A DNA stretch of 64,000 bases from Morinoia aosen (Eukaryota; Arthropoda; Malacostraca; Amphipoda; Talitridae): the NCBI GenBank assembly GCA_030386875.1, contig CM059557.1, forward strand, positions 55,196,514-55,260,513. Direction: 5' to 3'. Positions within the stretch are counted from its first letter, which is position 1; the number at the start of each line of letters is the position of its first letter. The translations under genes were made by a program, and so were the position numbers. The notes under the pieces were generated by a model, which saw nothing but the letters and a program-made list of their open reading frames with translations, did not search any database and was not told the DNA's origin. Of this stretch, positions 1 through 64,000 are shown in pieces.

Positions 1-944
1 CACTGAAGTCTGAAGAATGTCAATGAGTTTAAAAAATTGTATTGATGGAAGGGCAATTGTGGATTGCCCCACTAATTAGCGAACACCTCATTCCATCATA
101 TGGAAACCGTCTCCAAGCAGTGATGAAGAGAGAAGGTTTTGCTAATAAGCATTAAAAAACTTTTTCTTATACCTTACATGGTTTTTTGTAGGTGAATTTA
201 CATTTGTGAAAAACTTAATGTTTTATTTCACGTCTTTAGTTCGACTATTCAGAACTATAAGCTGTGATAGTCTCGTGTATAATGTCTTGCGAACAGTCCA
301 ATTAACGTGAAATTGCAAGTGTGCTAATATTTTTGTCCCCCGCTTTACACAGAGGTTAAAGATCTAACTCCGTGCGATTCTTCACAATGGGGATATTTCG
401 AGGACAGAACAATAAAGATGCCATTTAGATCATTGTAAATAATGTATGATCCTGTCAATCAAGGACGTATTTCACAAATGGAAGAATGACCCAATAATGA
501 ATAGGAGAATAAATACCGCTATTACAAATCGAACTTTTGCTCGTGAGGAACCGCGGTTGTGTCGATGGATACGGAAGTTATGAATTTAACAGTTAGATCT
601 GTTTAATTGATATTGTTTCACTTCAAATGTTTCATTAAAAAATAAAAAGTGCGCAATTGAAAATTAGTAAATGTTAGATCGATGAAACCTTATCACAAAG
701 CACCTTCCAACCCTGTTTTATTTAACTTGCTACTAAGAACTCGTAATTTAAATCTTATTCGCAACTGGCCGTCCTTTCTTTAGAAGCCCATGACCTACAT
801 TTGAACAGCCGAACGTTCGGGATCGCGTACGAGAGGGACGGCAGAGAATCTTTATACTTTGCAGGCCTGTAGTGCCTCCTATGTCCTACGTTGTTCACGG
901 CACTGATTACTTTTTCACTTCTCTCCTACCCGTTCTACACGTTT
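1..944. other. Non-coding AT-rich DNA
   Basis: No reading frame of useful length, no recognisable transposon protein and no tandem array was seen here. Confidence 0.5.
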
Positions 945-1290
945 CAATATGAATTTCCATGTATTTTTTTTTCAATGTGAAAGTCATCGCTGTCTCTGAG
1001 CAAAACCACATCTTCACATGAAATTCTAGTCGAAATTTTTTAAATCTCAGCACTCATAAAATCATTGCTAAGCAAAATGACTTATGCGTGAAATTCTAAA
1101 CGATATTCATTGAAAGTTGTTACTAAGAACACCTTCGCTGTCGCTGAGCAAAGCAACTTTTTGTAAGGAATTCTAGTTGATATCCTTTGAATTTTAGCAC
1201 TAAGAAAATCGTCGTTGTAGGTGAGCAAAACAACTTTTCCATGAAATGCAAGTCGATATTCGTTGAATTTAAGCACGAAGAAAAGCACCG
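945..1290. repeat. Degenerate ~75-bp tandem repeat
   Basis: About four diverged units are spaced 68 to 80 bp apart. Each contains a version of GAAATTCTAGTCGATATTC followed by a CACTAAGAAAATC-like block and a GAGCAAAAC block. Related cores start near 1020, 1088, 1168 and 1243. Open frames across this stretch on both strands are repeat translations and have no gene-like features. Confidence 0.6.
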
Positions 1291-1557
1291 CCGAGCAGAC
1301 CTGAGATGCAGAGAATGGCGTGCCGGTGGGAGGAGAGAAGTCATGCTCGCTCGTGGGCGCCTCGGAAGACTCGCACGCACTCGTTCTATTCCAGACTCGC
1401 ACTCTGCACTCTGGATGGGCATATTACGTACCTACCAGCTTATATTCTTCAAATGTAATTCATCATTTTGCAACCCCGGTCGAAGATTCTACAACAGCAG
1501 CTGTCAACTCTGCAATTATGAGTCTGTCACTGGCTGTTCTCGTTCCGGACTGGTATG

Positions 1558-1725
1558 GAGCAAAATTTTAGGCTTCCCTCATTTCTAGATTTCTCAGAAG
1601 CGTAGGACTGCGACCAGCTTTGTTTTAGTGTTATGGATTTAATATTTTAAAGATTCTATAGAGAATCTAGGCTCAAACTTTGACCTAAGTATTAATGCAC
1701 TATATATAGCACCTGTACTTCATAA
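1558..1725 (+). repeat. Direct repeat copy 1 (~165 bp)
   Basis: This segment matches 3898-4063 closely over its whole length, from AGCAAAATTTTAGGCTTC to a shared TATATAGCACCTGTACTTC. The two copies lie 2.2 kb apart in the same orientation. They could be short terminal repeats of a non-autonomous element or a plain dispersed repeat. No primer-binding site or target duplication was identified. Confidence 0.65.
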
Positions 1726-3897
1726 GACCGTAATTTCGGTCGTCCATTTTTTAACCGCCAGGGCAGAAATTACGGTAATTTTACCAAACTTTAAAGTCGG
1801 CAAGAAATTACCTAAATTTAAAAAAGAAATCTTTCGATCTTCAGACCATACTTTACATTTTGAAACATTTACGCCGCAACTTCTTTCAATATTTATTTTT
1901 TGCTTTAAGTCGCATTAATCAATAATGTATTATACAGCCCATAATTATTCCCTTGCACAGAAATTATTGGCGAAAGATCGGGGCCAGCAGATAATTGCTG
2001 TGTGGTTACAGTAAGAAGTAGTGATATAATTACGGCATTTAGGAGGCACGCTGAGTAAATGCAGTCCTCGATAGCCTCTAACACGTAAACTTTATCCTCT
2101 AAAAGGGAACAGCTTTTTCAACACTTAGTGCTTAACAATGTGATACTTGAACAGCTAAGTAGACTTGACTCAAACACGTTAACTGAGGCGGGCTTAATTG
2201 AAATTTATGATTCAATTCCGTTCGAATTCAATTTATGCGTTCATCTTTCCAGTGAACAGGAAATTAATTGAATAATGCTATCTTCTGGTTGTGGCCACGT
2301 ATAAATAAAATTCAGTTAAAAAGTAATGCGTCACTCAGCGGTCGACAGGTTGAGAGGCATGAAAAAGTTAAGAAGTATAGGTCACGCACGGACATCGTCC
2401 TTTTTGCTTCACTTAATTGACTCTAAAAGCCGGTTTTGCTTCATGTCTTTTTGAAAGAAAATAGGAATTTTTCAATCGAATTACACGACTGCTTACTTTT
2501 TTCAATGTCTCAATTTGTTCAATTGAAGCCTGTACGTGGGAAAAAGATGTGCTCAGTATTTTTATTTTTTCAACTACTCTCCTAAATTTGTTCAATTTAT
2601 CAATGCTGCGACCGACACTCCTCTTTTTCCCACTGTATATGGGTTGTGCGTTAATTTATTTAGTATGATTTTATATTTTATCATCACTGTCTCCTCGTTG
2701 TACATGAAACTCACAATTCTCTTCGTACGTGTAAATTTCAGCATGTGCCTGCCGGAATTCAGATTAAATATCCTGCGAGACTGGAATATCTGCTAAAGCA
2801 AAATATTTTCCCCAAGAATCAGAATATCCTTTGGAGAGAAATTGACTTTCAAGAACTCATTTTGCCTATATAGCTCGGCACCTAAGCGATTGTGAAACCT
2901 TCGTCACTAGGTTCATTGACACCCAATATGCATTTTTTAAACCTCACTCACGTTTTCTAAAATTTCCAGTCCTACAGTGACACATTGACAGCCAGAATCT
3001 GATTCAGAGAACCGGAAAATAAGTCTACGGCCAGCAGATTAGCAAATCCTGACATTTCCTCAATTAACGCATCCAAAAATGCCCTATTAACAGGCGCATC
3101 TGTTGAATTTAATATGTGCACCATAATATTTTTTCATTGCTAACGCCCCAATTTATTTGTAAAAAAACCCTTAGTGTAAACATTTTCTCCACCCTGCAAT
3201 TACCGAAGGAGTATCATTCTGGACCAGAGGCTCGTCATGTTAACGAGCTGTTGTGTTCTGTTGCATCTCGTGTCAGCAGTTCGGCTTCCTCATCTAGTAA
3301 TTACAGACCAACTAGTCGACCTGCAGATCAGCTTCTGAGCGACGGATTCAAATGTTCCAAGACGTAACGTTAGCTTGGGGAAAAAATTAAAATAACTCTA
3401 CGGTATTGTTGACCTAATTTCATTTACTCATTGTTAGCTTTCTTCTCAGAAAACAAAAAAAAAACACTCTAAGAACTAACTTCGAGTACACTGAGGAAGA
3501 GTTATTACAATAATCATATCTAAATATTTTTCAATAGTGCAGTATTCAAAATAATTAGCTATTCGAATAGCTCAAATGCATGATTTTGATATTCTAATTT
3601 ATAGGAGCGGGCTGAAATACGAATTTCAATAAAGTTTCGACTTTGGGTAGTATTCCAAACCTTCACCAAGCTCTGATCGAGACTGGCCTTATTCTTGTGC
3701 TGTGAAATCAGAGCAATAGAACTGAACACGCGTTACGTGGAGACTGTGAACCGACTGAAAATTTGCAAGCGATCTGTTCATTATGCATGGCATGAAGGGC
3801 GATCGCAGTACTGGGTGAGCATGCAATGCATTTGCGAACTGAAATATGGCTGGAAAATTAAAATCAAATAATCTTAAAATCTTAGATACAGTGTCAA
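1726..3897. other. 2.2-kb interval between two direct repeats, no gene seen
   Basis: No supported coding region. An 11-bp inverted repeat (ACCGTAATTTC / GAAATTACGGT) lies at about 1727-1777, just inside the first direct repeat. The rest is AT-rich and unique-looking by eye. Confidence 0.45.
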
Positions 3898-4063
3898 GCA
3901 AAATTTTAGGCTTCGCTCATTTCTAGATTTCTCAGAAGCGTAGGAATGCGACCTGCTTGGTTTGAGTGTCTTGGATTTAATATTTTGAAAATTCTATAGA
4001 GATTTTAAGCTCTAACTTTGACCTAAGTATTAATGCACTCTATATAGCACCTGTACTTCTACA
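3898..4063 (+). repeat. Direct repeat copy 2 (~165 bp)
   Basis: Second copy of the sequence at 1558-1725, same orientation, with scattered substitutions. The substitutions mean the copies are not very recent. Confidence 0.65.
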
Positions 4064-4827
4064 AGTACGACCAAGAGTCAGCATGAAATACAAACTCCCA
4101 ATTTTTCAAAAATGTTAATTAAATTATTGGTGCAAAAAAATCTGCTCTTTTGATTCATCAACGAAAACATTCAAATCTTGAAATTAACATATTAAGCGAC
4201 AAATAGGTGAATTTCGCCTGAAGATTTTTTCATTACTTCAGTCTTTTCAGCGCTGTTAGGTAAAATTGATACTCTAACTAAAATTGTTCATTTCTGATAT
4301 TAGATATTGAGGCGTTGCTTCAAAATTGAGTGATGCTCCGAAAATACGAAATTGCGGTTGCGTGAGCATTGCTTTCAAAATGCGACCAATTTCTTAATCC
4401 TCTACTTCATTTTCCCACTCTCACTCGTATAAAGACGAAATTTTGTTCCTGTCTGAAGTTATTCAATTAATAAATTATTTAAGCAAATTCAAGTAAGCAA
4501 AATATTTAATATTGGTTTACACTTCAAATTTGAACAAATTGTTCAACCGAACATTCCTAGTTACTGCTTAAAGTCACCCGCATATACTTTTTTATTTTCA
4601 CATCTCAACTCATTATCCAACTCTTTTGGTTACATCAGCGTGCACTGTGAGCATTTATGGTGACCATCAGCTCACGCGTTCGGCATCATTCGCGTGCAAG
4701 CGTTGCTAAGAATTCTGCCTATATTCTACGCTTCATTGCCCTCAACTCTACGGCGTTACAACTTAATTATAGACCTGAAAGATCTCGAATTGTAGACGCT
4801 TGCGCTATGAAGAGATCACACAAATTT
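4064..4827. other. Non-coding region 3' of the coiled-coil gene
   Basis: Lies downstream of the minus-strand reading frame ending at 4828 and could hold its 3' untranslated region. No other gene or repeat is seen. Confidence 0.4.
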
Positions 4828-5787
4828 CTAGCACTCGTCCCTGCTAGTTCTGAGAGCCTGCTCCAAGTCTCCCCTGAGCTGCTCTACGAGCCTCTGGAGC
4901 TTCACACGCAGGCTGTCCCAGAGGTAGCCGCTCTGCTGCTCAGCCTCTTTTATTTTGTGGAGCATTTCCGATTTTTTGGGCCTTCGCGAGAACTCGAGCA
5001 GCTTCTCCTCGTCCTCCAAGTCCACGCTGCTCTGCAGGTACGTTTCCTGTTGCTGTTCCAGCAACGTGACGGAGGTCTGCACTGCAGGGACCGTTCTGTC
5101 GCAGTGCAGCTGCAAAGCCTCGATCAGCTGCTGCAGTGCACGCAGTGGCGCCGTCACAGCTTTGCATAACATCTGCTGCACGCGTTCCATCCCACGCGCA
5201 GGCTCGACAGCGCTGCAGCCAGGGTACATCTGCTGCATGGTCGTCTGCAGCCCCACAGCTGAAGCCTCAACTTCTAAGAGCGCGTCTTGTAAACGTAAGG
5301 CAGAGCTGAGCAAAGCAGCTGTTTGAGCAGAGTGCAGCTGTAGCTCCGACTCCAATGTGCCCCTATCGCTGCTAACGCTCAGTTTGAAGGCCGCCACTCT
5401 GTGTCGGAGCTGACGGTCGTACAGCGAAGCAAATCTTCTGACGCCGCTCAGGACAGCCTCGTGCACAAAACATTTCCAGGGTGTACAAGAACCGTCCAGG
5501 ATTTTTTCAGGAACTCCAATCGCTTTTTCTTGGTCACGTTTCGTATCTTCCAAGCTTTTTAAAGTGGTCGTGTTCGAATAAACTTCTGTTTTGTGGTCGG
5601 CCAGCCAAATGTCTTCGTCATCGTTAAGAGTGAACGGCTTTTCTGTTCTCTGTACCTGCACTTCAATAGTCTCGATGTATTGTTTTTCCAATATTCTATC
5701 ATCTTTCGCAGGATTCAAACGCTTTGGTTTCGATAAAAAACCTTCCTCTACTGAATCAGACTCGCTGGTTTGTGCTTGAAAATCCAT
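4828..5787 (-). CDS. Uncharacterised single-exon coiled-coil protein
   Basis: An uninterrupted frame of 319 residues. The ATG at 5787 is used because the triplet just upstream in frame is GTG. I do not recognise the family. The first ~100 residues are polar and acidic (start MDFQAQTSESDSVEEGF). From about residue 110 the protein becomes helical and heptad-like, rich in Leu, Gln and Glu, with clusters such as LEQQQETYLQ and RVKLQRLVEQLRGDLEQAL near the end, as in a coiled-coil scaffold or small-complex subunit. No signal peptide or membrane segment is visible. Codon third positions are G/C-biased in the 3' two-thirds, unlike the surrounding AT-rich DNA, which supports real coding. With no introns it is either a single-exon gene, a retrocopy, or one large terminal exon. 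Function is unknown. Confidence 0.65.
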   Translation of the reverse strand: MDFQAQTSESDSVEEGFLSKPKRLNPAKDDRILEKQYIETIEVQVQRTEKPFTLNDDEDIWLADHKTEVYSNTTTLKSLEDTKRDQEKAIGVPEKILDGSCTPWKCFVHEAVLSGVRRFASLYDRQLRHRVAAFKLSVSSDRGTLESELQLHSAQTAALLSSALRLQDALLEVEASAVGLQTTMQQMYPGCSAVEPARGMERVQQMLCKAVTAPLRALQQLIEALQLHCDRTVPAVQTSVTLLEQQQETYLQSSVDLEDEEKLLEFSRRPKKSEMLHKIKEAEQQSGYLWDSLRVKLQRLVEQLRGDLEQALRTSRDEC

Positions 5788-8700
5788 CACTATACAACTA
5801 AGAGCTTCTAGATTGCGCTAAACATGAACTGAATTAATTTTTGACTACTTCTACGCGCATCGGTTACTTTGAAGGAAGTGATAGAAAGTCCTGCAACTAC
5901 GTTGTGGTATGGAGTCCGGTAGACAAGATACAAAGAACTTAAGAAATAGCGCCGGACCAAGAAATGTCCTCTCACTACGTCCTCCCGTCTTTCCTCGAAC
6001 CATATTTAATTGAATGTGACGTGAATCATTTGGTTAAATTGAAAGCGCCAACAGGATTAATTCCCCTTAATAGCTAAAATAGAAGACGCCTCGTAGAATT
6101 GCTTCATTTCATTATTTTCTCTACTTTACCCCACCAAACTCAATTTCTATTTCATCAAGGTTACATTTTACTCGGGAAAAATATAATGAAATTTGAGAAT
6201 CATCTTTTCTTTTGTCATAAAAAAGGAAGAATCGAAATTTTAATGAAGGCAACGTAAAAACAAATTTTGACAGCTCTGTTGCTAAGTCACATACACCATT
6301 CACCCACGTGAAGCCTTCTTTGACTTACCCCCAGCGTATTTTTCACAAACGAGATGTGTAGAGGAAGTCTGATTATTTAAAAAACTTAAAGCAAGTAACG
6401 AGCGTATCTGTGATACAGGCTTTACTGGTTTCTAATCTTTCCTACACCTGTCCATCAGATGTATCACGCAATAAGTATTTTTGTGAATTGCAAGTTGAGA
6501 ACAGAAACTTGCAGTCATTCATTTCTTTTCGTCTAGCGACATGAGTATCACAATACTCATGTGTGTGTATCATTTAAGTGTAATTACTTTAAGATATTCA
6601 AAAACCAATGATGTACTTTTTTTTGTACCATCTTTATTGGAAATAAACTGTTTTTCTTTTTATTCTTTTTTATTGTGCAATACTCATAAATCCATTCTTG
6701 GGCGGTTAACGTTATTAAAACCATTTGCATAGTAAATTCTTCTTTATTAGGAAGTAGGGACTATGTTAATGAATGAATGCGTAAATAAACAAATGAAAAA
6801 TTACAAAATATATTAAAAAATAAATGAATTGAGTGTTAAGGAATTAAATACACCATAGCATTCCTACACAATGTAAATTGAAATTCAAAAATAGCTGTTT
6901 GCAATTATTATGAGGGTGATCGTGGATCTAGTTTACGGGGTGAGGTAACAAGGGCAAGTTTAGCCATGCAACCAAAAAAACGATGGATTATGAAATAATG
7001 AATGATATAACAAAAATAAGAATACAGTAAAATTTTTGCTATTTGTAGTTTTCGAATAAAATTGGAGAGCAAATCTCTTCTGCAATAACTTTTAACGGTG
7101 TGCAAATAGCAAGTGTACGCCAAATAACGTAACATACGACGAAAATCCTTGTCTTTATAAATATTATTCCCTGCGCATAAAGCTCTGGGTAGTAGTTCGT
7201 ATGTTCATAGCTATAAAGAGAGAAGCATCGCAGACCTCCGATTTTGTAATTCTGAAATTTGTGTTTTCGCTAAAATCCAAAACGTGGAGATTTTTCAAAC
7301 GATCCTTCTTCAGAAAATTATTCGAGCATGTCTGAGTACGGCGTATACGTAAACTGAAACCTTTTGAATAAAAAATAGAAATTTCGACAGTGAAAATTAG
7401 TGTATGAAAGTATTATAGGCTTATAACCTAAACTTAACAGACAACTTGTAAAATGACCAAAACCCTCATTTAAAACCAGGGACTATTAATAAAATGATAA
7501 AAGATGACAACTACTTACCTACCAGAAGAAGCTAAATCATCATTCGAAGATGTCGTAGAATGGTCTAATCGATGGCAGGCGATAAACATTTAAATTATAA
7601 TAGAGAGAACGCGTTAACTTTCAACCTTACACGCAACAAGCGCAAAATTTATCAAAGTCATTGACGCATTTCACTTTACCTACGAAACGTGGCTTTACTC
7701 GACAACAAAGTTCCCTTCTCTCAGTCGGAAATATTGAAGCAAAACTTGCTTGCAAATTGCACGTTGGGTTCATCTGTCGTAGAGTATTTATGGAGCTTTG
7801 CAATAGCGGAGAGGGGGGTGAGGCGGAGGTCATTCGACAGGTAACAGTTGACCCTTATTTATCAGCTGCCATTAGACGTTATTTACGTCGACACTGCTCA
7901 ATGAGATTAGCTTGTCTAGACTGGCGTTTTACTGGCCAATATTCAGAGGTTTAATATTTTTTTGGATAAAATTTTGTCAAAAATAACTCAGCATCTGGTA
8001 ACCATGCACGGTTTTCGTCTCCAAAATGGCCAACTTATATATGCAACCCTAAGACAAACTAAAAGCAAGGACAGGCAGGGCGAGCAATTAATGAATGCAT
8101 AAGTAGGACTGGAGGCCTATATCTTCTCTATTAAAATACCTTCTCATCGCAAAAACAAGGGTTAATTTTTACTCAGGTCTAGTGGAACTCATAAATGTTC
8201 TTCATCGACTAAGTTATTCAGCTGCCAATTTTCCGTGTTTCAGGCGCGTATCGAGGCACTGCTGACGAGCTATGCCACTAAGCCACATATTCGATCTTAA
8301 CTCACATGGGGTACTTTAAGGAACTTGTCCCAGCGAATTTTCCGCATTCGAAAAGTATCGTGGGAGTCTTAAATGCAAAACACAGGCATTAAATTTTTCG
8401 TTTACTCCATTCATATAATTCTCCGTTCTGTTTCACGAATTTTATTTCTGTGAAATGATATGAAAATGTATCACCACTTTCTATATCTGCATCGCATGAT
8501 CCCGACTCATGCTTGCTCGTGTACACCAAGATTCGTTCTAGTTCAGACCAGGCAAGTACCTCGACTCCTTCTTCTTAGACACTCATGATAATCTCCATTC
8601 AAGCTCCTTCTTAACTTTTAATCCGTTCAGTAGCATGGTCCTTTTAGTATTAACCGAGTGTACAAATGTGAAATTTAGAATACAAATGAATTTAGTTTCA

Positions 8701-8903
8701 GGGTATCTAGTATGTTTTTCAGTGTCTCTCGCAGACTGACTGTACTCAGAAGAGAAGTAGAATTCCGGAGCTTCCCTCTGGGAGGCTTTGCTCACAATGG
8801 CAGTCCTAATTAGAGGTCTATCGGGACTTGTGCTCCCCAAGTGGCCCTGAATTACTCACGTCAGATTTATAACCACTGCCTCTGATTGCTGCTGTGATGC
8901 TAG
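5788..8903. other. Non-coding AT-rich DNA
   Basis: The first few hundred bases would include any promoter of the minus-strand gene ending at 5787, but no clear core element was recognised. Short open frames here lack domain signatures or exon-like codon bias. Confidence 0.4.
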
Positions 8904-9415
8904 CCCTATATAATACGATACTTACCCTCTATATGATATGATGCTTTCCCCATATAATGCGATGCTTACTTTATTCGATGCTCAACCTATATAATACGAT
9001 GCTGACACTATATAATAAAATGCTCACCCTATATAATACGATGCTTACCCTATATAATAAAATGCTCACCCTATATAATACGATGCTTACCCTATATAAT
9101 AAAATGCTCGCCCTATATAATACGATGCTTACCCTATCTAATAAAATACTTACTCTATATAATTCGATACATACCCTATTTAAAACGAAACTTTCCCCAT
9201 ATAATATGATGCTTACCTTATATAATACGATATTAACCCTACATAGTTCGATGCTTACATTATATATAACGATACTTACCCTATATAAATCGAAACTTTC
9301 CCCATGTAATAAGATGCTTACCTTATATAATACGATATTAACCGTACATAATACGATATTAACCCGACATAATACGTTGCTTACCTTTTACACTACGATG
9401 CTTACCCTATATAAT
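8904..9415 (+). repeat. 21-bp minisatellite
   Basis: About 24 units of 21 bp with core CTATATAATACGATGCTTAC. Because the unit is a multiple of three, one frame stays open and reads as a heptad repeat (MLTLYNT). This is a by-product of unit length rather than evidence of a protein. The TATATAA core recurs in every unit. Confidence 0.9.
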
Positions 9416-9747
9416 AAAGCTATTCCAGTAACCCACGCTACCGTACATACAGTAGCTTCTGAATTTCTTCCTTGTTTTGTTACAACGCAATTTAAATTTG
9501 AACCGGAACTCTTGGTCATTTCGTGAATATCTTTAATCAAGCGACACTGTAGAAACGCGACATCGTGCGGCAGTTTTGCCTACTACGATCTTTGCTGCAA
9601 CACCAATCACTTCCCGCCACCATCACAATTTATTTCCGCCACTATCATCACCGCCACACAACTCATTTCCCAACACCATCATCATTGCCACGATGTCATT
9701 TCCAGCCTTCCCATCGACCCTCAAATCTTGGTAGCACGCGCTCTGCC

Positions 9748-10775
9748 ACGTGGCGCTGGTGTTGGTGTTGGTGCTGCTGGTGTTGGTGCTGCTGGTGTTG
9801 GTGTTGGTGCTGCTGGTGTTGGTGTTGGTGCTGCTGGTGTTGGTGTTGGTGCTGCTGGTGTTGGTGTTGGTGCTGCTGGTGTTGGTGTTGGTGCTGCTGG
9901 TTTTGGTTTTGGTGCTGCTGGTGTTAGTGATGCTGGTGTTGGTGTTGGTGCTGCTGGTTTTGGTGTTGGTGCTGCTGGTGTTAGTGATGCTGGTGTTGGT
10001 GTTGGTGCTGCTGGTGTTGGTGCTGCTGGTGTTGGTGTTGCTGGTGTTGGTGTCGGTGCTGCTGATTTTGGTGTTGGTGCTGCTGGTGTTGGTGTTAGTG
10101 CTGCTGGTGTTAGTGCTGCTGGTGTTGGTGCTGCTGGTGTTAGTGCTGCTGGTGTTGGTGTTGGTGCTGCTGGTTTTGGTGTTGGTACTGCTGGTGTTGG
10201 TGTTGGTGCTGCTGGTTTTGGTTTTGGTGCTGCTGGTGTTAGTGATGCTGGTGTTGGTGTTGGTGCTGCTGGTTTTGGCGTTGGTGCTGCTGGTGTTAGT
10301 GCTGCTGGTGTTGGTGTTGGTGCTGCTGGTGTTGGTGCTGCTGGTGTTGGTGTTGCTGGTGTTGGTGTTGGTGCTGCTGATTTTGGTGTTGGTGCTGCTG
10401 GTGTTGGTGTTGGTGCTGCTGGTGTTAGTGCTGCTGGTGTTGGTGCTGCTGGTGTTGGTTGGTGCTGCTGGTTTTGGTGTTGGTGCTGCTAGTGTTGGTA
10501 TTGGTGCTGCTGGTGTTAGTGCTGCTGGTGTTAGTGTTGGTGCTGCTGGTGTTGGTGTTGGTGATACTAGTGTTGGTGCTGCTGGTGTTGGTGTTGATCT
10601 GTTGGTGTTCGCGCTGGTGCCGCTGGCGCTAGTGTTAGTGCTGCTGGTGTTGGTGCTGCTGGTGTTAATGTTGGTGATAGTGCTGTTGGTGCTAGCTCTA
10701 TTAGTGCTTGTTGTGCTTCAGCTGATGCTGGTGATGGTGCTGTTAGTGCCTGTGGTACTAGTGCTGTTGCCTTTT
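9748..10775 (+). repeat. GGTGTTGGTGCTGCT-type minisatellite
   Basis: About 1 kb of trinucleotide-based units (GGT, GTT, GCT), with higher-order blocks separated by GATGCT and TTTTGG variants. It translates as Gly/Val/Ala or Leu/Val runs in different frames. Decay increases towards the right end. The strand shown is G/T-rich with very few A or C except in GCT. No start context, splice sites or flanking coding sequence support a real protein. Confidence 0.9.
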
Positions 10776-11439
10776 GCTGTATGGTCTGTGTGAGCAGTTT
10801 GTTTTGTATTTATCTTCGATGCTTTCCCCTAACATTAATTCTGCTTTTAAGGTAGTTTAGGCCTATCTGTGATGTGTTTTAACTTTGTAAATATATTTTC
10901 CCTTCTTACATATGTTACCTTTTTCAATTTGCCCTTTTTATATATACTACATTTTCCCAAATTGTGTTTTCATATATTGGTTTTAATAACGAAAAATGCA
11001 GCCTAGAAATTATGATGTCAACAAAAATTATGATGGAAGCCATGCAGTTACAAAATTTTATCTCCGGCCGCCCAACGAATGTATTTAAGGTATTTTGTCC
11101 ATTATTGTCAAATTGTTTAAATTGTTTGAATTCTTTAATGCTGGTTTTCATTCAATAGTAAACTTCAATGGAAATGGACTACGCATGCTTCGTGTTTTCT
11201 TCCTACGAGTTTTCCCCAAGCTATAACGACGACACAACATTAATTAAGGTAGTAACGCTAACATCGTTAAGATTTCTCTGCTTATAAATTGTAGATTCGC
11301 TTTACCTGCGGGGAACTTGAAATGCGCTCAATTAAATGCGTGACAAAAACGACCTGAACTAGACAAAGTCTGCCCCTTGCTCAGTTGTTATCGGTTAATG
11401 ATAATTGTGCTTTATAAAGCTTAATCATCATTAGCGCTA
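10776..11439. other. Non-coding AT-rich DNA
   Basis: No supported feature between the minisatellite and the Penelope-like fragment. Confidence 0.4.
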
Positions 11440-11604
11440 GGGAAGTTCCGAAATCATGCTTTTGAATGCGACACAGCAGTCAATAAAAATAGTTACAAAG
11501 TCATAGCCAGGGCAAGGTTGAGTTCGAAATTGCGGATTTTAGAGTCTCTGTTCATTTTTAAAACGAAACCTGTTTTAAATAATCATCTTAGATCATTTCT
11601 TTAA
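11440..11604 (+). pseudogene. Penelope-like element, C-terminal fragment (copy A)
   Basis: The plus-strand translation ends with LRILESLFIFKTKPVLNN and then TAA at 11602-11604. That is the typical C-terminal end of the GIY-YIG endonuclease domain in Penelope-like retroelements. Only about 50 residues upstream are readable before similarity fades, and no reverse transcriptase part is seen. About 90 bp downstream lies a CTGATGATGA - GAAACG motif (11691-11716) like those found behind the other two fragments in this window. It is a dead 3' fragment. Confidence 0.7.
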
Positions 11605-11690
11605 TCTCTAGTCAATAAGTAATGCCATACATTTTTTTAGTTGTTTTCTTTTTATATTTTACACATGACTTTTTGTTTGAATTCGTATTG

Positions 11691-11720
11691 CTGATGATGA
11701 GAGAATGCTCGAAACGTCCA
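11691..11720 (+). other. Hammerhead-like core behind Penelope-like copy A
   Basis: CTGATGA, a short GAG/CTC stem, then GAAAC. This resembles the conserved core of hammerhead ribozymes reported in Penelope-like elements, but with one extra base between CTGATGA and the stem. It is therefore called only hammerhead-like. Confidence 0.35.
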
Positions 11721-12788
11721 TTTTTTACAAGTCTTTTACAGTCTCGAGAATATATTTTAATGAAAAATGTTTAATACCATTTTCCTGGTTCTCTCTTTTT
11801 TATTGAAAAGTCGGAAATACAGTAGCTGCTTCGAACATATAAGGCAGTTCAAATTCTGGCCATTAATTAAGAATTCACCAATATTGATATAAAACACACG
11901 CTAGAAATTATGCTCTTTTTCAATCCAAACGGATTTACTTTCAGGAAATTTACTCGTGAATTACTGCTCTCGCAACATAAGTATATTTGTAAATTACTAG
12001 TTGTTGTTGAAGTGTGTATCATAAGCGAATTACTCGACTTTACGGTTTGTTAACTGCCGGTGAGTAACATTAATTGACGAAAAATGTATCCTAACTCACT
12101 GATAACTCAATAATTCGCTTCAACATAACTAGGCTAAAATAAAAAATATATCCTTCTTTGAATATAAACTCAGAAGCAAGATTAGGCAGAGTTTGGAGAT
12201 AGGAGGAAAGGTAACATCAGGATCAAATTATTTAGGGTAAGGGTTAAGGGTTAATATGAGGGTTTAAATAAACGTCAAATCATAGTTCGAATCACTGCTG
12301 GAGCTAGATTCAGATTAAAATCATGATCAGTATTTTGATCATTAGAGTCTGTGTTATGAGCGTTAGGAGCGAGGAAAGGACCAAATTTAATACCAAGTTG
12401 AAAATCAATGTTATTATCAAAGTTTAGCTCACGGATTGAAATCAAGGTTGAAGTTAGGGTTAAAGTTGAGGCCAATGTTTTGCATCACCGTAGTTGGTGA
12501 TGTTTTAAATTAACAGTTAACTGCATGTTCAATGGTTAAGATACGGTATAAGTTAACTGCTTAGTGGTGCGTATAGATACTACTGTGATTCAGTGAATAA
12601 AGCCCACTATTTTAGTTACTGTAACCAAAGTGTTCGAGTAAAATTGAATTTTACGATAAGGTTCAACGTCAATGTAAAAGAAGAAGCTTAATATTAATTA
12701 TACTTCCAATTGGATGATTCGTAGAGAATCTTATTCGTAGAATAAAAAGAAGAACCAGAGTAAAAACGAACATTACGTTTATTGCATA

Positions 12789-12819
12789 CGTTTCGGAATT
12801 TTTAAAATTCCATCATCAG
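12789..12819 (-). other. Hammerhead-like core behind Penelope-like copy B
   Basis: On the minus strand CTGATGA is followed, after one T, by an 8-bp perfect stem (GGAATTTT / AAAATTCC) and then GAAACG. The position relative to the endonuclease fragment is the same as in copy A, which supports a common origin. Confidence 0.4.
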
Positions 12820-13059
12820 TGCTGAAATAGGAGAAAACAGAAAAGATTTTTTAAGATCCTAGTAAAAACAAATGCATATATTCCACAAAATTCTCTTAAT
12901 GTAAAACCCTAATTTGTATTATTCATTCATACACAAACAGTTGCTTACTCATAATTCACACAAACACACATATACACGCTAATCGAGATACACTCAGTGA
13001 ACACATACTATGCTTTCACACGGACAACAAACATACAAACACACACACACAGAATTACG

Positions 13060-13308
13060 TCAGTAGGTGGGGGCAATTGATAACTTAACAACACTAATGT
13101 CTTTGTTGAGGTTAGGTATATGAGTGAATATGAAAAGGGACTCAAAAATTCTAAGGTCATGCTCACTATTAGCTCGGCATAAAGTTGAAAAATGAGCGTT
13201 TTTAAATGAATGGTTTAAATGATCGCAGTGATCTCTAATTGCTGATCGGGGTGGAACGGTTAGTGCACGGCCGGTTCTATGAGATATTCCTGCGTGTTGG
13301 CTATGTCT
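13060..13308 (-). pseudogene. Penelope-like element, GIY-YIG C-terminal fragment (copy B)
   Basis: The minus-strand frame of about 82 codons reads ...RTGRALTVPPRSAIRDHC, then LRIFESLFIFTHIPNLN, then TGA at 13062-13060. The order (RTGR, S-AIR-HC, LRI-ESLFI, PNLN) is that of the GIY-YIG endonuclease of Penelope-like elements. The frame is intact over this stretch, but the upstream part of the domain and the reverse transcriptase are missing. A CA/TG dinucleotide run follows the stop, then the hammerhead-like motif at 12789-12819. Confidence 0.8.
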
Positions 13309-14744
13309 GATGCTTAATATTAATTATCAAAAATTTGGTTCGTGATGTATATTAACAAATTTGGATTGGAATAGGTAGTTATCTCTCTTCTTATCAATCT
13401 TTTTTCGTTTCCTGTTGATATAAACAAAACGATTAAAATAGTATTAAGATGTATACGTTGCATCAGTATTTCGTACAAGAAAACCCTTTGCGAATGTAGT
13501 TCATAAACCAAAGAAATAAATCAATTAGATATACATTAGTTAACTCATCATATATTTTTAAAACATATATAAAGTAATTTAACTTTCTATTCTCACGACG
13601 TAGTCATTCATTTTTTCTGATGAATTATTTTATATTTGACTGCGCTTTAGACAGTCAAAGAGTGCTACCTCTACTCCTATGGTACTTCCATAGGCTATTC
13701 AGAAAAGATAACCCAATTATTTACACTCTATAAAAAATAACAGCCTAATTCAAAGGTTATGTTTTACTGCCCTAATGTATTTTCACACGATATTTGAGAT
13801 GTATGAAAAAATCATCTTAAGTTCCTTTCGATGGGCGTAACCCCTCATCACACGCTAAACTGACATTACATAAATTTCCACATAATCTCTGCTTTGAACT
13901 ATACACATAGTAATATAAAACTTCCAATTTCCGCTCTTCGTTACCTTCTACTGCTTTTGACCAATCTACGGTCGCGCTATGGCAGATCGCAGTTGGCGTA
14001 ACCGCGCGCCATCCTCGCTGCTCCTTCATACGTCCGGCGCTTGAGCCGACCGTGCTATGTTAATTGGCCACCAGAGGCACGCGCTGCAGCGGCGTGATTG
14101 AGGGACGGCAGGCCGCTCTGGCTTCCGATATATTGAGCTGAGGGCCAATTGCCGTCTGCAGAGGGGTAATTGGTGAGCAGAGAGGGGAAAAGGTGAGCGG
14201 AGCAGGGCAATGGGTGTTTGCAGGGGAAAGGTGAAGTTGGCGGTAGTCCATGACACGAAAGAGCGTTTGAATCGGTGAGAAGTTTATGGAATATGGCTGA
14301 ACTAAAAATTGCCGTGAAATGAAAGGTTGAACAGCTTTAAAGTCTGAATTAAACTTAATGCTTGATAATTTCATTGAAATAACTGCAAAGATGAATTTAA
14401 AAAATGTAACATAGCATTCTATTTCTAAGCTATAAGAGAACTCAAGATTGAAATTCATTCACTTCACTCGATACTAGGCCTTTGAAGACAGTGTAATCAG
14501 CTCCGATTTGAAATCATTTTTGCTCTTTAACAATATTCAAGTCTCAAAAACAGTAGAAGCAAGCCTGAACTTAAGATAAACGTAACGATATTTGATGGGC
14601 AACTTGGTTGCATCACATATGAAGTAGCGTGCCGAGCAATATCTGCACAATCTGAGGGGTTGCTATGACATTTGAATAATTAACAAGGCAGATCGCAGAA
14701 CAAGGTAATGAAGAAAACTCCAACGTCTACGCGAACTGTAGCGT
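13309..14744. other. Non-coding DNA with a GC-richer patch
   Basis: The segment around 13970-14220 is clearly more G+C- and CpG-rich than its surroundings. Minus-strand frames across it (for example one starting MSWTTANFTFPLQ) show no recognised domain. It may be regulatory or an untranslated exon; no firm call is possible. Confidence 0.3.
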
Positions 14745-15505
14745 AAAATTCAGCATTGGAGCAGACTCCCACGTCCATGCTGTAGTCTGGCATACAACAT
14801 TGAAGCAGACTCCCACGTCTGTGCTGTAGTCTGGCGTCCAGCATTGAAGCAGACTCCCACGTCTGTGCTGTGACGTGGCGTCCAGCATTGAAGCAGACTC
14901 CCACGTCCACGCTGTAGTCTGGCGTCCAGCATTGAAGCAGACTCTCACGTCCACGCTGTTGTCTGGCGTCCAGCATTTAAGCAGACTCCCATGTCCACGC
15001 TGTTGTCTGGCGTCCAGCATTGAAGCAGACTCCTACGTCCACGCTGTATTCTGGCGTCCAGCATTGAAGCAGACTCCCACGTCCACGCTGTAGTCTGGCG
15101 TCCAGCATTGAAGCAGACTCCCACGTCCACGCTGTAGTCTGGCATCCAAAATTGAAGCAGACTCCCACGTCCACGCTGTAGTCTGGCATACAACATTGAA
15201 GCAGACTCCCACGTCCACGCTGTAGTCTGGCATACAACATTGAAGCAGACTCCCACGTCCACGCTGTAGTCTGGCATACAACATTGAAGCAGACTCCCAC
15301 GTCCACGCTGTAGTCTGGCATACAACATTGAAGCAGACTCCCACGTCCACGCTGTAGTCTGGCATACAACATTGAAGCAGACTCCCACGTCCACGCTGTA
15401 GTCTGGCATACAACATTGAAGCAGATTCCCACGTCCACGCTGTAGTCTGGCATACAACATTGAAGCAGACTCACACGTCCACGCTGTAGTTCAGCGTCAG
15501 CATCG
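14745..15505 (+). repeat. 44-bp minisatellite
   Basis: About 17 units of 44 bp with core GCAGACTCCCACGTCCACGC followed by TGTAGTCTGG and a variable CATACAACATTGAA or CGTCCAGCATTGAA end. Variant types are clustered (CGTCCAGC on the left, CATACAAC on the right), as expected from local unit expansion. 44 is not a multiple of 3, so all minus frames stay open and look like long proteins; these are repeat artefacts. Confidence 0.92.
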
Positions 15506-15535
15506 AAGCAGATAACCACATCCAGCCAAACTGCA

Positions 15536-15721
15536 GCATGCAGTCCACCCCATCACCCCGAGATTGCTCAACAGCAGGCACGCGAAGAGGGTCGTGATCG
15601 TCCAGGTGCGGGAGGGCGACCTGCGCAGGTGACCTGTGATCGTGTGCAGCGGGCCGTGGCGGTACCGTGACCCGCCGGAAATGAACCGCTTCCGTGACTC
15701 GTGCCCACGTCTGCCCGCCGC
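15536..15721 (-). CDS. Candidate isolated exon in a GC-rich island, possible membrane segment
   Basis: This ~190-bp island is far more G+C-rich than its neighbours and lies between two minisatellites. One minus-strand frame is open through the whole island, with almost every third base G or C, as in the UBE2Z-like exons. It reads ...GPLHTITGHLRRSPSRTW followed by a hydrophobic stretch TITTLFACLLLSNLGVMGW, which could be a signal-anchor. Splice sites are not clear, so the ends are approximate. On the plus strand a shorter frame with a GTGACC donor is an alternative reading. No family recognised. Confidence 0.35.
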
Positions 15722-15724
15722 AGG

Positions 15725-16090
15725 TACTGGCCTTATATCCCTGGTTTCATCCCCATTCTGATCTCTTGAAGTACTGATTTGTTATCCCTCAACTCATCCC
15801 CCACTGAGAGCTCCTTAGGTCTTGCCGTAATGTACCGGGATTCATCCCTGTTCAGAATCCATTACGTACTGGCTTATTGTCCCTGGATTCAACCCCATTC
15901 TGTGACCCATAAATTCTGGATTAATATCCCTGGATTCATCACCATGCTGTTTCCCTTAGATTCTGGAGAAAGATTCCTGGATTCATCCCCATTCTGCATG
16001 TCTTAGATATTGATTTAGTATCCCTACAGTCCTACCGATTCTGAATCTCTTAAATCCTGGTTTAATATGGCGGGATTCATCGCTGTTCTC
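15725..16090 (+). repeat. Degenerate ~40-bp tandem repeat
   Basis: About eight or nine diverged units built around CCCTGGATTCATCCCCATTC and a following CTTAGATTCTGGTTTA-like block. Divergence is much higher than in the 44-bp array to the left. Confidence 0.75.
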
Positions 16091-18254
16091 AGTCATAAGT
16101 TCGTTATTGTGTTTGATTCATCTTTTATGTTATTAATGAATTTTGAATTTTCTCTCAAATTACATACATCATTTTAGCAGCTTACATTTTTTTCCTTAGA
16201 TAAGACTCAAACTTAAGTTTTCGTATCCTTATGTAGCGATAGATTGATATCACCTCTGGTTTCAATTCACATACGTGAATGTTTTGAGTAGCGTTTATCT
16301 TCGTTTGTGAATTACAACAGGTTAATTAAATATTCCCTGCCGATCATCGTTGCAAATATTTTAAACCTTGTTGCCATATTTTGGTAATTTTTTTATTTTG
16401 CAAATTATTTGTATTGTTTACAGTGTGGAGATAGTCTCCCAAATTCCCATGAACTACACATCCAACGACTCAAAAAATAGACGAGGTTCAGAATGGACAC
16501 ATCCTTCAAATTTTATTCCTTTCCCATTATACCTCTGAAACATGCTGTAAAACCGCTTAGAGGTGACGTAAGATGATGAATATCTGAAAAAAAAATAACT
16601 TCAGGCTTGGTTTACTCCTCTGCACTTCAATCACTGTTCCCCCATTGCATTAACTACGCCCCAACTATAAATTCACACCCCTGTCCTATACAAAAAAAGC
16701 CTAAAACTACTCGGCTTAATTCGGCACGTCCTCTCAGTGAAGTGAGGCCAGGCTTCGTAAAATCAAAGCTGAGGAATCTGCTCTGCAACGACTGCTCTTA
16801 TGCCCTCCTCATCGATCCTCGTCGCCCCCACGCCGACCGAATGGCTTCCTGTGTTCCTGTCAGTGTCAGTTTTTATTCTTTTTGTGTTAATAGAGCGCCG
16901 TCTACACCTGGAGCACCACGGACCTCAAACAGCAATATTATTTGACAGTTTTGTCACAGTTCGCTGCTTATCCATTAAGTTGCGTGCTGATTGGTTTTAA
17001 AAAGCAATCTATTGTTTCTTTCATAAACCAATTAATAAATACTTATTAACCGAATCAAATGCCAGGCAGTTGATTTTCACAAGTTATCCTATTTTTTAAT
17101 GGTATTTCCATATTTTATTCTGGAATTAATACCCTCGTTGACTGAGCTACAAACGTGACGCTTAATTTACGAAAATCAGTCACCTGTCTATTCACAGTCG
17201 TTAATGTTCACCAACGGAACCGTATGCCTAGCAGTCGATTTTCTCGAGTCAGTTTTTTTCTGAGCGATTGACACATTCGGAGGCTGAATCACGAGAAGAA
17301 TGATTCATTTCAGAAAATCCCTTCGCTGTTTGTTACCAGTAATTAACTCATTCTGATGTAACTTCAAACTGAGTAATTAATTTTCAGTATAAGTGACTGA
17401 AAAAAAGAAATGCCGTATGTGTCCCAGAAGTACAGCCTACCTGGCAGGGAGCTCATGCCATTGCGTTGGCTTAACTTCTGTCAGAAATTAATCGCTTTAC
17501 GTATGTCTCCAAATTTTACCTATTAAACATGCTTCGATGGGTTTTTCCAGGCTCCTTCAAATTAAGTGAAAAAATGAACGAGTAGAAACAACCAGTTATC
17601 TATAAATTCTCGTAGTGATTCAATAACATAAGTTTAATCTGTTTATAAACATCTATAAAGAAGAACCTTTATGGACAGGATTTATTTCTGCACATCATCT
17701 CCCAAGTCGACTTTGAAAAACTCAAGCTTTCTGGCGTACTACTGCAACAAGACTGATTGTTTGAAAATCCAGCTCAAGACCAGCTAGCACTCTCGCCTGA
17801 CCTGAGCTCTGCGCCGACAACGCTAGACACAACAATTGCCCACTGACCCTCTCAATCGCGCAACTCAGTCTCTGCGCGACCACTCACCCGACAGTTACCC
17901 CTCTCCCCATCGCTTTTTCTCTCTCTATTTTTCCTCTCCCTAGTAAGACTTCTTCCTTCCGATTACTGTCGCTTTTTAATAATATTTTTTTGAGCTTGTT
18001 CTTTAAAATGTTAATCTCGTTCGGAATGATGGTAATTTTGGAGCTGGTATTTGCCTTCCTAGGGCGTAGAATAAATTTTTTCTTGCATACCAGGATATGC
18101 TTAGGATTTGAGGACCTCCGTTAACGTATTCGTCCTTTCAGTTAGTTAAGCTGATTTACTACATTTTTTATCACTTAAATCACATTCTACCGCTGAAACA
18201 GCTCCACATTCTCGTGTCAGTCAACCTTAATGGTAGTATGACGACTCCTGCCCT
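16091..18254. other. Non-coding AT-rich DNA
   Basis: No supported gene. A frame at about 16800-17000 includes a hydrophobic run but lacks splice signals or similarity. 17800-17900 is pyrimidine-rich on the plus strand. Confidence 0.35.
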
Positions 18255-18490
18255 TTTTATGGTCAAGGAACGTAATAATAGCCCATTACGTATGGTCACG
18301 AAATGAAACAATGGCCCATTACGCATGGTCAAGAAATAGCCCATTACGCATGGTCAAATGAAACTATGGCCCATTTACGCATGGTCAAATGAAACAAATG
18401 AAACAATGGCCCATTACGTATGGTCAAAAAATGAAATAATGCTCATTATATAGGGTAAAGAATTTTATTACTGACCATCACGTATGGTCA
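18255..18490 (+). repeat. Degenerate ~30-bp tandem repeat
   Basis: Roughly seven units of CCCATTACGCATGGTCAAG followed by AAATGAAACAATGG, with deletions and duplications of half units. Confidence 0.75.
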
Positions 18491-19149
18491 AGCGACGATG
18501 TAATGCAGTATTCGCATCTCCTTGCCGTACGCAAAAAACAGCTCAGATATTGGCCTCAATTGGAGGGCTAAGAGGCAGAGTGGCCTAACCCACAAATCAG
18601 AGAGGTCAAAACTGTCAGAGTGTATTAAGTGATAATTTCACCTCATAGCGGCGTAGATGTCTTTCACGCAGAGTGGCCTAGTTCCTAGTTCAGTTCCTAG
18701 TTAGTAACTTGGCTAGGAAAAGCCAGTTTGGCAACCCTGCGATGAACACCACACCTCTAACTTGAGTGTCCTAAAATTCTGTGTTTTGTTGTTTTGGACG
18801 CTCTTCATATTTGCCCTTCAAATCCTGAGAAAAAATCAGCTGGTACGAAGAGTAAACCTGATTCCATTATTTATTTTTCCTATGATAAAAAGAAGATTAA
18901 TGACTTGGTGTCGAAATGAGAAAAGGCGCTATCTTGCCTCCTACACTACTAAAGATCTCATTTTAAACACAATCCGAAGTAATAGAGCTACACTTGCATG
19001 ACCTACACTCCACTTCAATAGGCTTGATACGAGCCACCAAGTTCAGATTAAGAGAAAGAATATCATTACATTTCAGAAATTTATCATAATGAATGCGTCA
19101 TAAATAAGTCACATATCAGGTCGTATCAAACGGACATGCAGAAGATAGT
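18491..19149. other. Non-coding DNA
   Basis: No supported feature. A mariner terminal repeat may lie near its right end but was not identified. Confidence 0.35.
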
Positions 19150-20049
19150 TTGAAAAGTTTCAAAATGGGGATTACAGCCTTGAAGATAGCCCTCGAGAAA
19201 GTCGTCCTGTTGAGTTTAATGCAGCTTTATTGGAGGCAACCCTTGAAGCTAATCCTGCAGTATCCATAAGGCAATTGAGCTCTAAACTTCATGAGGGTCC
19301 AATGACAATTCAACATCACTTGAAGAAGCTGGGAAAGTAACCCAAACTTGGGAAGGGGGTTCCTTATGACCTCTCCGCTGTTCATCACCAGCAGCGCGTG
19401 AATGTCTGAGCATCTTTGCATTCCCGCCAACTGCAACCTTTTCTGGATAAAGTTGTCACCGGAGAAAAAAAGTGGATTATGTACAGCAATGTTAAACGTC
19501 AAATCAACGGCTAGATCGATGTGCAAAACTCTAATCACAACCAAAACCAGGACTCCATCTGAAAAAAAATTTATTTTGTGTTTGGTGGGATATGAGAAGA
19601 AGTATTCACTACGAGCTTCTTGAAAACAACCAAACAATCACTGCAGAACGGTACTGTAAACAGTTGCAAAGACTAAATACCGCTTTAAAAAAAAACGCCC
19701 AGCTTTGTTCAATCGAAAGGGCGTCATCTTTCACCGTGACAATTATATTTTAATGCGCGTCTGCATACAGCGCGAATAACTTTTGACACAATTAAAACTT
19801 TGAAATGGAAAACATTGATGACCCTGCCCTATTTTCCACATATTGCTCCTTCAGACTTTCATCTCTTTAGGAGTCTAGACAATCATTCAAGGGGAAAAAC
19901 TTTGACATACACAAACAACATCGAAATTGAATTCCAGGTGTTTTTTTTTATTCAAAAACAAAAGATATTTTTATGAATGAGGCATTCAAAAATTGGTTAG
20001 TAGGTGGTCCGAAAATGTTACTAACGATGGAGAATGTGTCACTGAATAA
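19150..20049 (+). pseudogene. Degraded mariner-type transposase
   Basis: Conceptual translation in shifting plus frames gives mariner hallmarks in order: a LEDSPRESRPVEF linker (LED-PRSGRP), a helix-turn-helix part ending HHLKKLGK, VTGEKKWIMYSNVKR (normally VTGDEKW), a HRDN block, TARITFDTIKTLKW, YFPHIAPSDFHLFRSL, and RWSENVTNDGECVTE before TAA at 20047-20049. The first catalytic Asp of the D,D34D triad is lost (GDEKW has become GEKKW), and there are several stops and frameshifts. The copy is inactive. The 136-residue frame on the opposite strand is only a shadow. Confidence 0.85.
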
Positions 20050-21037
20050 ATGAATGTTACTTGATATGTTTTTATTCTCCTTATCATACTAGCAAGAAAC
20101 GGACAGAACTAATGGTACGATCTGATCCTAACCAAGAACAGTTGTTTATAACGGAAGAAGGAAGGGATGATAGTTTACCCTAACTTCATTCATCAGTTTT
20201 CGTTGCGCATGAACCCAAGAATGAAACACCAGGTAAGATTTGCCTCTTGCACGGTAGTTAGCGGGTGAACGGAAAACATCGAGGGATAAATTTGACAGTC
20301 TAGTCAATGTCATCGCTGATCATTCATAATTAGATGGCTGATATCGAAACTTTCTTTGACACAGTTCTCAAGTGGTCCTGACGTCAACTACATTAATTAA
20401 ACAAATTCTGGTTGGATGGAGAGATGTTTTTAGTAGCGCGCCATGGTGCTATGAAAGTCTCACAATGCTTCACGTTACCCGCCCATGATCGTAAAGCTCA
20501 CACGTCTATGTAACAGCAAATTGAGCTCTCCGAGAAGTTCTTTATCAATGATTTATCGCTTCTTTTTACCGCCAGTATTTTTACCATTCTTTAAACTAAG
20601 AGCAAGGTATCAAGAGAATTCTTCTGTCATATTTTTCTCTCGATTATCAACAATTGGAACGGCTACGTAAGATGGTATATCTACCGATTTGCTTCAAAGA
20701 GCGTTCTCATGCTTCACCAACCATTATTGTCGGCATATTATCACTAGAAAATAGCATTCTTACGCTACTACATTTCATCTAGCATTCGCCAATATTGTAG
20801 CAGTGATCACTGTACGGACATTCCAATGAATGATATCATTAAAACAAAATATAGTTATCCATACCATCAAGAAAATAACCAACTTTAGTATTACCGAGAC
20901 ACAGAACACTGAATCACGAACTCTGTACCAATGTTGAATTACAATGAGTGCTTAGGTTTGCTTTGGTTGTTCTGAGGAATCGCCAGTCTCATCTTTTAGA
21001 AGCTGATCCATATTGTCGTTGGGTGTTTTTCGATAGC
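20050..21037. other. Non-coding AT-rich DNA
   Basis: The first bases probably include the right end of the mariner copy. Nothing else is supported. Confidence 0.35.
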
Positions 21038-21160
21038 TACCCTGTCTAACTTTTTCGCCGCCTGCATGCATGTTTTTCGCCGTCTAAGCTATTTAAGCGA
21101 TTAAATCACTTAGGCGGCAAAAAAACATGCATGCAGGAGGCGAAAAAGTTAAACTGGGTA
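21038..21160. mobile_element. 123-bp hairpin MITE (TA-ended)
   Basis: An almost perfect palindrome with arms of about 50 bp (left TACCCTGTCTAACTTTTTCG, right its complement ending AAACTGGGTA) and a loop of about 20 bp. Both arms contain TGCATGCATG. Ends beginning TA with an inverted repeat suggest a miniature Tc1/mariner-class element. The RNA would fold into one long hairpin. Confidence 0.65.
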
Positions 21161-21732
21161 TAGGTGCACAATTCGCGATGTCAAAAGAAAACATGTTGGG
21201 CAAAATAATTTCTAGTATTTCTATCATCTGTAAATTAAAACCATTTATTGAATTTGCTGTTAATGGCTGATGTGCAGAGCCGATAGCTTGAAGAGATTAA
21301 ATGTACGTATCAATGCATGTGTGCTCTACATGAACGAATACTACTCAAAAAGAACTTAACGATGATGTTCTTCGTAGAAAATCATAGTTAAAACATCGTC
21401 ATCAATAAATAAAGGTGTTCTTCATAAAACTCAATAAGTGAAGCTTCAAAACTGGATAATTAATTGTGAAGTAAATCCTCATTTATATTCTTCCCAATGA
21501 AGAACTTGATTTTCTGATACATGGCAAACACTATGTTGTTTCACATTTCATTCGTTAATTTTCTTGGAAATATAATGTTTTCTTTTCCTATTTTGCCCAT
21601 ATTTCTCAACATGTTATTCCCCCAGAAGTTTCATTTGGATTCTATTAATATACCCAGTCATTAATGTTCGTGTCCTCTTAACTGTTGTTCGATATGCAAT
21701 ATCACGCAAATACCATAATTTAATTTCGCCAC

Positions 21733-22430
21733 GTGACTTCAAACATTGGATGTTGGCTACGCGACATCAAACATTGGAAGTTGGCCACGCGACGTCAAAC
21801 ATTGGAAGTTGGCCACGCGACATCAAACATTGGATGTTGGCTACGCGACATCAAACATTGGAAGTTGGCCACGCGACGTCAAACATTGGAAGTTGGCCAC
21901 GCGACATCAAACATTGGAAGTTGGCCACGCGACATCAAACATTGGAAGTTGGCCACGCGACATCAAACATTGGAAGTTGGCTACGCGACATCAAACATTG
22001 GAAGTTGGCCACGCGACGTCAAACATTGGAAGCTGGCCACACGACATCAAACATTGGAAGTTGGCCACGCGACATCAAACATTGGAAGTTGGCCACGCGA
22101 CATCAAACATTGGAAGTTGGCCACACGACATCAAACATTGGAAGTTGGCCACGCGACGTCAAACATTGGAAGTTGGCCACACGACATCAAACATTGGAAG
22201 TTGGCCACACGACATCAAACATTGGAAGTTGGCCACGCGACATCAAACATTGGAAGTTGGCCACGCGATATCAAACACTGGAAGTTGGCCACGCGACATC
22301 AAACATTGGAAGTTGGCCACGCGACGTCAAACATTGGAAGTTGGCCATGCGACGTCAAACATTGGAAGTTGGCCACACGACATCAAACATTGGATGTTGG
22401 CCACGCGACATCAAACATTGGATGTTTGTT
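21733..22430 (+). repeat. 28-bp minisatellite
   Basis: About 25 units of 28 bp with core CATTGGAAGTTGGCCACGCG followed by ACATCAAA. Main variants are CACGCG/CACACG and CATC/CGTC. Because 28 leaves a remainder of 1 on division by 3, all three plus frames are open and give the same peptide repeat in different register; these are not genes. Confidence 0.93.
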
Positions 22431-23605
22431 GCTCTTTGCGATCATAGTTGCAGCAAGTTTACTCGATCCTCCTAAATTATAAAACTCGAATTTTGCGTTA
22501 CCTTTTTCAATGAGCCTTAGAAACTTTTGTAGAGTTCAAATTTATTTACAGTTCTTACTCTCGTTTACAATGAAATTTGTAAAAAGTAATAGTCACGCAG
22601 CATACCTACGCTTTCCTGCACTCAATTTTCGAATTTATTTGTTCTGCTAAAGCCCTTTTCTAAACTGTACTTCTGACACTCTTAAACCGCATTCCCTCCA
22701 TAATATTTCCTTTTCAAGATTTGTAACTCCTGCTTAATTTTTTTATACATCTCTTAAAAACTGAATACATGATGTACACTTTATTTCTTTGTACCTATTA
22801 TTTATAAACGCTTCCAATGCAAGTCAAATATTTTTCACTTTCACTGCATCTTTTTCTTCTTTTTCAGTTGCCACGATTTCTTTCTTTTGCAGTTTGCATG
22901 TTCTTCTTCTCTTGCAGTTCCTTTGTACTTTTTCTCTCACAGTTCACGGGTTCAGGTTTTCATTAGCGCATGCAAGCCCTAATTAGCTCAATCATATATT
23001 CATACTCTTGTTCTGAGAACTAATTTCCAGCCTCAGCATTTTAATGGATTTCTCATCAAGCTATCGAAGCTAATGTTGTATTCCGATGAGCACAATCATC
23101 AAAAGCTCTTTGCATTACTGACTATTGCGTTCTACAAATCTCATCAGCTCTCAAATGCACCATTATAAATGTAATTAAAATTTGCTTCGAGTATATATTT
23201 TCGTTCTAGCAAATGATAATACAGGAACACAATTTTATGGAGTGGCAAGCTTCGAACACTGTAGTAACATGTAGTAAAGTTCGTGTAGTAATAACAATGC
23301 AAAAAGTAATGTTTGCAACTTACAGATGGCTGTCCAGTGAATATAGCAGTGATAGTTTAATTAATTTTGAAGCTCCCAAAATTTATATTTTTCGATCCAA
23401 AGACCACGAGGTATTTAAGTCGTTCACAAAAATTGGAAGGTCTAAATTATAGTCATGACCACGATTATAAAACATTTCAAATTCTCAAAACTTACAATTT
23501 ACGACGGCAGGTATCTATCATAATTCCGATGAAAAATGATGCTATATTTTATACTAGTGTTTTTTTTTGCAAAAGTAACAACACCAGTACAGATTCCAAT
23601 TCCGG
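22431..23605. other. Non-coding AT-rich DNA
   Basis: No supported gene or repeat recognised. Confidence 0.35.
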
Positions 23606-23815
23606 CATGTTTATCATTGCTAAGGTATCATCAGTTTCCAGTATGCTTATCATTGCTAAGGTACTATCATATTCCAGCATGTTTATCATTACTAAGGTAC
23701 TATCAGATTCCAGCATGTTTATCATTGCTAAATTACTATCAGATTTCAGCATGCTTATCATTGCTAAGGTACTATCAGATTCCAGTATGTTTATCATTGC
23801 TAAGGCGCTATCAGT
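23606..23815 (+). repeat. 36-bp tandem repeat
   Basis: Six units of 36 bp with core GTTTATCATTGCTAAGGTAC followed by TATCAGATTCCAGCAT. The unit is a multiple of three, so frames on both strands stay open as an artefact. Confidence 0.9.
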
Positions 23816-26800
23816 TTTGGATCCTCGTTTTTTAGAATCATAACAAAAGCCCTCAAAAGATTATCAAATGAGTCTCTACATAAATCTTGAAATATATACC
23901 AAAGCCAAATTTGCGATATTGAATTTCTTTATTAAGGTACTTGAAATGCATATTATAAGCCCAACAAACTTTCAAAATTTTATATTCAAAGTCAGATTGT
24001 TAAAATTTTCGGGAGTAAACTTTAAATAATGTAGAAAATAATGCTCCTATTGAAGTATGTTATCTTTAACAGGAGTGCATGATAATTACTAGCCCGAATA
24101 ATAGAACATAAATTTGACATCCATGTGTACAGTTAAGTAAAATTCCAATTTTTCAAAGGATGGAAAAATCAATCAAGAATCGAAAGCTAAATATCCATGC
24201 CTCAGCTGAGGAACACAATTATTGCCCTTCTATCAAGTTATTGTTGTGTGCTGGTGCATCCCGCAGACTCTGCTCTATTAACTCCATAAAATCCCACTAA
24301 ATAAACTGGGGATGTGCTCACAGGAACAAGTGAGCATGGGATCGTGCCTGGAAGCGGTGCGGATGGAGCTAATCCTAACTTTATGGTGATCCGATTTAGG
24401 TTGGTCTCCCTTCAACTGTGTGGGCCAACACCTATGGAATGTGATCCTTGATCCTACTTTCATTAATCCCAAAGGTGCTCCCAACTGAGTGGAATCAGCA
24501 CCCGATTTAGGGAATTAGATGCGATTTGTTGGCTCTAGGGGAGCGTTTACACTAAAGCAAAGGGTTTCTCCTTCCCAGAACTTGAGATCTTGCAATCACC
24601 GCGGTTCGTTAGGGAAAGTCACTCCAATCGTGACTTCACGTGTAAAAATTCTATTCAGCTATATTCGCAGTTGTTGCTATAGTCGCAGTTGTTGCTATAG
24701 TCGCGGTTGTTGCTGGAAAACCCTTGCTCTTTATAATCAAGGCAATTCAGTCCTTCATGTCAAATATAAATGTGACTCACTCCTGCCTGAAATACTTTAA
24801 AACATTCCAATGAAGAAGTTATAAGTTTCACAAAACGGAATTCGAAAAGTTTTCATCAAGTTGAAAAGTACCACACAGAACTCCAATTTTGGGGCTTGAA
24901 TAATGTGTTATGAATTTCTACAACACGGAGAAAAATCATTTCGATTTTAAAACCATAACAGAGGTTGGAGTAATTAGATGATCAACGATCCCTGTAAACG
25001 TTGTGTGTTATAACTTTTTTCCTCACACTGCTATTCGTACTGTTTTATAACGGAAGTATATAAACACGGGAAAAACTATGGAAAAATAGAAAGAAAAATG
25101 AGAGTTGAATTTTCTATCCGTACTTCGAGTCGTAGTTGAAGACCAGTCGCTAAGTGCTAAGAATTGTAACAAGTCCCAAATGTTCTCTACGGTCAGCCGC
25201 AGCTTATATAAGTCGGATCTTGTCAGTAGAAGTTATCAGTGGAAAACAATACATTTTCAAAAAAGTTACATCTTTTACGGTAATGCAAAATTCATATTTT
25301 TAAAATTGTCGCAATTGACATGAATATCCTAGATTGGTAGGTATACCTTGATACAAAACATATAGAATGTATAGTCAAAGTAAACCGGTTGACGTCGCAC
25401 CTGTGACTGTTTCCGTCCAACTAATTCCCTAACAGCACAAAACTGTTTCATTTTAGCACAAAATTTAAAATACGTGTAACATGTCTTTGATAATCCTAGT
25501 ATTTAGTTTAAGGCGTTTGTTAATATTGCATTTCTCCGTTGAATAGCTTCAACTTCATTTTCATAATAACTAGAAGGTACGCGAAAATAGAATACAAGTC
25601 TCGTCAATAAAATGGGTATTCATTTATATATTTCCTCTAAGATATTCAATACCAAAAACAAGGTGCGTAAATAAGGTTCGTTCTACGTTTCTTAATCACC
25701 AGGGTTTGAATATTCAAAAAAGGCAACGTTAAGTGTTCCGCACGACCGTCACGACACGACCGAAGAATGCATTCTCTTTATTACATAATTCAGCATCATT
25801 TAGAAGTAAGGATCAGATGTTAAAGGCAAGACTTTTACAGTCGGATTACTCAGCGTTGCACATCGCATTCGCGTCACACTTCCCATAGAGAAGAATTTGC
25901 GCACACGTGACCAAGTTGACCGACAATACCCGCCCTCCCCTCGCCGTTTATTGAACTAATCTGAGCAAAGATCACCTGGTTAGGAGCGCCCCGCGTCCAG
26001 CGTTATTAGGGCCCAGATTAGCCGAAAATAAGCAGAAAATCCGTTGCCGGCATTGATCGCCCTGGTCGGGACAGGTGGCGGAACGCAGGTCGAAACGAAA
26101 GCGCGCGAAACACGAGCAGCGACGGTGGCTTGTCTGTTTGAAACCGAGTTCAATTGTGTGGACTAGCGAAAACAATTCAGATAAATTTTTTGCGGATCAC
26201 ATGTATTTTTAATAACTAAATCCCTAAAATTGCAGAAATGCTCAAATTTTACATTGAGAGCTTTCGTCGTTTATAGCGTGTGCAGTGCTTATAAAATTGC
26301 CGGTCGATACTTAAGCTGCCTCACTCTGCAATGTGTTTTAGACATTGCGTTAAGTTTTACATATGTCAGTGTTTTACGTTCATTTCTATTGTGGCGTGTG
26401 CTTTTAACATACGTTTTTGCGATCTAATGGTTAGGATCTAAGCGGTCCATAGCATCACTCACTCCTAAAGTGATCATTTCGCATCAGAAAAAATGAGAAT
26501 TGTGTGGGTAAAAACAGAAATAATTTTGCGCGGGTGAAGAAGTATGCGCGTCAACATTCCTAAACGAAAAGCTGCTAAAATAAACAATGCTAGGCTTCTC
26601 TCGCTCAAGAGTATACTCCCGCGTGAGATGTCCGATTCATGGATGTCAAATTCTGATTTTACATCCTGTAAATTCCAGTGCTCAGCAAAAAAATAAAGAT
26701 ATCTCTGAGAAAGAGAATAAGTCGCTTCATGTGGCGACGCTGTTTCGGATAAACTATTTTTATTGCCTCACAGTTTCACACCATACATCGATCATATCAT

Positions 26801-27339
26801 TAGTATATCTGCGCTCTGTTTTCATACAGACCATTAGTGTATTTGTATACATAATCAAAAAAAGGTGATTTCACACAGCCTTTAGGAACTCCATCATGAA
26901 GGCCGAGTTATAGTTCCCTTCAGCTCAACGTGTGCGAACGAGAAGAGATAATCCAACGAGCAGAGCAGAGTTTAGCAGAGTTACTCATCCACTCAATAGT
27001 CGGGTTTTACCTCACAGTACTAAGAAATAAGAAAACAGGCATGCAAGAGAAAGCTCAGAGTCTTCAGCGAGTACGGAACTTGTTTTTAATAATTTCTCCG
27101 CCAAAGAAGGAGACAAGTTGTTTGAAAATTTATTGGTGTACTGAACAACTGAAGCCAAAATTAATTTTCAGCCGCACACCCAGAAAAAAACACCGCTATT
27201 TTATTTCAGCGAGCAATATCGGTATTCGTTAGCAACACAACATTACGGCGAAGTCGCTATTCGTTACAAAAAAAAACGTGACTTCCGGTTCGAATTTTAT
27301 CGATAGGAGTAAAAAAATTCGCACTTTGAACTGCAGAGT
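23816..27339. other. Non-coding DNA; short repeats and a CpG-rich patch
   Basis: Three 18-bp units (CGCAGTTGTTGCTATAGT) lie at 24666-24715. A CpG- and GC-rich patch lies at about 25920-26130 and could be a promoter or untranslated exon, but no coding frame with exon-like bias was found. Remaining short frames are unsupported. Confidence 0.35.
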
Positions 27340-27680
27340 TTTTGGATGCATAAATAGATTCATGAATAGATGGGTGAATGAATGGACGCATCGATCACTG
27401 AAAAGTTGCACGGATAAATGAATGAATGAATACGAGGTTAAATGGGGGAATTATTACATGGATGAATGGACGAACGGACAAACAAGTGAACAAGTGAATG
27501 AATGAACGACCGATTGAAGTAATCAATTAATTATTGAAGCAAAAGCTGAGTTAATGAGAGAAAGAAAGAACTTCGAATGAGTAAATAAGTAAATTAATGA
27601 GTGAAAAAAAGTCAATGATTAAATGGATAGCTGAGGGAATGAATAAATAAAATAGATTCACACTCACATAATAAATGATG
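27340..27680 (+). repeat. Degenerate GAAT tetranucleotide microsatellite
   Basis: Many GAATGAATGAAT-type runs mixed with point changes (GGATGAATGGACG, AATAAGTAAATTAATGAG). Confidence 0.75.
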
Positions 27681-28575
27681 AATGATATTCAACTCCCGAT
27701 TACAAGGAATTATTTTTTGCTAAATAGGGATTTCCTTTCAGGGAAACGAATTTTTCAAACACTTCATCCCTAAGCTCCCTCGTCTGGCAGCATGACACTT
27801 CTCCGTATAACTGAAAAGCGCGTCAACAGGCTCTAGTTTGGGCAAGGCAGGGTTGTGCGTTAAGAACTGTTATTTTATCGCGTCATTATTGCTCAGTTCG
27901 GTGAAAGGGTACCTGTATATCACTTGAAATTTGAGCGCTTTTTTCTCCACACTACAAATATTTTCATTCCAAGTGTCACTGGATCTAAGCTTGTGCATAT
28001 TTTTTGTGAAAAACATATTCTTTTACCAAGTGGCTTTTTGCTTGAATAACAACCTACTATGATAGATATGCTTTGATTAAACAAAACCTATTACATTTAA
28101 CGTTTTCTTCGATTTGGGGCGTGGGGAAGTATCAGTACTGCGTACTGTTCATTTATTTCTAGGCCACCTGAGGTACTGCCACCTGCAGATATTCTCATTT
28201 TGGCTAGCAATTGTGACATATTTCCTCGATGAAAAAGTATTGAATTTGGTCCAGAAGTTCCTCGATGATCCTCCAAATATACTGTTAAGTTTAGCTTGCG
28301 TTGAAGTTCCTTGAGTAGAATCATACGCCAGTTCTTCCCACTAACTCTGTGTTGTATGGAGTAGTGTCGTCAACGAAGTCGGTTGATTTGTTACCACAAA
28401 CGCGTAGCCTAACACCGTCGCCGTTCAGGAAACCTGACGGTTAGGTCGATTGCTGAAACGCGTTTCAGATGCGTACAAACACGTCAGCATAAGATCAACT
28501 GGAAGCGTGTTGTTCGTACTTCATTTGTCATGAGCAGCGAAAATTGTAGGTTATTCTAGGCGATATCGTTACTCC
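27681..28575. other. Non-coding DNA
   Basis: No supported feature. Confidence 0.35.
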
Positions 28576-28806
28576 TTAACACTTTGACTACGACGTGACC
28601 CACTGGTGGTCACCGAGGGGATTTTCATAATGCTGCTGACCAACCAGCAGTCACAAACTCAATTTTCATTCATACTTAATGAAAACCAAATGTATGCACG
28701 CTCTATTTAATGTTCGTTATTTTCCAAATTTATCACTATAAAATCAACTTTAATTTGAGTTGGATATTGAACTTCTGTTTAAGTCGCCCCAGTTAACGTG
28801 TTTATT
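28576..28806. mobile_element. TTAA-type MITE (piggyBac-like), copy 1
   Basis: Begins TTAACACTTTGACTACGACG and ends CAGTTAACGTGTTTA, an imperfect inverted terminal repeat. Its internal part (a GACCAACCAGCAGTCACAAAC block next to TTTTCAT) matches the copies at 31257 and, inverted, 54014. No coding capacity. Confidence 0.65.
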
Positions 28807-29274
28807 TAAAAACTATTAATTGGCACTTCAGGTATTCGTCAGAAAAAGCTTCGTCCCTAACGTGCTACTGATACATTAACTAGTCCATGGCAATGTCTGA
28901 GATCATCACGTACTGATGTGAATTCTGATGCCTCCTCTGTCATTCTTATCTGTTATGATACAAAATTGTAATTCTTTCAGTTTCTATAATTTTAAAGGTC
29001 ATGAAATAAAAACGTTTGAAAGTTTTTCACCCCGTAGAAAACATCAGAAAGTAGTTTTGAGAATCATCCCTGAAACCCGTTAAGAGTACCTCTGCGATTT
29101 TGAAAATCTTAGGTAATTCTCAAAGTATTCCTCACAGGCGCTTCAAAATTGTTTCAATCCAATACTCAGAAAATTTATTAGGCAACTTTTGCTGCGAAAT
29201 ATTTTCTATCATCCATTGGGGGTAGAGCGAGGCTCCCAATATTCGCCGAATTTTGGAGCCTCGCCGAATTTGAG

Positions 29275-29744
29275 TTGCCGTATTTTGGAGATCAGTCATT
29301 GAAACTAAGAGAGGATGTTAAATCCCTTATTAACAAGTTTTTTCCGCAACTCAAAGTTCATTTGATCCTCGTGAATAATTTTACAATTGGTTCTCTTTTT
29401 CGTTTCAAAGACAAACTGCCACCCTCACTGTGCTCGTCTCTGGTGTACCAATACAGTTGTTAACGTTGTGAATCGCGGTACGTTGGTTCTAACTGCCGTA
29501 CCCTGAAAACTAGAGTTTTCGAGCATGCTGGGCGTAGTTGCAGAACTGGTCTTCCTCTTGGGTCCCCCCCACTGTCCTCTCTTAGATCTCATGCGGAAGA
29601 GTGCAATGTTCCGGTCTCCCTGAATGATTTTAAAATCTTGGCCGGACAGATCTGCGCCTTCTCGAATCCTTGTATATTTACAAAATGAAACCTGGTCTCA
29701 ATGACACCCAAAGTGCTTTCCCGCTTCATGTTGCCAATACTTAA
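29275..29744 (+). pseudogene. Penelope-like element, GIY-YIG endonuclease fragment (copy C)
   Basis: Readable in order: LPYFGDQSLKLREDVKSLIN, the linker typical of Penelope-like elements (IGSLFRFKDKLPPSLCSSLVY), a YVGSNCRTLKTRVFEH block equivalent to YIG with the catalytic Arg/His context, RTGLPLGSPPLSSLRSHAEEC, DFKIL, and in a shifted frame KPGLNDTQSAFPLHVA before TAA. Lesions: an in-frame TAA at 29461-29463 within the Cys region, a frameshift near 29680, and no upstream reverse transcriptase. Some linker similarity extends upstream of 29275 with noise. It is a dead 5'-truncated copy. Confidence 0.85.
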
Positions 29745-29866
29745 TTCAGTTTTTTCTTTTACATATTTTTTACCGTTGTTTGTTTTTTCAAAGTTTAGAT
29801 TTTGTATATATACTTTAGTGCTTTTACTTCCCTTTCTTTGGTTTCGTTTTACAGAAATTTTTCTTG

Positions 29867-29895
29867 CTGAAGATGGACAGTTAGTCCGAAACGTT
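29867..29895 (+). other. CTGAAGATGG-stem-CCGAAACG motif behind copy C
   Basis: CTGAAGATGGAC, a short loop, then GTCCGAAACGT. The GGAC/GTCC stem and flanks match in layout the motifs behind copies A and B, but here the hammerhead-type CTGATGA core has become CTGAAGA. Confidence 0.4.
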
Positions 29896-29998
29896 CAGTT
29901 TTATTTGATCATTTTTAATAAAAATGACTTTAAATGTAGCGATTTTCGCTTCGCTTTTTATTCTCAAGCTGAGAAGCATCAATGATGGAGTTATTTTA

Positions 29999-30345
29999 GA
30001 TTGAATGTTAGTTTAAGCCTCCCTATCCGCAACAAAGGCTATCCAAAGAGAGGAAGGAAGAAGGCACCATTTAGTATGGAGATAAAGAAACGCGGAATCT
30101 ATTCAAAAGGGGCATAGCAACAGTAAGATGTAAAAAAAGTTAATGAAACAAAATGAAAGTTGAAGAACAAAGTAGTAGGTGCTGAAAAACAGGACAACAG
30201 TGAAAAAAAGTGGTGATAACATAACAAAAAATATTTTATTTTAACAAAAAGAAGGCCTACCAAACTCAGCTCGGGCCCTCAGGCATTGTCCCCCTGGGAA
30301 TGCTAATTCTAATAGATGCAATAGTTGTATCCTCCTCAGGGGACA
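29999..30345 (+). repeat. ~350-bp interspersed repeat family, copy 1
   Basis: Contains the family blocks in order: TAGTTTTAGCCTCCCT-like start, GAGAGGAAGGAGGAAGGCACC, ACAGGACAACAGTGAA, ATTTTATTTCAACAAAAAG, CTCAGCTCGGGCCCTCA, CCCCCTGGGAGCGCT-like end. No box A/B of tRNA type was recognised, so the class is open (SINE-size, non-coding). Orientation is arbitrary. Confidence 0.75.
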
Positions 30346-30764
30346 ACCGACCAAGCTTTCGACTCGAAATCTCTAAAACTACCCCAAACTATCGGCGTCA
30401 TTTTCTCCCCTATTCCATCTAAGCCCTTTAAATTGCTGCAAAATTAAAGCTGAAACATTTTTTAACGGACTCGCGTCAGAAAAAAAATTTGATTATATTG
30501 CGTAAAAATGAGTGAGGTTGGGTTAAAGTTATATTGGATTAGGTTAGGTTTGGTTGTGTGAGGTTGAGTCAAGCACGATTTGGCTGAGTTAAGTTGAAAT
30601 AGATTAGTTTGCAATGGGTAGGTTGTGGGAGGTTTTGTCACTAGTTACGTTTGATTGGGCTCTGTTGAGTTTTAGTACGCTTGGTTATGTCAGGAACAAT
30701 CCAGAACAATAAATAGATGACCGAATTCAACTTGAATTAACAAATCAGTTTAACTTGATCTAAT

Positions 30765-31100
30765 CCTACCTATCATTTTATATTAGTCTAGTCTACCTAG
30801 CCACAACAGATGCGGTTTGAAGAGAACGTAGAGAAGGGACCATTTAGTGCTGTCTGTAGAAAACGGGAATCTATGTACAAGGTGCGTTCCCACATAAGAC
30901 ACCCTGCACAAAGAAACATTAAGTTGAGTAAGAAGAGGAAGAAAAGGCGATGAAGAGATAGTAAAAAGACATAACTGAAAGAAGTGGGCAGGAAAAACAG
31001 AAGTCCCGCCTAGCTACAGCTGCAGTTCTAAACTATATCCCCTGGAGGCGCCAGTCCTCATGGCATAGGATAGACGTAACTAACCTGAACCCATATGCCT
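30765..31100 (+). repeat. ~350-bp interspersed repeat family, diverged copy 2
   Basis: Shares CACCATTTAGT-like, GGAATCTATG, CAAGGTGCGTTCCCACA and GGAGGCGCCAGT blocks with the other copies, but is much more diverged. Confidence 0.5.
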
Positions 31101-31256
31101 ATCCCATCCCCTCAAAAGCTATCCTAACTTACTCCTCACCTATGTTACTTTATAACTTTAAGTTTCTTTCTGAATTGGGCTCGATTCAGTTTTTGAGGTT
31201 TTATATAAAAGCGATTTCAAGTGTGTGCGAGCAATAGATTAAGAAAGATACCTTAG

Positions 31257-31487
31257 TTAAAAAGTTTACCGCCACATACGCCATCGGTGGTACACGGAAC
31301 GAATTTTCATGATGCTGGTAATCGACCAGCAGTCACATACACAATTTTCATAATTAATAACTGAATCAAATTTGGCTGAATGAAGGCACGACCCAGTTAA
31401 GGTTTGCTATATTTAATATTACTTACAATTGACTTTAAATTTAAGTTAAACATTGAGCTTTATTTTAACTCATGGCAGTTAACGTGT
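31257..31487. mobile_element. TTAA-type MITE (piggyBac-like), copy 2
   Basis: Same family as 28576-28806 and 54014-54243: start TTAAAAAGTTTACCGCCAC, an internal GACCAGCAGTCACA block, end CATGGCAGTTAACGTGTT. The right TTAA is not preserved. Confidence 0.6.
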
Positions 31488-34400
31488 TCGTGATGGTTTT
31501 AGGGATTGCAAGGATATTGTAGTGGATGCTTCCAGCCCCTAACCAACCAAAATTTACGACTTTTTTTAAACTCCCATCTAAAAATCCAAGTATCGCATAA
31601 TATTCACTCTCATTATTTTCGGAATAAGAAATTTACTCAACTTACCCATAATCCATTAAAATTGTGCACCAAAAAAATGTCTCTGTAGAATTCAGTTCAA
31701 AATATTTAGAGACTCCTCATAGACGCACCGTGGCAACATTCGTTGCCACCTAACGCTCACTCTTTAAAAATCACTGCTTGAGTGCGCGTCACGAGTGCAT
31801 TGCTTCCTCGGGTGAGATTTAGGTGTTGGACGTGTTCTTTTATACGTAACGGTAAATTATTTAGTTAAAGTATCTTAATGCCCATTCATGTCTAGATTTA
31901 CCGGATAATTAATATTTGTAATGTCGTGCCTAGTAGTAAGATTCTGTTAGATAGTAGATAGCTTTGTGTATTAGCTCCGTGTTTGTTTAAGAGAAGTAGT
32001 TTTATTCCATTGTGACTATTATTATTAATTTTGATAGCCTAAGAAGTATCGAGCAAAAGTAGGGGTTGTGTGTTGGTTAAAAATTACTGAGACTCTCTAG
32101 TAAATAATCGTCTAGATTCCTTCTATAATCAAAGAAAATTTTTAGTGCCCTGCAAAGAAAATAATTTAGTGTAAAGACTAATCATAGATTTTGTGAGAAC
32201 CTTACACATACAATTAGCGCTTGATTAGGCAGATTTTGGGCACCGTTCCAAAATCCAGTTAGTTTTTTTACAATAAATTCAAGGTCAAGAATTTCTCCTC
32301 AGTTGGCCGACTCTAAATTCAACCTTTCGAATTAACGGCCAAATTAGGCGTCCTAGCGCGCCAAGTCATGATGGAATAAATGATAGTCTTTTTTTAGTTA
32401 TTTACCTAGCTTGCCAAGAAATGTTTCCATGTTGCCTGAGCCATTTTTAGTTCTGTCCTTCATGTTTATGCAATTATTAGTAAATTCTGTTTTCCCAAAA
32501 TGCCCTCGAGTAACCCTAGTTATTTCAACATTTGGAGCAATTCTAGCTCACATGGAAATTAGTTAGTGAGAAACCCCGTCTTAATTTTTATCATGTCTCG
32601 TAAGCCGAGGGTTAAGATTTGTGTGCTCTCAATAATTGCATTTTTCAATTATGGTTAGGGCATTGAAACAACTGTAAAATCATTATAGTGGCACAGTCAA
32701 CGTTGAAGTCTGGAAATTTGTTTCATGAAGTCTGGCTCAGAACTATCCCAATAAATACCTAATTACATTTGACAACATCTTCTATAAATACGACCAGTAT
32801 TCTTATATATAAATAGTATTGATGTTTTGAAGGCTGGTTAGGTAGTTAGTAATTTTAGTTGACTTAGCCATCAAGCATTGATTCCTAGCGTGAATAACGA
32901 TTAAGTTATTCATGATTAAGTTCAAACTAGGTAGGACTTAATTCATGTGTTAAATTGGGAACACTTCCAATCCAATTATTAATTAAAATTGCCTGTTGTG
33001 TTAGAGAAGCCAGATTACTTCTTAAGCCAGAATTGAGCTATCACAGTCCTGTTGTTTTTGATAGTGGTTAGGTGCAAGTTATTAGTATAAAGTTGTAGTT
33101 TCATGCCATTAAAAAAATATTAAAACTAATATTTGGCCCCGAGCAAAATTGTCATTGCTCCGAAGTTGATCCCTGCCTGCCCTCCGGCGCCAGAGTGCAG
33201 GTGGGGGTCGTTTTCGAAGAGACTCCTCGCTTTGAGGCGGCATGTTAATCGCAGATTGTTTACAGCCTGGCATGTGTTAATATATGGCTCGCCTAAATAC
33301 CTTGTGCACATTAACCCAGCTCTATCGTCCCGTACAGGAAGCCACGAGACATATCGCACTCCACTGCCACATTCACCTACCTTGCCCACTCATATAAAGG
33401 GGGTAAATAACCCGGTAGTCAAACTTGGCAGAGGACAAAAATTGCCTCCTTTTTGGTTTTCCTACTCAGTTCCTTCGCGGTGATTCCCGTTTCCTCATTC
33501 CCCTTCACCCCTCATACACGTTACGTCTCTCGTCCAAGCGACGTAACTATTTGAGCACTCTCGGGCTGCATCTAACTCACTTGACTCTGACCCATATTAT
33601 CAACCTTTGGGGAATTGAGCAGTCACCAGCTGTTTCTAATTACTGACGCTTAGCCGTTTCAAAGAACCATTGGGATTCCATGCGCACCAAACCTCCAACA
33701 CATACATTCATCATTTCACAACAACAGCTGCGAGCCGGTTGCATCCCTACTCAAGATTGGACCAGGAACAGATCATCCTGAAGCGACCGAAAGGTGTTGA
33801 CAAGTCTCCCAGCAAAAATGAAGGCCAGAGAAAACAAACCCATATTTCCTTGCCCTTCTGCGTGGTCCAGCCCGTGGTAAAGTTCTAGTGTTGATTTGAT
33901 TAAAGTGATGCACATAGCATCCGAACACCGACCTCAACTCCTTCTGAGTTTTTGCTAACCGCTAAATTCAATGTGCGTTAACACGCGCTGGTGACCCTGT
34001 CAAATTGCTTTGCTCTTCAGACTCCACATAATTCAATTAAGTTCCCCACTTTGGGCGAACATCAGAATATAGCTTTGTTGGCTATTTGCTAATTAGCGCT
34101 CAAAGGCACACCGGTCTCAAAATAGGGGTGGTTAGGATAGTGTCTCGCGTCCTCCTCGTCTTTCTATAAATGAATTAAAGATTCTCCGATATTCACTCTC
34201 GAAAACTACCAGGGTTTTGGCATTGGGTGTACATTTAACGGGTGTGAAATGAGCCGTTCGCTAAAATGTAAGTAGCCGCAATACGAGGGAGCCCGTAACA
34301 AGAGCCAAGATACGTCCCCCTTATAACCTGAGGTGCCAGAGCTAATTTGTGCTCCAAGGTGTCGGAACCGATTGTTTTCTTCAACTTGAGATTTGTAATA

Positions 34401-34619
34401 AACTATGGTGAAATAGTACAAGATTAACTACAAATATTCTAGTTCTACAATTGAAACTTCATGAACATTCTAAAATGGCGCTCAGGTATAGAAAACATGT
34501 TTCAGAGAAGGTAAACAAATGGCAAACGTTCACCAACCATTTCAGGTTTCTTGACCTGGTTCAATAAGTTCATGAAGAAATTTTTGAGGGCATTTACGAT
34601 GTTTTTGACACGAAGACTA
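31488..34619. other. Non-coding DNA
   Basis: A perfect 8-bp hairpin (GTGGCAAC / GTTGCCAC, 4-nt loop) lies at 31730-31749. Around 33150-33500 composition is more balanced and short frames exist on both strands, but no domain, terminal repeat or splice structure could be established. Confidence 0.3.
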
Positions 34620-34883
34620 AAATAAGCGAGAGGGGTAAAGGATGTTTTATTCCAAGCAAGCCTAATACACATCTTATACAGCACTTTTCAAATGCCTTAA
34701 AACTAACACCGTGACGCAGTGAACGTCACCTCCCGTCGAGCCTGCACCCACTTCCGATACTTAGATGGACAAATGAGAATCTAAAGAAGGCTAGGTTCTC
34801 TTTTCCCCAATTGGGAGAATCACCAGGTTGGCCTTGCTGGGAATCGAAGCGAAGACCCTTAGCCACTTCGCCACGGTAACCGT
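34620..34883 (-). mobile_element. tRNA-derived SINE
   Basis: On the minus strand the head contains a box-A match TGGCGAAGTGG and, about 20 bp on, a box-B match GCTTCGATTCCC, the two parts of an internal RNA polymerase III promoter in a Leu/Ser-tRNA-like head. It cannot fold as a full tRNA because the anticodon arm is missing. An unrelated body of about 200 bp follows. The 3' end is approximate. Confidence 0.6.
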
Positions 34884-34899
34884 TCAAAGTAATCATGCT

Positions 34900-35250
34900 T
34901 GGTTGATTGATTATAAATTAGTTTTAGCCTCCCTTTACCACAACAAAGATGTTCAAGGAGAGGTATGATGAAGGCACCATTCAGTGAGGAGTAAAGGAAA
35001 CGTGAAATCTATGCACAAAGGGTGTTCCCACAAGGGATCCCTTGCGCACGCAAACGGTAAGAAGGAGGGTTAGGAGACAAGATAAAAGTCGAAGAAGAAA
35101 GTCGGAGGGACTGAAAAACAGGACAACAGGGGGCCGAAAAAAGATGATCCTTAACGAAACACATTTCATTTAAACAAAAATAAGGCGTACCTAACTCTTA
35201 GCTCAGGACCGCACATTTCCCCCCTGGGAGCGCTTACAATCATACTTGGT
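34900..35250 (+). repeat. ~350-bp interspersed repeat family, copy 3
   Basis: Complete-looking copy: TTAGTTTTAGCCTCCCT start, GGCACCATTCAGT, GTGTTCCCACAAGGGATCCC (a block also present in copy 2), GAAAAACAGGACAACAG, CCCCCCTGGGAGCGCTTA end. Confidence 0.75.
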
Positions 35251-38200
35251 TATGAAGACCAAAACTTCAAGGTAGCCGTAATGTGGTTGTACCCGGAAAT
35301 CATCCAATCGTTACCAGTGTCCAATGGACAGCTATGAATTACAAAAAATGTGATGCCAACAGCAAATGACGGACCAAAGTTAATAGGTCGGAAGAGAACT
35401 AAATACCGTTTGAAAAATTTAATATACTGCGGAGACGAACTTCTCCCATTATACACGTACGTCTTCAAATCAAGTGAAGGTGAATTTCATGTTTCAAAAT
35501 AAGGAGAAGAAAACTCGTTAAAAATCCAATATTTCCACGTAAAAAAAGTAAAAATCTATTCTTAGAATACTACAACTGTTACAATTTAAAATACACATGA
35601 TGAAAACTATGGATGTAAGGTATACATGCAACAAGAAAAGTATTTTCACAGATGTATGACATTATTCTAGATATCAGGGCTCACTGCACTTTCTATTTAA
35701 TTAGAAAATTTTCACACAGAAAATTAGCTGACTTCAAGCGCATCAGAAAGGGGAAATAACGTAAAGTATTACGCAGAAATGAAACCGGCATGGTGATTAA
35801 AACTGGAGAAATATACAGTGGGACACATCCGGAAATAAAAATTAAGCTGAGAAGACGCGTCTTCGCGCAGTTCGCGGTGATGCAGTCAGGTGGCAGAACT
35901 CAATGGCAACGTGAACTGCCCTTGATTTGACCAATGACTTTCTTTTCCTGCACCCTCAGGGATAACTATAAAACTTCTGTTAATTATAAAATTTCGTCAA
36001 TGATGTTAAATACCACATTCATCACGGACATTATTTGACAGCTGATGTCAGGTTACAATAATGAGAGTTTGAACATTATTACTAAGTCAATTAAATCTTC
36101 CCTCACCAAATTCAGAATATTAAGGAGAAAAAACTGCATTCACTTAACATTAAAGACAGTAAATACGCTCAAGTAATCTAATACCAAGGCTCTCAACCAA
36201 TTGAACACAAAACGGCAGATACCCGGCAGTACCACAACTTAAAAGCAATAGACCAATCTGCCCTTTAGAATAACAGCAATAATGTTCCCCAGGAACAATG
36301 ATCATTAAGTAATTTCACCATTTGAGCTTCGCTCGAGGTCGAAAAGCCTCCGGTGCAGTTTCATCTCATTGAAGATGACGCACAAAATTTGAGTCAACAA
36401 AACTCTACATGCGACACTCGAGCAAAAGGCATCATCACAAAGCGGACGGCTATCTCGCAAGGAAATGAGAACTCAATGCAGTAGAGTAACGATAAATCAA
36501 GAACTCCCACATCTTGCTTTGTGGCTTCAGCAGCGATAGATTAGAGTGTCGCCCAAGCGCTTCTAAATTATGATAAACTACCGATTGTTCATTGTAATAC
36601 AGTGAAGAAATATGTAAATAAGAGTGAAAATGACATGCGTTAAGGATCACAGATGTAATAAAGCTGAAACAATTAATTAGGTATTAGAATGCATACAGAT
36701 AGTCACAGCCGTGTTCGTGCACAGAAATAATATAAATCACAGTTATTTCGCAGCTACAACACCAGAAATTAAATTAAGTAGAGCTAGCATTTGAGACCAC
36801 AGGGTCGACGCTGTGGGCTTATCGACATATAACGAACAGCAAACCAAAACAAAAGGCAAAGCAAAGCGCGCAGTTGTGGAATTGCTGGTAACTGCATCAG
36901 GTTCCTCGACAACACAACAGAATATTTCCAACAATGGTGAAAAAATTAAACGTACGCGAGTGACCTGCACGAATACATAACAAACGAACATTCGGGAAGT
37001 GACTTTCACGGTAGAACAGCCGCTGAAATTAAGACGAGTGAAAATAAATAGATCACCTTCACGACTGGTAACTGCTTTCAGTCAAAAACAAGAACAGCTG
37101 CTAGCGTTTCTATCATGGGATCAAATAATATTCTTGAAAATGCGCACGTCTTCAGAGGCGTTGGCATATGAGCAGAAACATTAGATGAAATGTGTCGACT
37201 GAGCTTCAGAGAGGCAACACGGCTGGGACTCGGGCGGCGGGAGACCACAAGCACCAGGTCTAAATAAGATCACATGACAATCGCCGCTTCGCACAAAAAA
37301 AAATGAAGATCGGAGAAAACCCGACTAAAGAATACTAGGCTTCACTTCTGAAGTAAGAAATAGGTGATTTAAGTTCCCTGTTTACCGAATAGGAAAATAG
37401 GCCACATTTAATTAAACGTAAAGCAAACAAGAAACATTCCGAGTTACGAGTTGAGTATTCAAGATGCCTCTCTGGTACGGCAAGTTTACTTTGGACTTTC
37501 TCTTACCATATCTGGTAAATACAAACAATAGCGTCACAAATGAATGAAAATGGTTGCCAGAATGTGATTAAAATGTCCGAAAACAATGCAGGAGATGATT
37601 GCATGAAAATAAATACGAAGCACAAAATATGAGATCAAAGTGCAGACAAAACAGTCTCTTGAATTCAAACAATGGAATGAAATTAACAAACGAGTTCCAC
37701 GAAAATCAAACGCTGGCAAGCAAAAGAAATCTCAAACCAGATAATACTATTACAGATAGTCGCCGACCAACGACTTCATTTGGCTATGACCAACAGGTCG
37801 TAAGGGGTTTGGACGCAAGTCGAGTTCGTACATGCAGTACTGCAAGTGTGTATACTGTACCTTTCTTGAAGTTCGTGTCAAAATTCAACCCTTTAAATTT
37901 TGCAATCTTTATACCTTTTTTCTGCATTATATTCTCAGCGTTTCATTTAGTTTATTAAAATTCGTGCAGATAGCAAGTCGGCGACTTCCTGTCCGTAATG
38001 GCAATTCCAACAGAGAAATTGCAACATTTGCTTATGTCACCGCCCACCCACAGTAATAAATAATGCCGAACCACATATCAAGTAAAAATGTTAACACAAA
38101 TAGTAGCAAGTTTAAACCGAACTAGCGTCGCATTCAGTAACAAATGTTCTAGGCGTAAGATGCTTTAAAATAAATGCTACTGGCATCATAGAACTCAGCT

Positions 38201-39736
38201 GTTACGCTAAGCTCGTCCATCTCCACGGCTACAGAGAGGGATCTTATAAACCTAAGTGCAAAACTACATGTCAAAAACCAAGCCTATTCTATCCGCCACG
38301 CAAAATAATAAATGGCCGTAGGAAAGCAAAACTCGTCTTTACTAATAGCTGACGCCGTTCGACACACCGGTCCCGCACGCGGGATGATATGTAGGGCCTT
38401 TACTGTCGGAAGTTCTCCAATTTGGTCAAATATTATTCAGAAAAGACCGCATTAGGATCATTTTAGCCAGAAAAAGGACCTGTCTGGACACTATTAAAGA
38501 GCCCACAGTGGGAGCACGGCCAGCACATAGAGCGTAGCTCAGGTGCTAAAAGTACTCAGCACTTTCCATTAAAAATAAGTTAGCTATTTGTAAGAAAACA
38601 GGTTTAATTTTCAATACCAAAATGAGTTAACCTAGCGAGAACCTAGTTAGATGAAAATTAACCACATGTCTGTCTACGTACAAAGAAACTCCACAATTGA
38701 CCGTAGCGAGACATGATTGAACTACTTCAACCCAGAAAAGTTTAAAAAACGATACTAAGAAATACTCGTGGTAAAGAACACAGTCTAAGACGTCAATCGC
38801 TGCTTTAATACAGCGAGAAAAGCAAGTAGAGAGAAATACTCAACGGCACAATCTTCCAAGGAAATGTTCTACTAATACAATTAATTTTGTTAGAGGCAGC
38901 CCTGAAGAACTGTAAGGTGAGGATACAGCAGCCACGTCACTGAACTGGACGTAGTCACCTATCCAAGTACAAATCCGACCCAACGCTACTTACCTTTAAC
39001 GACATCAGCTGAAAAGCAGCGCTTTCGCCCTATCATTTCCATCAGCAAGATGGAAAGTTGTCGACAGAAGATCAACGTAACCGACAGCTTTAATGTGAAT
39101 GACTGTCAAAACCGGCCTGCATATACTGGAACTAGGTACTTTCTTGTTCAGCAATCACTGTTCTGAAGCACAATCTTAATTACTGAGTTAATGTGGCAAG
39201 ATACAAGGACGGAAATTGAAGCAAGCACTTGCGCACTTGTGCCTCCACCATCCCAGGATTTTTAAATTTGTTGAAGCGCACCCAATAGATAAAGTTGCAG
39301 TCACTACACTGCGAAAGGTGGCATTTTTGACAACATAAGAAGCCACATCAAGATTTGAATCATTACTGAACTCTTGCCCCATATAATGTGACTCAAATAT
39401 TTGACGCACGTCTACCAACATCCTGGTCACTATGGTGTGAAGCATAAAAATATTACATGACTACTAGTTACGACATCACTAGCTAACTGCATGGCTAGGA
39501 CACTACACTCAGTGTGCGAAGGCAACACATGACAGAAAGGGGATACATTACAATGAGAACTAAAATAAAATAAACTCCGTTTCTCAAAAACTTGTGGCAC
39601 ATAAGTATCAGCTGGCAGTGTTCAAAACGCCTCGTCTTAAATTGAATGAAGATCCTTTCAGTCAAAAGCTCATTCTTGACCAACATACGCAAAGCATTTT
39701 ATACTAACATTCGACACGGATTCTCTCCTATGGAGC
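35251..39736. other. Region 3' of the UBE2Z-like gene
   Basis: The right part should contain the 3' untranslated region of the minus-strand UBE2Z-like gene, which stops at 39737. No canonical polyadenylation signal was identified in the first ~200 bases beyond the stop. No other gene recognised. Confidence 0.35.
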
Positions 39737-40138
39737 TTAATCCACCTCCAAGGAGACGGTACTGTCATCCACAGCAATAGCAGCATCCTCGTCTTCGTCT
39801 TCAGAGGGCACGTAGCTCTCCCCTTCACTCTCTTCCTCGTCAGAGACGCTCCACAAGTCAGACCCATCGTTGATGGTGTCAGGGGAATTGTCCGCAACTT
39901 TCATGGCAGGAACTGGAACTGGCAAGGATGTTGTCAATTCAGTCATTGAAGAAAAGTTTCCACCGGGCTTTGCGGCAGAGAACGTCTTTGGTCTGGCGCT
40001 AGTGATGGAAGCAGAACTTTCAACGACAGAGCAATGGCGTTCTTGCCATTCTTCCAAATCTTTCTTGAGCTCTATCAATTTACACTTGAGTTCTCCAAAT
40101 TTGGGCGTGAAGGCTCCTTTTATAGCTTGTAAGCTGAC
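39737..40138 (-). CDS. UBE2Z: UBE2Z-like, last coding exon
   Basis: Begins after an AG acceptor at 40139-40140 in phase 0 ([18 protein letters not shown]), continues with a charged helix ([10 protein letters not shown]), a Ser/Thr/Pro-rich linker, and an acidic end containing SDEEESEGE and PSEDEDED, then TAA at 39739-39737. The helical start corresponds in position to the C-terminal helices of UBE2Z; the long acidic tail is a departure from the human protein. Confidence 0.82.
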   Translation of the reverse strand, partial: VSLQAIKGAFTPKFGELKCKLIELKKDLEEWQERHCSVVESSASITSARPKTFSAAKPGGNFSSMTELTTSLPVPVPAMKVADNSPDTINDGSDLWSVSDEEESEGESYVPSEDEDEDAAIAVDDSTVSLEVD

Positions 40139-43100
40139 CTGATGATAGAAATAAACTCATTATAAAATCAAATCATAAAAGATATGCTATCGAAAAACAC
40201 ACAAAAACACGAGCAATTTTCACCTTTGCATTTTTCACTCCTCCTGACTGTAGTAAAATGAAACATTCTTCTAACAGTATGCAAAGCATTTAGTAAAAAA
40301 AAATCTCATTTCTTCGCCCAGGAACTGGCCCCACCGCGCCACTCCGTGAAGTCTTCTCTCATTTCATACACGAAGTGTCAGTCAGGCCTTGATACACAAG
40401 TCATACTATTGTAATCGATAATAATTAACAAATAACTGGTCTATTTTGCACTGACATGCATTAAATTCCCCTACTTCTGACAAATTAATTTTGAATTAAT
40501 TTAGTTTTGATGAATGATGTCTAATTAACTTATTTTCAAGTGATTAGCTTGAAATAAATCCATTTCCACACACACACACAAACAATCAATTAACCTATTT
40601 TTCAAGGAGGAGCATTCAATTACGCCATTTCTGAGCGGGCAGCATTCAATCGAGCTATTTTCGAGAAGCATTTAATTGAGCACCTTTCAATTTTTAATTT
40701 TTTTAATTTTCAATTTTTAATTTTTTGTTTATGATGAAGTTGTTTAGGAAAGCGAGAGGGTGCCCATGTATTCCATATTTCTGAAGTTTCAGCAGAATTC
40801 CGTATGTCCATGCAGTGTCATACGCTTTCTGTAGATCAAAGAAGACGGCAATAAGATGATTCCTTGAAGCAATACTCTATGCGGTGTGGGAGGACAGCGT
40901 CACCAAATGGTCGGTGGTACTTTGGTTCTTTCAGAAGCCAGAGTGGATATTTGCTATTTTCCTAATCGATTCCAAAAACCAGACTAGTCTCCTGTTGACA
41001 ATTTTTTTGAGTAGCTTACTTATCATGAGGTGAGGGTAATTGGGCGGTAACTCTTTGGAGATGTCGGATCTTTACCCGCTTTTAAAATTGCTATTACCAT
41101 CGTCAGCAACCAAGTTGTTGGAAATACTTGCTGGGATCATGTTTTGTTGAGAGAAAGTAGCGCAGGGAGGAAGGTTTCGTGGGCTTTTTAATTATGCTGT
41201 ACGAGATATCCTGGCCAGCGGCGCTATTGCTGGTTGCACGCAAAGCAGTTTTAAGGGAGACGTGCACCCAAAATCAAGAAAATGGCTGTAGTAATGTTTG
41301 TTGTATTGGATCTAGATCTATGAAAATTGGCATACATATGTACTTTTGAAAGTAAATAGGGGTCGTCGCTATAGCTTTTACCCACTTTCGACATAATTTT
41401 GGAGAAAATAGGAGAAAGGGTTGGGGAAAGTGGGTACTTTTCAAGAGACATCTTCTCAAAAAGTACTTATCGTAGAGCAATGATTTAGGTATCATTGGAT
41501 GCACAATAAGTTGATGCATGAAGAGTCGGAGAATTACGTTGATATTCACGATAAATTCTGAGTTACATAGGAAAAATTTTTGTAAAGAATTACAGGTTGG
41601 AAGATATTAGTTAATTTTTACAAAATAACTAATGTTCTTTCTACAGAATTTAGATCTATGAAAATTGACAAACATGTGTATTTTAGAAATAAATAGGGGT
41701 CGTGTCTATAACTTTTTCCCATTTCTGCCATAATTACGGAGATAATGGGTGAAAATGGTGCATGGTTATTTTGGAAATTTATTTTCTGCGAGTTTTTATC
41801 ATTGAGCAATTATTTAGAGATTAAATGTGCGAAAAGCTGATTTATCTACTGACAGAAGATTTTTTTGATTCGTAAAAATTTTTGGTTACATTAAAAAATC
41901 TATGGAAAAATGATGGCTTTCCCAAAAAAAATTTGAAATTTGACAATAACTGAACGATTGTCTCGTAATTCAACGTAATTCTCCTACTCTTTATACAGCA
42001 GCTTATTATGCATCCAATGACACTTAAATCATTGTTCTAAATAAGTACTTTTTGAGAAGACGTCTCTTGAAAAGTTTGCACTCAACACCCCCCAACCAAC
42101 CCCCCCCCCCCCCCCTTCCCCCAATCGTCTCTAAAATTATGTCGAAAGTAATAAAAAGTTGTAGAGACGACCCCTATTTATTTTCTAAATACATATGTAA
42201 GCCAATTTTCATAGATCTAAAATCCATAGATAGAACGATACAGCCATTTCATTGATTCCTCGATTTCAGGGTAAACGTCTCCCTGAAGGGGAATATCTCG
42301 AGATCTTGCCTTTTTTCGTCCGATTCGTTTGAAAATTGGCCAGTATATGTCTTTTGTGAAAGTAAACCTTTTTTACTCCTGTAATTTTTCCGATTTAGGC
42401 CTTATTTTTTTTTTTTGACGAAAAATGTGTTTTTTGGTATATTTTTATTGATATTTCAGATTGCTACTCCTCCTTCAGTTTTGATGCCAGAACAAAAACA
42501 AAGACAGTTTTAGAATCCTTGGAACATTCCTAACAAACTAAAATTCAACTTTTCTTCAAATTCAAATTTATTCTATTTTTTCCAAAATTTTTTGAAATTT
42601 CAAAAATCAGCGACAATTTTTTGGGTTTAGAGCTATATATTTCTTCAAAAAATTCGAATTTGAAAAGAAGCCGAATTTTAGTTTGTTAGAAATGTTCCAA
42701 GGATTCTAAAACTGTCTTTGGATTTATTCTAGCATCAAAACTCGAGGAGAAGTAGCGTTTTGAATAGTAAAAAAGGGAAATTTTTCACTACATCCCAAAA
42801 ACGAACTGTGTCTATTGAATTTGAATATAACGAAAATGTTTTGTACATGAATGCAGTTTCCATGATCTATTTCGATGTACGAACAATGAGCAGCATTTTT
42901 CTTGTGAATTTCAAGTAAAGATCTAAAAAATATCGTACTCATGAGTTAATAAAAATAATACATTTTATTTCAGTAATCACCATGATCAGACTTTATCAAT
43001 TTTTTCCGTCCGATTTGTTTGAAAATTGGCCAGTAAATGTATTTTGTGAACTGAAACCTTTTTTACTCGTGTCCCTTTTTCGATTTATGCCTTAGTTTTT

Positions 43101-46100
43101 ATTTTTTTTGACGAAAAAGAGTATTTCGGTATATTTTTATGGATATTTCAAAACGAGACTCGTCATCGAGTTTCGATGCTAGAACAAAACCAAAACCAGT
43201 TTTAGAATCCTTGAAACATTTCTAACAAACTCAAATTGCCTTTTTTTCCAATTTGAAAAGTTTCAAAATTTTGTCGATTTTTTCCAAATTTCTAAACCCA
43301 AAATTTTGTTGGGGGTTCAGAGCTATTTATGTTTTCAAAGAATTCGAATTTGGAAAAAAGCCGAATTTGAATTTGTTAGAAATGTTTCAAGGATTCTAAA
43401 ACTGTCTTTGGATTTGTTCTAGCATCAAAACTCGAGGACGAGTTCCGTTTAGAATGTAAAATAGTCAACTTTTCACTAGAGCTCAAAAACAAACTGTCTA
43501 TTGAATTTGAATATAATTAAAATTTGTGTACATGAATGCAGTTTCCATGTTCTATTTCGATGTACGAACAATGAGCAGCATTTTCCTTGTGAATTTCAAG
43601 TAAACATATAAGAAATATCGTACTAATGATAATAATAATAAACTCAGTTAACGACAACTTCGGTCAAGGACTATTTAGTTGTCGCTTTGGTAGTTTACCA
43701 AAGTAATCTCCGTCTTGATGCAATTATGATTTCAAAGCAATATTATTAAGAGTAATCTTAGCCCGTACGTTCAATTTCATCCACCGAGGACTTCACGGAA
43801 CCAACCACGCCGAGGCAAACCTGATAGAGCGAGACACAAAAATTTGGTGCATATCAATATTCTTCCCGTACTTGACGATGCATGGGGGTTTTCCAGAGTT
43901 TTAATTTCATTGATAGTAGCTAGAACCCCCGGGTGGGGTTCCAACTACCCGCCCTCACTATGGCCGAGCGCTGACCCATGCTGGAACCCCCTCTCAACAG
44001 AGAGTTGAGGATATAAGCACGGAGCGCTCGGCCATTTGCTTATCAAAATTCCAAGGTAGTGTCCGTCACACCTCCACTTGTCCACTTTCACCTTCACAGA
44101 TTTCCGAACACATTGATTTCCTTGATGAACTCCAGCACTCTACGGATGGGTCCTCCGTCCCGCAACACGTTCCCCGTATTAACATTCTTACCGGTTCCCG
44201 GCTTAAGTATTCGGTCTCTTGTTAGCTTCAGCGCGGTACATTCTTCCATGATATGTTTTACAGTTATGACCTCTGTTCCACACCATCCGCAAATGGGTCT
44301 CTGTCCGAGAGCCTGCGGGTCCAAGAGATAACTGTGAGTTAGGGTTGTATGGTTCAGTCGCAACCTATTTATGACCACCTCTTCCTGTCGGTTCAACTTC
44401 AAGTCGGCTCTCTTCCACTTTCCGGGGCTGGGTTTTATTGCTCGCAAGTCTCCTCGTTCCTGTTGCCATTCCACGTTCCAAATCTCGTATGTTCTTCTTC
44501 TAATTACCGGGAGCCAGTCGCTGTAGGGAATCAGCAGAAATTCAGCAGGTCTGGTTGCTGCCGCCTTTGCCGCCTGGTCCGCGCGCTCATTTTCAACTAT
44601 GCCAACGTGGGCTGGAACCCAGCTAATTGTTATGTTCTTTCCATCCGAAATAATCTGGTGCATCTCAAGCGTTAATTTTTTCAAAAGTTCATTATTTTCA
44701 GTGTAGCTATCGATCAATTGTATCGAGCTCATTGAATCGCTGCATATTACGAAGTTCTGGGCTGGCGTTTCCTTGATGATATTTAAGGCAAGCTTGATAG
44801 CGTGCAGTTCGGCTGTCATAACACTTGCCACGTCTGGGAGAGAGGCGCTTCTGATGATATCGCCCATCACGGCCGCTGCACCTACTCCCGTCGGTGACTT
44901 TGATCCATCTGTGTAGATGATTTTATGCTTTTGGTATCTCCTCATGTTATCTCTGTGTATGTGCCGTACGATAGATGCGTCTATTTCTTCTTTCATCATT
45001 TTAGTCATGTGCTGTTCCACTTCTGGTCTCCTCAAGACCCACGAAAATGATGCAGGTGTAAGGCTCGGCTGGACGGGCTGGGTTGGAATGTTATACTGAG
45101 TTAAGGCCTGACGTATTCTCTGGATAACCGGTTCTGAGGTGCACTTGCGGCTGGTAAAAAACATTTCAAGTTTAGTATTATTGACACAACAATATGCTGG
45201 ATTTAGGAAATGACATTTAAGCTTAAAGAAATATCGGAGTAGCAAGTCTTTCCTTCGTAGCTCTAGTTTTGGTTCGTTGCAAATGATGTGGAGGTTCGCT
45301 ATTGGTGTCGTCTTGAAAGCGCCCGTACTAATGCGCATTGCCTCGTTTACGACAGCATCAATCTCCCTCAGCGCCGCTGCACTGGCAGAACCGTACACTA
45401 TACTTCCGTAATCAATCTTTGACCGGATCAGGGATCTGTATAATTTCATTAGAATATCCTGATCTGCACCCCAAGTATATGCAGACACAGATCTCATCAG
45501 GTTCAAGTCATTTCGGCATTTTTCTTTTGTCTTATGGATATGGGTAATCCAATTGAGTTTTCTGTCCCAGTGGAGACCAAGGAACTTTGTGCTTTCGACG
45601 GTTGGTATTGTTTTTCCTTCTAGTTGCAGGGTTGGAACAAGTGTTGGTTCTCTCCCTTTATAAAAATTCATTGCGGTCGTCTTGGTTGAGGAGAATTTAA
45701 ATCCGTTTTGCATTGCCCAATGGGTGATTTTGTCTATTGTTATCTGTAACTCTGCTTGTACTTTGGTCTTGTCGTAATCTGCAAATGCTATGAGGAGATC
45801 GTCCACGAACAGAGAGCTGAACACTTCTGATGGGATTTCACTTGCCAATGAGTTTATTTTTACTGCGAAAAGTGTGACACTTAAGCCCGTGCCACACCTT
45901 GCATTATGTCAATGCAACTTGTAACTGTGTTGGTGTCACAGAACAACCGCTGCGGCCTAACCAGCTTTTGGATGAGAGCGTGACAACGCGCGGTAGTCAG
46001 TGGCATGGAAGCTGTGAGAGGAGGAGGACGTCAGACGACAATGTGCTCGGCAAAGCAGCTGCGCTCGGATTACCGCGGAACGCGCAAGCGAGACCACAGT

Positions 46101-49100
46101 GAGCGCTTGAGCGAGACAACCGTGCTCAATGCCTGCTTGGCTTGCACTGGCTCTGCTGTGCGCCGTCGTCCTGCTACATGAATCAAGCTGCCTAGACTTT
46201 TGCTCCTGATGCAGCCGAGCAGCTGAGAGAGCTCTGGGCAACTCGTCGGTGCGGCATGGAGCACTCGAAGTTGCAAGGTGTGGCGGTGCCTTTAAAGTGC
46301 TTTCCTGAGGCGTTCCTGTGGCTAGATCTTCAGCTTGAGACATTTCTTCCCCAAGTTTTACTTTAAACGTTCGATCTTTGAGGAATTCCTCAACGAATTT
46401 TGGCAATCTTCCCCTTAGACCAGCTGTCGCCAAATCTCTCAAAATTCCGTAGCGCCACGTCATGTCGTAAGCCTTTTCCAAATCAAAAAACACTGCCATG
46501 ACAAATTTATTATTGGCCAGCGACTGTCTAATGTACGTATCAAACCGTACAAGATGATCTACGGTTGCTCGATGTCGTCTGAAGCCACACTGCACACTGG
46601 AGAGGAGTTTATTGTTTTCGAGGTATTCCATTAACCTTCTGTTGATCATCTTTTCGTATGTTTTGCATACACAACTCGTCAATGAGATTGGTCTATAGTT
46701 ACTAGGGTTTGTGTGATCTTTGCCGGGTTTTGGGACAGGGATTACAATAGCCTGTTTCTATGGTTGACAGACGAATTCGGAACTCCATAGTTTGTTGTAT
46801 ACTTTCAGCAGATATTGGAGAGCATTAGTCGGTAGATTCTTGATCATAAGATTACTGATATTGTCCGGTCCAGGTGTCGTGATTTTGTTACTCTTGATGG
46901 CAGATGATAGTTCACACATGGTGAAAGGAGCATTGTATGGTTCTCTGTTGTTGCTTGTGAAGTCCATTGGGGATTGTTCAATAAGTTGCTTGTATTATAG
47001 GAATTGACTCGAGTAGTTTCTATCGCTGGATGTGGTCCTGAATGTCTCGGCTAGTTTCTCAACGATGGTCTTCAGCGTTGAGTATTGGACTCCATTCTCG
47101 CTTAGCATTTTTATTTGTCTCTTCACTCTTCCTCTGATTCTATTTATTTTCTCCCACACGCAGCTGCTAGGCGTGTTGGTGCTGAGAGTTGTGACGTACT
47201 CTCGCCAACTGCTCTGTTTTGCTTCCCTGAAGGTTCTCGTTGCCACTGCCCGTGCTCTCTTCCACTTGACCTTATCTTCCATCAGTCCTGTCCTCTTATA
47301 TATCCTGTAACACCTTTCTCTTTCCCGCCAAGCTGCTTTGCAGTCTGCAGTCCACCACGGCTTTGCATAACACCGTCTCCTCTTGTATTTAGGTACCCAC
47401 CTCTCAGCAGCGCAACCAAACTTTGTGTAAAGATCGACCACTGCCGCGTCTGGATCCTCCGGTATTTCAAGTTCGTGGGCATTTCTCCATATTTCGTCTT
47501 CACGATATTGCTTCCGATTGCCCTTCCTGAAATTCCATCCTTCCGGCTCAACACGTCCGTCAGCTTGTCGCACTGATAAGGTCAACACTATAGGGAAATG
47601 GTCGCTGCTAAGCACTGAAGAGAGGGCGGTAAATTTTACATCCGGTGTTACATCAGGGGTGGTCAAGGTCAGGTCAATCACCGATCCTGAGATATGGGTG
47701 GCTGAGTCATCATTGATAATATTAACGATGCCTTGTTTAAGGAAATCTTGCATCAATCGTCCTCTTCGATCTATGGTACTATTTCCGCAGTCACTGTGAT
47801 GGGCGTTGAAATCTCCCATCAGGATAACGGGTTTTGGCATTCCTTTGATTGCGTCAAAAAGCTCTTCGATGTTTATATTTGTCCTTAGTGGTAGGTAAAT
47901 AGATGCTACTGTAATGACTTTATAGTTATTTAGGCACACCCATGCACCAATAATTTGAGTAGGTGAATTGATTTCAATTTCTTGAGTTGGTATCGACGAG
48001 TGTACATACAGAGCCACCCCTCCATGGAACCTGTGGTTGTAATGGCCCTGCTTGCACCGACCATTATATCCCTGTATAGGTGACACAAAATCATTCCCAT
48101 GGAAGGTCTCCTGGACTGCTATCACTGCAGGTTTGTGTGTATCAACCAGGTTGATGAGGTCTTCTTTTGATGTCGCCATTCCCTGCAGGTTCCACTGGAT
48201 GAACTTGACTTCTTCCACCGCCATTACCTCCACTTGCGTATGTTGCTTTCCTTGGAATGTTGACCAGGCTTCCTTCCATCCTCTCGTCCTCTAGGAGATC
48301 TCCGCCTGTAGCTCTCTCCCGAATTTCCACGCGGCCGCTGTCCTTTATTTACTCTTACTTTTGGGCGAGTAGACTTCCGTAGCTCCTCTTCGTAGTTACT
48401 TCTGTCCTCCTCCTCCACTCTTCCCTTTGCCTCTCGCGTGTATTCATCAAATATCTTCTTCGTTTCTCTCACTCTTGACTCTCTTTCTTTTTCGCGGGCA
48501 GATGTCTCAAGGCTTAGGCTAACTTTCGTGGTGTAAAGTCTTCCTGTATTGGGACTTTCACAAACCACTTCCGTTTCTCTCTGAGTTTCGTCTCCGGTCA
48601 CTGACCACCTTCTGCTCCGGCCACCGTTTCCTTCACTGACCATTCCTGTTGTCGTCTTCTTCTTGCTTTGCTGCGGTTCCGCTGCCGGTTCTAGGTCATC
48701 TGCACGATTTCTTTTCTTACTTGTTATTAGTTCTATTTTATCATGGTTGACAGGTGTCATTACTGCCTTGCTGTAATTCATTGAAAAGTTGGGGTGCCGG
48801 TAACTGAACAATACTCTGGCTTGCCCCTTGGATACACGCTCTCTGCTTTGAATCACCAGAATTTCCTCCTCCATTACTCGCATCCGACAATTCCTCGCTC
48901 CAGTTACATGGCCCTCACCGCAGTGGTAACACTTACTTTCTTCCGTTGTACACTCGTCCATTTCATGGCCAGCCAAGCTACACTTGGGGCAGATTTGTTC
49001 CCCTTGGCAGTACTTCACTCCATGGCCATACTCCTGACATCTTTTGCATAACATAGGTCTCGGCTTTACTTCATAAACTTGTGATCTTGCTTGTTCTCCA

Positions 49101-52100
49101 GGTATATCAATATAATTTGGCAGGATAGGTTGTCTGAAGGACACTAATAAAGGTTTTGCGAGCTGGTTTCTGGGCTTTATCCATGTTGCTTGGACTACAT
49201 CTTGCGCGCCGCATTTTTCCAAGAGTCCTGTCTTGAATACTTCAAAATTGTTTAGGTCATATTCGTATACGTAGACGAGGCCTTTTTGAACAGCAAAGTC
49301 GAGATTTTCTTCTACTGTGACCGGTAGTTCATTTAATTGTCGTATCAGCTTCATTTTACGGCTTTGTGTTGCATCGCACACTTCTACTGTGAACACAGTT
49401 TTACTGCGGGATCTAATTGCTTTTGGTTTGTTACCGAGATGTTGAGTGATGCACTTCTCCAGCAGCCAGGGTGACATTTTCCTTCTGTGTGCTTCATTCA
49501 TTTTGCAGTCGAAATGTGTGATGAACTTATCAGGTGATGGTACTCGTTCCGTTTCATGCACACCCTCTTTAATTTGTTTTGCCCTTCTTAATGTTACCTT
49601 TTCCTTTTCTATGATCTGCAACAAACTTCTTTCTTCCATTTCTTTGTCACACTGGGTGCTGCCCGCTGCATGGGGTCCTCCACAGTGAGCACACTTCAGC
49701 TGCTCAGAGCTGCAGTTCAGAGAGGAGTGGCCCACCTCAGCACACTTCCTGCAGACAAGTGAGGTGCTGCGGCATAGCTTGGCGGTGTGTCCGTATGCCT
49801 GACAGTTGAAGCACATCATTGGCTTACTATTAAATGGGTATACCTTGGTGTCCTGTCTTTCCCCGGGGACATAAATGCTGTAGGGAACCGTCGGTTGCTG
49901 GAATGTTATCAGAAAAGCTTGAGTTTCAGAATATCTTGGTTTAATAAATGTTGCTCTGGTTACTTCCACCACGTTGTACTGTTCCTGCAGACCAGACTTG
50001 AATTCTTCGATGTCAACAATGTCGAAGTCACTAATGTATATTAAGCCTACCGAGTGGTTAAATCGGCCGTATTCTGTCGTCTGGCACGGTATACCTTCCA
50101 CGCACGTCACGCCAACAATCCTTTCTGCCTGCACTGCGCTCCGCACCTCCACCATCATCGTCTGACGGCCCATGCTGAAGATTCTTATCGGTTTCGCTCC
50201 AGTTATCTCTTAAATTTTTTCAATGATGTTAAATGGGTTGATAGCTCTCTTCCTTTCTGTTTCAAATATCATTGAGAAATACTTTGGAAAATATTGTTCA
50301 TTGTCTCTCACAACTAGAGGCACGTATTTCTTTTTTTCTTTTCTTGGGTTTTTATCATTTTTCTCCGTTAGTAGAACTTGTCCTGCAGGTGTGTCTGATT
50401 GTGCCATCAACACTGCCTCCTCGATTCGCCTCAGCCGTCCCTCAATCTCACTCACTCCACCAGCACCACTCACCTCCGCAGCTGTGGCTTCTCGACTCTC
50501 CGCAGATCCATCAATTATTGAAGCAATTGCTCCTTCAATCCTCCTTCGAATACCCTCAATCCTGTTCATCTGCTCCACCTCACCGTGAGGATTGCCGCTG
50601 TCTTGATCTCCCATTCCGCGTTGCGAGTCTTCCTTCCTCTCCCGATCAACTCCCGTTGGACACTCTTCACTCAACATTGTATTTAGTTTCAGGGGGTGGG
50701 TCCCCTTGATAAATCAAGGGGGCCGGTTAGTTTTTTCCTATTATACACACAGAAATTTGATATAGTTTTAGGCTTCAGAACACGAACAAAACTACAAATT
50801 TAACACAAAATTGGAACAATACACGATTTAGTAGGTTATGCAACCTAGTTATTCACCTTACACTAACGAACGCGTAGCAAACCAAAAATGAAAAAGAAAT
50901 TCACAACCTAGAGCACCGAGGTGCCCTAGGCGCCCCCCGCGTTGGTTCCACCCACAATAATTCTGATTGGCGATAAACTATTACAATAATCAAGTCGCTA
51001 TCCCAGTACAACAGGTTGTACGAATGACAGTAGTCGTAGTAGTGGGTGTACTAACGGCACCACCACGAGAAGGTGCGGGTGGGCTGGATACCCGCACCTG
51101 AGCACGGGTAACCTCTATCAAATCCTTGTCTGTTTTTCTTTTTTGTTCCCTAAACCACAAAAAGAAAGTTGCACATCAAATAACCGTAAGAAAATATTTC
51201 GAGTTCGATGCCAGTAAAATGTGGTAGAGGGAGCAGTGAAATTTCGAGTAAATAAAAATAATACATTTTATTTCAGTAATCATCATGATCAGACTTTATC
51301 AATTTTTTCTGTCCGATTTGTTTGAAAATTAGCCAGTATATGTCTTTTGTGAAAGTAAACCTTTTTTACTCGCGTCATTTTTTTGATTTAGGCCTTATAT
51401 TTTTTTTTTTTTTTTTTGACGAAAAATGTGTTTTTTGGTATATTTTTATTGACATTTCAGATTGCTACTCCTCCTTCAGTTTTGATGCCAGAACAAAAAC
51501 AAAGACAGGTTTAGAACCCTTGGAACATTTCTAACAAACTAAAATTAGGCTTTTTTTCAAATTTAAATTTATTCTATTTTTTTTTCAAAATTGGGCCTGA
51601 AATTCATCATTTTCGGTCCCCTTTTCACCCCCCTGGGTAGGGTTTTAGTGTCCGTAGGGCCATAAAATTTCATGGCACAATAACCCATCCCCTAAGGATC
51701 CTTTTTCAACAAAAGAAAAAATTGGGCCTCGAATTCATCATTTTCGGTCCCCTTTTCACCCCCCTGGGGGAGGATTCTAGTGTCCGTAGGGCCATAAAAT
51801 TTCATGGCACATTAACCCATCCCCTAAGGAACCTTTTTCAACCAAAAAAAAAATTTTCAGTGGGGGGAGCCGCCGGGGCCCAATTTGGCTCAAGATATTC
51901 CCCTTAAGTTCTGTCATGGTTAAAGGGGCTATTGTACGCTCTCTGTCTCCCTCAACGCAGCGGTCTTTCTTCCCAGCTTTCCTTGAAGCGCGTATAAGAT
52001 ATTGATTTCAATTTACATATTATACCAGAAAACCAACGGTAGATATACTATACCAGAAAACCAACGGTAGATATACTATACCAGAAAACCGACGGTAGCT

Positions 52101-55100
52101 ATACTATACCAGAAAACCGACGGTAGATATACTACACCAGAAAACAGACGGTAGATATATTACACCAGAAAACCGACGGTAGATATACTATACCAGAAAA
52201 CCGACGGTAGATATACTATACCAGAAAACCGACGGTAGATATACTATACCAGAAAACCGACGGTAGATATACTATACCAGAAAACCGACGGTAGATATAC
52301 TATACCAGAAAACCGACGGTAGATATACTATACCAGAAAACCGACGGTAGATATACTATACCAGAAAACCGACGGTAGATATACTATACCAGAAAATTGA
52401 CGGTAGTTATACTATACCAGAAAACCGACGGTAGTTATACTATACCAGAAAACCGACGGTAGTTATACTATAACAGAAAACCGACGGTAGTTATACTATA
52501 CCAGAAAATCGACGGTAGATATACTATACTAGAAAACCGACGGTAGTTATACTATACCAGAAAACCGACGGTAGTTATACTATACCAGAAAACCGAAGGT
52601 AGATATACTATTACAGCACCGACAGTATTGTAGTAAAAATAAAAACTTGTAGTAACAAAGCCAAAACCAATTTCATTTTAATAAAAAAAATGCCCACCTA
52701 ACTTTCAGTATGAGACCTCACATCTTCCTTTGGGAGCGCTTATTCTGATAGACATAAGTTTTATCCCCCAGAAGGGAGCTGAACATGCAGGCTTACAAGG
52801 AAGGGCTTCTGGTCGTACGAAGCCAGCTCATCACAGCTCTCGATGTACGAATCGAAGTTCTCCAAGAAGACCTTCCTCATGACGACGATGAGGCCGGCAG
52901 GCAGCTTGTGCGCCTCGGCATGTTTGACGGTCTCCAGCACCGCCACGCGCAGCGTCTCGTGGCGTGCAAACACGTCGAATTGCTTGCTATCTTTCTTGCC
53001 GCGAAACTGAAATGCCAAGACAGCTTTAGGCTTCATGTTAACTTTTTTACAGGAATGCTTTGAATGTCAGTCACAGGGAGCAATCTGTCACTACTGTCGA
53101 ATGAATCAGAAAGGAAACTATGGTAATTTTTTTACATTAAATGGGTATAATTCAATGGAGCTTTCATTCAGTGAAGTAATATTCTTTCAAGACTCCAGGA
53201 CACTACACCTAATATACTTTAAACTTCAAGCTTGGCGTTGAAAAAAAAATTTCCAGAAATCGTAAGAACGATTAGCGGTAATCATCCTACACTAAGATGA
53301 CAAAAAATATCTTCAAAAACAACAATGTTGAATTGCCCCAATCAGATCACTTCAGATAATGCTTTTTTTAAGGTTGAATACTACATAGGAGCCAAGTTAC
53401 TCCTAAGAAGTAAAAACATCAAATATCAAGTAGCTTTAATGACAATTCAAAAGACATTTTTAATATACATATAAAGACAACGATAAAAATTAGTGATAGC
53501 AAGAGTCACGGCACTTCAAACTCCTAATTTCTGTTCAAATGATCAGCATTTACAACTAGCTCCCAAAATAACTTGCCTGTGCTAGCCACTAAATGCGCTG
53601 AAAAATCGTCTTGACCAATACAAGATAGGAAAGCCCCAACCTACTGAATTCCTCATCCAAGGTCTAGTCTACACTTTACAGAAAGTAGAAAAACAATCAA
53701 ATGGTCTTAGACAAAACTTCACTTGAGAACACTCTTCATACCGAAAAGATTCAAAATAAGCAACAAAATAGAGGAGGAGATCACTGATTCTTATTATTGT
53801 CGATATGAAAAATAAAAGTTATAGGACTCGAACCAACAAAACATCTTTCACCCTAACAAAAAATACAAGCACTGACACTTGTATATGAAGAGAAATGCTC
53901 AGAATTTTATAACTTTTTTGCTACTTTTCCCTAGCTTCAAAGACAGTAAGCACAGAGAAGTGTTGAATTGATGATGTTTGTAGACACCGGTGGTACTGGC
54001 ACCAGTAATTTCATTAACACTTTGACTGCGACTATTAAATATTAAGTTCGATGCCAAACTCAAATTTAAAGTCAATTGTAGTTAAATATTTTGAAAATAG
54101 CAAACATGAACTGGATCGTGCATTCATTAAGCTTTGAATTAAGTATTCATGAAAATTAAGTTTGCGACTACTGGTCGGTCAGTAGCATTATGAAAATTAC
54201 CTCAGTGTATCACCGGTGACGCACGTCGCAGTCAAAGTGTTAATTGCCTCACTCATCCTTTACTGCAACTTTAGCTCTTGTAGGCGACTACTGGACAGGG
54301 ATGGAAAAAACCCAGGGTTTTTTAAAAAAACCCAACCCACCTGGGTTTTTTTGGGTTAAATTGGGTTTTATGGGTTTTATTGGGTTTTTTTGGGCTTTAT
54401 TGGGTTTTTTGTAATACCTGTTTTTCTAAGAGTTATTCACACAACTCCCGTTGCTCCTATTTCAGATTTATATACATACACTTATTGAGTAAACATAGTT
54501 ATTTGATTACTTTACTTCCAACATTATATTACCTTATTATATGAATTATTACATTATATGAACAATATATGAATTAAAGTTTGTCCATCGCAATTACCAT
54601 TTACCAATTACCATATGCATAGAGACATAGCTCTGCAGTCTGTAAAGATATAAGATGTCCAAAGAGAATTGCTATGCTCGTCAATTCATAGTAAGTTGTT
54701 TTAGCAGCAGACAGGCGCAAGTCATGTGAGAGGGAAGCACCATGCAGATCATAAATGACCACCACAAGCAGCTTGAAGCAAGACAGCTGCACATCACTTA
54801 ACAGTCATGCTGTTAACAACTTAACATGTGTATTGTGTGAGCTGGAGTGCTAAGCTGCGCAAGTCAAGTCAGTCAACCACACTGTTACATGTTACAACAT
54901 GTAGTGACATGCAAAATTTTTTTTTTAATTTGCTAAAAAATTTGCTTTTCGCAGTACAGGATAGCAACAAACACTAAAATGATTGGAAGTAAATGCGCTA
55001 ACAGATTCCAACATCAAATTTGTTCCAGTGCAGCTTGAATGCTCCCATAGGCCAGTAGTTTCTTTACTTTCTCACCCCATGATGGCTGCGGTTGTCTTGC

Positions 55101-58100
55101 CCCATCTGACTATAATTGTTAGACTTATTTCAATTTAAACAATTTATTTACCACAGGTGATACAGAGGTAGAATGTTTCTTAAGTCTAATACAATGGTCA
55201 AATTTGAGTATAGCTACCTGTGGGCCCGAATAAGTTCAGCGACTTCTAGGGCATCCTACCATTACATTATTCTAGGATGTACAATAATGTTTAACCTAAT
55301 TCACTTAGCCTAGTTTCACATTAGACTGATCAACAAGATAATGAACTCGATATTGATGTTTCATTTTACAACATTTAAGGCAAAGCTCTCACAGGAGATG
55401 GCTGAGTACAATCCGGAGTTCATCGGTGCGCTTTACTCCTATAAATTGAATGACTCCAACATCTTCCCAAAACACATGTTCAATGAGAATATCACTAAGA
55501 TAATGACTCCTTGTTGATGGTGGGATATTCAAGACATGAAACAGCAGAAAATGCAGATTCATGAAAAAACACTGGCAGAGGGTTTCTGCAAGTTTATAAG
55601 CAACCTTCATTCTTGCCCCGCAAGTTCATCCATTGAGAGACATTTCTCAACATTTGGAATTGTGTGGAATAAATTGAGAAATAGATTAGGATCAGAACGC
55701 GCACAGAAATCGTCTCACAGTATATCGCCACCTCACAAATGATCATGATGTGGATGACAACGATGAAATGGCAGTGGATGTAGAAAGAGAAACACAGTAG
55801 TATTGTAGTAGCAGTCTAGTCTAGAAGACAGGAAAAATTCAGAAGTCTCTATATTAAGTAGTCAAACTGCATTTGTTTCTAAATTTTTGTTTTTTATTTT
55901 GGAAATGGAATTCATTAAAATATATTAGTCCCTCGATTTTTTTTGTGATTAAGGTTTTTCTAATTTGATTTGTATAGGGTTGGTGTTTTGTTGTTCAATG
56001 TTTTCTTGTCATAGTCATGCACATGACTTAGAGACTTATTTTGATAAGATAAATATTTAGCTCATTTTGATTCTACAAGCTTGAAAGCAAATAAAATTTA
56101 CCTAGCAGTAATAAAACCCAAAAAAACCCAAAAAAACCCACTATTTAGTGGGTTTTTTAGTGTGGGTTTTTTTGGGCTTTTTTGGGTGGGTTTTTTTGGG
56201 TGGGTTTTTTATGTGCCAACCCTGCTACTGGAGCTTTATGGCACTGGAACCGCTGAAAAACTCAACAATAAAAACCCATTGCTTAAAAACCCAACCAGAT
56301 ATGCATGATGCAAATTCATGCCTCTTCCTACAACTGGGCTACTTTTACAATAATAACCCAACAGGCATCACTCAATACAGTATTTCTGAATACCTACTAT
56401 TTCATGCAGCAATAGGCTCGCCACTCTGTTACCTAAGGCAAAAGAATTCCTAACCTTTTCATAGCCAGGCTCATGGCAGAGCGCATTGGGTGTGAAGATG
56501 GACTGGATGGACACCAGCACGGAGGCCAGGTTGTTGGCCGCAGACCACCGAGGACCATCCCAGGTACTGAATGAGATGAACATGAGACAGGCCCATCAAC
56601 ACCATGAAGATGCAGCCCTACAGGGCTGGGTGACTGGTCATATAAAGCCAGCTTATCACAGCTCTCCATGTACGAATCGAAATTCTCCAAGAAGACTTTC
56701 CTCATGATGAAGATGTCAGATCACAAGCAAGAAGCATCAGAAAAGTTTGAAAGGATTTTGGTCCAGTCAATTAAAATATATTGCATGCTAAAATGACATA
56801 CATGACATAGCATGGGAATGTTCAAGCTCACAAGACAAAAAAAAGGATGTTAGGTGTGTTGCTGACTATGCACAATTTGATTTGAAGAGAAAAATGAGAC
56901 TCAAAAGCAGGGAAGGCATTGAAAAAATCCCCCATTTAAAGCCAAGCTAGTGAAACATAAAAAAAGCCACAAGTACTTTGTCTTCTTCATTTTTAAATGC
57001 CATTTTGAGTTATCAAGCTAATTATATTGCGTTCATTCGGATATGCAAGACAATTTCTATTTTTAAATTCAACAAAATTTATCTTCCATTGATCCAAAAA
57101 TCTGAAAATGAACTAATTTGGAAGTACCATGTAACGCCGATTGCGATACAAAATGAAAGGAATTTATGAAGTTTCTCAACCTTCAATACCTAGAAATTTT
57201 ACTAACTGTTTGGTTTCATTAGCAACTAGCGTATTTTGCTTGTGGCCCCACACAAAACCAAACGCAGAAAATATCTGATCAGTAAGTCGGAACTTGCTGA
57301 GTAAAAGTGATGCTCAGAAATGAATGCGCAGAAACATCTTTACCACAGTTTCTGTGTTTGCTTCCATCGCTTCTGTTGAAACAGATTGGATTAGTCGTTA
57401 GTTTTAGCCTCCCTACCCAGCAACAAATGCGATCCAAAGAGAGGAAGGAGGAAGGCACCATTTAGTATGGAGTTAAGGAAACGTGGAATCTACGCCGAAA
57501 GGCATAGAAACTGTAAGTTGTGAAAGAAGATCATGAAACAAGACCAAAGTTGAAGAGGATAGTAGTAGGTGATGAAGAACAGGACAGCAGTGAACCGAAA
57601 AAAGGCGGTCCTCAACATAATAAAAACATTTTATTTCAACAAAAAAGAAGACCTACCTAACTCTCAGCTCGGGCCCTGACATTGTCCCCCTGGGAGCGCT
57701 AGTTCCCATAGATTCAATAATTGTATCCCCCTGAGAGGTTCTATTGAAACAACTTGCACTATTTTCTAGTGCTATGGAGAACAAGAGGGAATCACTCAAC
57801 ATGTGTGAAATAACTGAACATACATCTTACATTTATTTACTACATTAAAAGCCTAAATGAAATTAAAACACTTGAGCTACCGTACTTTTGAAACTCAGAC
57901 GTGGCCTGAATGGAAGGAGGTCGGAGTAACAGACTAGCCCATAAGACTGTCACACAACAAAATTATTACTATCACACAATAAACTGTTAGGCGCATCAAG
58001 AAACCAGACAAGGTCAACACAACAGACCAAAAATTCATCATCAAGTTCTAAAACTCAAAAATTTTGATCCCCATATCAAAAATCTATCACAGGTACCACA

Positions 58101-61100
58101 CGAAGCCAAGAAACTGATCTTACCCGAGTAGGCTGAGGCACACAAAGCCATTGACGTAGAGGTTGGGGTGGAAGCGCACGTTGCTGCCGAACCTGTAGCT
58201 GCTCATGCAGCAGACGCGGGGCGGCTCAAAGGGATATTGCGGGCCAAATCTGCACGCAATCGCAGTTTTATTGGTGGGTAGCACAAATTGAACGAGAAAC
58301 ACATGCTGCTCACACAGTCACACAACACCCTTGAAAAATCATCGGTTGTTACATGAATTTATTTGTTCTAAATTTAATATTTTTTTGAAAGAATCTGCTA
58401 AGTTGGCATAAGGTCATTTGCTGCAAATAAATATTAGCAAATTAGATTAGGTTTAGATTAGAATAAAAGTTAGTTACAGCCTCTTCAACCACACAAGACG
58501 TGTCCCAAATCAAGGAAGGATGTAAGCTTCATTTGGGATGGAGATAAGAGAACGCAAATCTATGCACATGTTCAATTCTCATGTACTTTCGTTAATTATT
58601 TGACCAATTACCAAAAAACAATTTTTTCCCTGAAAATTTGTGTCACCATGAATGACGAAACCCTAATAGAAATTAACAGTCTAGGGAAATGTTACATTAA
58701 ACAGGACACCTGAAAATAAAAGAAGCAGAAGACAAAAACCATCAGCAACAGCCATCAGCTCAACTGAGCATGAAGCAGAAGACAAACACCCTCAGCAACA
58801 GCTCACCTGAACAAGAAGCAGAAGACAAACACCCTCAGCAACACTTCACCTGAACAAGAAGCAGAAGACAAACACCCTCAGCAACAGCCAACAGCTCACC
58901 TGAACAAGAAGCAGAAGACTAACACCCTCAGCAACAGCCAACAGCTCACCTGAACATGAAGCAGAAGACAAACACCCTCAGCAACAGCCAACAGCTCACC
59001 TGAACAAGAAGCAGAAGACAAACACCCTCAGCAACAGCCAACAGCTCACCTGAACATGAAGCAGAAGACAAACACCCTCAGCAACAGCCAACAGCTCACC
59101 TGAACATGAAGCAGAAGACAAACACTCTCAGCAACAGCCAACAGCTCACCTGAACAAGAAGCAGAAGACAAACACCCTCAGCAACAGCTCACCTGAACAT
59201 GAAGCAGAAGACAAACACCCTCAGCAACAGCTCACCTGAACAAGAAGCAGAAGACAAACACCCTCAGCAACAGCCAACAGCTCACCTGAACATGAAGCAG
59301 AAGACAAACACCCTCAGCAACAGCCAACTGCTCACCTGAACATGAAGCAGAAGACAAACACCCTCAGCAACAGCCAACAGCTCACCTGAACAAGAAGCAG
59401 AAGACAAACACCCTCAGCAACAGCTCACCTGAACATGAAGCAGAAGACAAACACACTCAGCAACAGCCCAACAGCTCACCTGAACATGAAGCAGAAGACA
59501 AACGCCCTCAGCAACAGCCAACAGCTCACCTGAACAAGAAGCAGAAGACTAACACCCTCAGCAACAGCCAACAGCTCACCTGAACATGAAGCAGAAGACA
59601 AACACCCTCAGCAACAGCTCACCTGAACAAGAAGCAGAAGACAAACACCCTCACCAACAGCCAACAGCTCACCTGAACATGAAGCAGAAGATAAGCAGTC
59701 TCAGCCACAGAGCCAACAGCTCACCTGAACATGAAGTGAAAGAAGCCCCCAGCATAAGGGGAGTCAAGCGTGCCCACAATCATGGCATGAACGAACGTCA
59801 GGTCGTTCTCATCCACGTCGAGGTAAATCCCGTCAACCTCGTGAGTGTGCAGCTGTGCTATGTCCCTGCAAGGCAACAACAATTATTTCAGTGGCAGGAC
59901 ACTGAAAATGTGTTAGCCAAGTTTGATGAAGTGAGAACGTCATCATGGTTACCAGCTGGCAGGGGTTACCCGGAGCAAAGATTTGATTACCGATAGCAAA
60001 CATGTGGTCATCAAGAGCAAAGACTTGATTATCAAGAACATCATTAGACATCAACTGAGACAAGGGGCCAAAGAAACAAGTAACTCTGATAGAGTAAACA
60101 AGTATCATACATCAAATCAAGTAAATCTTAAAAACAAGTGAGCCCAGGGAGACAAAAAAAGTAAGGAAGCCAGTCAAGGGAGACAAAAAAGTAAGGAAGC
60201 AAGTCAAGGGAGACAAAAAAGTAAGGAAGCCAGTCAAGGGAGACAAAAAAAGTAAGGAAGCCAGTCAAGGGAGACAAAAAAAGTAAGGAAGCCAGTCAAG
60301 GGAGACAAAAAAAGTAAGGAAGCAAGTCAAGGGAGACAAAAAAGTAAGGAAGCCAGTCAAGGGAGACAAAAAAGTAAGGAAGCCAGTCAAGGGAGACAAA
60401 AAAGTAAGGAAGCCAGTCAAGGGAGACAAAAAAGTAAGGAAGCCAGTCAAGGGAGACAAAAAAGTAAGGAAGCCAGTCAAGGGAGACAAGAAAGTAAGGA
60501 AGCCAGTCAAGAGAGACAAGATAGTAAAGAAGCCAGTCAAGGGAGACAAGAAAGAAAGTAAGGAAGGAAGTCAGGGAAGACAAGAAAGAAAGTAAGGAAG
60601 GAAGTCAGGGAAGACAAGAAAGAAAGTAAGGAAGGAAGTCAGGGAAGACAAGAAAGAAAGTAAGGAAGGAAGTCAGGGAAGACAAGAAAGAAAGTAAGGA
60701 AGGAAGTCAGGGAAGACAAGAAAGAAAGTAAGGAAGGAAGTCTGGGAAGACAAGAAAGAAAGTGAGGAAGGAAGTCAAGGGAGAGACGAGGAAGGAAGCC
60801 AAGGGAGAGACGAGGAAGGAAGCCAAGGGAGAGACGAGGAAGGAAGCCAAGGGAGAGACGAGGAAGGAAGCCACGGGAGAGACGAGGAAGGAAGCCACGG
60901 GAGAGACGAGGAAGGAAGCCACGGGAGAGACGAGGAAGGAAGCCACGGGAGAGACGAGGAAGGAAGCCACGGGAGAGACGAGGAAGGAAGCCACGGGAGA
61001 GACGAGGAAGGAAGCCACGGGAGAGACGAGGAAGGAAGCCACGGGAGAGACGAGGAAGGAAGCCACGGGAGAGACGAGGAAGGAAGCCAAGGGAGAGACG

Positions 61101-62637
61101 AGGAAGGAAGCAAAGGGAGAGACGAGGAAGGAAGCAAAGGGAGAGACGAGGAAGGAAGCCAAGGGAGAGACGAGGAAGGAAGCCAAGGGAGAGACGAGGA
61201 AGGAAGCCAAGGGAGAGACGAGGAAGGAAGTCAAGGGAGACCAGGAAGGAAGTCAAGGGAGACCAGGAAGGAAGTCAAGGGAGACCAGGAAGGAAGTCAA
61301 GGGAGACCAGGAAGGAAGTCAAGGGAGACCAGGAAGGAAGTCAAGGGAGACCAGGAAGGAAGTCAAGGGAGACCAGGAAGGAAGTCAAGGGAGACCAGGA
61401 AGGAAGTCAAGGGAGACCAGGAAGGAAGTCAAGGGAGACCAGGAAGGAAGTCAAGGGAGACCAGGAAGAAAGTCAAGGGAGACCAGGAAGAAAGTCAAGG
61501 GAGACCAGGAAGAAAGTCAAGGGAGACCAGGAAGGAAGTCAAGGGAGACCAGAAAGAAAGTCAAGGGAGACCAGAAAGAAAGTCAAGGGAGACCAGGAAG
61601 GAAGTCAAGGGAGACCAGGAAGTCAAGGAAGACAACAAAGGGAGTCAAGGAAGGAATTCAAGTTAAATAAGGGTTAGATTAGATTATCAGTCCATTTTAG
61701 CCTCACTAACAGCTGCAAGAAAAGCATATTGAAGAGAGGAAGGAGGAAGGCACCATTTAGTTATAGAGATAAGAGAATGAGGAATCTGTGCAGAATGAAC
61801 ATAGAAACAACAAGTTGAAAAAAAGTTCATGAAATAAGATAAAAGTTGAAGAAGAAAGTCATGAGGTGCTGAAAAACAGGACAGCAGTGAACCAAAAAAA
61901 GGTGGTCCTTAACATTTCAAAAATTAACATTTTATTTCAACAAAAAGAAAGCCTACCTAGCTCTCAGCTCGGGCCCTCACATTTTCCACTTGGGAGCGCA
62001 TATTCCTACAGATACAATAGTATACCCCTGAGGGGAGTTGAACAAGGAAGTCAATCGAAATGAAAAAATGTAGTTGCAAACCAAAAAAATTGCAGCAAAA
62101 TAAAATTTGAAGTAATTAAGAACATGTAGAGAGAAAAAATAATAAAATCACAATACAGATAGACCAAAAAATTGTAAGCCTAACACAAACCAGAGTAGAA
62201 TAAAAACTGATTACAGAGCAACAACTTACAAATGGAAAAGAATTTTACAAAATGAAAAAGAAATCTAAATAAACAAATTTAAATGAAACAAAATATCATA
62301 GAAAGCATACCAAAACAGCTTTAAAAAACTCACTTCTGTGCCCTGGAGATAGACATGTGAGAATTTCCAGCAGCATCCCAGGTCCGACTTGAAAAAGGGC
62401 AGACATTAATACCAAGCTTTCTGTGTGCCTCAAGGGCAGGGCAGGTGTGCTTGTGGCCGTACCATCCAGGCTTTGCATTGGGATGATGTGGCGGCTCCTC
62501 CTGTGGTGCACTGGGTGCTGGTCTGGTCGAGCTCTTCCAGCCCAAATACTCGTTTGGGGTGGGCGTTGCAGCTGGTGTCTGGCTGCTTGATGAGTTTCCT
62601 TCTTCTTCTTCTAACATCATTGAAGCTGCTAAGCTTT
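39737..62637 (-). CDS. UBE2Z: UBE2Z-like ubiquitin-conjugating enzyme (E2), six visible exons
   Basis: E2 enzymes carry activated ubiquitin or a ubiquitin-like protein as a thioester on a catalytic Cys. Vertebrate UBE2Z (USE1) works with the E1 UBA6. Exons, read on the minus strand: 62637-62334, 59865-59725, 58249-58124, 56566-56455, 53006-52797, 40138-39737. All junctions are AG/GT and all phases agree, giving about 430 codons (human UBE2Z is 354). Diagnostic parts: a [11 protein letters not shown] strand, [14 protein letters not shown] then [11 protein letters not shown] with the catalytic Cys, [25 protein letters not shown], and the UBE2Z-specific C-terminal part [13 protein letters not shown] and FLENFDSY. 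The tail is unusually acidic. An in-frame splice acceptor at 62637 suggests an earlier exon; otherwise the ATG at 62620 is the start. The large introns are loaded with transposons and minisatellites. Confidence 0.88.
40139..40724. other. UBE2Z-like intron 5, left part
   Basis: AT-rich intron with a short CA run at 40567-40580 and about three degenerate copies of AGCATTCAATTGAGCTATTTT-like sequence at 40605-40685. Confidence 0.5.
40725..41250 (-). pseudogene. Old non-LTR reverse transcriptase relic, 3' half
   Basis: Minus-strand translation gives [72 protein letters not shown], and [19 protein letters not shown], i.e. fingers and palm motifs of an I/Jockey/R1-type RT in correct order with stops and frameshifts. 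Its upstream part resumes at 51908-51990 on the far side of a 10.65-kb insertion flanked by TTAA. It is related to, but distinct from, the younger element at 43630-51240. Confidence 0.82.
41255..42283. mobile_element. Fold-back TTAA element X
   Basis: A 1.03-kb element with inverted arms of about 300 bp: left 41255 onward starts GGGAGACGTGCACCC, right arm ending at 42283 starts, on the minus strand, GGGAGACGTTTACCC. The arms share AGATCTATGAAAATTGGC, ATAGGGGTCGTC, and CTTCTCAAAAAGTACTTAT. A third related copy of part of the arm lies in the middle (41645-41790). Flanks are TTAA at 41251-41254 and TGAA at 42284-42287, a probable decayed TTAA. A poly-C run sits at 42100-42115. No protein coding. 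Confidence 0.7.
42455..42775. repeat. Inverted repeat inside unit 1 of element Y
   Basis: Arms around 42460-42550 and 42665-42770 are complementary (GACAGTTTTAGAATCCTTGG versus CCAAGGATTCTAAAACTGTC, and flanking ATGCCAG/CTAGCAT). The loop is about 110 bp. The same structure recurs in unit 2 at about 43150-43450. Confidence 0.75.
43150..43450. repeat. Inverted repeat inside unit 2 of element Y
   Basis: Second copy of the hairpin, with arms around TTTTAGAATCCTTGAAACAT and ATGTTTCAAGGATTCTAAAA (here the arms carry matched T/A changes relative to unit 1). Confidence 0.75.
43921..44035 (-). other. Structured 3' UTR of the retrotransposon, possible pseudoknot
   Basis: Stem 1 is a perfect 13-bp inverted repeat (ATGGCCGAGCGCT at 43960-43972, AGCGCTCGGCCAT at 44023-44035). 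Stem 2 pairs GGGGTTCCA (43935-43943) with TGGAACCCC (43982-43990), the latter lying in the loop of stem 1, so the two interleave as in an H-type pseudoknot. GGGGTTC can alternatively pair with GAACCCC at 43924-43930 as a local hairpin. Another small hairpin (CTCAAC / GTTGAG) lies inside. Such structures could be where the RT recognises its RNA; that role is inference. Confidence 0.5.
44094..48224 (-). pseudogene. Retrotransposon ORF2: endonuclease, reverse transcriptase, RNase H (disabled)
   Basis: Starts at ATG 48224, overlapping the ORF1 stop as TAATG. AP endonuclease, residues 1-220: [22 protein letters not shown] and SDHFP, so all catalytic positions are present. [52 protein letters not shown] and FVDD (45809-45798). 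RNase H (44921-44559): YTDGS, AELHA, SDS and [15 protein letters not shown]-terminal CGWC..H..C motif follows. Lesions: TAA at 46997-46995, TAG at 46760-46758 where a Trp codon would fit, and a 411-bp MITE after TPQES (45885-46295). All parts share one frame; without the insert it spans about 1,240 codons. It would nick the target DNA and prime reverse transcription there. Confidence 0.92.
45885..46295. mobile_element. 411-bp TTAA MITE inside the RT domain
   Basis: Foreign sequence, richer in G+C, between TTAA at 45881-45884 and TTAA at 46292-46295. Its imperfect inverted ends share CCACACCTTGCA (left GTGCCACACCTTGCA; right, on the minus strand, CACCGCCACACCTTGCA). RT coding on both sides joins in the same frame if it is removed. 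TTAA duplication suggests piggyBac-type mobilisation. No coding capacity. Confidence 0.8.
48224..50677 (-). pseudogene. Retrotransposon ORF1 with duplicated Gag-like module (one stop)
   Basis: One frame of 818 codons from ATG 50677 to TAA 48226-48224, broken only by TAA at 50212-50210. It would package element RNA. The first ~110 residues are polar. Module A spans the stop: a poorly scored RRM-like region ([25 protein letters not shown]), then CCHC knuckles [28 protein letters not shown] and [15 protein letters not shown] (49813-49649). Module B repeats it: [46 protein letters not shown], then [28 protein letters not shown] and [15 protein letters not shown] (49048-48887). The spacing of all three knuckles is the same in A and B. 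The C-terminal third is basic and Arg-rich. I-type ORF1 proteins normally have one such module. Confidence 0.9.
50678..51240 (-). promoter_or_regulatory. Retrotransposon 5' UTR
   Basis: About 560 bp between the inferred 5' end and ORF1. It contains a GTGCGGGTGGG / CACCTGAGCACGGGT-rich patch near 51070-51110 with complementary GTGCGGGT / ACCCGCAC segments (hairpin). Non-LTR elements of this type usually have an internal promoter here; no core element was pinned down. Confidence 0.5.
51590..51850 (+). repeat. Two ~130-bp tandem copies inside element Y
   Basis: Two near-identical units (starting AAATTGGGCCT at about 51592 and 51720), each with TTTTCGGTCCCCTTTTCACC, GTCCGTAGGGCCATAAAA and CCCATCCCCTAAGGA blocks. 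Confidence 0.9.
51908..51990 (-). pseudogene. Old non-LTR reverse transcriptase relic, 5' part
   Basis: Minus-strand reading ...[19 protein letters not shown] runs up to the TTAA and continues in frame at 41250 with [13 protein letters not shown] when elements X and Y are removed. It aligns with the younger element's [19 protein letters not shown] segment. Confidence 0.75.
52015..52612 (+). repeat. 28-bp minisatellite
   Basis: About 21 units of 28 bp: ACCAGAAAACCGACGGTAG followed by ATATACTAT. Variants are mostly single substitutions (GTTAT for ATATA, GAAAATT). It lies in UBE2Z-like intron 5 close to exon 5. Confidence 0.93.
52615..52790 (+). repeat. ~350-bp interspersed repeat family, 3' part (copy 7)
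   Basis: Only the distal half: TTTCATTTTAATAAAAAAAATG, CCTAACTTTCAGTATGAGACC, TTTGGGAGCGCTTATTCTGAT, then a GGGAGCTGAAC end that stops a few bases from the exon 5 donor at 52796. Confidence 0.65.
52797..53006 (-). CDS. UBE2Z: UBE2Z-like exon 5
   Basis: A 210-bp exon, phase 0 at both ends, acceptor TTTCAG before [11 protein letters not shown], donor GTAAGC after KPFL. It encodes the [13 protein letters not shown] helix and [19 protein letters not shown], which match in order the post-UBC part of human UBE2Z. Strong G/C third-position bias. Confidence 0.9.
54014..54243. mobile_element. TTAA-type MITE (piggyBac-like), copy 3, intact ends
   Basis: 230 bp from TTAA to TTAA with matching ends: TTAACACTTTGACTGCGAC and, on the other strand, TTAACACTTTGACTGCGAC. 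This is the best-preserved of three family members. It lies in UBE2Z-like intron 4, only 52 bp from the hAT element. Confidence 0.85.
54296..56224 (+). mobile_element. hAT element, 1.93 kb, with perfect 8-bp target duplication
   Basis: Ends CAGGGATGG (54296) and CCAACCCTG (56224), inverted to CAGGGTTGG; flanked by identical CTACTGGA at 54288-54295 and 56225-56232. Both ends carry many TGGGTTTTTTTGGG-type repeats, likely transposase binding sites. The only coding remnant recognised is the C-terminal dimerisation region near 55540-55740. Sits in UBE2Z-like intron 4. Confidence 0.9.
55370..55740 (+). pseudogene. hAT transposase C-terminal (dimerisation) remnant
   Basis: Plus-strand translation ...[16 protein letters not shown]... 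then, after a stop near 55513, [32 protein letters not shown], the hallmark of the hAT family C-terminal domain (SxxER-FS, LRNRL). The rest of the transposase is missing or unrecognisable, so the element could not move itself. Confidence 0.85.
56455..56566 (-). CDS. UBE2Z: UBE2Z-like exon 4
   Basis: A 112-bp exon. Acceptor TTCAG before the last base of a Gly codon, then [24 protein letters not shown] and HEPGYEK, donor GTTAGG. It forms the segment just after the catalytic Cys (human [23 protein letters not shown]). Confidence 0.92.
56631..56712 (-). pseudogene. Stray partial copy of UBE2Z-like exon 5
   Basis: The minus strand reads [24 protein letters not shown], nearly identical to the 3' half of exon 5 ([24 protein letters not shown]), about 65 bp upstream of exon 4. 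Order is wrong for a mutually exclusive exon, and the donor sequence is replaced. Differences at the protein level are few (I to M, E to K, S to L). Confidence 0.85.
57388..57750 (+). repeat. ~350-bp interspersed repeat family, copy 4
   Basis: Full-length copy: TTAGTTTTAGCCTCCCTACC start, GAGAGGAAGGAGGAAGGCAC, ACAGGACAGCAGTGAACCG, CTCTCAGCTCGGGCCCTGAC, GTATCCCCCTGAGAGG end. In UBE2Z-like intron 3. Confidence 0.85.
58124..58249 (-). CDS. UBE2Z: UBE2Z-like exon 3 with catalytic cysteine
   Basis: A 126-bp exon after acceptor TGCAG, donor GTAAG. Encodes [27 protein letters not shown] and [11 protein letters not shown] and the downstream Cys are the E2 active-site signature. Confidence 0.93.
58440..58600 (+). 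repeat. ~350-bp interspersed repeat family, partial copy 5
   Basis: Proximal half only: AAGTTAGTTACAGCCTCTTC, AAGGAAGGATGTAAGCTTCA, GGAGATAAGAGAACGCAAAT, CTATGCACA. Confidence 0.5.
58735..59735 (-). repeat. ~50-bp minisatellite built from the exon 2 splice donor
   Basis: About 19 units, mostly 50 bp with some of ~41-45 bp, abutting and overlapping the 3' end of exon 2. On the minus (transcript) strand each unit reads CTGAGGGTG, TTTGTCTTCTGC, then TTCATGTTCAG followed by GTGAGCTGTTGGC; TTCTTGTTCAG is a common variant. The last 12 exon bases and first ~14 intron bases at the real junction (59725/59724) are the same as in the repeats, so the array arose by duplication of the splice junction. 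Each unit has a branch-like CTGAG, a pyrimidine-rich tract, CAG and GTGAG in the spacing of a recursive splice site. Confidence 0.9.
59725..59865 (-). CDS. UBE2Z: UBE2Z-like exon 2
   Basis: A 141-bp exon after acceptor TTGCAG, donor GTGAGC. Encodes [20 protein letters not shown] then [26 protein letters not shown], the first part of the UBC fold (human RDIMSIYK...[22 protein letters not shown]). If the donor is bypassed, the codon AGG is followed at once by TGA. Confidence 0.92.
60140..61660 (+). repeat. Compound polypurine minisatellite in intron 1
   Basis: Four adjacent arrays of related purine-rich units: about 60140-60545 (~30 bp, GTCAAGGGAGACAAAAAAG), 60545-60770 (~34 bp, GTCAGGGAAGACAAGAAAG), 60770-61230 (24 bp, GGAAGCCAAGGGAGAGACGA), 61230-61645 (21 bp, GTCAAGGGAGACCAGGAAGG). 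The shared GTCAAGGGAGAC...GGAAG core shows one origin with successive unit changes. The plus strand is almost all purine; the host transcript is therefore about 1.5 kb of pyrimidine. Long frames on both strands are artefacts of 21- and 24-bp units. Confidence 0.93.
61668..62045 (+). repeat. ~350-bp interspersed repeat family, copy 6
   Basis: Full-length copy in UBE2Z-like intron 1: CATTTTAGCCTCACTAAC, GAGAGGAAGGAGGAAGGCAC, AAACAGGACAGCAGTGAACC, CTCTCAGCTCGGGCCCTCAC, CCCCTGAGGGGAGTTGAAC end. Confidence 0.85.
62334..62637 (-). CDS. UBE2Z: UBE2Z-like N-terminal exon
   Basis: A 304-bp exon; donor GTGAGT, acceptor TTTCAG just before 62637. The frame is open to the acceptor, and ATG codons at 62620 and 62617 lie inside, so it may be the first coding exon or an internal one. 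It encodes a low-complexity acidic, Ser/Pro/Thr-rich start ([18 protein letters not shown]), a His/Cys-containing middle and MSISRAQK, which joins DIAQ of exon 2. Human UBE2Z likewise has a disordered N-terminal region before its UBC domain. Confidence 0.75.
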
Positions 62638-64000
62638 CTGAAATGAAATGACTTGTTTCAGAAAAATAAGTGTTAGGTGCTTACAAACAAGTACACTTCT
62701 TACCTGCCAGCATATCATTTTTGTGAATAGGAAATAGGATTTTTGCATTGCTTTTTCTATTTTGATGTTCAGTGTGTGCATGCAAACAATATTCCTTATA
62801 GAAAAAAAAAAATTCTAAAATATTTTACAACAAGCACTATTTCTACCATGTATTAGATTTTTTCAAAATGAATATCAATCAATTAGGATATTTAAATTGG
62901 CACCAGGTATTCAAATTCCAACTTTTGTAAATAATCAACTCAATAGCCTTACTCATTTTCAATTTTTGAATACAAAAAGTATTAAAGCATATGTATCTTT
63001 AATTATTAGGTATGTCTCTTTATATAGACATCTCAATAGTCAGGCAAAATATTGTACTATATCATATATTTCCTTTACTTATGATGAAAAAACTCCTCCA
63101 TAAAGTTTGTAATTCAATCAAGTAAATAGAATATAAACAAAAAAAAATAAAAAATTAGCAGGGTTAGGTATCTTATCTTTCTTTGAAAACAATTGCAAAC
63201 ATAGGAGCTAGCATTCAGTTATTTCACAATCGTTCACTTTACATTTTGCACGTTTTTGCCACTAAAAATTAAATCATGCACTGAAAACGCATTGTGAGAA
63301 CCAATTTGGCTTTTCTTAGTCTGAATCGTTTATTTCAGTATAAAGTTTAGGAAGGAAGCACAAGACAGGTAGCAACATGTGGGCCTAGCAAAATTGAAGC
63401 CCCTTTCATTTCTTTGTTTCAAGGTCTGTGTAGTATCATGAATGGCGTTTCTATGTTTATTTGATGAAAATACACTTTCCAAACGAAAAATGGCTTAGTT
63501 TAATTAAAATTTCACAGGAGTTTTTAAAAATTTCAAATGCGTACCGTCAGATGATTTGGAATGAAGTCAATTCTACTCTTCTCTTTCATCTCCACACGTT
63601 ATATACGTGAATGTCCCAAGATGTATTCATCAACCCCTGAAAATGCGAGTTGATGCCAGACGCCGCAATCATACGATTTTATATGACATAAACCACACAA
63701 GTACCTATACCAAATTATAGAACAATTACCACACAAATCATCATAGGATAGAGTTATTATTTTGGTCGAAATAAAAACTGTAGCTGATGTTCAAGAGACT
63801 GGAACGCTTCATCAGGTATTACGCACTAGGATTCATGGACTAAATGAAAATATTACATTTGACATTAGAGGTACTTTACCTTAACGTGTACACCAATTTA
63901 TCAGCACAGAGCTTATATCTGCTCGTAAAAAAATGTTATATCTTGGAACGAAGTTAGCGCAGCAATAGAATTTGTTAGGCCTAACAGCACAGCCGCCACT
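62638..64000. other. Upstream of the UBE2Z-like gene, no feature supported
   Basis: AT-rich sequence. If 62637 is a true splice acceptor this is intron leading to an exon outside the window; if not it would contain the promoter, but no TATA, initiator or CpG patch was recognised. Confidence 0.35.

Follow-up and report, generated by a model that had tools for sequence, protein, structure and literature searches.

We propose that the tandem array occupying about 69% of the ~1.48-kb intron 2 of a UBE2Z-like gene in the window (the whole 64,000-nt stretch of DNA analysed here) is a mirage-type minisatellite: an amplified duplicate of the exon 2/intron 2 junction, in which splicing most likely still relies on the authentic 5' splice site while the copies most likely persist as tolerated decoys. 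We put the probability of this reading at roughly three in four. Mirages were named in amphioxus, where the accessible portions of two reports describe them as minisatellite-like copies over an exon-intron boundary, on the 5' or 3' side and many with AG/GT signals, in genes including Adh3, the globins BflGb6 and BflGb9, TnC and PGBD5; the length of the clusters varies, and RT-PCR suggests that splicing is regular and undisturbed (PMC3087553, PMC3902484).

Three exons (2, 3 and 4) of the minus-strand gene match human UBE2Z (5a4p, E = 3.5e-37), and the Pfam family UQ_con was also matched; a Pfam scan of one minus-strand frame of 56001-64000 gave no match, and Rfam gave none. The exons and the authentic donor are placed as follows, a slash marking the splice boundary here and below.

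59725..59865, minus strand: UBE2Z-like exon 2, 141 nt, ending FFHFMF + AG; source of the exonic portion of every repeat unit
59719..59727, minus strand: authentic intron 2 5' splice site, CAG/GTGAGC, with its +1 G at 59724 and a phase that fits exon 3
58124..58249, minus strand: UBE2Z-like exon 3, placed by homology; completes the Arg codon; acceptor weak by matrix (0.40)
56449..56566, minus strand: UBE2Z-like exon 4 (...EPGYEKVR), placed by homology; boundaries approximate

A stretch within exon 3 is presumably the UBE2Z active-site region. Elsewhere in the window, similar coding stretches ([MI]ESCD...) lie at approximately 56604-56705 and 52785-52880 on the minus strand and look like a duplicated exon piece of one gene region. 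Remnants of a non-LTR retrotransposon extend over several open frames of 44094-50713 (minus strand), with Pfam matches to endonuclease, reverse transcriptase and RNase H in two frames. The genome that holds the window measures 1.99 Gb in 29 contigs; that of amphioxus is about 0.5 Gb. Four genomic places score above the cut-off for the CHH/ITP neurohormone family, which is an arthropod or ecdysozoan family; the genome is therefore arthropod-like and not that of amphioxus.

The array and its parts are these.

58722..59736, minus strand: junction-spanning minisatellite ("mirage"); TRF period 50, 21.1 copies, 89% match; mostly 50- and 43-bp units
58801..59675, minus strand: 19 further CAG/GTGA sites, 18 of them CAG/GTGAGC and one CAG/GTGAAG (+1 G at 58849)
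58704..58766, minus strand: degenerate end units, CAG/TTGAGC (+1 at 58763) and TTTTCAG/GTGTCC (+1 at 58709)

The array begins inside exon 2 and takes in its last 12 nt; the real junction is the first of its copies. With the authentic site counted, it holds 20 CAG/GTGA sites (19 CAG/GTGAGC and one GTGAAG), spaced 50 or 43 nt apart apart from single steps of 51 and 52. On the minus strand exon 2 ends in TTCATGTTCAG, followed directly by GTGAGC, and all 19 further copies are identical to this junction over 7 or 12 exonic nt and 4-14 intronic nt. Two statements of the sequence-only reading that preceded our work, that this is a tandem array of donor copies and that its unit is built from the exon/intron junction, are thus borne out. 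Other statements had been made of every unit and apply to fewer. The fixed exon-derived sequence, TTCATGTTCAG, is present in 10 of the 19 copies, the remaining 9 carrying TTCTTGTTCAG and being those with the 7-nt exonic identity. The motif CTGAG, placed about 28 nt before the AG of each unit, occurs in 18 of 19 segments, its A 28-29 nt ahead of the AG end, and is missing from one. A strong donor after an acceptor-like stretch, likewise ascribed to each unit, is found in nearly all copies. The tandem unit spans an exon-intron boundary and recurs in many copies with AG/GT signals, the two structural marks of a mirage.

Could the array instead be an unrelated satellite that contains a donor by chance, its match to the exon end a coincidence? 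Our search of the genome with the whole array, which scores the best candidates only and skips very common words, returned, besides the array, nine places with 64-68% identity to it, and among these matches we saw no dispersed satellite closely resembling it; the sequence-only reading had named sharing with such a satellite as one of the findings that would undo its proposal. Seven other loci were fetched, and on four of them repeat-finding showed different arrays, of two low-complexity kinds plus L007, whose 21 units of 42 bp contain TGTTCAG/GTGAGCTG and follow a stretch that looks like an exon but has no proven homology. That a weak match is a different array bearing TGTTCAG/GTGAGCTG as well is a point for coincidence, as is the number of donor-bearing arrays in this genome with no recognisable exon at the edge: among 13 donor-array loci whose edges we read, a coding exon is proven by homology at one only (L039, HTATSF1) and plausible at L042 and L044. 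We nevertheless regard coincidence as very unlikely. Up to 12 exonic and 14 intronic nt are identical at the exact junction where the array starts, and coding sequence is copied at other junctions as well (see below). Among 9 arrays selected from the 38 TRF rows of the window, that of UBE2Z was the sole case in which the donor was equalled by none of 500 shuffles of the unit; the second-best array, at 8896-9416 on the minus strand, gave P = 0.01. A shuffle test for a longer exon-derived portion of the unit was not significant (P = 0.38).

Many donor-bearing arrays of this genome are not established as mirages. In HTATSF1 (6nsx, E = 1.7e-7), an exon ending GAETF + AG is followed at once by a 20-bp array that carries 14 donors; here the exon is a less certain source of the unit, the exon side sharing only 4 nt. 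Two pairs of donor arrays on C1 (L056/L057 and L059/L061) have been duplicated together with their flanks, and L040 and L058 have similar flanks, which suggests that some donor arrays may travel within larger duplications or elements. Within the window, a 44-bp array of about 17 copies (14754-15490, minus strand) has the edge ...GTGGACGT/GTGAGTCTGC and most of its copies read GACGTGGGAGTC; it is possibly a junction array in which the donor has been lost from the copies. Pfam found no match in the flanks near three other window arrays, this one included (three frames, one strand each). Genome-wide pattern counts at first sight give an excess of tandem donors, with 9658 matches to CAGGTGAG (three donors in tandem) vs 1094 to the reversed pattern and 3129 to CAGGTAAG vs 1160 reversed. 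We discarded both counts as proof because giant arrays dominate them: a dinucleotide-matched control word gave 4858 matches (2871 reversed), and all of its listed places lie in one large array.

Comparison with paralogs in the same genome bears on the age of the array. In a tandem UBE2Z paralog 18-20 kb upstream, exon 2 ends FFQYMV + AG/GTGAGG, and this donor is the sole CAG/GTRAG within the first 1.2 kb of the intron, which suggests either that the array arose after the gene duplication or that one gene copy has since lost it. A further UBE2Z paralog (L050:1060-1542; C2, ~55.294 Mb) has a 71-bp array (6.8 copies) whose start lies within exon 3, with 30-31 identical coding nt around NGHICLSIL in the four copies compared and the donor AA/GTGAGT. 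This exon 3 junction array is independent of the exon 2 array in the window.

To see boundary repeats in a sample picked by gene and not by repeat, we took 56 Cpn60/TCP1 exons out of 72 search matches; the other 16, which we excluded, comprise a long open frame on C4, four pieces from C1 and, on C26/C27, 11 matches of bacterial type. We located junctions with the matrices around the ends of each match, not from annotation; 93 of 112 possible ones could be scored, and some of the stretches overlap. Repeat-finding and boundary reading together gave tandem copies at five junctions, two donor-side and three acceptor-side.

L069, donor-side: 26 exonic nt, with one mismatch, present twice
L114, donor-side: 15 exonic nt present twice, the second donor altered
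L113, acceptor-side: five copies, about 14 exonic nt
L079, acceptor-side: two to three copies
L107, acceptor-side: four copies, only 2 exonic nt

For L069 and L114, tandem duplication is a better term than array, and two copies are a low bar. Under a fixed rule that counts a junction as spanned when the repeat includes at least 3 exonic and at least 10 intronic nt, 4 of the 93 scored junctions are spanned. We also considered junctions as hot spots for arrays and rejected the idea: arrays cover 5/93 at the junction vs 8-12/93 at 50-140 nt into the intron (P = 0.12 to 0.57, not significant; past ~150 nt, fragment ends bias the coverage downwards). Since coverage at junctions is not above that of the nearby intron, junctions are not preferred.

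Two further observations came from these protein searches. On C27 (~56.8-71.8 Mb) and C26 (20.8 Mb), long intronless GroEL-type matches lie megabases apart, as if bacterial chromosomes had been joined into the scaffold. A myosin-head search of the genome gave 79 matches; at 35.644-35.649 Mb on C1, six myosin-head exons fall on one part of the profile (~376-452) and resemble a mutually exclusive exon cluster. Arthropod Mhc has mutually exclusive exon clusters.

Splice-site scoring of the units, which had been proposed as a check of the earlier reading, was carried out with splice-site frequency matrices that are not fitted to this species. Exact donors score 11.98, a value that none of 6255 GT outside masked arrays reached (window, both strands). 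As acceptors, the AGs at the 20 array sites reach 10.1-12.6. For the exon 2 acceptor the value is 9.18, and for that of exon 3 (58249, minus strand) only 0.40, which 30% of background AGs attain as well, though the reading phase supports it as the acceptor. The highest acceptor-like score in the array, 13.40, belongs to the TTTTCAG/GTGTCC end unit. Given this difference, it is plausible that some splicing to array AGs occurs incidentally. All array sites are copies of one founder, however, and are therefore not independent evidence for a function in splicing.

The juxtaposition of acceptor and donor had been read earlier as the layout of recursive splice sites. If so, intron 2 would be removed stepwise through the array, with the AG/GT units as ratchet points, and the strong donor and acceptor scores of intact units beside the weak exon 3 acceptor favor this, as does the fit of 9 of the 20 sites to the minimal recursive motif Y5+N0-4YAGGT. 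The layout itself is present, with AG and GT adjoining and strong acceptor scores; what is not supported is recursion as its cause, because the acceptor look is already coded by the exon. On its own, the real exon 2 end reaches 11.43 as an acceptor; the 128 synonymous codings of GFFHFMF all give acceptor scores of 9.3-11.5, those of the human peptide GFFLFVF give 9.4-15.4, and random codons average 0.85. Since coding for this conserved peptide yields it, the acceptor appearance lies in the exon and would simply have been inherited by the copies. An AG before a GT is in itself ordinary, as 55.6% of constitutive exons in human have AG at their end according to the available text of PMC10156609. 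On this ground we set recursive splicing aside as the main reading.

Further features of the array bear on this reading. The minimal motif also fits 13 sites elsewhere in the window, counting both strands, and does not fit the authentic junction. Intron 2 is just ~1.48 kb long, and the share of human recursive lariats grows with intron length, as far as the accessible text goes. One-unit steps would be introns of 43-52 nt with only 14-23 nt from the donor to the CTGAG adenine, although multi-unit steps would be long enough and are sterically possible; human introns below 66 nt are termed ultra-short in the parts of PMC4463651 available to us and are unusual, though bona fide examples exist. 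CTGAG is a poor branch site against the yUnAy consensus. In a gap-free count over the 20 decoy junctions, with one indel segment skipped, 3 of 180 core splice positions are changed vs 16 of 696 elsewhere (P = 0.78); the splice core shows no excess conservation over other positions of the unit. At other genes, some boundary repeats lie on the acceptor side. A fold of 201 nt of the array gave no unusual RNA structure (z = 0.32). As described in part of PMC8906543, recursive sites are zero-nucleotide exons or ratchet points, and the UBE2Z units resemble them in joining acceptor and donor at AG/GT; they differ in forming a tandem series of about 20 at intervals of 43-52 nt within a 1.48-kb intron and in fitting the minimal motif at only 9 of 20 sites. 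Taking this together, we consider functional recursive splicing unlikely.

The claim that use of any downstream donor would put TGA straight after the AGG codon is correct as a reading of the sequence, and the predicted protein would be truncated. Transcripts with premature stops are subject to nonsense-mediated decay. Since later-donor use adds TGA at once, such transcripts should decay, and one could imagine a copy-number rheostat, in which the decoys compete with the real donor, misuse adds AGG TGA and leads to decay, and the length of the array sets the dose of the enzyme. The stop can be read directly from the sequence, and 18 of the 20 decoy cores remain identical to the real donor. These intact decoy donors do not indicate selection against the copies, and nothing indicates selection for them. 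One UBE2Z paralog does without an array, and the amphioxus RT-PCR results, as far as the accessible text reports them, suggest regular splicing across mirages (PMC3087553); we find a dose-setting role quite improbable. Even less probable, to the point of being hardly credible, is that the array acts as a sponge for U1 and U2 snRNPs: it would offer about 20 U1 sites per transcript, at a duplex energy of -11.1 per exact site, but the intron of a single gene is a tiny share of all donors.

We therefore return to the mirage-type minisatellite as the best explanation and suggest how it may have formed. A segment of ~50 bp across the exon 2/intron 2 junction would have been duplicated in tandem, and slippage or unequal exchange would then have amplified the duplicate, as the mixture of unit lengths and the variants shared between units suggest. 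The mixed lengths, seen here in one haplotype, further suggest turnover of the array. By analogy with amphioxus, the exon-proximal authentic donor is most likely still in use and the copies would be tolerated decoys; it may be preferred because it is the first to be transcribed and defines the natural exon. Tolerance may also have been helped by the form of the units, because unit-to-unit splicing would restore AG/GT. Joining the GT of one unit to the AG of any later unit, for which the 20 sites allow 190 pairs, would shorten the array RNA and leave the message unaltered. Given AG/GT units, splicing between them would leave no trace in the mRNA.

From this follows a broader idea, which we offer tentatively and think less probable than not by a wide margin: that minisatellites born at junctions are frequent in this genome and that those with AG/GT units behave as self-erasing latent introns, the array being partly removed by internal splices before or together with the joining of exon 2 to exon 3. 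If this is true, such arrays would be invisible to selection, their persistence would be explained, and they would form a standing stock for intron gain. Inertness should not be assumed, because human boundary repeats can accompany novel introns and alternative transcripts, according to the accessible text of PMC2812944.

Known systems place the array more closely. It is like the amphioxus mirages in being made of tandem copies across an exon-intron boundary with AG/GT retained. It is unlike them in its host, a 2-Gb non-cephalochordate genome, in its ~20 copies that are nearly all donor-intact, and in the occurrence of such repeats at several unrelated genes. Variable internal tandem repeats at exon-intron boundaries are also described in human segmental duplications and proposed as a source of novel introns, in the portion of PMC2812944 available to us. 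The UBE2Z array shares with these the minisatellite units at an exon-intron boundary; the human repeats, as described there, lie in recent paralogs, average four units of 30 bp and have alternative transcripts in many cases, whereas the UBE2Z array is longer and sits within an existing intron. In fission yeast genes, introns run across four or two 24-bp AGGT duplicates, and in potato RdRp a single duplication crosses an intron-exon boundary, to judge from the accessible text of PMC4974935. As in the Rogers model of intron gain, so far as its available description goes, GT and AG both come from tandem AGGT units, and splicing between copies restores the sequence; unlike in that model, the UBE2Z duplicate lengthens an existing intron and creates no new intron position. 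In one open-access literature collection, covered mostly at the level of listings, we found neither a "mirage" by that name outside amphioxus nor any arthropod case.

The UBE2Z array is best read as a long, donor-intact example of the known mirage kind, in a genome where boundary repeats recur. Boundary-copying repeats of the kind named in amphioxus have been proposed as raw material for new introns, and related human and potato cases are known, as the partly available sources describe. Here they are found at several unrelated genes of one genome, at about 1 junction in 20 in a small gene-chosen sample. If that rate holds, this genome would be a natural experiment on how the spliceosome chooses among up to twenty identical sites, and it would also test whether introns are gained from duplicated AG/GT boundaries. 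With its 19 identical donors at a single junction, the UBE2Z array offers a clean test case.
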